A DNA stretch of 40,254 nucleotides from Armatimonadota bacterium. Its GTDB lineage: Bacteria > Armatimonadota > Fimbriimonadia > Fimbriimonadales > Fimbriimonadaceae. Below the pieces are notes generated by a model that did no database searches, was not told where the DNA came from, and saw only the letters and a program-made list of their open reading frames with translations. The stretch is from positions 1 through 40,254 of the forward strand of contig JANYLD010000270.1 in NCBI GenBank assembly GCA_025363835.1, read 5' to 3'. Within the stretch, counting starts at the first letter, position 1, and every line of letters begins with the position of its first letter. The position numbers and the translations under genes were made by a program. Of the stretch, positions 1 through 40,254 are shown piece after piece.

Positions 1-698
1 TAGCCGCTCAAAACGACCATTCCTTTCACTTCATTGAGAGCCTCGGAAAGCCGCACGTGGTCACTGTCCGTCATCTCATGCCGGTATCGGCCGTAATCCA
101 TCTTCGACCTGGTGCTATGCACATACGGAGGGTCACAGTAGTAAAGGGTTTTCTCCGCCGCTTGCTGCCGCTCAGCCCAGGCGATCACCTCCAGGGCGTC
201 GCGGTTCTCAATTACAACGCCGCGCATGCGGTCGATCCAGGCCGATAAGTGGGGTGGAAAGTTCGCCCACCCGTGGGAGCTTCCTCGTTTGCCGCAGCCC
301 ACCCTTGAGCCTGGACGGAACCCTGTATGCCCCGTCGCCCCTTCGCTGCCATGGCCCATAGCCGCCTTGACAATCGTGCGCCTCGCCCTCTCGACCGGCT
401 CGGCCGTCTCCTCCTGGGCATCGAAATACTCCTCGCGTGAATAGGGCGTCAGCCGAAGCAACTCAATCAGACTGGAAGCTTGCTCCGGATCCCTCAGGAC
501 TCGGAAGACGTTGACCACTTCGGAGTCCAGGTCGTTATAAACCTCCGACAGCGATCGCTCTTTAAGGGCCAACACGTTGCCCCCCCCCCCATATGGCTCG
601 ACGTACATGGCATGGGGCGCAAAATGGCCGATAATCCACGGGCCGAGCCGATTCTTTCCACCGTGGTATCGAAGCGCCGGCCGAGTCGGTGCGCTCAA
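1..698 (-). CDS. Dam-type (D12 class) DNA adenine methylase, C-terminus cut by window edge
   Basis: N6-adenine methyltransferase that would methylate element or host DNA. The visible 232 residues run from a TTG start to the window edge. Residues 11-15 read YHGGK, residues 33-40 give the SAM-binding motif VEPYGGGG, and D189-P-P-Y192 is the catalytic motif IV, so this is the D12/Dam family. The start overlaps the stop of the upstream HTH gene (TTGA), indicating translational coupling at the end of the minus-strand operon. The four glycines of the SAM motif are encoded by an uninterrupted run of 11 G, which makes the reading frame prone to slippage. With 11 G the frame is intact and gives the conserved motif. 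Target sequence unknown. Confidence 0.9.
   Translation of the reverse strand, partial: MSAPTRPALRYHGGKNRLGPWIIGHFAPHAMYVEPYGGGGNVLALKERSLSEVYNDLDSEVVNVFRVLRDPEQASSLIELLRLTPYSREEYFDAQEETAEPVERARRTIVKAAMGHGSEGATGHTGFRPGSRVGCGKRGSSHGWANFPPHLSAWIDRMRGVVIENRDALEVIAWAERQQAAEKTLYYCDPPYVHSTRSKMDYGRYRHEMTDSDHVRLSEALNEVKGMVVLSG
580..590 (-). repeat. 11-bp poly-G tract inside the methylase SAM-binding motif
   Basis: Eleven consecutive C on the plus strand (G on the coding strand) encode codons 37-40 of the methylase. Gain or loss of one base would shift the frame at codon 40 of the enzyme. The present length is the in-frame one. Confidence 0.95.
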
Positions 699-1168
699 TG
701 CCCACCGCCCTGATCCCCAAGAATCTGCAGGCGGATTCGCAACTGCTTGATCTGGCTCTCAAGCCGCTCAGCCCGCTTACTTAAAACCCGCTGCATGGCC
801 GTCTGGACGCACACCGCCTCCGCCTTCTCCGCGAGGTCGGCTTCCAGGCGCTGCTTGTCAACGTAGAGTTCCGTCGCAAAGTCGGCCAAGGCCTCCGGCG
901 ATTCCATTCCCCGCACGATCAGATGTAGGCCCGTAGCCTTCAGTCGGATGCGCCCCTTGGACGTCACCGCCAAAGCCCGCGCCCCACCGCCGCGCCGGAC
1001 AAACTCCTTTCGCTCAAGGCAGTCCAAAACCGAGTCCACCGATTGCGGATGCTTCGCCCCTACGATCTCGCAGATCTCCCGGATGGAAGGCGCCCACCCA
1101 TTCGCCTCGATGTACCCCTGCACCGCACCAAGAACCTCCTCCTGCCGCTGAGTCAAACGGTCATTCAT
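695..1168 (-). CDS. LexA-type winged-helix DNA-binding protein without peptidase domain
   Basis: Probable small transcription factor of the element, 157 aa. Residues 3-65 match the LexA N-terminal winged helix (LTQRQEEVLGAVQGYI, then PSIREICEIVG and a wing region). There is no S24 peptidase behind it. The C-terminal 55 residues are charged and heptad-like, probably a coiled coil for dimerisation. A longer reading of this frame to 1336 exists, but the LexA homology starts at this ATG. The first codons overlap the end of the preceding small membrane ORF, and the stop overlaps the methylase start. Because it lacks the peptidase it would not be expected to self-cleave after DNA damage. Its target is unknown. 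Confidence 0.75.
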   Translation of the reverse strand: MNDRLTQRQEEVLGAVQGYIEANGWAPSIREICEIVGAKHPQSVDSVLDCLERKEFVRRGGGARALAVTSKGRIRLKATGLHLIVRGMESPEALADFATELYVDKQRLEADLAEKAEAVCVQTAMQRVLSKRAERLESQIKQLRIRLQILGDQGGGH

Positions 1169-1340
1169 GGAAATCCACCACAAAGAACCCCCCGATGACG
1201 GCCGCGCAAAGCACGACCCCAGACCATGGCAACGTGACCAAGAAGGCGATCTCGCCCGCAAGGTCCCGGTCCTCAAAGGAACCGACAACAAAGCCCGCAG
1301 CAACGAGCTGGACGACGATGAACACTGCAAGCTCATTCAT
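1161..1340 (-). CDS. Small two-helix membrane protein (59 aa)
   Basis: This short ORF has two hydrophobic segments: about residues 4-20 (rich in V, F, A and ending in VVG) and about 31-55 (IAFLV through GGFFVV), separated by an acidic turn (FEDRD). Its ATG overlaps the last codons of the DUF3820-like gene, and its stop overlaps the start of the LexA-like gene by 8 bases. It is therefore placed like a translationally coupled operon member rather than a chance ORF. Size and topology would suit a small phage membrane protein such as a holin-like or superinfection-exclusion protein, but no sequence motif shows this. Confidence 0.55.
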   Translation of the reverse strand: MNELAVFIVVQLVAAGFVVGSFEDRDLAGEIAFLVTLPWSGVVLCAAVIGGFFVVDFHE

Positions 1341-1566
1341 CGCCCATCCACCCCATTTCCCTCACCGTGTAGGCCCGGTCATACAAAGGCCGCATCGGCC
1401 CATGAGGCCCGGTTTCATGCTCCTTCGCCAGCGCCTTCAGAACCTCGCCCTCAAAAGCGATTCCATCAAGGCGCCGCAAATAGTCGGGGTCCTTCTTGAA
1501 GACCGCACTGACCGTGTCGCCCCTGTAAATCCCGAAGGGCATCCGGGTCTGCCAGCCGAACATCAT
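1333..1566 (-). CDS. DUF3820 / exonuclease X C-terminal-like small protein (77 aa)
   Basis: The N-terminal part reads RMPFGIYRGDTVSAV followed by DPDYLRRLDG. This matches the compact module (MPFGKYKG then DYL-x-WL) found as DUF3820 and at the C-terminus of exodeoxyribonuclease X. Phage genomes often carry it alone, with no proven function; a nucleic-acid-related role is inference. The start is ATGATG preceded by a strong GAGGAGG ribosome-binding site. The ATG overlaps the stop of the preceding 50-aa ORF and the stop overlaps the next start, so it sits inside a tightly coupled operon. Confidence 0.65.
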   Translation of the reverse strand: MMFGWQTRMPFGIYRGDTVSAVFKKDPDYLRRLDGIAFEGEVLKALAKEHETGPHGPMRPLYDRAYTVREMGWMGDE

Positions 1567-1715
1567 TGCCGCTCCTCCTCGGGCTTGGGAACGGTGCCCG
1601 TCCTATCGAAAATGTAGGCGCCGACCGCGCGCCAATAAGGAGCCCGATATTTCAGCCAAGCCCACCAGCACAAGAACCCAGCAACCAAGCAACCGGCCAC
1701 CCAGCAACCCGTCAT
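1563..1715 (-). CDS. 50-aa membrane peptide whose helix is encoded by a short-period repeat
   Basis: The ORF starts at an ATG that overlaps the stop of the Pol X-like gene (ATGA) and ends in the TGA that overlaps the next ATG, as expected for a coupled operon gene. The first 20 residues are hydrophobic and rich in Cys, Val, Gly, Ala and Trp (GCWVAGCLVAGF). They are encoded by the repeated word GGTTGCT, the reverse complement of the AGCAACC repeat found throughout the element. A basic and polar tail follows. It may be a genuine small membrane protein or repeat DNA that happens to be translated. Confidence 0.45.
   Translation of the reverse strand: MTGCWVAGCLVAGFLCWWAWLKYRAPYWRAVGAYIFDRTGTVPKPEEERQ
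1680..1714 (+). repeat. AGCAACC-type short-period repeat inside the 50-aa ORF
   Basis: Several near copies of AGCAACC/GGCCACC/CAGCAACC with 7-8 base spacing. This is the same word family as at 9232-9305, 13295-13335 and 13618-13645. Confidence 0.7.
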
Positions 1716-2281
1716 GATCGACCCTCCGGCCGCCGATACGGCAAACCCGTCAAATCGAAATAATCTTTCTCCTCAGGCGTATTTGCCACCACGCCCTTGA
1801 TGTAAAGCGCCCCCTGAGAAACCCGCATATGGGCCGGCAGTAAACCGCCGTTGCAAGCCTGCACAAATACCCGCTTGTTGTAGGTGTGAGGTCCCGTCCG
1901 CATGGCGAAGATGACGCCCCATTGAGCGGGCGGCAGGACGCAAAAGAGATCGAGGGCCGTCCCCTTATAGATCAAGCCCTGATACTTCTCTCCAACCCCG
2001 ACTCCCTCCCGGCGCGTGAAAGTGCCATTGCCCAGGAGTTGGTGAACCCGCTCTAAGTGCCGGTTCGTCCATCCCGTGCCTTCCCCCTTCTCATCGTCCC
2101 AATGTGCCCAGCCGAACGCCGGCTTGCACACGAGCTCGATGTCGCCAACCGTTTCCTTCAACCTGCGGATCGACCCAGCAATGTCAATCCGATCCTCAAC
2201 GTCATGCAAAAGCTCAATGACCTCATGGGCCAACGCTTTCGCTTCTTCAAGCGGTACCCGACCGCCAACTGCCGTGCTCAT
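1712..2281 (-). CDS. DNA polymerase X family (Pol beta-like) nucleotidyltransferase
   Basis: A 189-aa phage-type Pol X palm-domain protein. Residues 35-49 read AGSIRRLKETVGDIE, the GS motif plus the paired metal-binding acids (D47, E49). A third acid lies at D111 in TALDLF. The C-terminus DYFDLTGLPYRRPEGR is the characteristic end of this family. It probably adds nucleotides during repair or end-processing of element DNA; no exonuclease or 8-kDa lyase domain is present. The start at 2281 has a GGAGGG ribosome-binding site. The frame stays open upstream to 2419, but that part looks unlike the family. It is in an operon with overlapping downstream genes. Confidence 0.8.
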   Translation of the reverse strand: MSTAVGGRVPLEEAKALAHEVIELLHDVEDRIDIAGSIRRLKETVGDIELVCKPAFGWAHWDDEKGEGTGWTNRHLERVHQLLGNGTFTRREGVGVGEKYQGLIYKGTALDLFCVLPPAQWGVIFAMRTGPHTYNKRVFVQACNGGLLPAHMRVSQGALYIKGVVANTPEEKDYFDLTGLPYRRPEGRS

Positions 2282-2449
2282 GGATTTGCCCTCCGTGGCC
2301 TTGCGAGTGGGGCATAAGTGCACAATCAGAACACACATGCCCAGCGATGAGATAACAACCGGCCAGCTGTAACGCCTGCTCAGTCCCCCCCACAAAGCCC
2401 ACATTTCCGGGGTTCGCAAGAGGTCCGAGCCGGCGCTAAGCGGTCGGCA
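2282..2449. other. Gap between ParB-methylase and Pol X-like genes
   Basis: About 170 bases. On the minus strand the Pol X frame stays open here and encodes a hydrophobic stretch (PVVISSLGMCVLIV), so an N-terminal extension from a TTG at 2419 cannot be excluded. I see no promoter, terminator or repeat. Confidence 0.4.
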
Positions 2450-5400
2450 TCACTTCGTCTTTCCACCGCCCTTCCTTCCAGATCCGGGCTTCCCCTCCTT
2501 TGAAGGAGGGGCCAGGGGTGGATGAACTCCCTCGTCTCCAATGGCGGTCTTGGCGCCTGCCATGGAAACTTCCTTCTTCGGCCGACCGCGGCCACGCTTC
2601 GGGATAGCCGCAACGGCCGCCTCATTGGCCATCTCAGTCAGATCGGCGTCTGCGCTAGAAAACGGCTCAACATGCTCGTCTCCGTGGTCGCGTCCTCCCC
2701 GGTGGCAATCCTCGATCTCCCGGCAATCACAAGATCCGGGCTCGGCCGGCCGATCAATGCAAACGATCACCGACCGGATCTCCGTCCCGCTCTCGCTGAA
2801 CGCGCCCGCAGGCAACCCCTCAACCGTCGCCCCATGCGCCTCCAGGAACGCCCGGAAAGCAACGCTCTTGGCGTTCTCCCGGAACTGCCATCCAGGGCTC
2901 ATCACCGATACAAGCCGTCCGCCCGGTTTCACGAACTTAAGGGCATGGAGAACATGATCAATATCCTGCTGTCCGGAGAACGGCGGATTCATCACCACGC
3001 GGTGGTACATCTGATGAGAGAGGTCCATCTGCAAGAAGTCCCCCTCGATCGCCGTGAACCCCATCGCCTTCAATTCACCGACAAACAACGGATGAATCTC
3101 AACGCAGATCAGCCCCCCGTGGGGCCGGAGGCGCACTGCCGTTGCAATGGCGCCCTTCCCCGCCGAAGGCTCAAGAACCGTGTCCTCGCGACCAATCTCG
3201 GCCAAATCGCAAAGCCGCACGGCAATATCCATTGGAGTCGGAAAGAACTGCAGCTCCTTCTTCAGATCGACCACCCGCCCCGTCGTCAAGCAACTCTGCA
3301 GCCGCTCCTCCGGGTCCGCGTCATCAAACACATGCCCCTTCGCCTTCCGATTCCACCGCCCGCCAAGGTTCTCCAGCACCTTGTTAACCCGCTCATAAAG
3401 CTTCCGCTCAAGCTGCCCATCCGGGAGCAAAAGCGTCTTCCCCTCCACCCGGCACCGAGCCAGAACATCAAGCACGTCCTGATCGATCGGCGTCCCCTTG
3501 CACTCACGTGCAGAAGCAACTTCCAAAGGCGTCGGATCAACCGCACCGGCCTCCGCCCATCTCTCCGAGCCTATATGTCCTAAAGGTCCTATATGTCCTA
3601 TTTCCGGGTCGGTTGGCCCCGCATCGCCGTCGCCCGACGCCTCCGCAAACTCTGGATCGTCAGATCCATCCCGGATAGCCGCGTCAGCGTCGTATCGGGA
3701 CTCATCGCTCAGAGTCTCAAGCTCCGCAATCACCGTCTCGATCGGCGGATCAGCAAGCCCGTTCTTCTCCCGAGCATCGGCAATAATGTCTTCTGCAACT
3801 TCTCTGGTAGGGTCATTCCCGCGAAGCCGCCCGTCAGCGTAGGCAAGCGCTTTTTCCGCTTTCTGGAAGAAAGCAGCGGCAGAGCCATATTCGAGATCTG
3901 CGGCCTTGATCGACTCATCACTGATCGAAGACCACACGGCCTTGACCTGCTCGCCCGTAAGCCCTTCTTCAGAGCCCCATCGTTGCCGGATCTCATAAGC
4001 CAAAGCGTCCTCATCCTCAGGCTCAGCACTCGGCCCTTTCTTCCTCGCCTTCGGCGCCGGCTTCAAATCAAGCGGCTGAATCGCCGCGCGAGGGTCCTGC
4101 CTAAGTCCCTTCTCGATGTCCTTCTTCGCGCTCGAGGAAAGCAACTCGTAATCCGCTTCCTTCCGGATCAGGTCCACGTCGCAATTCAAGACCTCGGCAA
4201 ACGAGCACAGAACAAAACCTGCAGGCTTCGAGCCATCCTTAAAGGAGATCTCGTCATAGGTGGCCGCGATGAACATCGCCCGCCAGGCATCCGACTCCGA
4301 GACCTTCTCCAATCGCTCAGGCTTTAGCGATCGCCGCAGGTCATAGCCGTAGCCCTTCAGCCCCAGCGTCTTCGCCGCCTCATCCCGCCCCGGATGCCGG
4401 GCCGCGTCCTGGGTATCACCAACCGAGTTGGCATCCATGATCGCGCACTTGACAGCCACCGCCGCCAGGAGCCAGGGCGTCTTCTCCCGAAGCGCCTTCA
4501 TCGTCTCCGCGGCCGGCTTGGTCAACTCGGCGAGGCAGAACTCGTACACCGCAAACCGGGTCGTCTGCTCAACTTTGTATTGCCTCAGTTCCTCCCGCCG
4601 CTCCGGGGTTACCCCGCTGGAAGAAGCGGCCGTCCCATCCGCTTTCACGTTCTTGGGAGCGACCCAGATCTGCTCAAGAGTCTTCTTCCCTCCGTGCATG
4701 ACCAGAGCCGGAATGGCCCCCTGATCGCCCTCGGCGACCTTCTTGAATTTGGAGCTGTACGTATCGAGATCTTCTAAGTCATTGCGTCCCGAGTACCCAG
4801 TTGAGACGAGGATCGGCTTCGCACCCGTTGAACTCTCAACCTCAGCCACGCGCCGGGCCTCAAACGCCTTCTTCTTGTCCTCGTAGCATCCAGGATCAGA
4901 ACACCGGTCGTCCTTCCCCACCACGAGGTCCGCAAAGAGCGCGTTCTCAGCCCCCATCCGCTTCGGACAGGTCGTGCAAGGCCCGGCCATCGGCAGCAGC
5001 TCCGCGTCGTCCTTTTTCCAAGGCGCCGCGGAGAGCTTGCCGAGCACAGACTCTTGTATCCACTCAATGAGCACCGCGACCGGCGTAAGGTTGCCATTCC
5101 ATCGGTTGAGGCAGTAGGCCAGAGCATCGGACTGTTGTTCCGGCTGCAGCCGCGCGATCGGCACCGCATGATGCGCCGTGATCTTGCCTTCCGCGAGAGC
5201 ATCCCGCACTTCCGGGATGAGGTCCCCCAGCTTCATCCGCTGGTAAACGTAAGAGCTCGTCCGCCCGATCTTCTGAGCGATCTTCTCCCTTGCCGCAGTC
5301 CCCGTCCCGTAATATCCCGAGTCCACGAGCCGCCGATACCCAACCGCTTCTTCAAGTGGCGTCACGTCCTTCCGCTGGTTGTTCTCAATGACCTGGATCT

Positions 5401-5827
5401 CCAGCAGTTGACCATCGGAAAGATTCCGAATCATCGCCGGAATGCTCGTCATCCCCGCAATCTTCGAAGCCCGCCAACGCCTCTCGCCGGCCGCTATCTC
5501 ATAAGCGGCCAAAGAGTCTTCCCCCGCCCCGGGGGAAGTACCCGCAGGGGGATGGGGGCGTTCACCGCTTGCCCCCTTCATTGGGCGAACGACGATCGGC
5601 TGCAGCACCCCGTGCTCGGCGATCGACTTAGCCAACTCATTAAGATCGTCCTCGTTGAATACCGTTCGAGGATTGGTCGGCGACTTGAAGATCACCGCCA
5701 AAGCCAACTCCGGCTCAAACCCCTCCGCCACCACAATGTGAGGCCTGTCATCCTGAGCGGAGCGAAGGACCTCGGCCAAGACCGCCGTCTCAACGCCCAA
5801 GACCTTCTCTTTCGTCTTGCCGGCCAT
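2450..5827 (-). CDS. ParB/RepB/Spo0J-domain protein fused to an N6-adenine DNA methyltransferase (1125 aa)
   Basis: The N-terminal ParB/Srx domain runs from about residue 45 to 160, with NPRTVF, GERRWRAS near 113-120 and IENNQRKDVTPLEEA near 150. A KorB/ParB-like HTH region (IAQKIGRTSSYVYQRM) follows. A cysteine cluster near 280-320 (CTTCPKR, CSDPGCYEDKKK) may bind metal. The C-terminal 170 residues are an adenine methyltransferase with EPSAGKGAIAT (SAM site, near 887) and NPPF (near 945). ParB-methylase fusions occur in phages and mobile elements, where they are thought to combine DNA binding or CTP hydrolysis with modification; the exact role here is inference. The gene contains several in-frame repeat-derived segments, described separately. 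First gene of the minus-strand operon. Confidence 0.85.
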   Translation of the reverse strand: MAGKTKEKVLGVETAVLAEVLRSAQDDRPHIVVAEGFEPELALAVIFKSPTNPRTVFNEDDLNELAKSIAEHGVLQPIVVRPMKGASGERPHPPAGTSPGAGEDSLAAYEIAAGERRWRASKIAGMTSIPAMIRNLSDGQLLEIQVIENNQRKDVTPLEEAVGYRRLVDSGYYGTGTAAREKIAQKIGRTSSYVYQRMKLGDLIPEVRDALAEGKITAHHAVPIARLQPEQQSDALAYCLNRWNGNLTPVAVLIEWIQESVLGKLSAAPWKKDDAELLPMAGPCTTCPKRMGAENALFADLVVGKDDRCSDPGCYEDKKKAFEARRVAEVESSTGAKPILVSTGYSGRNDLEDLDTYSSKFKKVAEGDQGAIPALVMHGGKKTLEQIWVAPKNVKADGTAASSSGVTPERREELRQYKVEQTTRFAVYEFCLAELTKPAAETMKALREKTPWLLAAVAVKCAIMDANSVGDTQDAARHPGRDEAAKTLGLKGYGYDLRRSLKPERLEKVSESDAWRAMFIAATYDEISFKDGSKPAGFVLCSFAEVLNCDVDLIRKEADYELLSSSAKKDIEKGLRQDPRAAIQPLDLKPAPKARKKGPSAEPEDEDALAYEIRQRWGSEEGLTGEQVKAVWSSISDESIKAADLEYGSAAAFFQKAEKALAYADGRLRGNDPTREVAEDIIADAREKNGLADPPIETVIAELETLSDESRYDADAAIRDGSDDPEFAEASGDGDAGPTDPEIGHIGPLGHIGSERWAEAGAVDPTPLEVASARECKGTPIDQDVLDVLARCRVEGKTLLLPDGQLERKLYERVNKVLENLGGRWNRKAKGHVFDDADPEERLQSCLTTGRVVDLKKELQFFPTPMDIAVRLCDLAEIGREDTVLEPSAGKGAIATAVRLRPHGGLICVEIHPLFVGELKAMGFTAIEGDFLQMDLSHQMYHRVVMNPPFSGQQDIDHVLHALKFVKPGGRLVSVMSPGWQFRENAKSVAFRAFLEAHGATVEGLPAGAFSESGTEIRSVIVCIDRPAEPGSCDCREIEDCHRGGRDHGDEHVEPFSSADADLTEMANEAAVAAIPKRGRGRPKKEVSMAGAKTAIGDEGVHPPLAPPSKEGKPGSGRKGGGKTK
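2492..2511. repeat. Hairpin repeat encoding the HPPLAPPSKEG peptide in the ParB-methylase tail
   Basis: A perfect 9-bp stem (CCCCTCCTT / AAGGAGGGG) with a 2-base loop, followed by CCAGGGGTGG. In the ParB-methylase frame it encodes GVHPPLAPPSKEG, a peptide I recognise as commonly produced when a dispersed GC-rich palindromic repeat is translated. Confidence 0.75.
3669..3700. repeat. 32-nt hairpin repeat, copy 1 (inside the ParB-methylase gene)
   Basis: Begins TCCCGGATA and ends TATCGGGA. The inner stem is CGC/GCG around a GTCA loop. It is translated in frame on the minus strand as part of SRYDADAAIRDG. It has the same plus-strand orientation as the six other copies. Confidence 0.8.
5518..5538. 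repeat. GC-rich palindromic repeat in the ParB domain
   Basis: A perfect 9-bp stem CTTCCCCCG / CGGGGGAAG with a CCC loop, followed by CCCGCAGGGGGATGGGGG. It encodes the proline/glycine-rich insert GERPHPPAGTSPGAGED directly before the conserved YEIAAGERRW of the ParB domain, so it interrupts a normally compact domain in frame. Confidence 0.7.
5747..5774. repeat. GTCATCCTGAGCG-type dispersed repeat in the 5' end of the ParB gene
   Basis: The segment reads GTCATCCTGAGCGGAGCGAA on the plus strand. I recognise this as a dispersed bacterial intergenic repeat word. Here it is translated in frame as LRSAQDDR near residue 20 of the ParB-methylase protein. Confidence 0.55.
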
Positions 5828-5872
5828 CAGAGCACCGCCCCATCAAGCTCAAAATCTTGAGCATCAGCGAAA

Positions 5873-5905
5873 TCCCGGATAGGCGCGACAAGCGCCGTAT
5901 CGGGA
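5873..5905. repeat. 32-nt hairpin repeat, copy 2 (upstream of the ParB-methylase gene)
   Basis: TCCCGGATA ... TATCGGGA with an inner stem GGCGC/GCGCC and loop GACAA (33 nt, one base longer than the others). It lies 46 bases upstream of the ParB-methylase ATG. Just beyond it (5909-5940) ACAATCA-type words repeat with 6-8 base spacing. A 54-codon open frame without a clear start reads through both on the minus strand and ends overlapping the ParB-methylase ATG. Confidence 0.8.
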
Positions 5906-6008
5906 TGAAATCTACAATCAACAATCACAATCAGCCTCTCAATCTCCCGCGGACCCCACGCCGCCCAGTGCCCCGTTTTGCGGTACGCTAACAGAGTTCA
6001 AGTTCCTA

Positions 6009-6040
6009 AGCCCGGCGCCGCCCACACGGAAAGCCGGGCT
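6009..6040. terminator. GC-rich hairpin with T run, likely terminator
   Basis: Perfect 8-bp stem AGCCCGGC / GCCGGGCT with a 16-base loop, followed on the plus strand by TTTT. It lies just past the stop of the 81-aa minus-strand gene and could end that transcript, though the T run is on the plus strand. A short plus-strand RNA ending here is the alternative. Confidence 0.5.
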
Positions 6041-6048
6041 TTTCCATT

Positions 6049-6294
6049 TCAATCCGCCTTCTTCCCCTCCACCACCCGCGCATGCTCCGCCCTAGCCCAT
6101 TCGCCTTGGTCCTTCACCGCCCGCCCGACCTGGTACTTCTCAATCTTCATGTCCCTCGCAACGGCCGACTTGACTCCCCTTCCTTCCCCTCGCCGGACAA
6201 CCTCCAAAGCGATGGCCCGGTCCCGCTCCTCGATGGCCCTCTTCCGGGCTTCGGTGGGGTCCGGCAAACTTACGGGCTTGTGATTCTGTAGCAT
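6049..6294 (-). CDS. Small basic protein divergent from the repressor, possible Cro-like or accessory regulator (81 aa)
   Basis: The 81-residue product is highly charged. It has an Arg/Glu-rich first half (ARKRAIEERDRAIALEVVRRG) and a possible helix-turn-helix in AVARDMKIEKYQVGRAVK. I do not recognise the family. It is transcribed away from the XRE/S24 repressor, and its start codon lies inside an operator-like palindrome (6288-6303). That is the position of a Cro-like antagonist or lysis-lysogeny accessory factor; the role is inferred only from that position. No strong ribosome-binding site is visible, and the ATG overlaps the operator, so a very short leader is possible. Confidence 0.55.
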   Translation of the reverse strand: MLQNHKPVSLPDPTEARKRAIEERDRAIALEVVRRGEGRGVKSAVARDMKIEKYQVGRAVKDQGEWARAEHARVVEGKKAD

Positions 6295-6309
6295 AGACGC
6301 TACAATTGT
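6288..6309. promoter_or_regulatory. Operator-like palindrome O1 (GTAGC-N6-GCTAC-AATTGT)
   Basis: Perfect 5-bp inverted repeat GTAGC / GCTAC with 6-base spacer, followed by AATTGTA. The same palindrome plus AATTGT recurs at 7519-7540. Both sites flank the repressor gene region, so these are the best candidates for repressor operators. Confidence 0.75.
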
Positions 6310-6349
6310 ATACGTTGTGATAGCGGCAGTAGCACCTCGGTTTGTGCAA

Positions 6350-7120
6350 ATGCACCGCAATTTCTCGGTGCGCCGCTCGAAAACACCCCCGGAAAACCTA
6401 ACCGCGCTTGCCAAGTGGCTCCGCCGAGTTCGCATCGTCAACGAGCTCGAGCAAGTTGAGATGGCCGCGCGGGTCGGCGTTAGCAGGTCTCTGATAAGCG
6501 CTATGGAACGCGGCGAGCGGGACGTCCAATTGGAGACGGTCAATGCCGTGCTGGGCGCCTTCCCAGACGCCCCTCCCCCACCCATGGGAGACGCTCTTCA
6601 GTTCAGGGGCCCAGTGCTTGCGGACAACAAGATCAGCACCATCCGATACGTGGGCGTTGTCCCCTGCGATGAGGATTGGGGAGAAGCTCTGGAAGGGCAA
6701 GATTTCGTGCCGATCGATCCCAAATTCGCTGGCAAGAATCGATTTCTCGCTCGCGTTGCCGGCCCTTCATGCGAGCCCGCACTTCACCAAGGAGACCTCG
6801 TCATCTGGGAGCACGACAAAGCTCCGCCCTACGGCGTGATCGTTCTCGCCGAGCGCGATGGCGATTCGGCGTGCACGGTAAAGCAGCTCGTGAAAGGAAA
6901 AGACGATGAGCCGACGCTAAGGCCCGTCAATCCAAAATCGAAAGCGCCAAACCCCGAGCCCGGATGGCACGCGACGGCGCGCCTGGTCGGCGTCATCCGG
7001 CAGGCCGATGGGCCAGAAGCCTCACTCTATTGGTCACCGGGATTAAAGCCGGAGCACCTCATCCGTGAGCCCTTAATGACGGCCGCCGAGCACCGAGCCC
7101 CCTACGGCGACTCGAAGTAG
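6350..7120 (+). CDS. XRE-family repressor with S24 (LexA/CI-type) peptidase domain
   Basis: Phage-type master repressor, 256 aa from the ATG. Residues 18-70 form an HTH_3 domain (VEMAARVGVSRSLISAMERG). Residues 125-215 are an S24 peptidase, with nucleophile S140 in AGPSCEPALHQGD and general-base lysine K178 in CTVKQLV. LexA and lambda CI use this Ser-Lys pair for RecA-stimulated self-cleavage, so DNA-damage induction of the element is likely. The cleavage dipeptide is not obvious. A GTG at 6317 would add 11 residues, but no ribosome-binding site supports either start. The gene is divergent from the 81-aa gene, and operator-like palindromes flank the region. Confidence 0.85.
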   Translation: MHRNFSVRRSKTPPENLTALAKWLRRVRIVNELEQVEMAARVGVSRSLISAMERGERDVQLETVNAVLGAFPDAPPPPMGDALQFRGPVLADNKISTIRYVGVVPCDEDWGEALEGQDFVPIDPKFAGKNRFLARVAGPSCEPALHQGDLVIWEHDKAPPYGVIVLAERDGDSACTVKQLVKGKDDEPTLRPVNPKSKAPNPEPGWHATARLVGVIRQADGPEASLYWSPGLKPEHLIREPLMTAAEHRAPYGDSK

Positions 7121-7122
7121 GC

Positions 7123-7452
7123 TCACGGGCGCGGTCGCTTGAAGATGTAGTCGTAGTACTGCGTGTCGCCGCCGTCCACGTCGGGAGTGATCGCAGCGAG
7201 CTCCCAGCCGCCATTGCTCGCATCTTTAAGGTCCTGCGCCTGGCCCCGACGGAGCACCTTCATCAAATCCAGTTCCGCTGTCTCCGTCACCGTGCCATGC
7301 TGCACCTGCTCTCTCCAAATTTGGTAGTCCCATTTCTTCACTGCCAAGGGTGCCGCCGCTGTCGTAGAGCGAGCCGTTTGGGAAGCGCCGATGCCAACGA
7401 TGATGCCGGCGAGAAGCATGCCCAGCGTTCGAGATGAAAGATCAATTGTCAT
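7123..7452 (-). CDS. Secreted or anchored DUF4177-like small protein (109 aa)
   Basis: An N-terminal hydrophobic segment (residues 8-24, LGMLLAGIIVGIGAS) looks like a signal peptide or membrane anchor. The rest carries the features of DUF4177-type proteins: a WDYQIW strand at the start, DLKDASNGGWELAAITP in the middle and YYDYIFKRP at the end. Function unknown in the family. It is convergent with the repressor (2 bases apart) and divergent from the plus-strand operon, with its promoter region shared with operator O2. That makes it a candidate lysogeny-expressed (moron) gene. Confidence 0.65.
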   Translation of the reverse strand: MTIDLSSRTLGMLLAGIIVGIGASQTARSTTAAAPLAVKKWDYQIWREQVQHGTVTETAELDLMKVLRRGQAQDLKDASNGGWELAAITPDVDGGDTQYYDYIFKRPRP

Positions 7453-7518
7453 GACATCAATTCTGGTCTAAGGCATTTGCCCCTACGCACTGTGCTACAA
7501 CTGCACTCTACATAATTC

Positions 7519-7540
7519 GTAGCACTGATGCTACAATTGT
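7519..7540. promoter_or_regulatory. Operator-like palindrome O2 (GTAGC-N6-GCTAC-AATTGT)
   Basis: GTAGC / GCTAC inverted repeat with 6-base spacer followed by AATTGT, matching O1 in stem and right flank but with a different spacer. It ends 3 bases before a TATAAT box, so a bound repressor would cover the promoter of the early operon. Confidence 0.75.
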
Positions 7541-7543
7541 GTG

Positions 7544-7549
7544 TATAAT
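7544..7549 (+). promoter_or_regulatory. -10 box TATAAT of the plus-strand operon
   Basis: Consensus TATAAT 38 bases before the TTG start of the first operon gene. No good -35 match is seen at normal spacing, so the promoter may be weak or need an activator. Confidence 0.55.
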
Positions 7550-7587
7550 GTCTTCGTGGGCCCCGCAAGGGGCGATGGAGACAAAAC

Positions 7588-8118
7588 TTGAACGTAACAA
7601 CAGAACAGCCGGCCAAGCGGCTCACCCTCTTGGAACTCGCCCAACACGCGGCCGCCGAACGCGATCGCGGTAACGCCGAAATCCGGATCGCCCTACAAGC
7701 CAAAGAACGCGAGGCAAGCCACGCTTGGATCCTCGCCAAACTTCGCACATTACTCCCTAACGACTTCGCTCTTGAGCACCGAATCGAAGTCGGCGACGGC
7801 ATCATCCTCGATGAGATCAAGTTCTCGCGAGAGAGAAAGGCGAGCCCGCATCTCCCCGACGACGGATGGCAACTGATTGCCGAGATCGAAGGCTGCAAAG
7901 CCACCGTCATCGAGACCCTCGCAGACATCGCCGCCGCCAACGTCATCGACGCCGAATTCACCTTGACGTCCGTGGAAGAGGTAGCGGAGGAACTCCTCAA
8001 GATCGTCCGCCAGTTCCTCAACGCCTACGAAGGCACCCCCTGCGAGGAGTCCTTGCTCTACATCGGCGCCCAGCAGTTCCTATCCGCGCACGGGCTCATG
8101 GAAGAGGTGCCCGCGTGA
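7588..8118 (+). CDS. Unrecognised first protein of the element's plus-strand operon (176 aa)
   Basis: I do not recognise the family. It is acidic and mostly helical in composition. An Ala/Glu/Arg-rich start (LTLLELAQHAAAERDRGNAE) precedes a mixed central part (EHRIEVGDGIILDEIKFSRE, then WQLIAEIEGCKATVIETLAD) and a helical C-terminus with LKIVRQFLNAYEG. No signal peptide or membrane segment is present. The start is taken at TTG because a GGAG box precedes it at proper spacing, and the nearby ATG (7575) opens only a short out-of-frame ORF. Its stop overlaps the GTG start of the next gene. It is the first gene behind operator O2, so it is probably expressed early. Confidence 0.75.
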   Translation: MNVTTEQPAKRLTLLELAQHAAAERDRGNAEIRIALQAKEREASHAWILAKLRTLLPNDFALEHRIEVGDGIILDEIKFSRERKASPHLPDDGWQLIAEIEGCKATVIETLADIAAANVIDAEFTLTSVEEVAEELLKIVRQFLNAYEGTPCEESLLYIGAQQFLSAHGLMEEVPA

Positions 8119-8675
8119 ACTCCCCTCAACCAAGCAATGGAGCGTCAGCGACATCCCGGATAGACGCGACAGCGACGTATCGGGACCGGCAACCGGCAAC
8201 CTGTCCGCCGAAGCGCCCCGGCGAAGGAGGAACCGGCAACCGAGACATCCCCACATCCCCACATCCCCACATCTCTCTACACCAAGTCCCCGGCACTCCG
8301 ATCGTCGTCACCCTCCGAGCCCTCCCCGAGTGGCCGGAGGGGATGCCGGAATTCTCCCGCGGCTGCATGCTCAAACTCGGCGAGATCGTCGGCGTGGTCG
8401 AATGCACTCGCCCTCGCCGAGTCATCGCCCGCCACCCAGGCGGCGGCCAAACCCAATTCGGCGCCGGCCACATCCGCGCCTACCACCCCGCCCTCGAAGT
8501 CGCCAAGCGAGCCAAAGGCGACTACCGCGAAGCCGTCCTCGAAGAGTTCCAATACCTCGCCAACCACCCCAAACCCGCCACCGCCGAAGAAGCCCGAACG
8601 GTCATCGAGTGGTTGAGCGCCAGCGAAATCCCGGATAAGCGCGACAGCGCGAGATCGGGACTGGAGGCGAAATGA
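8115..8675 (+). CDS. Unrecognised protein with repeat-derived ends (186 aa)
   Basis: GTG start overlaps the preceding stop (GTGA), and the stop overlaps the next ATG (ATGA). The first 60 residues are encoded almost entirely by repeats: the 32-nt hairpin (SRIDATATYRDR), GGCAACC words and an ACATCCCC array (IPTSPHPHIS). The last 15 residues come from another 32-nt hairpin (EIPDKRDSARSG). The core between them (residues 60-170) looks like a normal small domain, with VVTLRALPEWPEG, CMLKLGEIVGVVECTRPRRVIARH and a helical end. Function unknown. Repeat insertion at both ends of one coupled gene suggests the termini tolerate variation. Confidence 0.6.
   Translation: MNSPQPSNGASATSRIDATATYRDRQPATCPPKRPGEGGTGNRDIPTSPHPHISLHQVPGTPIVVTLRALPEWPEGMPEFSRGCMLKLGEIVGVVECTRPRRVIARHPGGGQTQFGAGHIRAYHPALEVAKRAKGDYREAVLEEFQYLANHPKPATAEEARTVIEWLSASEIPDKRDSARSGLEAK
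8154..8185. repeat. 32-nt hairpin repeat, copy 3
   Basis: TCCCGGATA ... TATCGGGA with inner stem CGC/GCG around GACA. Preceded by AATGGAGCGTCAGCGACA, a 5' flank shared with copies 5 and 6. It lies 39 bases after the GTG start of the 186-aa gene. Confidence 0.85.
8249..8278. repeat. ACATCCCC octamer array
   Basis: Three perfect 8-base units plus a partial fourth, translated in frame as IPTSPHPHIS. The same unit forms the array in the recombinase gene at 14686-14717. Confidence 0.8.
8629..8660. repeat. 32-nt hairpin repeat, copy 4
   Basis: TCCCGGATA ... GATCGGGA with inner stem GCGC/GCGC around GACA. It ends 11 bases before the ATG of the sigma-like gene and encodes the C-terminus of the preceding gene. 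Confidence 0.8.
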
Positions 8676-9157
8676 ACGTCACCTACAGAGAAGAAATGGC
8701 CTGGGCCGAAGCCCGCGCCAAGCTCCGAGCCCGCCACTACAGCCAGTGCCCCGGCGACCAGGCCGACTTCGTCCAGGCCGCGCGGATCAAAGCCCACAAG
8801 CTGATCACGCGCCCCGAAGGATGCCACCGGGCCATCCTCACCACCGCGATCTACAACGCGATCAAAGACGAAGCCAAGAAGCTCCGAGGCTACCGAGCCG
8901 GCGAGTGCGCGTACGAGCTGCTCACGGTCCAAGCGCCACAAACCGAGGATGACCAAATCCTCGTGGACCAAATCTTCAAGGTTCTCACCCCGGCCGAAGC
9001 CTACGTGATCGAGAAGAACGCGCAAGGCTACACCACCCGCCAGATCGGCAAGACGCTCAACGTCGCCGGCCCCACGGTAAGCGCCCGTATCAGCAAAGCC
9101 GTCGCCCACGCCCGCAACGTCCTCGTCGGCTCCCCCTTCGAAGGGAGAGCCGCATGA
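8672..9157 (+). CDS. Sigma-factor-like DNA-binding protein (161 aa)
   Basis: The C-terminal half resembles sigma region 4 / LuxR-type HTH: LTPAEAYVIEKNAQGYTTRQ, then a helix-turn-helix (IGKTLNVAGPTVSARISKAVA). The N-terminal half is helical (AEARAKLRARHY, then FVQAARIKAHKLI and AILTTAIYNAIKDEAKKLRG), where a small sigma factor would have region 2. Many phages carry such ArpU/sigma-like late-gene activators. This is the likeliest role, but region 2 motifs are weak. It could switch on a later operon of the element. Coupled to both neighbours by ATGA overlaps. Confidence 0.7.
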   Translation: MNVTYREEMAWAEARAKLRARHYSQCPGDQADFVQAARIKAHKLITRPEGCHRAILTTAIYNAIKDEAKKLRGYRAGECAYELLTVQAPQTEDDQILVDQIFKVLTPAEAYVIEKNAQGYTTRQIGKTLNVAGPTVSARISKAVAHARNVLVGSPFEGRAA

Positions 9158-9660
9158 GACGCCCCACAGATCAAAACCGCCGCTTCGCCCGAGCCCTTGT
9201 CAAAAGGGATCCGACTTGGACGGAGGAAAACCGGCAATCAAGCAACCGGCAACCCAGCAACCGAAGTGGCCGAGCAACCAAGCAACCAAAAACCAAGCAA
9301 CCGAAAGCTCCTAAGGAAGGAACCCCAATGCGCGCGCCAAAACGCAAATCCACCAGACCCGAAGCCAAGCACTTTCTCATCCGAGACCAGTGGTACGAAG
9401 TCCAACCGGACGGCCACGGCGCCTACGCCAAGTCGTATGCAGTCGATTGCAAAGCCACCAAAACCATGGTCGGCGCCGTCACCCGGTCGCAGAACAAAGA
9501 AGGCATCTGGTACGCCAACGGCCCCTCCAACTTCCACGACCTAAAAGAAGCCGTCGAGGACCTCGTAGTCAATGGAGCGCCAGCGACATCCCGGATAAAG
9601 CCGGAAGGCTGCGATCGGGATGGGCAGAAAACCGCTCCTGTCAAGGAGGCGAAATCATGA
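9154..9660 (+). CDS. Unrecognised protein, N-terminal part repeat-derived (168 aa, or 110 aa from the ATG at 9328)
   Basis: The upstream ATG overlaps the stop of the sigma-like gene, but residues 29-55 are encoded by an AGCAACC-type repeat array (RQPSNR, TKQPKTKQPK). A second ATG at 9328 has a good AAGGAAGG ribosome-binding site and begins the part that looks like a folded protein (HFLIRDQWYEVQ, SYAVDCKATKTM, GIWYANGPSNFHDLKEAVED). The real protein may therefore start at 9328. The C-terminus (SRIKPEGCDRDG) is again hairpin-repeat-derived. Family and function not recognised. Confidence 0.55.
   Translation: MRRPTDQNRRFARALVKRDPTWTEENRQSSNRQPSNRSGRATKQPKTKQPKAPKEGTPMRAPKRKSTRPEAKHFLIRDQWYEVQPDGHGAYAKSYAVDCKATKTMVGAVTRSQNKEGIWYANGPSNFHDLKEAVEDLVVNGAPATSRIKPEGCDRDGQKTAPVKEAKS
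9232..9305. repeat. AGCAACC/GGCAACC short-period array
   Basis: About nine degenerate copies of AGCAACC or GGCAACC at 7-8 base spacing, interrupted once. They are translated as a basic Gln/Pro/Lys-rich linker. Confidence 0.75.
9589..9620. repeat. 32-nt hairpin repeat, copy 5
   Basis: TCCCGGATA ... GATCGGGA. The inner stem changes to AGCC/GGCT around a GGAA tetraloop, so both arms changed together. It lies upstream of the AAGGAGG ribosome-binding site of the next gene. Confidence 0.85.
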
Positions 9661-9872
9661 CCCGCGAGGATCGCATCGCCGCAGCCCGCGAGAAGGTCGG
9701 GAACGAAAACCCAACGGTAAAGGATCTCTTCGCCGCCCTCGCCGAGTCGATCGCACAACGCAAGGCCGACACGGAGCGCCGAAGGCCGCTCGTATCAAGC
9801 GCCGCCTGTCCCAGCTGCGGAGTCGTCTGCGGCCACGACGACACTTGCCAGATCGGCGGAGGTCAGAAGTGA
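9657..9872 (+). CDS. Small putative zinc-binding protein (71 aa)
   Basis: An ATG with a strong AAGGAGG box overlaps the preceding stop. The helical first part (MTREDRIAAAREKVG, then TVKDLFAALAESIAQRK) is followed by a Cys/His cluster, CPSCGVVCGHDDTC. That could form a small zinc site. Family not recognised. Its stop overlaps the GTG start of the next gene. Confidence 0.6.
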   Translation: MTREDRIAAAREKVGNENPTVKDLFAALAESIAQRKADTERRRPLVSSAACPSCGVVCGHDDTCQIGGGQK

Positions 9873-10147
9873 AAGAAGAAACCGGCCGAATCATAGATGC
9901 CCTTGTCGGCTCCGCCATAGACGACACGCTCCCACTGAAAGGCACCGTCGTTCCCTTCATCCCAAAGCCGAACAGCGCAACGGGGCATCGCATGGACCAC
10001 GTCCCCTCAATCCTCGGAGGCGATTGGCCAATGGAGGACACAACCCCACAAGGAGAACCTCCCTGGCAGCTCACCCTCGCGACCCTCGCCATGATCGCCC
10101 TCGTCGCCCTCGTCTTCGCCTTCTTCATTTCCGGAGGACGCCCATGA
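9869..10147 (+). CDS. Small single-pass membrane protein (92 aa)
   Basis: The start is GTG overlapping the previous stop (GTGA). The first 65 residues are soluble and proline-rich. Residues 67-87 are a clear hydrophobic helix (LATLAMIALVALVFAFFISG), so this is a C-terminally anchored protein. Not recognised. The final codons overlap the ATG of the next gene. Confidence 0.55.
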   Translation: MKEETGRIIDALVGSAIDDTLPLKGTVVPFIPKPNSATGHRMDHVPSILGGDWPMEDTTPQGEPPWQLTLATLAMIALVALVFAFFISGGRP

Positions 10148-10482
10148 AGAAAACCCCGGAACCCAGGGTAGCTCAAGCCTCCAGGCTTGAGGAAACCAAA
10201 GCCTCCAGGCTTGAGGAGAAAGAGAGCGCCAGAAAGAGGGGCATCGCCCCTGCGTCGTTCGCCCACTTCCAGATCGCCGTGTTTCCAGACGGCGCCGCCG
10301 AGGTCCAGAACCTCGACCATGACTCATCACGCCCGCCGCGCCTCGCCAAGGCCACCCCGGCCCGCTGGCTCCACAACAGCGCCGGCGAGTGCATCGGCCC
10401 CAATCCCAACTACACGTCGATCGCCAGAGAGATCCCGGATGAGCGCGCAAGTGTGACATCGGGACCAACAGGAGGCAAATAA
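10144..10482 (+). CDS. Unrecognised small protein with tandem ASRLEE repeats (112 aa)
   Basis: The ATG has a GGAGG box and overlaps the preceding stop. Residues 12-26 contain a duplicated peptide (QASRLEETKASRLEEKE) encoded by two copies of the palindrome CAAGCCTCCAGGCTTG or its truncated form. The middle (FAHFQIAVFPDGAAEVQNL) looks like a beta-rich small domain. The last residues (EIPDERASVTSG) are encoded by the 32-nt hairpin copy 7. Function unknown. It lies immediately upstream of the RecT gene. Confidence 0.55.
   Translation: MKKTPEPRVAQASRLEETKASRLEEKESARKRGIAPASFAHFQIAVFPDGAAEVQNLDHDSSRPPRLAKATPARWLHNSAGECIGPNPNYTSIAREIPDERASVTSGPTGGK
10174..10213. repeat. Duplicated palindrome CAAGCCTCCAGGCTTG
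   Basis: Two copies of an AAGCCT/AGGCTT inverted repeat lie 26 bases apart and encode the duplicated ASRLEE peptide. Confidence 0.7.
10433..10464. repeat. 32-nt hairpin repeat, copy 7 (upstream of recT)
   Basis: TCCCGGATG ... CATCGGGA: the A-T pair at the base of the inner part is replaced by G-C, a compensatory change. The inner loop is GCAA with G-U pairs in the stem. It sits just before the recT ribosome-binding site AGGAGG and ATG. Confidence 0.85.
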
Positions 10483-10483
10483 C

Positions 10484-11599
10484 ATGGCCGCACCAGCCAC
10501 AACCGAACTCGCCACTCACGCTCCCCTGCCCGCCGTTTACGAAAGCTACGAGGCAGCCCAACAGGCAAGGGAAGAGCGGTACCAGCTCTACCTTCGCGAC
10601 GAAAAGACGCTCAGGGCCACCGTGTGCAAATCGGCAACCCCCGACCAGTTCTTGCAGTTCTGCCGGGTCGCCGCCGACAACCAGCTCAATCCCTATCTGA
10701 AGCAAATATGGTACGTCGAGGGCATTGGGGTCTTGACCGGCCGCGACTCCTACATCGTTTGCGCTCAACGCCGGCAGGATTACGAAGGCTTCATCTCCCA
10801 GGTCGTTTGCGAGAACGATGATTTCGAGATGGACGCCGCCACGAACACCGTCATCAAGCACACATACAAAGGGTCCCGCGGCGCCGTCCTCGGCGCCTAC
10901 GCGATCGGCTACCGGAAAGGCTGCAAGCCGGCCCACTTCTACGCGCCCTTTGAGCAATACAACAAGCCGGGCAACCCCGCATGGAAGACCTACCCCTTCG
11001 CAATGATCCTCACGAAAGCCGAGTCGAACATGATGCGGCGGCAGTTCCCGATCGACGGCCTATTCATCGCTGATTCGCGGGAATTCGATCTTGAGGAGAG
11101 GGAGTACAAAAAAGCCTACATCGCACAGGGCGACTTCGATCCTTACGGCGACGGGCGCACGAATCCAGAAGCTCTTACAGCGCCTGAAGGATCACCCAAC
11201 GCCTCCGACCCGTCCGCCGAAGCTTTAGCGAAGGAGGAAGCCAGCCCCTTCGATGACGACAAGGAAGCCTTGGGCTACAAATTCGCCACCTGGCCCAAAG
11301 GCGAATGGTTCGACCAAGCCGCCACCGAGCAGCAGGTCAAGCACATCGCCCTCCAAAGCAAAGAGCGCGGCGTCCCCGAGGATCTCCGCCGCTACGTCGC
11401 CCACGCCATCCTCCAAGGCGTCGCCGCCCCCAGCGTCGACATCACCGAGGAAGAGCCCTACAGCACCAAGAAACTCAACAAAGGCCAAGCCTCCCTCGTC
11501 ATCGACTTCCTCAAGAAAGCCACTGACGATTCCGTCAGCGCCGCCACCCAATCCGGCCAACAGATCCACGACCAATACAAGGAGGAAGCCGGGCTCTAA
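10484..11599 (+). CDS. RecT/Bet-family single-strand annealing protein
   Basis: Anneals complementary single strands during phage recombination and replication. The 371-aa product has the RecT/Bet core in the first 215 residues: DQFLQFCRVAADNQLNPYLKQI, then IGVLTGRDSYIVCAQRRQDYEG, the conserved beta region, and FAMILTKAESNMMRRQFPIDG. The C-terminal 150 residues are acidic and probably contact host replication or SSB proteins. The ATG follows AGGAGG at good spacing. No partner exonuclease (YqaJ/RecE type) is visible nearby, which is unusual because the two are normally adjacent. The exonuclease may lie outside the window or be a host enzyme. Confidence 0.85.
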   Translation: MAAPATTELATHAPLPAVYESYEAAQQAREERYQLYLRDEKTLRATVCKSATPDQFLQFCRVAADNQLNPYLKQIWYVEGIGVLTGRDSYIVCAQRRQDYEGFISQVVCENDDFEMDAATNTVIKHTYKGSRGAVLGAYAIGYRKGCKPAHFYAPFEQYNKPGNPAWKTYPFAMILTKAESNMMRRQFPIDGLFIADSREFDLEEREYKKAYIAQGDFDPYGDGRTNPEALTAPEGSPNASDPSAEALAKEEASPFDDDKEALGYKFATWPKGEWFDQAATEQQVKHIALQSKERGVPEDLRRYVAHAILQGVAAPSVDITEEEPYSTKKLNKGQASLVIDFLKKATDDSVSAATQSGQQIHDQYKEEAGL

Positions 11600-11651
11600 G
11601 CCCTCAGCCTTCCGCCGTCATCCTTCATCCCTAAAAAACACCCCCGCCCAC

Positions 11652-11675
11652 GGCCTGTACACGCGTGTGCAGGCC
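11652..11675. promoter_or_regulatory. 24-bp near-perfect palindrome between recT and the KTSC gene
   Basis: GGCCTGTACACG / CGTGTGCAGGCC with one wobble mismatch. It lies in the only sizeable gap of the operon and is followed by the AAAGGA ribosome-binding site of the KTSC gene. It could be a protein-binding site or an RNA processing/attenuation hairpin; there is no T run. Confidence 0.55.
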
Positions 11676-11700
11676 CCCAACTTTCAAAAGGAAAACAGAA

Positions 11701-12219
11701 ATGAACGCAACAGAAACCCAAGACAAATCCGAAATCCAAGAGATCGTGGACAACCGGATGGAAAAGGGCGGCTTCGCCTCCGATGCTGCCGAGTTCGCTG
11801 ACTTCATCGAGAATGGTAACGCCGGGCCTACAGGACCTACGGGACCAACCGGACCTACCGCTCTCAAACCCGAGATCACGCCGGCCGGATGGAACCGCAT
11901 TGTGCAAATCCTCGCCGACGAAGCCTTCTACAACGAGCACGCGGACGGCCTGATTCTCGGCAAGGCCTCCTCCACCATCAAGGGCATCGCCTACGACAAG
12001 GATCTCTGCATCCTCTACGTCGAGTTCTGGTCAGGTGCCCTCTACGGTTATGGCGCCGTCCCCCAAGGAGTCTTTCGCAAACTTTCCGAGATCGCCAAAG
12101 AAGGCGGCTCCCTTGGCCAGGCGCATCACCTCTACATCAAGAAGAAATCCGATCCGCCCTACCCGTTCGCGAAACTCCGCGACACCAAGATTCAGGAGGA
12201 CCCAACGCCCAAGGCCTAA
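11701..12219 (+). CDS. KTSC-domain protein with collagen-like GPT repeat (172 aa)
   Basis: The C-terminal 70 residues match the KTSC domain (SSTIKGIAYDKDLCILYVEF, then YGYGAVPQGVFRKL and the end HHLYIKKK). This is a small domain found alone or next to nucleases in phages, function unproven. Residues 41-53 are a collagen-like Gly-Pro-Thr run encoded by 9-base repeats. The N-terminus (IQEIVDNRMEKGGFASDAAEF) is a separate short helical region. The ATG is preceded by AAAGGA. Probably a DNA-metabolism accessory, by analogy only. Confidence 0.75.
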   Translation: MNATETQDKSEIQEIVDNRMEKGGFASDAAEFADFIENGNAGPTGPTGPTGPTALKPEITPAGWNRIVQILADEAFYNEHADGLILGKASSTIKGIAYDKDLCILYVEFWSGALYGYGAVPQGVFRKLSEIAKEGGSLGQAHHLYIKKKSDPPYPFAKLRDTKIQEDPTPKA

Positions 12220-12353
12220 CGCCTAACGCCCTCCTAAAACGAGGTTGGTCCCCGACGCAAAAAAGGACCATCCACCGGCCCGGTCGATTCCCACAAATGC
12301 CTCCTCAATCGCCGGGCCAAGAATTCCCCAAACCCAACAACCAAGCAACCGCC
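12220..12353. other. Gap between KTSC gene and the 68-aa gene
   Basis: Starts with three GCCTAAC-type heptamers overlapping the KTSC stop and ends with AACAACC/AAGCAACC words directly before the next ATG. In between I see only an open frame with no clear start. Confidence 0.4.
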
Positions 12354-12560
12354 ATGACCATCGAGTTCACCCACCAAGCCACCGGCCACGGCCTAGACAC
12401 CTGGGTCGGCTGCACCGTCCTCCCCCCGATCGGAGGCCACGTCACCCTCCACGACGGCATTAAATACCAAGTCGCCGACGTCCACATCAACGCCCACTCC
12501 AAAGACGCCGCCGAAGTCATCGTCTGGGCCCGGCCCGTGCCGACGGAGGCCACGAAGTGA
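12354..12560 (+). CDS. Unrecognised small protein (68 aa)
   Basis: Begins MTIEFTHQATGHGLDTW. Its composition suggests a small beta-strand protein (GCTVLPPIGGHVTLHDGIKY, then ADVHINAHSKDAAEVIVWAR). There is no membrane segment. The start has no Shine-Dalgarno box, because the repeat words run up to the ATG. The stop overlaps the GTG start of the DUF1643 gene (GTGA). Function unknown. Confidence 0.55.
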   Translation: MTIEFTHQATGHGLDTWVGCTVLPPIGGHVTLHDGIKYQVADVHINAHSKDAAEVIVWARPVPTEATK

Positions 12561-13078
12561 TCCGAAAGGCCGACATTTCGTCATGCGGTCGCTTCCGATT
12601 CGGTTTAGAGCGGATATGGGAACCTGGCCTAAAGATAAAGACGGTCTGTTTCGTCATGCTGAACCCTTCAACGGCGGACGCGGAGGCAGACGACCCGACA
12701 ATCCGCAAGTGCATCTCGTTCGCTAAGGAATGGCGGTGTGGTGCGCTGATCGTGGTGAACCTATATCCGTACCGTGCTACTGATCCGAGAGAGCTGAAGA
12801 AGATCGGCTACATGCGAGGGCGCGAGTATGCGGACGCAAGAGCCGAAAACCTTAAGGCGTGGAAGAGCGCGAACGCCCGCGCAGGTCTGGTGATTGCGGC
12901 ATGGGGAACGAATGCTCAATTCCTAGAAACCGAGCTGGCAAAAGGGTTCTTCCCCTATTGTTGTCGCATCGGTGAAGCGTCGAAGGATGGGCACCCACAG
13001 CACCCGCTTTACCTGCCGCTAGCAAGCCTCCCCAAATACCACTTTCAACACGGAAAGACCATTGGGGTCCAGCCATGA
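12557..13078 (+). CDS. DUF1643 family protein (173 aa)
   Basis: The sequence matches DUF1643: FVMLNPSTADAEADDPTIRK near residue 30, NLYPYRATDPREL in the middle, and a C-terminal H/P-rich segment (GHPQHPLYLPL). The family is widespread in phages and bacteria, with no established biochemical role. Base composition is slightly lower in GC than the neighbouring genes. The start is GTG overlapping the preceding stop, and the stop overlaps the next ATG, so the gene is in the same coupled operon. Confidence 0.85.
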   Translation: MIRKADISSCGRFRFGLERIWEPGLKIKTVCFVMLNPSTADAEADDPTIRKCISFAKEWRCGALIVVNLYPYRATDPRELKKIGYMRGREYADARAENLKAWKSANARAGLVIAAWGTNAQFLETELAKGFFPYCCRIGEASKDGHPQHPLYLPLASLPKYHFQHGKTIGVQP

Positions 13079-13335
13079 GCAGTGATCCTTTCGACGAATC
13101 AGCCTCCAAGATCATCGACGCCTGGTATCAGCGGCCGGCCGGATTTGCCCAGTTCGATTCAAGGGCAATCGCAAGTTTGAGCGGAGTCGTCGCCCACTAC
13201 CTGCGACAGGCTAAAGCCGATGGCTGGTCCGAGGGTTACGACAAGTGCTTCAACACACCCGCCACAGAGAAACGCCCCCCGAATCCTTACGCAACTCCAA
13301 CCAAGCAACCGGCAACCCAACAACCCAGCAACTGA
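13075..13335 (+). CDS. Unrecognised small protein with repeat-encoded tail (86 aa)
   Basis: The ATGA start overlaps the DUF1643 stop. The first 60 residues are helical and look real (DESASKIIDAWYQRPAGFAQ, then AIASLSGVVAHYLRQAKADG). The tail TPTKQPATQQPSN is encoded by the AGCAACC/GGCAACC array, and the stop falls inside that array. Function unknown. Confidence 0.5.
   Translation: MSSDPFDESASKIIDAWYQRPAGFAQFDSRAIASLSGVVAHYLRQAKADGWSEGYDKCFNTPATEKRPPNPYATPTKQPATQQPSN
13295..13335. repeat. AGCAACC/GGCAACC short-period array
   Basis: Five degenerate copies at 7-8 base spacing. They end at the stop of the 86-aa gene, and the next gene's ATG follows one base after that stop. Confidence 0.75.
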
Positions 13336-13336
13336 A

Positions 13337-13519
13337 ATGTCCGCTTTTCCACAGACCACCCAACAGCCGGCGTGCGATAATGCGCACGAGGCGAGGCCGT
13401 GTCCGTGGAACGACGAGGAACGCCGATCGCTCGCAAACTTCTTCCGAATCCTGAGAGAGATCAAAGAGCAAAATGAAACGAAAGATCGAAGTCAAATTCA
13501 CACTGGAAATGGAGCCTGA
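13337..13519 (+). CDS. Unrecognised small protein (60 aa)
   Basis: Starts one base after the preceding stop. The product is MSAFPQTTQQPACD followed by a charged helix (WNDEERRSLANFFRILREIK). The start sits directly against the repeat array and has no ribosome-binding site. It overlaps the next ORF by 47 bases, so at most one of the two may be fully real, though phage genes do overlap this way. Confidence 0.35.
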   Translation: MSAFPQTTQQPACDNAHEARPCPWNDEERRSLANFFRILREIKEQNETKDRSQIHTGNGA

Positions 13520-13670
13520 GGTCCTGGAAAGAATCGAAGACAAATACGAATCGATGAACGCCTACCTGATGGGCATTCTAAACGCCGCCATCGAATCCGA
13601 GCGCCTAACGCCCTCCCCCAACCAAGCAACCCTGCAACCGGCAATGGAGCGCCAGCGACATCCCGGATAG
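13473..13670 (+). CDS. Unrecognised small protein, possible ribbon-helix-helix type (65 aa)
   Basis: MKRKIEVKFTLEMEPEVLER followed by a second helix (YESMNAYLMGILNAAIESE) has the strand-helix-helix look of an Arc/MetJ-like protein. The first strand is short, so this is a guess. The last 20 residues are encoded by repeat words and the 32-nt hairpin, and the stop codon lies within the hairpin arm. Confidence 0.45.
   Translation: MKRKIEVKFTLEMEPEVLERIEDKYESMNAYLMGILNAAIESERLTPSPNQATLQPAMERQRHPG
13618..13645. repeat. AGCAACC/TGCAACC short-period words
   Basis: Three copies preceding hairpin copy 6. This is the same pairing of AGCAACC words and hairpin as at 8128-8192. Confidence 0.6.
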
Positions 13671-13692
13671 ACGCGACAGCGACGTATCGGGA
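13661..13692. repeat. 32-nt hairpin repeat, copy 6 (upstream of the recombinase)
   Basis: Identical in its 32 bases to copy 3 and preceded by the same AATGGAGCGCCAGCGACA flank. It lies 13 bases before the recombinase ATG. Confidence 0.85.
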
Positions 13693-13705
13693 CCTAGCAA
13701 CCGAG

Positions 13706-15307
13706 ATGCCCAGCAAGCCAAAGAAAACCCGCCTGCAGCCAACCGCTAACACGGGCAACGCCGTCATCTACGCCCGCGTCTCCAGCGCCGAGCAGGCCAA
13801 CGGCTTCTCCGTGGACGCCCAACTCCGCCTCCTCCGAGAGTGGGCCGTGGCCAACTGCTTCAACGTCATCCACGAGTACATCGAAGACGAAAGCGCCAAG
13901 AGCCAAGGCCGCCGCGTATTCGGCGAGATGATCGACCACCTCGAGGCAAACCCCGGCATCCACGTCATCGTGGAAAAGGTCGACCGTCTCTCGCGCAACT
14001 GGTACGACATGGGCAAACTCGACGCAATCGGCGCCCGCATCAAATTTGCCAAGCAAGGCCTTGAGCTCTCGCCCGAAAGCAGTTCATCCGACAAGCTTAT
14101 CGTCGGCGTCCACGTCCTCCTCGCGAAGCACTTCATCGACAACCAGAAAGAAGAGATCCGCAAAGGCATGGACGAAAAGGCCAAGCAAGGCTTCTGGCCA
14201 ACCGTCGCCCCGATCGGCTACAAGAACATCGCCGAGGGCCATAAGAAGACGATCGCCGTGGATACCGCCAAGGCCCCCTTGGTCCGCCGCCTCTTCGAGG
14301 AGTACGCCACCGGCCGGCATTCGCTCGACACTCTCCGCCTGGTCGCCCGCGAGATCGGCCTCACGCCTCCACAGGCCCCCTCCAGGAACATGCTCCACAA
14401 GATACTCACCCGCTCGCTCTACTGCGGCCTCGTCTCCTGGAGCGGCAAAACCTACCCCGGCAATCACGAGCCGATCGTAAGCGTCCAGACCTGGCAAGCC
14501 GTCCAAGCCATCCTCGCCGGCAAAACCAGCAACGCCGGCTCCAGCTCCAAGAACTTCGCTTACCGCGGCCTCATGAAGTGCGCCCTCTGCGGCTGCACCA
14601 TCACCGCTGAGAGCAAGAAGAACGGCAAATACATCTACTACCGCTGCACCGGCATGAGAGGCAACTTGGGAAGCCCAACTACCGCACATCCCGACATCCC
14701 GACATCCCCACATCCCCAAAAGTGCCCCGGCATGAAGATGATCACCGAGCCCGACATCACCGCCCAATACGCGGCCGTCCTCGGCGGTTGCCAGATCTCG
14801 GCCGAGCGAATGGCCTGGCTGAAAACCGCCCTAAAGGAGAGCCTGGCCGAAGAGCGGCACACCGTCGAGACGATCGTAGAAGCCGCCCAGCGGGAGGCCA
14901 AACACCTGCGATCGCAAATTGAACACCTCTATCTAGACCGCCTAAACAGCCAGGTCCCCCAATGGCTCTACGAAAAGAAGCGCCCGGAGCTCGAAGAGCA
15001 GCTCGCCGCCGCGGAGTTGAGGATGCGATCAATCACCAAAGCCGAGGGCGCTTGGTACGAGAAAGCCGAAACCATATTAGAACTCGCCCTTGAAGCCGGA
15101 AACCTCTTTTCCATCGGTTCCCCCGATCAACGCCGAAACCTCATATTAGAACTCCAAGAATCCGCCCTCATAAAAGACGGAATCCTAATAATCAGCCTCA
15201 AAACTCCCTATGCCGAACTCTTCCAAGCCAGCCAACAAAGTCGCGATGCGACCGATTTAGAAATTTGGTACTCCGGAGGGGATTCGAACCCCCGATCTCC
15301 GCCGTGA
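13706..15307 (+). CDS. Large serine recombinase (integrase) whose ORF ends inside the tRNA-Glu gene
   Basis: Site-specific integrase/excisionase, 533 aa. The resolvase domain has the nucleophile S26 in YARVSSAEQ and VEKVDRLSRN near residue 95. A Recombinase domain follows (GIRSLDTL-like region and the NMLHKILTRSLYCG motif). The zinc ribbon has CALCG and YYRC, then C-P-G. A long coiled coil ends the protein. The zinc ribbon carries an in-frame insertion encoded by ACATCCC octamers between YYRCTGMRGN and CPGMKM. The last residues (YSGGDSNPRSPP) are encoded by the 3' half of the tRNA-Glu gene, so the attachment core overlaps both genes. No excisionase or directionality factor is recognised. Confidence 0.9.
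   Translation: MPSKPKKTRLQPTANTGNAVIYARVSSAEQANGFSVDAQLRLLREWAVANCFNVIHEYIEDESAKSQGRRVFGEMIDHLEANPGIHVIVEKVDRLSRNWYDMGKLDAIGARIKFAKQGLELSPESSSSDKLIVGVHVLLAKHFIDNQKEEIRKGMDEKAKQGFWPTVAPIGYKNIAEGHKKTIAVDTAKAPLVRRLFEEYATGRHSLDTLRLVAREIGLTPPQAPSRNMLHKILTRSLYCGLVSWSGKTYPGNHEPIVSVQTWQAVQAILAGKTSNAGSSSKNFAYRGLMKCALCGCTITAESKKNGKYIYYRCTGMRGNLGSPTTAHPDIPTSPHPQKCPGMKMITEPDITAQYAAVLGGCQISAERMAWLKTALKESLAEERHTVETIVEAAQREAKHLRSQIEHLYLDRLNSQVPQWLYEKKRPELEEQLAAAELRMRSITKAEGAWYEKAETILELALEAGNLFSIGSPDQRRNLILELQESALIKDGILIISLKTPYAELFQASQQSRDATDLEIWYSGGDSNPRSPP
14686..14717. repeat. ACATCCCG/ACATCCCC octamer array inside the recombinase zinc ribbon
   Basis: Exactly four 8-base units. Together with flanking bases they insert about 19 residues in frame between the second and final cysteine positions of the zinc ribbon. 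Confidence 0.85.
15266..15307. other. Probable attachment-site core (right border of the element)
   Basis: Overlap of the recombinase 3' end with the tRNA 3' half. A direct repeat of this segment is expected at the left border, outside the window. The exact crossover cannot be read from one border. Confidence 0.6.
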
Positions 15308-15342
15308 GAGGGCGATGTCCTAAACCGCTAGACGACCGGAGC
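15266..15342 (-). tRNA. tRNA-Glu (anticodon CTC), integration site of the element
   Basis: Read on the minus strand it gives a 7-bp acceptor stem, a D-loop TCGTCTAGCGGTTTAGGA, an anticodon stem TCGCC/GGCGG with loop CTCTCAC (anticodon CTC), a T-arm with GGTTCGAATCC, and an encoded ACCA end. The first acceptor pair is G1-U72 rather than the usual G-C. The 3' half overlaps the end of the recombinase ORF. The element lies on the 3' side of the tRNA and so supplies that half. Confidence 0.93.
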
Positions 15343-15384
15343 GTGGACGCTGATTTGTACCCGATTTGGGGGGTGCTTAGCAAG

Positions 15385-15545
15385 CGTTGAGCCTTAAGCG
15401 TTGAGCCTTGCGCCTTGGCCCTAAGAGTTAAACCTCGACCTTGGGATTAGGCCCGGACCTTGTACTTAGGCTCAAGGCTCAGGGCTAAAGGCTCAAGGCT
15501 TAGGGCTCAAGGCTCAAGGCTCAAGGCTCAAGGCTCAACGCTTCA
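15385..15545. repeat. Array of 23 heptamers with a mid-array strand flip
   Basis: Exactly 161 bases divide into 23 units of 7. The first units are GTTGAGC/CTTAAGC type, the middle is degenerate, and the last eleven are GCTCAAG type, the reverse complement of the first in register. The two arms could form a long imperfect hairpin. The array ends at the last base of the cytochrome gene's stop codon. Confidence 0.9.
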
Positions 15546-16619
15546 CCCCTTGGGCCTGGCGAACTTAGAGTCAGGGACGTCTGCGTTGGGGGTGACGGTG
15601 GTGAAGGTGAAGGTGTTGACGCCTTCGCCTGTCGTGTCCACCACTTTGAATGGGATCTTGACCCCGTTGACATCTCGGTAGTCGCTGTAATCCTCGGTGC
15701 CCGGGACAGCGCCTACGAGCGTATTGGTAGCCGTCCACACCCTGACCAGGAGGCCCGTGTTGACGTCGAAGTAGAGGCGCTGACGGAGGTTATCGAATTT
15801 GGACTGAGCGCCGACGACATAAACGTCTTTGCCGTCCAGCGTGTCCTTCCGAACCCGTTGGAAGCTCGTGTAGAAGCTTCTCGGACTCAAGTAGCTGTAA
15901 GGTGAATAGAAAGCAATCTCGGAGGCGGACTCATCAGCGACTGCGGGGTTGCCGGCATCCTTGCCCCAAGCAACTGCTCCGTCATAGCCTCGGACGTAGG
16001 TTGCGGGGCCGAACATCATGGTGTTCAATACTTTTCCTGGGGCCTTGGAGATGATCTCGACTTTGGCCGGGGTCGTATCGAACTGGGCGTCCGCCTTCAT
16101 ATCGAGGGTTTGAATCTTCGCCACGGCAACCGGTCCGCCTATGGCTTGCATGTACTTGTCAACGAGGCTGTCGGCCGTCGGAATTGCAGAGCCTGTGGTT
16201 GCGGTCGGGCGCTCGGAGGCAGGCGGCTGTCCCAATGGCGCAAAGCGGTTGGGTGAGGAGTGGCCCTGGTGGCAGGTAGCACACGTCACCGTCATGTTGC
16301 CCTGGAAGTTATCTGAGTTGATCTTCCGCATCATAGTGACCATCTCGCGAGCTGTGTCCTTCTTCTCCGTATCCTTTTCAAACTGCCATTGGCCCTTGTC
16401 GTCCTGAGCATGGCAGAAGGTGCACTTCACGCCGAGCGCGGCCGTCATCGCGTTCATGGCGGGCAGGATCTCTTTGGCCGGGGAGCCGGTGAACACTTTA
16501 ATGTTCTTGTACTGCTTCTCAGCGGGAGTGTCCGTCTGCGCACGCGGCGCGGCGCCGGCTAGGGCGGCAGTGAAAAGGGCGAGCGATCCGGCGTGGAAAA
16601 AAGCGGTTCGAATAGTCAT
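15543..16619 (-). CDS. Diheme c-type cytochrome of the reaction-centre-cytochrome-like family, exported
   Basis: Signal peptide (residues 1-28, AALAGAAPRAQT). Residues 35-125 are the CytoC_RC-like module with GSPAKEILPAMNAMTAALGV, haem motifs C66TFCH70 and C113ATCH117, and the usual KDTAREMVTMMRKIN helix between them. Residues 155-358 form a beta-rich domain (LVDKYMQAIGG, then DYRDVNGVKIPFKV) like lipoprotein-carrier or DUF2092-type domains. Such proteins are common in non-phototrophic Acidobacteriota and relatives; periplasmic electron transfer is the likely role. It stands alone, divergent from the sensor kinase. The stop codon is the end of the heptamer array. Confidence 0.85.
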   Translation of the reverse strand: MTIRTAFFHAGSLALFTAALAGAAPRAQTDTPAEKQYKNIKVFTGSPAKEILPAMNAMTAALGVKCTFCHAQDDKGQWQFEKDTEKKDTAREMVTMMRKINSDNFQGNMTVTCATCHQGHSSPNRFAPLGQPPASERPTATTGSAIPTADSLVDKYMQAIGGPVAVAKIQTLDMKADAQFDTTPAKVEIISKAPGKVLNTMMFGPATYVRGYDGAVAWGKDAGNPAVADESASEIAFYSPYSYLSPRSFYTSFQRVRKDTLDGKDVYVVGAQSKFDNLRQRLYFDVNTGLLVRVWTATNTLVGAVPGTEDYSDYRDVNGVKIPFKVVDTTGEGVNTFTFTTVTPNADVPDSKFARPKG

Positions 16620-16825
16620 GTTGAGGCTCTCGTTGTTCAGGCATTCGGGAGCATACGCGATGCGGGGTCAAAGAACATCTCGTGGCGGCTAATTAAAGTG
16701 GCCGGAAAGACCCATTGGACGCCCTTAACAGAGTGTCCAAGTTCTCAAAAGTTGTGATCTACTACACCAAACGTCGAAAACGTATTCTATACTAGTTCTT
16801 GCGGTCTAGGGCGCAAATACACGAC

Positions 16826-18913
16826 ATGGCAGAAATGCAGCAGACTCATAAGCGGAGCGAGACCGCCGGACGAGCCGCAGCCGCAGCGCCTGAAGGCTGT
16901 ACGGCAGAAGAAGCTCTAATCGAAAGCGAGCAAAGACTGAGAGCCATCTTTGAGAACGCCCAAGACGCGATCCTGCTCGTAAATGATAACGGGTTCTATC
17001 AAGACGTCAACCCAGCGGCAGAAAAGCTCACCGGCTACACCCGAGACGAGTTGATGACCATGACGATCGCAGACGTCGCGTCGCCGAGTCTGCAGCCAAG
17101 CGTCGAGCCGGATTTGAGTGAACTTCAGAAGACTGGCCAGCAGGTAGGAGAATATGTGCTCCGTCGCAAGGACGGCTCGCTCGTCACCGTGGAGTACCGG
17201 GCCGTGGCGAACGTGCTCCCGGGTCTTCATCTTTCCATCCTCCATGACATATCGGAACGGACTCAGGCGGAGATGGAGCGGCGAAAAGGAAACGAAAGAT
17301 TTCGGGGTCTTGCCGATTCTATGCCTGCGATCGTTTGGTCCAGTTTTGCGGATGGCAGCGTCGATTATCTCAACGGGCACTACTACGATTACACGGGCCT
17401 GTCCCCTGACATCCCGGGCATTGAAGGCTGGGTCATTGTTGTTCATCCTGACGACATGGCCGGGGCTCGAGAGCACTATGAAAAGTGCTTTTCGGCCGGT
17501 GAGGTCTGGGAACAAGAACTGCGGCTCAAGCGCCATGACGGCCAATATCGATGGCATTTGTCGCGGTCGGTGCCGCTTTTCGACGGCGCAGGCAAGATTT
17601 CTCGCTGGTATGCGACCAGCACTGATATTCATGATCAGAAAATGGCAGAAGCCAAAGCGAGGGACGAAGCATTCGCCCTCGAGACGATCAATCGTGTTGG
17701 GGAATCTCTCTCCAGCGAACTGAACCTAGAAAAGTTGGTCCAAAGCCTGACTGACGCTGCCACGGAGTTGGTTGGCGCGCAATTCGGATCGTTCTTTTAC
17801 AACGTCATGAACGACTCCGGTGAGAGCTACTTGCTTTACTCGCTCTCAGGCGTTCCAAGAGAGGCATTTTCCGCGTTTCCGATGCCGCGAAATACGGCGA
17901 TCTTTAATCCTACATTTCAGGGTGAAGGAGTGATGCGTAGTGAGGACATCACCCAGGATGAACGCTACGGCCTTAACGAGCCGTATTGCGGGATGCCCAA
18001 AGGCCACCTGCCGGTCAAAAGCTATTTAGCAGTACCTGTTATCTCCAGATCGGGCGAGGTCATCGGTGGACTATTTTTCGGCCACGAAAAGGCCGGCATC
18101 TTTACCTCTCGACATGAGCGGATTGTGCTAGGCGTTGCCTCGCAAGCTGCCGTGGCAATGGATAACGCACGTCTCTATCAGCGCATGACGAACATGAACG
18201 TGGAGCTTGAGAGGCGAGTTAAAGAGCGAACCGCGCAATACGAAGCCGCCAATAAGGAGATGGAAGGCTTCACTTACTCCGTCTCGCACGACCTACGCGG
18301 GCCCTTGCGGGCAATTATGTCGACAAGCATGATCCTGCGGGAGGACTACGGCGACTCCCTGCCCGAAGACGCCCAACAGCATCTCGAGCGTCAGGCCAAA
18401 GCGGCGAGCAAGATGGGGAGCTTGATCGACGATCTCCTCAAACTGTCGAGGATTGCCCGCCAAGAGATGACGAGGTCCGACGTCGACCTTTCAGGCCTTG
18501 CGACCGAAGTCTACGAGGAAGTTGCGGCCCGTGAGCCCTGCGAGAACATTCGGTTTGAGGTGCAAGAGGGGCTCTGCGCGAAAGTTGACGCGAAGCTGTT
18601 CAGGCTCGTAGTTCTCAACCTGATCGACAACGCCTGCAAGTTTTCGCCTGATGGGGGAAAAATCTCAATCGGCGAGGCCGCTCAAAATGCAGAGCCCGTG
18701 TTCTTCATCAAGGACGAAGGCATCGGCTTTGACAAGCAGTACGCAGAGAAGATGTTCTTGCCGTTCGAGCGCCTCGTTCTGGATACGGAGTTTCCGGGAA
18801 CGGGTATCGGTCTGGCCAACGTCAAGCGCATCGTCGAGCGGCACGGCGGAAAAATTTGGGCTGAAGGGGAACTGGGCAAAGGCTCGACCTTCTATTTCAC
18901 GGTCCCCGCTTAG
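16826..18913 (+). CDS. PAS-PAS-GAF hybrid-input sensor histidine kinase (cytoplasmic)
   Basis: Domains in order: PAS (EQRLRAIFENAQDAILLV), second PAS/PAC (FRGLADSMPAIVWS, with WHLSRSVPLFD), GAF (residues 285-450, INRVGESLSSELNLEKLVQ), HisKA with phospho-acceptor His in YSVSHDLRGPLRAI, and HATPase with N-box NLIDNACKFSPDGG, G1 DEGIGFD and G2 GTGIGLANVK. There is no membrane segment, so it senses a cytoplasmic signal. The architecture resembles phytochrome-like or blue-light-like kinases, but no chromophore cysteine is evident. No response regulator is adjacent. A TTG at 16799 would add 9 residues; TATACT at 16788 suggests transcription begins near it. The stop overlaps the stop of the convergent hydrolase. 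Confidence 0.9.
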   Translation: MAEMQQTHKRSETAGRAAAAAPEGCTAEEALIESEQRLRAIFENAQDAILLVNDNGFYQDVNPAAEKLTGYTRDELMTMTIADVASPSLQPSVEPDLSELQKTGQQVGEYVLRRKDGSLVTVEYRAVANVLPGLHLSILHDISERTQAEMERRKGNERFRGLADSMPAIVWSSFADGSVDYLNGHYYDYTGLSPDIPGIEGWVIVVHPDDMAGAREHYEKCFSAGEVWEQELRLKRHDGQYRWHLSRSVPLFDGAGKISRWYATSTDIHDQKMAEAKARDEAFALETINRVGESLSSELNLEKLVQSLTDAATELVGAQFGSFFYNVMNDSGESYLLYSLSGVPREAFSAFPMPRNTAIFNPTFQGEGVMRSEDITQDERYGLNEPYCGMPKGHLPVKSYLAVPVISRSGEVIGGLFFGHEKAGIFTSRHERIVLGVASQAAVAMDNARLYQRMTNMNVELERRVKERTAQYEAANKEMEGFTYSVSHDLRGPLRAIMSTSMILREDYGDSLPEDAQQHLERQAKAASKMGSLIDDLLKLSRIARQEMTRSDVDLSGLATEVYEEVAAREPCENIRFEVQEGLCAKVDAKLFRLVVLNLIDNACKFSPDGGKISIGEAAQNAEPVFFIKDEGIGFDKQYAEKMFLPFERLVLDTEFPGTGIGLANVKRIVERHGGKIWAEGELGKGSTFYFTVPA

Positions 18914-19809
18914 CGGTTTTGGAACGCTGAATCCAGACTGGCGTCGAATTGGCTCTGATTTTCTAGCCACGGAATATGGCCGGCTCTCTCGACCCAATGC
19001 ACCTTGGCTTGGGGCAAATACTTCACATTGAGGGCGATGGTGCTAGCGTCAATCGGGTCTTGGCGACCCTGAATGATGTCGACGGGCCCGCGATATTTGA
19101 CGATGGTGCTTTTCACGTCATAGCCGAACAGCAGCGGCTGCAGCTTCGGATTGAAGTCGTCCGGCTTCATGCCCTTCATAAACGAGAGGGCGTTTTCGCG
19201 CTTATAAAAGTATCCGGGAAGAATCGATTCGAGGTAGTGGAAGCTCCCCATAGGGTCGTGGGCTGCGGATTCCTTGAAGGACTTTGCCCTAAGGGCGATA
19301 TCCTCCGGCTCCAGGTGCATGTTGATGTTGTCTTGGAATACGGGGGCGAAGGAAACGTCCACGCCGCCCGAGTCCATTAGGATCAGATGGGAGACTCGAT
19401 CCGGATGGGCCGCCGCGTAGGCCATGGACAGCATGCCACCCCAGGAGTGGCCGATAAGCGTGACTTTGTCCGCATGAAGCTGTTGCCTGACCGCGTCGAT
19501 GTCATCAATGAAGATAGGGAGCGTCATGTGGCTCGAGTCGGTGCTAGGCAGCTTTGTCTTTCCGGTGCCCCGCTGGTGGAGGAGGACCGCTTCGTGGTCC
19601 CTGGAGACTTTGTCAAAGACGTATTTGACGGAGTAAGGGGTGACGCCGGGACCGCCCGCGAGGAGGATAACCACATCTCCCTTCCCTTCCGTTTCGTAGA
19701 CCAATGAGATATCGCCGCGCTGAACGGTGTGGGCGACAGCCGTGTCGGCCCGGGCGGTCATTGTTACCAGAGCGAGGAGGGGGATGAGGAGGCTCAGAAG
19801 TTTTGACAT
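18910..19809 (-). CDS. Exported alpha/beta hydrolase, proline iminopeptidase-like
   Basis: A 299-aa alpha/beta-fold hydrolase with signal peptide (LLSLLIPLLALVTMTARA). It has an oxyanion loop GGPGVTPYSV, a nucleophile elbow GHSWGG, a catalytic Asp in QGRQDPID and a His in ERAGHIPWLE. The GGPG loop plus GHSWGG is characteristic of the S33 family (proline iminopeptidases and related aminopeptidases or lactonases). The substrate is not evident. Probably periplasmic. It is convergent with the kinase, and its promoter faces leuB across a 220-base gap. Confidence 0.85.
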   Translation of the reverse strand: MSKLLSLLIPLLALVTMTARADTAVAHTVQRGDISLVYETEGKGDVVILLAGGPGVTPYSVKYVFDKVSRDHEAVLLHQRGTGKTKLPSTDSSHMTLPIFIDDIDAVRQQLHADKVTLIGHSWGGMLSMAYAAAHPDRVSHLILMDSGGVDVSFAPVFQDNINMHLEPEDIALRAKSFKESAAHDPMGSFHYLESILPGYFYKRENALSFMKGMKPDDFNPKLQPLLFGYDVKSTIVKYRGPVDIIQGRQDPIDASTIALNVKYLPQAKVHWVERAGHIPWLENQSQFDASLDSAFQNR

Positions 19810-19863
19810 GGTGAAGGGGACCTTTTTAGATTACGCGCATTTCGGGCTCACTGGACCCAGCCC

Positions 19864-19908
19864 CTTTGTGTATCTTTGTGATTCTTCGTGTTCTTTGGGT
19901 TTATTCAG
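19864..19908. repeat. CTTTGTG-type dispersed repeat
   Basis: TTTGTGTATCTTTGTGATTC and following near copies (TTCGTGTTCTTTGGGTTT) with 8-9 base spacing, partly complementary to CCACCAAGACTCACAA at 19939-19954. It resembles a dispersed intergenic word and fills part of the hydrolase-leuB gap. The rest of the gap shows nothing clear except the leuB promoter. Confidence 0.5.
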
Positions 19909-20016
19909 GCCGGTTTAAAACAGAAGGGGCACCGGAGTACCACCAAGACTCACAATGCTCCATCGGAATCGCCACGAAAGGCCTTCTCCATTGGGTAGCT
20001 GAAGCGCTAGATCAAA

Positions 20017-20022
20017 TATAAT
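20017..20022 (+). promoter_or_regulatory. -10 box TATAAT 8 bases before the leuB ATG (leaderless start)
   Basis: A consensus TATAAT lies 8 bases upstream of the start codon. Transcription would begin at or within a base or two of the ATG, so the mRNA would be leaderless. No Shine-Dalgarno box exists. A TTGGGT element at 19991 has 20-base spacing. Confidence 0.6.
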
Positions 20023-20030
20023 CGCTCGGC

Positions 20031-21104
20031 ATGGCTTTTAAGATTGCGGTTTTGGCGGGAGATGGGATTGGGCCGGAGGTGACTGCCGAGGCGGTCAAGG
20101 TTCTCCGGGCCACGGGCGTGGAGTGCAACTTTGAAGACGCGCTCATTGGCGGCGCCGCATACGACGCCAAGGGGCACCCGCTCCCCAAAGAGACGCTCGA
20201 CCTCTGCAAAGATGCCGACGCCGTGCTGTTAGGCGCGGTCGGTGGACCGAAATATGATGCGATCCAACCGATCGAATTGCGGCCAGAAGTTGGCGCGCTC
20301 CTCCCCCTTCGGCGTGAGTTGAACCTCTACGCCAACGTGCGGCCGGCTAAGACGTTGAAGGCTCTGATGATGGCGAGCCCGCTGAAGGGCGAGCGAGGGC
20401 TGATCGACTTGGTCGTTATGCGGGAGCTAACAGGCGGCATTTACTTTGGCCAGCCGCGTGAGCGGCGGGACAACGGGAATACGGCGGTGGACACTTGCAT
20501 CTATTCGAAGATGGAAATCGAACGGATTGCGAAGCGCGCTTTTGACATAGCTCGTCAGCGCCGCAGGATGATCACGAGCGTGGACAAGGCGAACGTGTTG
20601 GAGACCAGTCGCCTTTGGCGTGAGGTTGTGACGGCGATGGCGGCCGACAATCAAGACGTCAAGGTCGAGCATATGCTGGTGGACAACTGCGCGATGCAGC
20701 TTGTGCGGGACCCTCAACACTTCGACGTGATCCTGACTGAGAATATGTTTGGTGACATCTTGTCCGATGAGGCTTCGATGATCACAGGCTCGCTGGGCCT
20801 CCTGCCGTCAGCCAGCTTGAGCGATCCCAAGAACGGCAAAGTTTTCGGCCTCTACGAACCAGTGCACGGCTCCGCGCCAGACATCGCCGGCCAGGGTCGG
20901 GCAAACCCTATCGCTGCGATTCTCAGCGCGGCAATGATGCTTCGTTACTCCTTTGACGACAACAAGAAGGCTTTGCGAATTGAAGCCGCCGTTGATCAGG
21001 CTTTGGACTCCGGCATTCGGACCGCAGACATCTTCGAGAAGGCTTCACGGCTCGTCAGCACTAAGGAGATGGGGGATGCAATTGCCGAGCGAGTTGCGGG
21101 GTAG
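20031..21104 (+). CDS. leuB: 3-isopropylmalate dehydrogenase
   Basis: NAD-dependent oxidative decarboxylation of 3-isopropylmalate in leucine biosynthesis, cytosolic. The 357-aa length is standard. [12 protein letters not shown] lies at the N-terminus, [19 protein letters not shown] gives substrate arginines, [12 protein letters not shown] is present, and the family signature [25 protein letters not shown] is followed by [20 protein letters not shown] for NAD binding. It stands alone, not in a leuABCD operon. The -10 box against the ATG points to leaderless translation. The space between its stop and the next ATG is entirely a heptamer array. Confidence 0.97.
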
Positions 21105-21109
21105 TCGAG

Positions 21110-21198
21110 GGGTATTGGGTATTGGGTATTCGGATTCGAACCCAAGACCTAACACCTAAAACCTAATACCTAAAACCTAATACCCAACACCCAACACC
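21110..21198. repeat. Heptamer array with strand flip filling the leuB-macrodomain gap
   Basis: Three GGGTATT units, then without phase change CGGATTC, GAACCCA, AGACCTA, and finally seven units of AAACCTA/ATACCTA/ACACCCA type running to the base before the ATG of the macrodomain gene. Right-arm units are complementary to left-arm units. Confidence 0.9.
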
Positions 21199-21717
21199 AT
21201 GCTTGACATCTCCGTTGTTCGCGGCTCAGTCGTTGATCAGGATGTCGAATATATCGTCAACGCTGCGAACACGATGATGCGTGGTGGCGGCGGAATTGAT
21301 GGGGTGATTCATCAATTGGCGGGGCCGAAATTGTTGTTGGAGCTTTATCGCGTTGCTCCGAACGGGTGTCCGACGGGCGAGGTTGTCGTTACCGGCGCCC
21401 ATCAGTTGAAGCACAAGGGCATCATTCACACGCCAGGACCGCGGTGGAAGGGCGGAGATCATGGGGAGGCGGACCTTTTGGCGGCTTCCTACCGGAACAG
21501 CCTTGCGGCAGTTCATGTATTGGGAGGGGCGAGCATTGGGTTCTGCTCGATCTCGACTGGGTCCTATCGGTTTCCCGTTGAACTGGCTGCGCCGATTGCA
21601 CTGGGCGCCGTTCGGGCTTGGGTCTCCTCGGTGGCGGAGACTTCGATTGAGCGGGTTGTGTTTGCGATGTTTTCGGAGGCTGAGTATTTGGTTTATCTCC
21701 GGGTACTCGGAGAATAG
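21199..21717 (+). CDS. Macrodomain hydrolase (O-acetyl-ADP-ribose deacetylase type)
   Basis: A 172-aa single macrodomain, MacroD/YmdB class: residues 18-38 carry VEYIVNAANTMMRGGGGIDG (ADP-ribose binding and catalytic loop), then PTGEVVVTGAHQL, IIHTPGPRW, and the phosphate loop ISTGSYRFP. Such enzymes remove mono-ADP-ribose or deacetylate O-acetyl-ADP-ribose. The ATG is directly preceded by the heptamer array with no Shine-Dalgarno sequence, so translation must use another mechanism or depend on the repeat RNA. A hairpin with a T6 tract lies downstream. Confidence 0.92.
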   Translation: MLDISVVRGSVVDQDVEYIVNAANTMMRGGGGIDGVIHQLAGPKLLLELYRVAPNGCPTGEVVVTGAHQLKHKGIIHTPGPRWKGGDHGEADLLAASYRNSLAAVHVLGGASIGFCSISTGSYRFPVELAAPIALGAVRAWVSSVAETSIERVVFAMFSEAEYLVYLRVLGE

Positions 21718-21852
21718 CAGGAGATTCACCTATCGGTTCTGCGCTGGCGACTTTCTCGATACACGCGGACCATCGCTTGGTGCATGCAAAGGCTTCTATC
21801 TGCGTGGAAAGCGCTTGTGGCTTAGAAAGCTCCCGGAACCCCCATCCCCAGC

Positions 21853-21905
21853 CCTTCCCCCTCTCCTGGCACGAACATCCAGGACAAGGGGAAGGGAGTT
21901 TTTTA
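21853..21905 (+). terminator. Terminator downstream of the macrodomain gene, built from a dispersed repeat
   Basis: Imperfect inverted repeat CCTTCCCCCTCTCCTGG / CCAGGACAAGGGGAAGG followed by GAGTTTTTTAG. The CCCATCCCCAGCCCTTCCCC flank marks it as a member of the CCCC-rich palindromic repeat family also seen in the ParB gene. Confidence 0.7.
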
Positions 21906-22634
21906 GATCAGCTTGGCTTTCGCTTCCGCTCTCGCAAGGCCGTTCATGATTTTTGCAAAGCGCTTAAGGTCTTGGTCGATTTCGGTCTGGGGATCGCCGC
22001 GGAAGAGTTTGGCGATGACGGCGCCGAGTTTGTCGGCTGGCGGGTCGTAGCGGAGGACAACTCGCATACGGGTGCCTCCATCTTCAATCGCTTCGAAATG
22101 GACCGAGCCCGCATGGTCGATGGAGGAACCCTCTACGGTCTGCCATGCGATCATCTCGTTTTTCACGTCCTTGATGATCTCCGCATCCCATTGGATGGTG
22201 GTGCCGGCAATGGCGCGCGCGGTCCAGTGGGACCTCGTGTTATCCATAACCTGAACATCTACCAAATTGGACATGAATGCGGGAATGTTCTCGAAATCCC
22301 GCCAAAGCTTGTACAGATCCTGCGGCGACCTATGGATGTCAACTGATGACTCCACCCGGATGGCTCGCCGGCTTGCCCCCGTCCCTGGCTTCGCCATGTT
22401 CAGGCCCAGGGCACTATAAACCGGTTCGTAACCGCTTACCCCGCGGAGGATCAGAGCCGCGCCACCCATCTTGGCCAAGGCGCCAGGAAGGCCCCCTCGG
22501 GTCATGCCGATGCCCATGAGAAGAGCTCCCGCTGCCATCGCGGCAACGTGCTCAACCGTTCCCAGCTCAATTTGCTTGCCAACGACCTGGTCTGTTGCCA
22601 CTAGTGCTTTGTCTTCCACAGCCCTATTTGACAT
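21903..22634 (-). CDS. SRPBCC (polyketide-cyclase-like) protein with N-terminal membrane segment
   Basis: The N-terminal 85 residues hold one or two hydrophobic segments (VEHVAAMAAGALLMGIGMTR and AKMGGAALILRGVSGY), as in DUF2892-type inner-membrane domains. From about residue 95 a START/SRPBCC lipid-binding-like fold follows: SVDIHRSPQDLYKLWRDFEN, then a long beta/helix region ending DLKRFAKIMNG. The architecture is common in bacteria; the ligand and role are unknown. An upstream in-frame extension to 22745 exists, but homologous sequence appears to start here. It is convergent with the macrodomain gene and divergent from the STN protein gene. Confidence 0.75.
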   Translation of the reverse strand: MSNRAVEDKALVATDQVVGKQIELGTVEHVAAMAAGALLMGIGMTRGGLPGALAKMGGAALILRGVSGYEPVYSALGLNMAKPGTGASRRAIRVESSVDIHRSPQDLYKLWRDFENIPAFMSNLVDVQVMDNTRSHWTARAIAGTTIQWDAEIIKDVKNEMIAWQTVEGSSIDHAGSVHFEAIEDGGTRMRVVLRYDPPADKLGAVIAKLFRGDPQTEIDQDLKRFAKIMNGLARAEAKAKLI

Positions 22635-22768
22635 GGATGACGGGCCGCCTGTTCTGATTAAGGTGCGGGACGTGCAAGGGGACTTGGAACTTTTGCCGGC
22701 TAGCTCCATGTATGTCCGGTCGAAGCCGCACGGAAGATGCGGCACAACTCAGGAGGACTGAATAACGA

Positions 22769-23875
22769 ATGAGCGTATGGAGTTTGACCGCTGCCGCCGT
22801 TTTGACGGGATTAACGGTAGGCGCCCAGCAAGGCCCGCCCATGTCTCAAATCACCCCGCCGCCACCGGCCATCACGGTTGAAGCGCGCCAGGAGGATTCG
22901 AGCCAGAGGGTTTCCGTCGATTTCAACCATGCCCCGGTGAGCGACGTGCTCGATTGGCTTTCTAAGAACGGGGCGAGCTTTGTGGCTGCCGACTCGGAGA
23001 TACCCAAGGACACCACAATCACGATGAGCATTAAAGACCAGCCCATCGATGAAGTGGTGGATGCGATCGCCTCTGCCCTAGGTGGCCATTGGGAGCGAAA
23101 CGGAGGCGTCCGCGTCTTCCGCCACGGAGGCCAAGGCGGGTTTGGCGAGATGCGAATGGACGGCAACTGGACTACGCCGACGCCTCCTGTCCAGTTCAAA
23201 ATGGCATTGCCGCCTGGCAAGTTCAAGACTTTCAAGGATGGCAGTAAAGTCTTTGTGACTCCGGAGGGCGACAACGTCCAGGCTTTCGGCGATAGCAGCG
23301 GCAAATTTTTCGTGATGCCCGACATGAAGAACTTCCCAATGCCGGACATGAAGGACCTGCCCGACATGGAAAAGCTTCGCGCGCAACTCAAGGAACACTT
23401 GAAAGACATGCCTCGCATGTCACACAAGTCCATACAAGATATGGAAAAGGCCATCAAGGACTCTCAAGTCGAGATGATGAAGAGCGGCGACGAGGTGAAG
23501 ATCTCTGAGAACGCCATGTTGGAAGCGCAGAAAGCAGTGGAAAAAGCGCAAAAGGAGCATCCGGAGGCGTTCAGGGACAGCAAATCTTTCTTCGTCGCGC
23601 CATGGAGCAAAAACGGCCGATCCTTCACTTTGGCGCCGGACGGTGGTTGGGCAGGTTCGATGTTCAACGTGCTCTCTCACGGACAGAATCTCACCAAGTT
23701 GCTGAGCAGCTTGTCACCTGACCAAAAGGAGCTTAATCGCCGGCAAGGTTATTTGCGAACCAGCGACTTGACCCAGTCTCAGCGAAACATGCTCGGCATC
23801 TCCGGCGAATCCAAGAACTGGACGATAAAGATCAGCAAAGACGGCGAAGAAGTCACTATAAAAAGCGATCGCTAA
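22769..23875 (+). CDS. Exported STN (secretin/TonB N-terminal)-domain protein without a secretin domain (368 aa)
   Basis: Signal peptide (MSVWSLTAAAVLTGLTVGAQ). Residues 45-115 are an STN-like fold: SVDFNHAPVSDVLDWLSKNG, then TITMSIKDQPIDEVVDAIAS and a strand RVFRHGG. The rest (120-368) is Met/Lys/Asp-rich with repeated MPDMK/LPDMEKL words and a charged helical stretch, and has no secretin channel or TonB-dependent barrel. The role is unknown; binding a partner in the periplasm is likely. AGGAGG lies 13 bases before the ATG. A strong bidirectional terminator follows. Confidence 0.75.
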   Translation: MSVWSLTAAAVLTGLTVGAQQGPPMSQITPPPPAITVEARQEDSSQRVSVDFNHAPVSDVLDWLSKNGASFVAADSEIPKDTTITMSIKDQPIDEVVDAIASALGGHWERNGGVRVFRHGGQGGFGEMRMDGNWTTPTPPVQFKMALPPGKFKTFKDGSKVFVTPEGDNVQAFGDSSGKFFVMPDMKNFPMPDMKDLPDMEKLRAQLKEHLKDMPRMSHKSIQDMEKAIKDSQVEMMKSGDEVKISENAMLEAQKAVEKAQKEHPEAFRDSKSFFVAPWSKNGRSFTLAPDGGWAGSMFNVLSHGQNLTKLLSSLSPDQKELNRRQGYLRTSDLTQSQRNMLGISGESKNWTIKISKDGEEVTIKSDR

Positions 23876-23891
23876 GTCCACGATAGCGAAG

Positions 23892-23925
23892 AAAAGTGGG
23901 GGTCCAAAATCGGACTCCCACTTTC
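23892..23925. terminator. Bidirectional rho-independent terminator between convergent genes
   Basis: Stem AAGTGGGGGTCC / GGACTCCCACTT (one G-U) with 6-base loop; A run on the left and TTCC on the right serve both convergent genes. Confidence 0.8.
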
Positions 23926-23952
23926 CTTGTTGATGCGAGGTCCCTAGATGAA

Positions 23953-24675
23953 CTAAGGGGTAGCAACTGGATCGTCTGTGATCGTCTGCAAGTCTTGGCC
24001 GCTTGCAGTCTTCACGTAGACCAAGGTGAGAACCGTATTGGCGCTGAGCGTCACGTTCTTCTTCACCAGGACAGTGCCGGGAGTTCCTGCCGGAGTCACC
24101 CACACGGTGTAGGTATTCGGATTATAAGAAGCGTACGATCCCGTATTGTCCAGATACGCTACAGCGGGGTTTTGGGGGGTCTGACCCGTGAGTGTCGAGG
24201 TGGACGTCGGAAGAACGTAAAAGTCGACGCTGGCGTTGGTCTCATTCGCGTTCACGAAGCGGATTCTCGTTTGGTTCTGAGCAACCGTCTGGGTGTCGCC
24301 CAGCAAGATCATGTGCCTACCGCCGGTTCCACTTCCAGTACCGATAACGGTATAGAAGTTGTTCAAGTGCAGGTCTTGCGCTTGTGAAGTCAATGTCAAG
24401 TTGTTGCTGGAGTTCGCAAACGTGATCGTCCGCGTTCCGTCGGCAACAATGTTGTAGGCACCGACGGTTCCAAACGTCGAGGTTGTTAATAGGTTGGTGT
24501 TGCCGCCCGTGTTATCCGAAGTGGCATTGACACTGGTAACGTCAGGGAAATAGTTGACCGCCCGCACCCTGGGGTTGCTTTGGCCGACCAGCCCATTTCC
24601 ATTGTTGCTTCCACCACAGCCGGCAAGCAATACACCGATGACAAGCATAGGCGCCAAAATAAACGCTTTCTTCAT
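23953..24675 (-). CDS. DUF4397 lipoprotein, copy A (240 aa)
   Basis: Lipoprotein signal peptide ending in LLAGCGGSN (lipobox cysteine at 20). The DUF4397 core is RVRAVNYFPDVTSVNATSDN, then NFYTVIGTGSGTGGRHMILL, TRIRFVNANETNASVDFYVL, and the C-terminal PAGTPGTVLVKKNV. Two Ig-like beta units are expected. Probably outer-membrane or surface anchored; ligand unknown. A strong AAAGGAG box precedes the ATG. It is a paralogue of the next gene. Confidence 0.85.
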   Translation of the reverse strand: MKKAFILAPMLVIGVLLAGCGGSNNGNGLVGQSNPRVRAVNYFPDVTSVNATSDNTGGNTNLLTTSTFGTVGAYNIVADGTRTITFANSSNNLTLTSQAQDLHLNNFYTVIGTGSGTGGRHMILLGDTQTVAQNQTRIRFVNANETNASVDFYVLPTSTSTLTGQTPQNPAVAYLDNTGSYASYNPNTYTVWVTPAGTPGTVLVKKNVTLSANTVLTLVYVKTASGQDLQTITDDPVATP

Positions 24676-24771
24676 TGATTAGCTCTCCTTTCAATCCATT
24701 GATAGCGCACGTCACGCAGCGCCGAAATGCAAGACTTAAGGTATGCCCGGTCGGTTCCTTAGAGAAGGTGT

Positions 24772-24793
24772 ACGGCCGCTTTCAAGCGGCCGT
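24772..24793. terminator. Hairpin downstream of DUF4397 copy B
   Basis: Perfect 10-bp stem ACGGCCGCTT / AAGCGGCCGT with a 2-base loop and no T run. It lies just after the stop of copy B on the minus strand. Confidence 0.55.
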
Positions 24794-24807
24794 CGTTATG
24801 CCCGTTT

Positions 24808-25503
24808 CTAATTGCCGCTGTCCGTTATCACTTGCACGTTTAGGCCGCTGGACGTCTTCACTAAAAGTAGCGTGGTATTTGTATTTGCAACAAATGTCTC
24901 GTCTGCCCCGCCCAGCAAAGTGGCCGGTTGACCGGCAGGAGTGAACCAAATCGTATAAGCCGCCGGTGCGAAAGGCTTGTAACCGACGGTATCGTCGGCG
25001 AATTGCACGTTTGTTAGCTGAGGAGTTAACCCGTTGACATTCTTTGTGCCGATGGGGGTTACATAGATATCGACTGCAGGCGCATCCTCGTCACCGTTGA
25101 CGATGCGTGTTTGGGTTTGGCCGGGGAGGGTCGACTGGCTTGCTTGGAAGCACAGAACATGCCTTCCCTTCCCGGAAGTCCCCAGACCGATCGCATCGTA
25201 GAAGTTGTTAGCTTGCAAGATGACTGAACGGCTTACGAGAAGGGCACTCGTGCCTGCGTCGAAACAATTGATCGTCTGCGTACCCGCGTCGAACTTTGTG
25301 AACACAGATGTGAAGCCGAAGGGCTGGTTGCTGAGGATGGGGGTGCCGGATACATTGGCGTTGACCCGTGAAACATCCACGAAGTCATTCAGGACCCGAA
25401 GTTTGGAGGCGGGAGTTGTGACAATGGGACCTCCACCGCCAGAACCTCCGCAGGCAACGCAGAAGAAGGAGGCGGCGACGGGGAGAGATATCGATATTCT
25501 CAT
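24808..25503 (-). CDS. DUF4397 lipoprotein, copy B (231 aa)
   Basis: N-terminal signal (MRISISLPVAASFFCVACGG) with a cysteine in lipobox position but a weak lipobox (CVAC). The core repeats that of copy A: KLRVLNDFVDVSRVNANVSG, NNFYDAIGLGTSGKGRHVLC, QTRIVNGDEDAPAVDIYVTP, and TIWFTPAGQPATLL. The pair probably arose by tandem duplication. The order and shared C-terminal motif suggest the same role with different specificity. Divergent from the MFS gene. Confidence 0.8.
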   Translation of the reverse strand: MRISISLPVAASFFCVACGGSGGGGPIVTTPASKLRVLNDFVDVSRVNANVSGTPILSNQPFGFTSVFTKFDAGTQTINCFDAGTSALLVSRSVILQANNFYDAIGLGTSGKGRHVLCFQASQSTLPGQTQTRIVNGDEDAPAVDIYVTPIGTKNVNGLTPQLTNVQFADDTVGYKPFAPAAYTIWFTPAGQPATLLGGADETFVANTNTTLLLVKTSSGLNVQVITDSGN

Positions 25504-25593
25504 GGCGGTTGGTCTTTCGACTTAACTTTGCATCGCTTGGGTCGATGAATCTGCCAGGAACCGTCTAAAGCGGGCGAGTATTCTCTTCCTGTC

Positions 25594-26868
25594 TTGTCCA
25601 AGCCAGCCGAATCTACAGATCCGACCGCAGACTCTTCTCCGAGTCCGGCACCGCTTCCAGGCAAGCTGCCAAGCGTTGTCTACCGGCTTGGGTGGATCAG
25701 CTTTTTCGCCGATGTCTGCTCGGAGATGGCGTATCCGATCATGCCGCTCTTCATCATTCTGGTTCTCAAGGCAGATAAATGGGCGCTCGGCTTGATCGAA
25801 GGGGTTGCCCTGGCACTTGTCAACTTCATGCAAGGCTGGTCCGGGTTTCACTCAGACCGCACGGGCAAGAGGACGCCTTACATCCAGGTTGGATATTTGA
25901 CCAGTGGCCTCTCCAAGCCGATTATCGGACTGGCCTATATTTGGCCGACTGTTCTTTTGGGACGTGTTTTAGATCGATTTGGAAAAGGGGTACGGACAAC
26001 CGCAAGAGACGCGCTCTTAGCCGACTCCGTGGACAAGAAGGATTACGGCAAGGCGTATGGGCTGCACCAGGGGATGGACACCGGTGGCGCCTTCACGGGG
26101 GTGATGATCACCGTCGGTTTGCTCTGGCTTTGGGGCCAATCCAACACCTCTCCGGACCTCATGTACCGCCGCATCCTGTACTTCGCGGCTATTCCAGGCT
26201 TCATCGCTTGGCTCATCACTTTCACCCTTAAAGACAAGCCTCAGGCGCCGCCGGCGGCGGGGGCAAAGCCGAGAACTCCGTTTGCCTGGAGCATGCTTAC
26301 AAAGGGCTATTGGCGAGCCGTGATCATCACCTCTGTCTTTGCTCTGGCCAACAGTTCAGACACTTTTCTCTTACTTCGAGCAGGACCTGCCAAGGGCGGC
26401 GGCGTCGGAATGACGGCGCTGTTGGTGGTCCTTGCCTACGCGCTTTATAATCTCGTCTTCACTTTCTTCTCGTATCCGGTTGGGAAGTTGAGCGATAAGG
26501 TGGGGCGCTGGCCAACCCTGATGATCGGGTGGATCCTGTATGCGGTGGTTTACCTTGGGTTTGGCTATGCCAATCCGACCACGATCTGGTTCTTGTTTGC
26601 CATCTACGGGGTTTCGATCGGCGCGGTTACGGCTGTTAACAAAGCTCTCGTCGCGGATAACGCACCAAAGGCAGCGCGTGGCTCCGCTATGGGGGTTTTT
26701 CAAGTCGTGACAGGTGTTGCGACTCTGATAGCGAGCCCGGCAATGGGCTACGTCTGGGATCGCTGGGGTCCCCGCGTAGCTTTCGATCTAGGAGCCGGAT
26801 TGGCTCTACTCGCCGCGTTGCTGATTCCAGTCCTGGGGGCATTGAAGAAGCCGGCCCTGGCTTCGTAA
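25594..26868 (+). CDS. MFS transporter, probably of the cell-wall amino-sugar recycling cluster (424 aa)
   Basis: A 12-helix major-facilitator protein. The segment LLGRVLDRFGKGVRTTARDA between the early helices is typical of the sugar/drug permease branch. A second half repeats the MFS pattern (SYPVGKLSDKVGRWPT). It begins at TTG; the next Met is too far inside. The gene lies in front of an N-acetylhexosamine kinase and murQ in the same direction, 100 bases upstream of the kinase. Uptake of N-acetylmuramic acid, N-acetylglucosamine or muropeptides is therefore likely, but the substrate is inferred from position only. Confidence 0.8.
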   Translation: MSKPAESTDPTADSSPSPAPLPGKLPSVVYRLGWISFFADVCSEMAYPIMPLFIILVLKADKWALGLIEGVALALVNFMQGWSGFHSDRTGKRTPYIQVGYLTSGLSKPIIGLAYIWPTVLLGRVLDRFGKGVRTTARDALLADSVDKKDYGKAYGLHQGMDTGGAFTGVMITVGLLWLWGQSNTSPDLMYRRILYFAAIPGFIAWLITFTLKDKPQAPPAAGAKPRTPFAWSMLTKGYWRAVIITSVFALANSSDTFLLLRAGPAKGGGVGMTALLVVLAYALYNLVFTFFSYPVGKLSDKVGRWPTLMIGWILYAVVYLGFGYANPTTIWFLFAIYGVSIGAVTAVNKALVADNAPKAARGSAMGVFQVVTGVATLIASPAMGYVWDRWGPRVAFDLGAGLALLAALLIPVLGALKKPALAS

Positions 26869-26968
26869 CTGAGAACTTGCATCCATTGGGCTAGGTGGAC
26901 CTATTGGAGTGGCCAGGTCTTTGATTCCCGAAAGCGAGGAGAATAAGGGGTACGCTCGTTTCACCAGG

Positions 26969-27868
26969 ATGGCCGTCTTCGTCGGGTTGGATTGCGGGGG
27001 ATCTTCATCGAGGGTTCTCGCCATCGACGAGCACGGAAAGGCACTTTTTCGAGGCCAATCTGGACCTGCCAATTTGCTCTCAACGCCCGAAGCAGTACTC
27101 CGCCACAACCTAGCCTCGTCCGCTCGCGGATGCCCAAATCCGGACGCTGTTTGCGGATGCTTTGCGGGGCTGATTAACACGGCGGAGCGAGAGAAGGCAG
27201 TCTTAGAACTGCAATCCCTCTTCCCTGCCGCGCGCTCCTATAGAGCAGAGCCGGACTATGCGGCCGCGCTATCCGCCTGTGGACCCGAGACGGATGTTTG
27301 TGTGATTGCGGGGACAGGCAGTATCGTCTGCTCTTGGTCGGAGGGAGAGGTGGTCAAGTCGGGCGGGCGGGGGCCAATTCTTGGAGACGCTGGCTCGGCG
27401 GCGGAGATTGGACGTGAGATGCTCTCTTTGTTTTTGGACGATCCGTCTTGCGTCTCGTCCGTATTTTCCGCGGCGGTGCGGGAAGCCTTTAAGACGACGG
27501 ACCCGAACGGCGTCGTCGGTGCCCTTTATGCTTCTCCATCGCCGGCAAAACTCCTCGCGTCACTTGGCAAATCTGTGGCATGCGAAGCGGATGAAGGGAC
27601 GGAGAGCGCTGCCCAGATCATCCGCGAAGAGATGCAGTTACTTGCCCACATGGTCCATCTCCACTTAGGCCGATTCGGAACATCTGTGGGCCTGGTGCGA
27701 ATCGGACTCTCGGGCGGCCTTTGGAAGAGCGGTCCCGTCTACGGCCGTGAATTTGAGACTAATCTTGCTTTGCAGAACCCCGATATGAACTTTGAATTGT
27801 TTATTCTCCGCAAGCCTCCCGTGGAAGGGGCAGCAATGCTCGCCAAGGAGTCCGCGCTTGTCAACTGA
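26969..27868 (+). CDS. BadF/BcrA-family N-acetylhexosamine kinase (GlcNAc/MurNAc kinase-like)
   Basis: ASKHA-fold kinase of about 299 aa. The phosphate 1 motif is VFVGLDCGGSSSRVLAIDEH, the phosphate 2 motif IAGTGSIVCSW, and GRGPILGDAGSAAEIGREML is the conserved sugar-binding loop of GlcNAc/MurNAc kinases. It overlaps the TTG start of murQ, so the two are coupled. The likely reaction is 6-phosphorylation of N-acetylmuramic acid or N-acetylglucosamine, giving MurNAc-6-P for MurQ, like the MurK-MurQ pairs. A GTG at 26909 would extend it by 20 residues, but the fold starts here. Confidence 0.85.
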   Translation: MAVFVGLDCGGSSSRVLAIDEHGKALFRGQSGPANLLSTPEAVLRHNLASSARGCPNPDAVCGCFAGLINTAEREKAVLELQSLFPAARSYRAEPDYAAALSACGPETDVCVIAGTGSIVCSWSEGEVVKSGGRGPILGDAGSAAEIGREMLSLFLDDPSCVSSVFSAAVREAFKTTDPNGVVGALYASPSPAKLLASLGKSVACEADEGTESAAQIIREEMQLLAHMVHLHLGRFGTSVGLVRIGLSGGLWKSGPVYGREFETNLALQNPDMNFELFILRKPPVEGAAMLAKESALVN

Positions 27869-28682
27869 ATCTCGAAACACCAGATCTTACGGGTTGGAGA
27901 AGATGTCCGCCCGAGAGATCGTTCGCCTCATGAATGAGGAGGAGTCCGGAGTTTTGCGAGCCCTGGAAGAGGCGGAAGAGCCTCTGGCCCGTGTTGTCGA
28001 TAAGGCGGCGACCGCTTTCCAGAAGGGAGGCCGGATCGTTTATGTTGGCGCCGGCACCAGTGGTCGAATTGCGGTCATGGACGCGGCCGAGATGCCTCCT
28101 ACCTTCGGCATCCCCCCGGACCGGTTTGTAGCCGTCATTCCGGGGGGTATAGACGCAATGATTCAGGCTGTGGAAATGGCCGAGGATGATGAGTACGCAG
28201 CCATTTCGGCGATCAATGCCCTTCATTTGAAACGCGCCGACATCGTCATCGGCCTAGCCGCCAGCGGACGAACACCTTTTGTGGTTTCTGCGATTCGTCA
28301 CGCCAAACAAAAGGGTGTTTGGACGTGCGGCATCGCGAACAACAGAAACAGCCCTTTGCTGGAGGAAGCGGACTTCGGAGTCTTGCTGGATACGGGCCCC
28401 GAGGTCTTGACCGGGTCCACACGCCTGAAAGCAGGGACGTCCCAAAAATTGGCCCTCAACCGAATCAGCACCGGCGCGATGGTGCTGAGTGGGAAGGTCA
28501 TTGAGAATTTGATGGTCGACGTTAAAGCGACTAACCAAAAGTTAAAGGAGCGATGCGCCCGGATCGTTTGTGAGCTCAGTCCGGCGACCTATGACGAGGC
28601 TTGGGGACTGTTGGCTGAAAACGATTGGAGCATCCGAGAGGCTTTGGAAAAGGCGAGAGCGGTCTCCGCTGTGCAAGGCTGA
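27858..28682 (+). CDS. murQ: N-acetylmuramic acid 6-phosphate etherase
   Basis: Cleaves the lactyl ether of MurNAc-6-phosphate to GlcNAc-6-phosphate and lactate in peptidoglycan recycling. SIS-fold protein, 274 aa. It begins STESRNTRSYGLEKMSAREI, matching the MurQ N-terminus, then GRIVYVGAGTSGRIAVMDA, the glutamate loop AAEMPPTFG, and VIGLAASGRTPFVV. The TTG start is chosen because AAGGAG precedes it by 8 bases inside the kinase gene and the MurQ homology begins there. Confidence 0.92.
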   Translation: MSTESRNTRSYGLEKMSAREIVRLMNEEESGVLRALEEAEEPLARVVDKAATAFQKGGRIVYVGAGTSGRIAVMDAAEMPPTFGIPPDRFVAVIPGGIDAMIQAVEMAEDDEYAAISAINALHLKRADIVIGLAASGRTPFVVSAIRHAKQKGVWTCGIANNRNSPLLEEADFGVLLDTGPEVLTGSTRLKAGTSQKLALNRISTGAMVLSGKVIENLMVDVKATNQKLKERCARIVCELSPATYDEAWGLLAENDWSIREALEKARAVSAVQG

Positions 28683-28693
28683 ACTACCTTCCC

Positions 28694-28731
28694 TCGCGTT
28701 CTGTCATCCCGAGCGACGAGCGGGAACGCGA
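28694..28731. repeat. Compound hairpin downstream of murQ (TCATCCCGAGCG family)
   Basis: Outer stem TCGCGTTC / GAACGCGA and inner stem CCCG / CGGG. It contains the word TCATCCCGAGCG. It could act as terminator for murQ, but there is no T run. Confidence 0.6.
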
Positions 28732-28872
28732 CATAAAGACGCGGCTACGGGCTGCAGTTTACAGCGTGCGGTTAAGGTCTTGTTTGTCCACTTCCCTCCC
28801 TAATTCTCAAGCTGCCATGAGCACGCCTTGTAATGGGATGAAAAAAAGATGCTCGACCGAAAACCGGAGCCG

Positions 28873-31200
28873 CTAGAAGCGCACGCCGCCGCCAGTGCCG
28901 AGGGCTTGGCCGAGGGAGCCTACTCCGAACGGGGATTGGAACGGGAGGGCTTTGATGCGGAGGAAGAATACGATTTGACGTCCGGAATTGAATCCCGTGT
29001 TGTTATTCAATATCTGCAACACGGCCTCCGCGCAGTGGAGGTCGTAGGTGAAGGAAAACTGTTGAGTCTGGAACTGCTTGATGTAGCCGTTGTATTGAAG
29101 CAAAGTGCTCATTCGGAGCCTTCCCCAAGTCAACCCGTCGATGAACAAGTTCGTTGAGCCCCAGACCTGCCGCTGGCCGTCGTATTGAGCGCCGATACTA
29201 ACAAAAGTGGCGCCTGGCCGGTAGGCGATATCGACGCGCGCACTGTTCCAAATTCTTTGGATGGGGTCGTAGTTTTCTTGGGTCCGCAGGCTAAACCAGT
29301 TTCGAGGCGTGTACTCGGTTCTGACACCGACGAATTGGTAGGGCGTCTGCGTTCTAAGCCTAAGCGCTTCCAGGTCATAGCCCGACTGGACGCCGATGAG
29401 GAACGGGCGGAATGGACGGTAAGACAGATCCCCCGAGATGAGGTTCGTGTTTCCGGTCTGGTCGATAATCAGGGGGGCAAAACCGTAAGGACGGATGTAG
29501 TTGTAGCGCAGATTTAGGCCCGTGTCAGGGCCGATTGAGTACGAAGCCAGCGTATTCAGACCTACCGTGTACTGCGCCGTATTGTCGCTGTAGATTCCCT
29601 GGTTAAATCGGCCGTCCATCGTGAAGTGGGCTCGCTTCATCGAGTTGTCCAGCCTTTGGAAGCCTAGGTCGAAGGCGGAGCGGGTGATGTGGCCGTTATT
29701 GACAGGGTCGACAAACTCGCCGAGCGAGACATCCGTTGTAAACGGTAGGTTCTTGGGTGCTCTAGGTCCCAGAAGCCTTGTGGCGTCCGAACTCACGGTC
29801 ATAACCGGCGTCTTGTCCGAAGTGTTGAAGAAATTTTCGACGGTGCCAACCGGGATGCTCCTTTGATATTCAAAGTGCGCCAGCGCCTTCTTGACGTCGT
29901 CGTCGGCGGTCAGATCAACGTTCACTTGCTGCTGTTTCACTGCCCCGCTGTCGTTCGACACCATGCTCAGGTTCAGGTTTGAGTGCAGCAACGGATCATA
30001 GGTTCTCGTGTCGGTCAACGTTATGGTCTGCTGGGTCGAGCTGAAGCCGGTGGAGGAGCTGTTCGCCTGGTAGAGGCTGAGTCCCGTGTTGTTTAAGCCT
30101 CTAGGAAGGTTGAACTGCAGGCGCGTGTTCAGGAGTTTCTCGCCGGGAGCGGACTGGAAGTTGTTCTGCTGATAGTTCGCATCGAGGTTCATCGAACCCC
30201 ACTTGAATTGCTGCTGGTGCTGCGTGTTGAGCGTGACCGTCTTGTTAAGCCCTAGGAGCCCGTAAGCGCTCAGGAGGCCGGCGACTGCCTTACCGGCGTA
30301 GCTGTAATCGCCGCCAATCCCTTGCCCGCGCTTTTGGAAGTAATCGAGGCGCGCGTCCAGGTTGTTAGAGGGGTTGTTGAGCGGGATGCCGAAGCGGGTT
30401 TTGATGTAGTAGCCGTCCTGCGGATCCTGCCCGACTTCGGGAACGTATCGATAAGTCGGCTGATTCAGGGGTACAGAAAGGAAGGGAAGGCTTAGGATCT
30501 TGTGGTGCAGCACCCACAGCTGCATGTCGTGAAAGATCACACGTTTGTTTGGCCGGATGACCGTTCTCTTTGCCGCAATGTAAAAGTGTGGGTCTAGGTA
30601 GTTGCAAGTGGTGAACTCGGAGTCGAAGGTGAAGATTTCCCGCTGCGATCCATAACTCAATTTGGACTTTGAATAGAGCGGACTTTGCAATTGGCCGGCA
30701 AGCAACGGCGGCTGGATTTGCGCGTTGGCGTCCCAAGCTCGATAGGTCTTGTCAACGAAGTTAATGCGGACATGATCGCCCGTGATGTCCGCGTCCTTGC
30801 CCTGGACATGCACGTCCCCCGTTGCATCGAAGATTTGCGTGTCGAGGTCACCCACGATCTCCTTGGCGATAATGTCGTAGCCTCGATATTGCGCCTTGGC
30901 GCCGTCGGCAAGGGTTACCGTGTTGCCGGACCGCGAGATCTTTCCCGCCTGGAGGATGTGAAGCTTGTTGTCCGATTCACCGGGCGGCTGGGGAAGCGGC
31001 AAAGAACCGTTCCTCGGAGGCAACCCTGGGAAGCCGCGAGGTTCCGTCGGCTTGACCTGAACGGGAGCCTCTTGGGACACGTCCTGCTGCGTCGCGGGAG
31101 GAGGGCTCTCTTGAGGATTTCCTTGATGTGGCGGCTGAGTGTCTTGTGCTACGGCGGCGAAGCTAAGACACGCCAAAACCAGGCACAAAACGGACCTCAT
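28873..31200 (-). CDS. LptD/OstA-like outer-membrane LPS assembly protein (775 aa)
   Basis: Signal peptide (VLCLVLACLSFAAVAQ). A proline-rich linker follows, then an OstA/LptA-like periplasmic domain at residues 80-190 (GNTVTLADGAKAQYRGYDII, then DATGDVHVQGKDADITGDHV). From about 200 to 775 is a beta-barrel with many alternating aromatic strands (DARLDYFQKRGQGIGGDYSY, ending GLTWGRLRMSTLLQYNGYIK). It should place LPS in the outer leaflet. The gene overlaps the permease gene start to stop and probably forms a divergent Lpt pathway operon with it. Cysteines for the lumen disulfides are not seen in the usual number. Confidence 0.85.
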   Translation of the reverse strand: MRSVLCLVLACLSFAAVAQDTQPPHQGNPQESPPPATQQDVSQEAPVQVKPTEPRGFPGLPPRNGSLPLPQPPGESDNKLHILQAGKISRSGNTVTLADGAKAQYRGYDIIAKEIVGDLDTQIFDATGDVHVQGKDADITGDHVRINFVDKTYRAWDANAQIQPPLLAGQLQSPLYSKSKLSYGSQREIFTFDSEFTTCNYLDPHFYIAAKRTVIRPNKRVIFHDMQLWVLHHKILSLPFLSVPLNQPTYRYVPEVGQDPQDGYYIKTRFGIPLNNPSNNLDARLDYFQKRGQGIGGDYSYAGKAVAGLLSAYGLLGLNKTVTLNTQHQQQFKWGSMNLDANYQQNNFQSAPGEKLLNTRLQFNLPRGLNNTGLSLYQANSSSTGFSSTQQTITLTDTRTYDPLLHSNLNLSMVSNDSGAVKQQQVNVDLTADDDVKKALAHFEYQRSIPVGTVENFFNTSDKTPVMTVSSDATRLLGPRAPKNLPFTTDVSLGEFVDPVNNGHITRSAFDLGFQRLDNSMKRAHFTMDGRFNQGIYSDNTAQYTVGLNTLASYSIGPDTGLNLRYNYIRPYGFAPLIIDQTGNTNLISGDLSYRPFRPFLIGVQSGYDLEALRLRTQTPYQFVGVRTEYTPRNWFSLRTQENYDPIQRIWNSARVDIAYRPGATFVSIGAQYDGQRQVWGSTNLFIDGLTWGRLRMSTLLQYNGYIKQFQTQQFSFTYDLHCAEAVLQILNNNTGFNSGRQIVFFLRIKALPFQSPFGVGSLGQALGTGGGVRF

Positions 31201-32276
31201 TCCAGCCTCCTAAGCCCATAGAGACCCACGGCTCCTAAGAGAATGTTGGGAAGCCACGCGGCCAGAATTGGCGGAAACGAAGAGCTTTTGCCTAAGATTT
31301 CCGTGCTCACCATGTACATGTTGTAGTAGAGCATCACAAGAAACAGGCTGACTAGCACCCCCGCAAAGCCTCCGGTCCTGCCAAAGAGGATGGCGAATAT
31401 GGGAGCGATACACGCGAAAAGCACGCAGGAAGCCGGCACACTGAAACGCGTGTGGTAGGTCACTTCCAACTCCTGTGTATCCATACCGATCTTGTGCCCG
31501 TTGACGATGGCCGCTCTCAGTTCCCCAGAGGTTTCCGTTTCTTTCGTTGGGGCTGTAAAGAAATCATCTACGATGATCTTCTGGTCGATGACCATGTCGT
31601 CTTTCTGGGGATGAACGCCTAGGAGATCTAGCCCCTTGAGACGCCAGCCATACGGCTTATGAAGAGTCCAAATTCCGTCTTTGTAGACTCCCGAATCGGC
31701 GGTATAGATAAACACTTCGTCTGGCCGGGTCCTCTGAAAGAGGGCGATTTGGCTGAGTTGAAGGGAGTCTCCGTGGACGCGAACAACGGTGCCGAAGGAG
31801 GCAGTGTAGTCCTTCAAATAGACCACGGCATTCTGCTTGAATGGCGGCATCAAGCCGACCAAGCCAACCTTGCGGGCAATGTCGGTGTATTTAATTTCCG
31901 CCTTGGGCATGATCTTCTCAACCAGGTAGAAGTTGAAGACTCCAACGCAGAGCCCGAACATGGCAACCGGCAGAACGACTCGGAGGATGGGCGTGCCGGC
32001 GGCCCGGAGGGCGGTTAGCTCGGACTCGCGGGTGAGGCGAGTGAAAGCGAGAGAGCCGGCCAGGGAGACACCGATCGGGAGGGTCATATTCAAGAAGTAA
32101 GGGAGGCGGTAGAGAAGGCCGAGGAGGATCGCTTCGCGGGGCACGTTTTGAAGGGAAATTTGCTCGAGTATCCCCATGAGCAAGTTGATGACAAACATGA
32201 GCGTCACCGCTACGGTGCCAATCAGGAACGGCACCGCAAGCTCACGCAAGACATAGGCGTCGAGCTTCTTAATCAA
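31197..32276 (-). CDS. LptF/LptG (YjgP/YjgQ) family permease
   Basis: Inner-membrane subunit of the LPS-extraction ABC transporter. The 359-aa protein has six hydrophobic helices: three near the N-terminus (AVPFLIGTVAVTLMFVINLL), a central periplasmic beta-jellyroll-like domain (residues 130-260), and three at the C-terminus (FAGVLVSLFLVMLYYNMYMV). Only one permease gene is present here, so whether it is LptF or LptG cannot be told. TTG start with GGGAGG box; its stop overlaps the LptD-like start. The gap upstream contains a heptamer array. Confidence 0.85.
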   Translation of the reverse strand: MIKKLDAYVLRELAVPFLIGTVAVTLMFVINLLMGILEQISLQNVPREAILLGLLYRLPYFLNMTLPIGVSLAGSLAFTRLTRESELTALRAAGTPILRVVLPVAMFGLCVGVFNFYLVEKIMPKAEIKYTDIARKVGLVGLMPPFKQNAVVYLKDYTASFGTVVRVHGDSLQLSQIALFQRTRPDEVFIYTADSGVYKDGIWTLHKPYGWRLKGLDLLGVHPQKDDMVIDQKIIVDDFFTAPTKETETSGELRAAIVNGHKIGMDTQELEVTYHTRFSVPASCVLFACIAPIFAILFGRTGGFAGVLVSLFLVMLYYNMYMVSTEILGKSSSFPPILAAWLPNILLGAVGLYGLRRLE

Positions 32277-32421
32277 TCTGTCCTCCCGACGCCATTGCTA
32301 GGCAGACGGGTCAAGGGGATGGAGAAGTATGCCAGCCCTCGAATTATGAACTGGGTATTGGGTGTTGGGTATTGGGTATTAGGATCCGGCCCAGGGCCGA
32401 ACACCCAACACCTGACCCCGA
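32277..32421. other. Gap between the zinc-ribbon membrane gene and lptF-like gene
   Basis: 145 bases between two genes on the same strand; about half is a heptamer array (32353-32415). Besides the array and the ribosome-binding site at the left end I see nothing. Confidence 0.6.
32353..32415. repeat. Heptamer array with strand flip (GGGTATT / CACCCAA)
   Basis: Nine 7-base units: four of GGGTATT or GGGTGTT, a three-unit turn (AGGATCC, GGCCCAG, GGCCGAA), then CACCCAA and CACCTGA. The unit is the same as at 21110-21198. Confidence 0.9.
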
Positions 32422-33237
32422 CTATGCATTCCCCGAGGCACGGCCGCCTAAGAATGCGGAATAAAGCGTAAGCATGATCAGCGTGGCCAAACCGCAGATC
32501 GCAATGGCAGCAGCGATAGGAGGGAGAGCAACTGCGGAAACAGGAATGCCAACGAAGACGCCGAGCATGGCAACCCACACTGCCATGAGTTTCTTGACCA
32601 TGGCCCTGCCAATCCATTTGCCTTTGGCCTGGTCGAGAAGGAACTTAGCCCCACACTTCTTGCAATAGAGCTCACCGGGGGGGTTGCTTGCGCCGCATTC
32701 CACGCAGGAAAGGGCCCTGAACGTGGCTTCATCGTGGCCTGCCCGCTTCCAACTGTCCACCATCTTGTGCTCTTCGGCAAAGAAGTCTTGCGGCATGTTT
32801 TGAAGAGCGTCATCGGCGAGCTTGATAGCGTGGCCGTGGAGGCCGCGGCCGTAAATCAGCTTAGCGATTTTGAACCGAGCGCCAACGTTGTTGGGTCGTT
32901 CTTCGAGCTGCCGGTAGGCGCGGTCGATCGCATCCATATCGATCGCAACCAACTCGTGCTGATTGATGATGCTTCTTAGGGGAAGGAAGAGGATCACGGA
33001 ACCGACCACCATCAGGGTGATGAGGGGGGAGATGAATTCGTTTCCGGCAGGCGGGTTGAAGACGAGAAAGCCCAAGCCAACTCCGAAGATGATCGCGATA
33101 ATGCCAAAGCCAGTGTCGATCTCAGCTTGGATGGTCCAATGGACCATGGAAAGTATCCACACGATCAGAAAAGCCCATGTGATACACCCAAAAATGGCTA
33201 TTTCCGGGTGGGCAGCCAAGCGGTCGGCAAGATTCAA
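32422..33237 (-). CDS. Membrane protein with TPR-like helices and a zinc ribbon (271 aa)
   Basis: Topology: three to four hydrophobic helices in the first 95 residues (IAIFGCITWAFLIVWIL, FGIIAIIFGVGLGFLVF, LMVVGSVILFLP), then helical repeats (AYRQLEERPNNVGARFKIAK), a zinc ribbon with C-x2-C ... C-x2-C (CVECG, CKKCG), and two C-terminal helices. I do not recognise a family. The zinc ribbon and tetratricopeptide-like part face the cytoplasm in such proteins; function unknown. TTG start with GGAG box. Confidence 0.65.
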   Translation of the reverse strand: MNLADRLAAHPEIAIFGCITWAFLIVWILSMVHWTIQAEIDTGFGIIAIIFGVGLGFLVFNPPAGNEFISPLITLMVVGSVILFLPLRSIINQHELVAIDMDAIDRAYRQLEERPNNVGARFKIAKLIYGRGLHGHAIKLADDALQNMPQDFFAEEHKMVDSWKRAGHDEATFRALSCVECGASNPPGELYCKKCGAKFLLDQAKGKWIGRAMVKKLMAVWVAMLGVFVGIPVSAVALPPIAAAIAICGLATLIMLTLYSAFLGGRASGNA

Positions 33238-33272
33238 TCAGAATGCTCCACGGCTTGTCTGGGTTCCATCGA

Positions 33273-34001
33273 TTATTCGGACGGCGGCTCGGCTACGGTT
33301 TGTCCCTTTTGCTGGGCCTCTTGCCGCTTTTCGCCGCCTTTAAGGCTGGTCTTCGGCTCTTCGCCGCGAAGGAGACGGCGGATGTTAAGCCTATGCTTGT
33401 AGATTATGAATAAGGCTACGAGCGAATACGCTGCGATTACGGGCGGATCATAACGCAATAAATACGCGAACAAGATGGCGGAGAGTACGGCAGCAATACT
33501 CGCAACGCTGACATAGCTCGTAACGAGGAAGAGAGCGATGAAGACGAGGAGACCGCCGACGGCGACGAGCGGAGTTGCTCCAAGCGCGGCGCCGAGCATT
33601 GTTGCAATGCCCTTCCCCCCTTTGAATCCTAAAAACGGCGAAGCGCAATGGCCAATGACAGCGAAAAAGCCGGCGAGAAGGGCTATGTCGGAAGGAGGAA
33701 GGATGAAGGATGAAGGATGAAGGGGGGAGGAGGTGGGAGGAGGGAGGATGAGGGAGAGGCCTAGGGCTTTAACGGCCAGCGCGGGAATTAGACTTTTGGA
33801 GGCATCAAGGGCCATGACGACGAGGCCGGCTTTCCAACCGAGTGCGCGGTGAACGTTGGTCGCGCCTATGTTTCCACTTCCGACCTTGGTGATATCGACA
33901 CCGCGGGCCCGCGCGATCAGGACTCCAAAAGGGACTGCTCCTAAGAAATAGGCAGCAATGAGGATAAGCATGACCACGCCCGTTTCCGAACTGCCGCTCA
34001 T
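33273..34001 (-). CDS. plsY: Acyl-phosphate:glycerol-3-phosphate acyltransferase (PlsY) with in-frame repeat insertion
   Basis: First acylation of glycerol-3-phosphate in phospholipid synthesis, inner membrane. The family motifs are present: SGNIGATNVHRALG, GHCASPFLGFKGGKGIAT, the conserved helices, and YKHRLNIRRLL. A TTG frame continues to 34058 but encodes heptamer repeats (RISDLGSRISDL), so the start at 34001 is preferred; an ATG at 33971 is also possible. Between the second and third helices about 20 residues (TSSPLHPSSFILPP) are encoded by a 9-unit heptamer array, an in-frame insertion in a normally short loop. Confidence 0.9.
   Translation of the reverse strand: MSGSSETGVVMLILIAAYFLGAVPFGVLIARARGVDITKVGSGNIGATNVHRALGWKAGLVVMALDASKSLIPALAVKALGLSLILPPPTSSPLHPSSFILPPSDIALLAGFFAVIGHCASPFLGFKGGKGIATMLGAALGATPLVAVGGLLVFIALFLVTSYVSVASIAAVLSAILFAYLLRYDPPVIAAYSLVALFIIYKHRLNIRRLLRGEEPKTSLKGGEKRQEAQQKGQTVAEPPSE
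33694..33756. repeat. Heptamer array inside plsY (GGATGAA type)
   Basis: Nine consecutive 7-base units (63 bases, divisible by 3): three GGATGAA followed by degenerate GGAGGAG-type units. Translated as the extra loop of PlsY. Confidence 0.85.
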
Positions 34002-34020
34002 GGCCGCCAGCCCATTCACA

Positions 34021-34055
34021 AGATCCGAGATCCGCGATCCGAGATCCGAGATCCT
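34021..34055. repeat. Five-unit heptamer array between plsY and glnE
   Basis: Five units AGATCCG, AGATCCG, CGATCCG, AGATCCG, AGATCCT end exactly at the last base of the glnE stop codon. Confidence 0.9.
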
Positions 34056-36700
34056 CAAGCCCTCAACCGCTCCATGCCGTCGAGATAGATAGCGCGAACG
34101 GTGTCGATCATATGCTCATGCCGCTCCAGGAACGCGTTGCCGTCCTTGTCTCCAGATACGAGGGCGAGGCGACTTAATTTGTCGGGATTCTCTGGAATGA
34201 GGTCTTCTTTGTAACCAAGGAGAGCGAGGCGAAATCTTACGGTGCTCAAATGCGCGAGAGCGGCCAGAAGTTGCTCGGTTTCTACTGCGTTGATGAGCTG
34301 AGCTCTGCCGAGCGACCGGATACCCTCTGAGAGCCGCAAATTGGCCCCCGCCTTGGTCGCGTTCGGGTAGCGCATTTCGTGGAGATGCACGAACCACTCG
34401 ATGTCGCCGATGCTGCCGTGACCGAGCTTGACGTTTCGTCTTGCGTACTGCGGCTGGACGCGCTCGGTCTCGATGCGCTTCTTCATGATGATGAGCTCTT
34501 TGAGCCGTTCCGGGGTGAGCGGCTGAGCATAGGCCGCGCGGGTAAGCACTTCCCTTGCCTCGACCGACCCTCCCACGAGCCTAGCAGCGCCGAGGGCGAA
34601 GCGCTCCCACGTCTCCATTCGGTTTAGCTCATAAGCTTTGAGACCGTCGTAGGTTCTGACGAGCAGTCCATGCCGGCCTTCAGGTCTCAGCCGCAAATCC
34701 ATTTCAACGGGCGCTCCATGCCTCTTGATGGAATGGAACATGGAGAGGAGGCCCTGGGCTTGCTGCTCGGCTTCCGGATGCGCGTCTGGGTGGGGGACGA
34801 GGAGGACGACGTCGGCGTCGGAATGGAGACCGAGATCTTGCCTGCCGTAGCTGCCGAGAGCTACGAGATCGAAGCCGGCATAAAGGCGCTTCATGCAGTG
34901 GCGAACAAGAGCGTCCATAAGGTCGCTTAGTTTGAGACTGAGATCGAATTTGGGTTCCAGGTGCCATTGGGCGGCTAGCCTGGCCTGAAGGTTTGAATAG
35001 GTTTCCGCCACCGTCGTAAGAGGCACCTCGACTTGCAGGTCGTTTACACGGTCGCTTGCGCAGAAATCTTCTTCAAGCTCGCCGCTGAGTAGCATTTCCG
35101 TGAGAGGCACCGAGCGGCGAAACGAATTGATAAGGGCAGGGGCGCCCTCCAAAATCTTCTGGACCCGGCCCAGACTTCCCTCGTTGGATTCAAGGACCTC
35201 GTAGAACGCATCGGCGTCCGGGAGGGCATCGAACCATTGGAATGCTGCGGGAGCTAACGTGCCTAGCTGCTCGCCAATGCGGGTCCGATGCGTGTCCGCC
35301 TGCGGCGACGGATGGACAATCGACTGATACAAGGTACTAATTGTACGCCTATGGAGGTCGAGGTGGCGGGACAGAACGGCCAGCGAGGCTTCACCCATTA
35401 ACTTTGCCAACCTAATACGGGCCTCTTCCAAGGTCGGAAGAGAGTGAGTTTGTTGATCCGCAACGAGCTGGCAGCGGTGCTCGAGCTGTCGCAGGAAGAC
35501 GTAGCCCTGGATCAGTGAGGTCGCAACCGCATGGTCAAGCAAATTGGCTTCTTCCAAGGCGTGGATCGCGGGGATGGTTGCAGCCACTTGGAGGGCTGGG
35601 TGATCGCGGCCGTGGGCGAGTTGGAGGATCTGGACGAGGAACTCGACGTCTCGTATTCCACCGGCTCCTCGCTTAAGATCGTCGTCTGAGGCCCTTTCTT
35701 CGATGCGGGTCCGCATTGAGGTCAAAGTGTCAAGAGAGGCCTCGGTGAGCTTTGCTCCGAAGCATCGCTCCTGCCGCAGAGTCTCCCACCTGGAAGAAAG
35801 TATTTCCGGCCCGTATATGGCTCTCGAACGAAGCAACGCCTGGACTTCCCAGGCCTCCGCGTAGAGCTGATAGTAATTTTCGACCGCGCGCATTGTGGGA
35901 AGGATCGGACCCGAACCGCCGTAGGGTCTTAGCCTAAGGTCGACCCGGTAAAGGAAGCCTCGTCCCATCGAGTCGGAAAGAGCGCGCGAGAGAGCTTCAC
36001 AGAACCTTTGTGCGTCTCTGCTGGCTGATTCAGGAAGGTCGTCCGGGGCCGCATACACGAGGTCTATGTCCGAGCTGTAGTTCAGCTCGCGGCCGCCGAG
36101 TTTTCCAAAGCCAACGATCAAAAAAGGACACTTGCTGCCAAGCGCGTCCACGAGGGGGCTTTGCTGCCAAACGGCTTTGAGGCTGAGGCGGATGAGGGCG
36201 TCTGCCAGTTCAGAGAGAGCGAGCCAGACCGTCGCCTCGTCCCAGTTGCCGGCGAGGTCGTTGAGAACGATGGGAAGGGTCCAGCGCTGCTTTAGATAGC
36301 GAAGCCGGTCGAGGGCGTGCGTAAACGAGCTAACGGTGCCAAGGAGCACGTTGCCTTCTTTCTCGATTTCTTTGGCCAACGGCATACGGCCGAGTTCTTG
36401 AGGGTCGAAAAGGATAGCGCCGAGTTCTGGGTTTTGGACAAGAGCGTCGGCGAGGGGCTGGCTGCTGCCGAGGACGGCCATGAGATGCTTGGTGAGGCCA
36501 TGGGCCGCGGAGAGCTGATCGACGTAAGGGCCGGGGTTAGATACCGCTCTTAGCCATCGTTCTAGGTTGGTGAGGGCTTGGTCCGGGTCAGGCGCGAGCC
36601 CGAAGGACCCTTCAAAGAGACGATCCAGCGTTCGTCCGGTGAATGCTTCTAACCTCTCCTTAGCACGCTCCGCGCTTTCAAGGTCTTTGAACACTGTCAT
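34055..36700 (-). CDS. glnE: Bifunctional glutamine synthetase adenylyltransferase / deadenylase
   Basis: Regulates glutamine synthetase by adding or removing AMP. The N-terminal nucleotidyltransferase (deadenylase) has GFGKLGGRELNYSSDIDLVY near residue 205, and the second (adenylyltransferase) ALGSYGRQDLGLHSDADVVL near 625. A helical region lies between them. At 881 aa the length is slightly short of the usual 930-1000. The ATG overlaps the stop of nth, and the stop meets a heptamer array. In proteobacteria it answers to PII; a PII gene is not in this window. Confidence 0.92.
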   Translation of the reverse strand: MTVFKDLESAERAKERLEAFTGRTLDRLFEGSFGLAPDPDQALTNLERWLRAVSNPGPYVDQLSAAHGLTKHLMAVLGSSQPLADALVQNPELGAILFDPQELGRMPLAKEIEKEGNVLLGTVSSFTHALDRLRYLKQRWTLPIVLNDLAGNWDEATVWLALSELADALIRLSLKAVWQQSPLVDALGSKCPFLIVGFGKLGGRELNYSSDIDLVYAAPDDLPESASRDAQRFCEALSRALSDSMGRGFLYRVDLRLRPYGGSGPILPTMRAVENYYQLYAEAWEVQALLRSRAIYGPEILSSRWETLRQERCFGAKLTEASLDTLTSMRTRIEERASDDDLKRGAGGIRDVEFLVQILQLAHGRDHPALQVAATIPAIHALEEANLLDHAVATSLIQGYVFLRQLEHRCQLVADQQTHSLPTLEEARIRLAKLMGEASLAVLSRHLDLHRRTISTLYQSIVHPSPQADTHRTRIGEQLGTLAPAAFQWFDALPDADAFYEVLESNEGSLGRVQKILEGAPALINSFRRSVPLTEMLLSGELEEDFCASDRVNDLQVEVPLTTVAETYSNLQARLAAQWHLEPKFDLSLKLSDLMDALVRHCMKRLYAGFDLVALGSYGRQDLGLHSDADVVLLVPHPDAHPEAEQQAQGLLSMFHSIKRHGAPVEMDLRLRPEGRHGLLVRTYDGLKAYELNRMETWERFALGAARLVGGSVEAREVLTRAAYAQPLTPERLKELIIMKKRIETERVQPQYARRNVKLGHGSIGDIEWFVHLHEMRYPNATKAGANLRLSEGIRSLGRAQLINAVETEQLLAALAHLSTVRFRLALLGYKEDLIPENPDKLSRLALVSGDKDGNAFLERHEHMIDTVRAIYLDGMERLRA

Positions 36701-37530
36701 TGAGACCGTCCGTTTGCCGTCTCTTCCTCTCTGCGTCGCAGTTCACCCCGGTTCCATCGGGGCGATCTCTGCGCCTTTGCGTGAACTCCCCTTTTGCAAG
36801 CCTGTCGTCGCAACCTCACTTTAGCCAACAATGCAGAATGTTTTGCCGGCCCACCTTCCTGAAACCATCGGCACAAGTCAGTCACGGTGCACTTGCCGCA
36901 GAGCGGCGTCGGCGCCTTGCAGACTTGCCGTCCATGTTGGATCAGGCCCATGTGGAATCGATACGCTAGGTCACCGGGCACGGACTCCAAGAGCAGATCG
37001 TGCGCCTTGTTTTCGCCGATGCCTTCGGGGATCAGCCCGAGCCGCCAAGAGACTCGATACACATGCGTGTCGACCGGAATGACCGGCATTGCGAAGGCAA
37101 AGCACAGGACGATGGAGGCTGTTTTTGGACCAACACCTGGGAGCTCGGACAGCCAATCACGCGCCTCCCGGATGGGCATATTGGCCAGGAAGTCGATCTC
37201 ATACTTCCCTGTCTTCTCCTTGATCGCCACTAAGCACCGAATAATAGATTTCGCCTTCTGATTCGCCAAGCCTGCGCTGCGCACGATATCCGCGACTCTC
37301 TCCGGACCCGCTGCAACCAAGTCCTCCCATGTCGGCAAAGCGATCTTTAGCCTTTCAAACGCCGGATACGAGTTGGTGTCGCTTGTGTGCTGGCTGAGGA
37401 TGCAAGAGACCAGCTCATCCATGGGCCCAAATCGGCCGAGCGGCGGCGGGCCCCCGTAGGCAGCTTCTAGCCGCCCAACCACTTCTCCAACCGGAAAAGA
37501 CTTAATCTTCCGGTTGGACTTTGGCTTCAT
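36697..37530 (-). CDS. nth: Endonuclease III-type DNA glycosylase with a repeat-derived tail
   Basis: Removes oxidised pyrimidines and cuts AP sites in base-excision repair. The helix-hairpin-helix is LPGVGPKTA near residue 130, the catalytic Asp is in PVDTHVYR, and the 4Fe-4S cluster C-x6-C-x2-C-x5-C (CKAPTPLCGKCTVTDLC) lies near 205. Family length is about 215, but this ORF continues for roughly 40 basic residues (KRGVHAKAQRSPRWNRGELR) encoded by a GCGCCTTTGCGTG-type dispersed repeat. A -10-like TATCCT 6 bases before the ATG suggests a leaderless start. Coupled to glnE. Confidence 0.9.
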   Translation of the reverse strand: MKPKSNRKIKSFPVGEVVGRLEAAYGGPPPLGRFGPMDELVSCILSQHTSDTNSYPAFERLKIALPTWEDLVAAGPERVADIVRSAGLANQKAKSIIRCLVAIKEKTGKYEIDFLANMPIREARDWLSELPGVGPKTASIVLCFAFAMPVIPVDTHVYRVSWRLGLIPEGIGENKAHDLLLESVPGDLAYRFHMGLIQHGRQVCKAPTPLCGKCTVTDLCRWFQEGGPAKHSALLAKVRLRRQACKRGVHAKAQRSPRWNRGELRRREEETANGRSQ

Positions 37531-37563
37531 TGGCACAGGATACTTTGGCTTCACAATAAAGCC

Positions 37564-38646
37564 ATGCATCGAATCGCAGTCGTGATGGCGGGTGGGAGCG
37601 GCGAGAGGTTTTGGCCGCTTTCGCGTGCGGAGCGTCCTAAGCAACTTCTAAAGCTCACGCACCCCGACTTCAATATGCTCGAGGAAGCGGTTGGGCGGAT
37701 TCGGCCGCTCGTTGGTGTGGAGAATGTCTTCATTGCTACGAGCGCGACGTTGCGTGACTCGGTGGCAGGGGCCAAAGTTGTCCCGCACGGCAGACTCTTT
37801 GCAGAGCCGGATCGTCGCAACACCCTTGGGGCGCTTGTTTGGGCTACGGCTCAGCTCATGGCGATGTTTCCGGAGAAGTGGATGACGATGTCGGCGGCCA
37901 TTCTGACGGCTGACCACAAGATTGAGGACGAGGACGCTTTCCGGCAGACAGTCTCGGCCGCGCTCGACCTCGCTGAGGAATCGAAGGGGCTGGTGACTAT
38001 TGGGATTCGGCCTACGCGACCTGAAACGGGCTTCGGTTACGTCGAGCTTGGAGCTCAGCAACCGCTTATCAAAGGCGCTTACGAAGCGAAGACGTTCAAG
38101 GAAAAGCCGGATCAAGTGACGGCCGAGGAATATGTCCGGAGCGGGCAGTTTTTGTGGAACAGCGGCATGTTCTTCTGGACTCTGCGTGCTTTCTATGATG
38201 GGCTTGCAGCGGTTCTTCCCGAGGCCGCCGAAATCACAACGGAAATCGCAGTGGCCCTTTCCGCGCAAGACGACGCGGGGGCTTTGGGTGTCTTCCGTAG
38301 GCTTCCAAATCTCAGCGTCGATTACGCCTTGATGGAAAAGGCGCCTAACGTGTTTGTCATCGAGTCCCGATTCGCCTGGGACGACGTGGGAGCTTGGGAC
38401 GCGTTAGAGCGGGCGCTTCCCGTTTCAGAGCACGGCAACGTGCTCTCCGGCAGCCATATCGTGTTAGACACGAAGAACTCGATCGTGATCAATGACGATG
38501 GGGATACGATCACTTGCGTTTTGGGGATGGAGGACGTGGTGGTGGTAACCACGAAGGACGCGGTTCTTGTTTGCCCCAAGTCACGTGCGCAGGACGTGAA
38601 GAAGATCGTTGAAGAGTTGAAGCTGCGCGGGTCGAAGAGCCTGTAG
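37564..38646 (+). CDS. manC: Mannose-1-phosphate guanylyltransferase
   Basis: Makes GDP-mannose from mannose-1-phosphate and GTP for polysaccharide synthesis. 360 aa, single-domain form without the isomerase half. It begins HRIAVVMAGGSGERFWPLSR (GTP-binding) and continues RPKQLLKL, then IRPTRPETGFGYVELG and TFKEKPD, with NSGMFFWTLRAF in the active-site region and a C-terminal beta-helix part. Divergent from nth by 33 bases. Supplies sugar for surface glycans, in line with the epimerase gene nearby. Confidence 0.93.
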   Translation: MHRIAVVMAGGSGERFWPLSRAERPKQLLKLTHPDFNMLEEAVGRIRPLVGVENVFIATSATLRDSVAGAKVVPHGRLFAEPDRRNTLGALVWATAQLMAMFPEKWMTMSAAILTADHKIEDEDAFRQTVSAALDLAEESKGLVTIGIRPTRPETGFGYVELGAQQPLIKGAYEAKTFKEKPDQVTAEEYVRSGQFLWNSGMFFWTLRAFYDGLAAVLPEAAEITTEIAVALSAQDDAGALGVFRRLPNLSVDYALMEKAPNVFVIESRFAWDDVGAWDALERALPVSEHGNVLSGSHIVLDTKNSIVINDDGDTITCVLGMEDVVVVTTKDAVLVCPKSRAQDVKKIVEELKLRGSKSL

Positions 38647-38715
38647 CAGGTTTGCGTTGGCCCGCGGCGCAACCAGGTCTCCAGTGGGCGGCGAAAATGA
38701 AGCACGGTGCAAATC

Positions 38716-39213
38716 ATGGGACTGCTAAAAACAGAGTTGCCTCCTGTTCGCAAGAATCATCCGTGGTACCTGCAGGCGCTAATCATCGGAATATTCCTTG
38801 CTGCCACTGGATGGCTCCTTTCAAACTACTTAGCAGGGCTAAGCACCATAAGACAGATCGAACGCTTGCCTAATCCAGATGGAAGCCTGGAGGCAATTGA
38901 GTACGTGGTGCAGGATTTTTCCACGACACCGGCCTATTACAATATCGATATTGTGCTGCCTGGAAAATCGATAAACCCGGCCCGGTGGGCAGTCGGCTCA
39001 ACGGACAGCATCAAGGCCAATGGCGAACATGGCTACGACCTCCGTTGGATTGGACCTAACGAACTGGAGGTTTCGTATTGGCAAGGCAATGTCGACGTCG
39101 AGAAGGACTATAAAGCGGGCGTTTGGCCCCGATTCAGACACATCACAATCATAACAAAGCGTGAGTACCCACCCGGAGTGTCGGATTTCGTCGATCCGCC
39201 GAGACACCGCTAG
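38716..39213 (+). CDS. Unrecognised membrane-anchored protein (165 aa)
   Basis: One membrane helix near the N-terminus (WYLQALIIGIFLAATGWLLS) and a soluble remainder of about 125 residues, beta-rich with EVSYWQGNVDVEKDYKAG and ITIITKREYPPG. No family recognised. The N-in orientation with the bulk outside the cytoplasm is probable. A GTG at 38707 would add 3 residues. It lies alone between manC and the hairpin cluster, with lower GC than its neighbours, which may reflect acquisition. Confidence 0.6.
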   Translation: MGLLKTELPPVRKNHPWYLQALIIGIFLAATGWLLSNYLAGLSTIRQIERLPNPDGSLEAIEYVVQDFSTTPAYYNIDIVLPGKSINPARWAVGSTDSIKANGEHGYDLRWIGPNELEVSYWQGNVDVEKDYKAGVWPRFRHITIITKREYPPGVSDFVDPPRHR

Positions 39214-39267
39214 ATTTCAGGGGATTTACGCATTCGACCTCGCAATGGAAGCGAATCAGCCTTGTAT

Positions 39268-39326
39268 GCCTCGGGACCCCAATCACCGACGGTTTACTTT
39301 CCACCGCTGACCTTAGGTCCCGAGGC
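39268..39326. repeat. Hairpin A, arms GCCTCGGGACC / GGTCCCGAGGC
   Basis: Perfect 11-bp stem with a 37-base loop. Confidence 0.85.
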
Positions 39327-39437
39327 TATCGCGCTCAAGATAAAAGTAGCCTGCCCTCATGGCTCCATGGCTTCTTCACGGCCTTAATTCGATTGTTCCT
39401 CCGCGTCACCCCAGAAAAGATTTACATCGCGCGGTAA

Positions 39438-39487
39438 CCTCGGGACCAAGATGTGCGTCGTCCGCAGCGGGAGGTGGTTGGGTCCCG
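39438..39487. repeat. Hairpin B, arms CCTCGGGACC / GGGTCCCG
   Basis: The left arm is identical to that of hairpin A; the right arm is shortened and leaves 7-8 paired bases. Confidence 0.7.
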
Positions 39488-39492
39488 TTCAT

Positions 39493-39549
39493 GCTTCGGG
39501 ACCCGATTGTGTGAGCCTTCCTTCTTCCACAGTCTCAGGGTCCAGAGGC
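39493..39549. repeat. Hairpin C, arms GCTTCGGGACCC / GGGTCCAGAGGC
   Basis: Imperfect arms of the same family, about 10 of 12 bases paired, with a 33-base loop. Confidence 0.65.
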
Positions 39550-39632
39550 TGTCCACGCCATATCGAGTACGCCGCTTCGTGTGAGGCTTCTGAGAGGCAA
39601 ATTCCCTTGACAAGTCCAAGCGAAAACCGATG

Positions 39633-39687
39633 GCCTCGGGACCTGGAGTGTTCCGTTACCAAGACCCTGCCCATTGGGTCCCGAGGC
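39633..39687. repeat. Hairpin D, arms GCCTCGGGACC / GGTCCCGAGGC
   Basis: Perfect 11-bp stem identical to A, with a 33-base loop of unrelated sequence. Confidence 0.85.
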
Positions 39688-39691
39688 ATGA

Positions 39692-39712
39692 AAGGCTTGG
39701 CGCACAAGCCTT
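39692..39712 (-). terminator. Terminator hairpin of the epimerase gene
   Basis: Perfect 8-bp stem AAGGCTTG / CAAGCCTT with 5-base loop, followed on the minus strand by TTTC. It lies 40 bases past the epimerase stop. Confidence 0.65.
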
Positions 39713-39752
39713 CGGCTCACCCAAATTCAGCCGTCCTGTAAGCCATATCCGT

Positions 39753-40254
39753 TCAAGCGCTGTGGAACTGGCGATACCAATCCACAAAGCGAGGCAAGCC
39801 TTCCTGGATCGTTGTCGCAGGTTTGAATCCGACGTCTCGGATGAGATCGTCCACATCCGCATAAGTCTCCAACACGTCTCCGGGCTGCAAGGGCAGGAGG
39901 TTCATTTCGGCTTTCATTCCGAGCGCTTTCTCAAGCTCGGAAATGAACTCCATTAGCTCAGTTGGGCGGTTGTTGCCGATGTTGTAGACCTTGTAGGGCG
40001 CGTAGCTGCTGCCGGCGTCTGGGTGCTCTCGGTCCCAGGTTGGGTTTGCTTGGGGAATGAAGGACATCGTTCGGAAGACGCCCTCGACGATGTCGTCGAT
40101 GTAGGTGAAGTCTCGCTTCATCTTTCCAAAGTTGTAGACATCGATCGGTTTGCCGGCGAGGATCGCTTCTGTGAACTTCCACGTCGCCATGTCGGGCCGG
40201 CCCCAAGGGCCGTAGACGGTGAAGAAGCGGAGGCCGGTGGTTGGAAGGCCGAAG
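39753..40254 (-). CDS. NAD-dependent sugar-nucleotide epimerase (UDP-glucuronate 4-epimerase type), N-terminus outside window
   Basis: C-terminal 166 residues of a short-chain dehydrogenase-type epimerase. The window edge begins FGLPTTGLRFFTVYGPWGRP, the loop after the catalytic tyrosine/lysine. Then come PIDVYNFGKMKRDFTYIDDI, the substrate loop VYNIGNNRPTELMEFI, QPGDVLETYADVDDLIRDVG and the end GLPRFVDWYRQF. This matches the CapI/LspL UDP-glucuronate 4-epimerases, which make UDP-galacturonate for capsule or LPS. It ends at the hairpin cluster and has its own terminator. Confidence 0.9.
   Translation of the reverse strand, partial: FGLPTTGLRFFTVYGPWGRPDMATWKFTEAILAGKPIDVYNFGKMKRDFTYIDDIVEGVFRTMSFIPQANPTWDREHPDAGSSYAPYKVYNIGNNRPTELMEFISELEKALGMKAEMNLLPLQPGDVLETYADVDDLIRDVGFKPATTIQEGLPRFVDWYRQFHSA

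Follow-up and report, generated by a model that had tools for sequence, protein, structure and literature searches.

At seven sites in a prophage-like element of an Armatimonadota bacterium, a single non-autonomous mobile repeat has probably inserted. Each insertion would comprise the complete unit, with a set orientation with respect to the strand of the target and no duplication; the mobilizing enzyme would recognize folded single strands and act in trans. The repeat is a 48-nt double hairpin with precise boundaries; it occurs across the genome, its structure is preserved by paired base changes, matching sites are also found empty, and the strand of its chromosomal copies relative to their targets is consistent.

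Gene context of the prophage-like element

The window (the whole stretch of DNA that was analyzed, 40,254 nt) contains the following genes of the element and its probable right edge:

2450-5827, minus strand: ParB/DNA-methyltransferase fusion ORF, 1125 aa, with copy 1 of the repeat between the two modules
6317-7120, plus strand: HTH and S24 peptidase (CI/LexA-like repressor)
10484-11599, plus strand: RecT-family single-strand annealing protein
13706-15307, plus strand: large serine recombinase (integrase), adjoining what is probably the element's right edge
15266-15342, minus strand: tRNA-Glu(CTC); the recombinase ORF overlaps it with its 3′ end

The tRNA-Glu(CTC) gene is the probable attachment site of the element. 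In other phages, the ParB and methyltransferase modules are separate genes. No relatives of the RecT protein were recovered from IMG/VR by the method used, and known phages yielded only distant ones; three IMG/VR contigs with ParB relatives contain no such hairpin. An associated transposase or RNA-binding protein, which the initial annotation had proposed to look for, was not found within the window.

A unit of two abutting hairpins

The initial annotation described seven plus-strand hairpins, six of 32 nt and one of 33 nt, and was exact in their positions and lengths. The 33-nt hairpin is the one at 5873; all begin with TCCCGGAT and end with ATCGGGA. Since 16 conserved nucleotides that form a second hairpin lie directly 5′ of every one of them, the conserved unit is 48 nt (49 nt in one copy), not 32 nt. 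It consists of hairpin A, a 16-nt mini-hairpin (TSGAGCGNCAGCGANA) with a GNCA-type loop and a tandem G.A mismatch, which abuts hairpin B, of 32 nt, with a constant one-base bulge and a GNNA loop. The copies in the element are as follows:

3653-3700, plus strand: copy 1 (A 3653-3668, fully Watson-Crick; B 3669-3700), lying antisense, in frame, within the ParB-methyltransferase linker
5857-5905, plus strand: copy 2 (B 5873-5905, 33 nt), upstream of the start codon of the minus-strand ORF 2450-5827
8138-8185, plus strand: copy 3 (B 8154-8185), interrupting a CAACCAAGCAA^CCGGCAACC spacer
8613-8660, plus strand: copy 4 (B 8629-8660), within the final codons of an ORF that stops at 8675
9573-9620, plus strand: copy 5 (B 9589-9620, with AGCC/GGCT as inner stem), within the final codons of an ORF that stops at 9660
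10417-10464, plus strand: copy 6 (B 10433-10464), with a sequence of the chromosomal type, within the final codons of an ORF that stops at 10482
13645-13692, plus strand: copy 7 (B 13661-13692), near-identical to copy 3, just 5′ of the serine recombinase gene

These copies score 62-73 bits with the covariance model, and the next match in the window scores 12.5 bits; the matches at 5403 and 10217 (12.5 and 8.7 bits) were dismissed as noise. A reversed control pattern gave 0 matches in the whole genome. The ends of the unit coincide with the hairpin bases. The bases 5′ of hairpin B follow GANA (mostly GAGA, GACA or GAAA), those 5′ of the whole unit vary, and the B loops of the seven copies read GTCA, GACAA, GACA (three times), GGAA and GCAA. 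Hairpin A contains a CGTC, CGCC or CGGC sequence, located at the loop and alongside it.

The combined consensus of A and B was recovered by RNAalifold unprompted. Structure-preserving change, which had been claimed for the inner stem of B, is borne out, and the outer stem (UCCC/GGGA to CUCC/GGAG) and the helix of hairpin A (paired changes C-G/G-C/U-A) show it as well. Across the A+B alignment, double changes occur at 8 of the 16 pairs of the unit, with 24 double-changed cells observed versus 7.2 ± 2.0 in shuffled alignments, none of 500 shuffles reaching 24. Standard pairing holds in 95% of the pair cells of hairpin B. No Rfam family matched the hairpins.

Copies in the chromosome and regulatory alternatives

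The earlier impression that no copies exist outside the element did not hold. The genome carries about 20, namely the seven in the element and 13 on other contigs (covariance model, E < 1e-3), with two relics in addition; the assembly is 89% complete, in 419 unordered contigs. Copies in the element are about 130 times denser than those in the chromosome. Chromosomal copies adjoin core genes (glyS, thiC, ispG and alanine dehydrogenase) and sit within (CGATTTA)n arrays or at GGGGATG^GGGG sites. All copies are single, none being paired within 200 bp. A pattern match at C206 (L012) was dropped, its interior being unpaired.

A covariance search of relatives, suggested at the outset, was carried out on 60 related genomes and on 291 genomes of the phylum (its own included), and its own genome was the sole carrier, the unit being absent from the 290 others by the covariance model. 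The single weak match, in G015, falls in an apparent Der/EngA-type GTPase gene and was dismissed as chance. Likewise, exact-pattern scans of IMG/VR and of GTDB genome contigs returned zero copies.

The strong concentration of copies in the element and their conserved hairpin structure favor a different reading, in which a regulatory element encoded by the phage, acting as RNA or DNA (a translation-coupling hairpin, an operator or a terminator), is selected at gene junctions and the chromosomal copies are secondary escapes. So does the location of three or four plus-operon copies just 5′ of a start codon. Four of five plus-operon copies had been placed before a ribosome-binding site and start codon; those at 8629, 9589 and 10433 do precede a clear Shine-Dalgarno sequence and ATG, but the one at 13661 lies 14 nt 5′ of an ATG that lacks a clear Shine-Dalgarno sequence, and the one at 8154 lies in a gap. 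Two further copies had been assigned to minus-strand transcripts, of which the one at 3669 is inside a coding sequence, in frame, and the one at 5873 is just upstream of the start of that ORF. Coding sequence tolerates in-frame copies, in the linker (copy 1) and in C-terminal codons (three more). No U-tract, a terminator sign, was found 3′ of the copies. Regulation is made quite improbable by the antisense copy within a coding sequence, by the chromosomal copies, which adjoin unrelated core genes and sit in heptamer arrays, by the precise empty sites described below, and by the lack of any carrier among the phage relatives examined. In addition, the copies in the chromosome resemble one another more closely than those in the phage do (similarity 0.85 versus 0.78), and two phage copies are nearest to a chromosomal one.

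Insertion sites and orientation

When the unit is removed, the joined flanks match existing empty sites, with no target duplication. For the C340 copy, the match to an empty site within C340 is 32/32; for the C107 copy, it is 31/32 to a site in the window. The joined flanks of both spacer-embedded phage copies (3 and 7) match an empty spacer at 20 of 23 positions, compared with 14-18 for random joined flanks. The empty sites in the window are:

13291-13333, plus strand: AACCAAGCAACCGGCAACC spacer repeat, the empty counterpart to the spacers that hold copies 3 and 7; it recurs near 1675 and 9228
21833-21864, minus strand: empty insertion site that the C107 copy matches once its flanks are joined

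Every full copy embedded in heptamers reads on the CGATTTA strand (8/8), and the four others read on the GGGGATG strand (4/4). GC skew, used as a proxy for the replication strand, showed no consistent sign among chromosomal copies, and the 5′ target has no constant tetranucleotide (TTTA, GCAA, GATG and others). In the element, all seven copies share one orientation, for which P = 0.016 only, the copies being perhaps non-independent since those at 8138 and 13645 are near-duplicates. The proposal of a DNA-level or insertion polarity is nevertheless borne out by the precise filled and empty sites without duplication, the antisense in-frame copy in a gene and the fixed orientation relative to chromosomal target repeats.

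The missing duplication, the variable target, the low-complexity-repeat targets and the RecT protein in the element are also compatible with copying that involves no enzyme, hairpin-prone single strands being annealed and copied into repeats, aided by RecT in the phage; alternatively, an RNA intermediate could be involved, a route proposed for the similar architecture of Allomyces elements (PMC2800124). Such a process is rather improbable, as the unit has exact, constant ends at the hairpin bases and a consistent target strand, which suggests enzymatic cleavage.

Candidate enzymes for mobilization

For the mobile repeat moved in trans, we propose that the enzyme recognizes the folded single-stranded DNA of the unit and that the likeliest candidate would be a REP-associated or IS200/IS605-type Y1/HUH transposase. 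Non-coding repeat arrays and gene junctions would be the unit's preferred targets. The unit has accumulated in the prophage-like element in a single orientation, probably because replication of the element leaves one of its strands exposed.

The same genome encodes several RAYTs and one IS200/IS605 tnpA (L014); one of the RAYTs is flanked by a REPIN family of inverted pairs (13 loci). The flanks of nine Y1_Tnp loci contain no match to the model (up to ~1.5 kb on each side, in the 89%-complete assembly). This includes L014, the sole IS200-type tnpA locus, whose ends also differ from the unit.

A canonical REP family moved by a RAYT that is extinct, or missing from the incomplete assembly, is a possibility to be taken seriously, if a doubtful one. 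Its size (REP palindromes span 20-50 nt), imperfect bulged palindrome and conserved preceding motif fit (PMC8266576, PMC3733652), as do the single-species distribution and the presence of several other RAYT/REP families in this genome. Against it, no GTAG or GTRG tag occurs 0-2 nt 5′ of the palindrome next to hairpin B, no unpaired terminal CGTC (TGTC, CCTC) tag adjoins the stem, and inverted doublets (REPINs) of the unit are absent from its own genome. The copies number ~20 and not hundreds (>100 being typical of GTAG-REP/RAYT systems), no RAYT found in the assembly has these flanks, the second hairpin belongs to the unit, and the copies are dense in a prophage, unlike REPs, which avoid mobile elements in Pseudomonas, the "REP desert" rule (PMC3390384). 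The unit is not filed as a canonical REP, since the GTAG tag, REPIN pairing and high copy number are absent and no flanking RAYT was seen in the 89%-complete assembly.

It is also conceivable, though unlikely, that the unit is a minimal IS200/IS605 derivative, comprising the left-end and right-end hairpins of a Y1 transposon with the interior deleted and moved by an IS200-type TnpA. This is consistent with two same-strand hairpins, a strand-specific target without duplication and the presence of tnpA in the genome, but the IS200 of this genome has different flanks and a constant 5′ target tetranucleotide is lacking.

Significance

If the proposed explanation is correct, the repeat is among the smallest mobile units whose boundaries are set by filled and empty sites in one genome, its ends being exactly those of two hairpins. 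Its crowding in a prophage-like element runs counter to the REP desert rule, suggesting that repeats of this kind breed on single-stranded phage DNA. The question of how REP-like repeats move becomes directly testable, since the local Y1 transposases can be assayed on one short, well-defined substrate.

Comparison with known systems

The ends of IS200/IS605 elements and their derivatives are likewise one-strand hairpins with strand-specific, duplication-free insertion; they differ in that no matching autonomous copy was found in this genome and the target tetranucleotide is not constant. Cyanobacterial small dispersed repeats are tiny palindromes of tandem-repeat-rich genomes, with reported duplication-free insertion, and are single units of 21-27 nt.

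REP/RAYT systems (GTAG-REPs and REPINs; PMC2817692, PMC3116915, PMC8266576) share with the unit a short imperfect palindrome with a conserved bulge and 5′ motif, restriction of a family to one species and a location mostly at gene junctions. The unit's preceding motif and its conserved, unpaired bulges are similar to features required by E. coli TnpA-REP (PMC8266576). In contrast, the ~20 copies here have neither the GTAG tag nor inverted doublets nor, in the available assembly, a RAYT bearing these flanks, carry an extra 5′ hairpin, and are enriched in a mobile element, where REPs are depleted. CGTC-tagged REPs and Rickettsia palindromic elements (PMC3733652) are also small palindromes with in-frame gene insertion and no known dedicated transposase; in the present unit, however, the CGTC-like letters occupy part of the hairpin A loop and adjoining bases instead of forming an unpaired end tag, a CCA tail is lacking, and the stems are unrelated.

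Allomyces and mitochondrial double-hairpin elements are small mobile units of two adjacent hairpins (Paquin 2000, as cited in PMC2800124), which insert without target duplication into intergenic DNA and tolerant gene parts. The elements described there are mitochondrial, whereas the present unit resides in a bacterial chromosome and a prophage-like element; the likeness is one of architecture, and homology is not claimed. A more far-reaching idea, to which we give little credence, is that the unit is the bacterial counterpart of these elements, a 48-nt two-hairpin, single-strand transposing unit other than a REP that multiplies preferentially on the exposed replication strand of the prophage and persists by means of the phage; its mobilizing enzyme would be a novel or unusual one, possibly involving the phage RecT. 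By analogy, the best reading is that the unit would work like REP and IS200/IS605 hairpins and is built like the mitochondrial double-hairpin elements.

Structure of the repeat unit

The seven plus-strand hairpins of the initial annotation, beginning TCCCGGAT and ending ATCGGGA (starts at 3669, 5873, 8154, 8629, 9589, 10433 and 13661; copies 1 to 7), were recovered with lengths of 32 nt in six copies and 33 nt in one, and their inner stem varies as had been described. Chance is excluded as their source; a covariance model scores the seven copies at 62-73 bits and everything else in the window at ≤12.5, and a reversed control pattern has 0 matches in the genome. The repeat is longer than annotated, however: alignment of the window copies with those elsewhere in the genome revealed 16 conserved nt, T[C/G/T]GAGCGNCAGCGANA, directly abutting the 5′ side of this hairpin (hairpin B). 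Rather than a plain tag, the stretch is a mini-hairpin (hairpin A) with pairs 1-16, 2-15, 5-12 and 6-11, a tandem G·A/A·G mismatch at 3-14/4-13, and a GNCA-type loop (ATCA in one copy). At 2-15, ten copies have C-G, four G-C, two T-A and two G·G, and at 5-12 sixteen have G-C and two T-A; in copy 1, ordinary pairs replace the mismatches, giving a perfect TGGATC-GTCA-GATCCA hairpin. In four chromosomal copies, the outer stem of hairpin B is CTCC/GGAG instead of TCCC/GGGA.

RNAalifold, given the alignment alone, folds hairpin A followed by hairpin B. The two sets of helices contain 24 double-changed cells versus 7.2 ± 2.0 in shuffles, counts that are inflated by kinship among the copies, so that the pattern itself (three pair types at 2-15, swapped outer stem) was weighed above the shuffles; the covariation score was reached by 0 of 500. 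For hairpin A alone, the score lay above all shuffles and the two double-changed pairs were equalled in 88 of 500, indicating that fewer independent changes stand behind it. Many copies carry GCGAAAGC or GCGAAGC loops. GCGAAGC forms an extraordinarily stable DNA mini-hairpin, as does the GAAA form, and such loops would fit a role in single-stranded DNA.

Genomic distribution

The hairpins had been thought confined to the prophage-like element in the left part of the window, a view that did not hold: in the 3.71-Mb genome (419 contigs, about 89% complete), the covariance model found 20 matches at E < 1e-3, of which the window accounts for seven and other contigs for 13. The copy on contig C40 consists of hairpin B only, those on C340 and C48 have diverged further, and C146 and C230 add two relics, which fall below the 20. 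A relic at L043 (1501-1529) retains hairpin A but has only TCCGGA left of hairpin B, as though replication had jumped over the hairpin. Genes near copies on other contigs include those for glycyl-tRNA synthetase beta, ThiC, GcpE/IspG, alanine dehydrogenase, enoyl-CoA hydratase and a protein kinase, which makes these locations ordinary chromosomal ones. The model detected no unit among 290 other genomes of the phylum, which include no second genome of the genus, and exact patterns had no match in IMG/VR or GTDB contigs, collections that may omit near relatives of the window.

The first 15.3 kb of the window is a prophage or a comparable integrative element that is truncated at its left side; because none of its genes was identified as a phage structural gene, "prophage-like" is the safe term. 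Its features are:

2450-5827: ParB/DNA-methyltransferase fusion, 1125 aa
Other genes: HTH-S24 repressor, sigma-like protein, RecT, large serine recombinase
15266-15342: tRNA-Glu, overlapped by the 3′ end of the serine recombinase gene

Copy density in the element is about 130-140 times that elsewhere, whereas in Pseudomonas the trend is opposite, with mobile elements lying in REP deserts (PMC3390384). The fusion unites in one phage protein what are separate genes in the phage records compared. Copy 1 lies in frame and antisense at ~residues 709-725, in the linker that joins the ParB module (ending at ~residue 436) to the methyltransferase module (starting at about 750-781), and copies 4, 5 and 6 each supply the final codons of an ORF; such positions are tolerant, as expected of insertions.

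Within the same linker, a CCTATATGTCCTAAAGGTCCTATATGTCCTATTTCCGG stretch (3570-3605) resembles the cargo that lies between heptamer arrays in loci L063, L042 and L017, a second host repeat in this gene. Tandem ACATCCCC octamers occur at 8237-8281 (intergenic spacer) and 14670-14722 (within the serine recombinase gene).

Filled and empty insertion sites

Comparison of occupied and unoccupied targets demonstrates that the unit has moved. The C340 copy sits in GGGGATG^GGGGCGAACA, adjoined by an unoccupied duplicate of both flanks, and its joined flanks match at 32/32; those of the C107 copy match window positions 21833-21864, outside the prophage, at 31/32. For copies 3 and 7, the flanks join into CAACCAAGCAACCGGCAACC spacers (20/23, where random joined flanks reach 14-18), of which unoccupied examples lie near 1675, 9228 and 13291. 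The C340, C107 and element-spacer contexts are all compatible with one unit having constant ends and no target duplication. These ends are the bases of hairpins A and B, with one junction base ambiguous where a G is common to element and target.

All eight full chromosomal copies in (CGATTTA)n arrays share the strand of that heptamer, and all four GGGGATG copies share the strand of their motif; thus, insertion has a defined orientation with respect to the target strand. Within the element, 7/7 copies have plus-strand orientation (P = 0.016 if independent), which the spacer repeats share; this polarity may follow either replication or the target's own strand, two alternatives that unordered contigs do not tell apart.

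The arrays themselves have 161 exact 21-mer matches in this genome versus 3 in total in 84 other family genomes. They often form inverted pairs, (TAAATCG)n - 50 to 230 nt - (CGATTTA)n, with unrelated cargo between, like repeats with array-type inverted ends:

L063, 7070-7200: (CGATTTA)n array
L065, 1500-1690: (CGATTTA)n array
L074, 1424-1545: (CGATTTA)n array
L017, 1848-1954: (CGATTTA)n array

The same architecture with a different heptamer, inverted GGCTCAA-type arrays around ~90 nt, is found at 15382-15543, just outside the recombinase and tRNA-Glu.

Candidate enzymes and comparison with known systems

Hallmarks of Y1/HUH single-strand processing include one-strand hairpins, no duplication, strand-specific targets, and a conserved bulge or mismatch (PMC8266576, PMC6006769). 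The genome encodes eight proteins matching the NCBIfam model for REP-associated Y1 transposases (RAYTs) or PF01797, plus one IS200 tnpA; only those of L017 and L021 scored above the RAYT cut-off in a scan that left out L016. Several Y1 loci have their own, different palindromic repeats alongside, and the covariance model found no unit near the nine loci in this assembly (about 89% complete). Given these hallmarks, and Y1 genes that are present yet have no unit nearby, the best guess is that a trans-acting Y1 enzyme, acting on single-stranded DNA, would mobilize the unit. A family of inverted REP doublets (REPINs), GCCTCCATACGCGG...CCGCGTATGGAGG, occupies 13 places in the genome (contigs C8, C10, C25, C63, C158, C178, C196, C236, C267 and C340) and flanks the RAYT gene on C267 (L020).

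Two rivals, a canonical REP/RAYT system and an IS200 derivative, overlap with the trans-acting Y1 explanation where the enzyme alone differs. In the way it works, the unit is like a hairpin of the REP or IS200/IS605 type, but unlike canonical REPs it carries no GTAG tag, forms no REPIN doublets and has a low copy number. In build it resembles the double-hairpin elements of Allomyces mitochondria, which likewise occur without duplications and in tolerant parts of genes (PMC2800124). The unit is placed among the short palindromic mobile repeats, a known kind, as a distinct variant.
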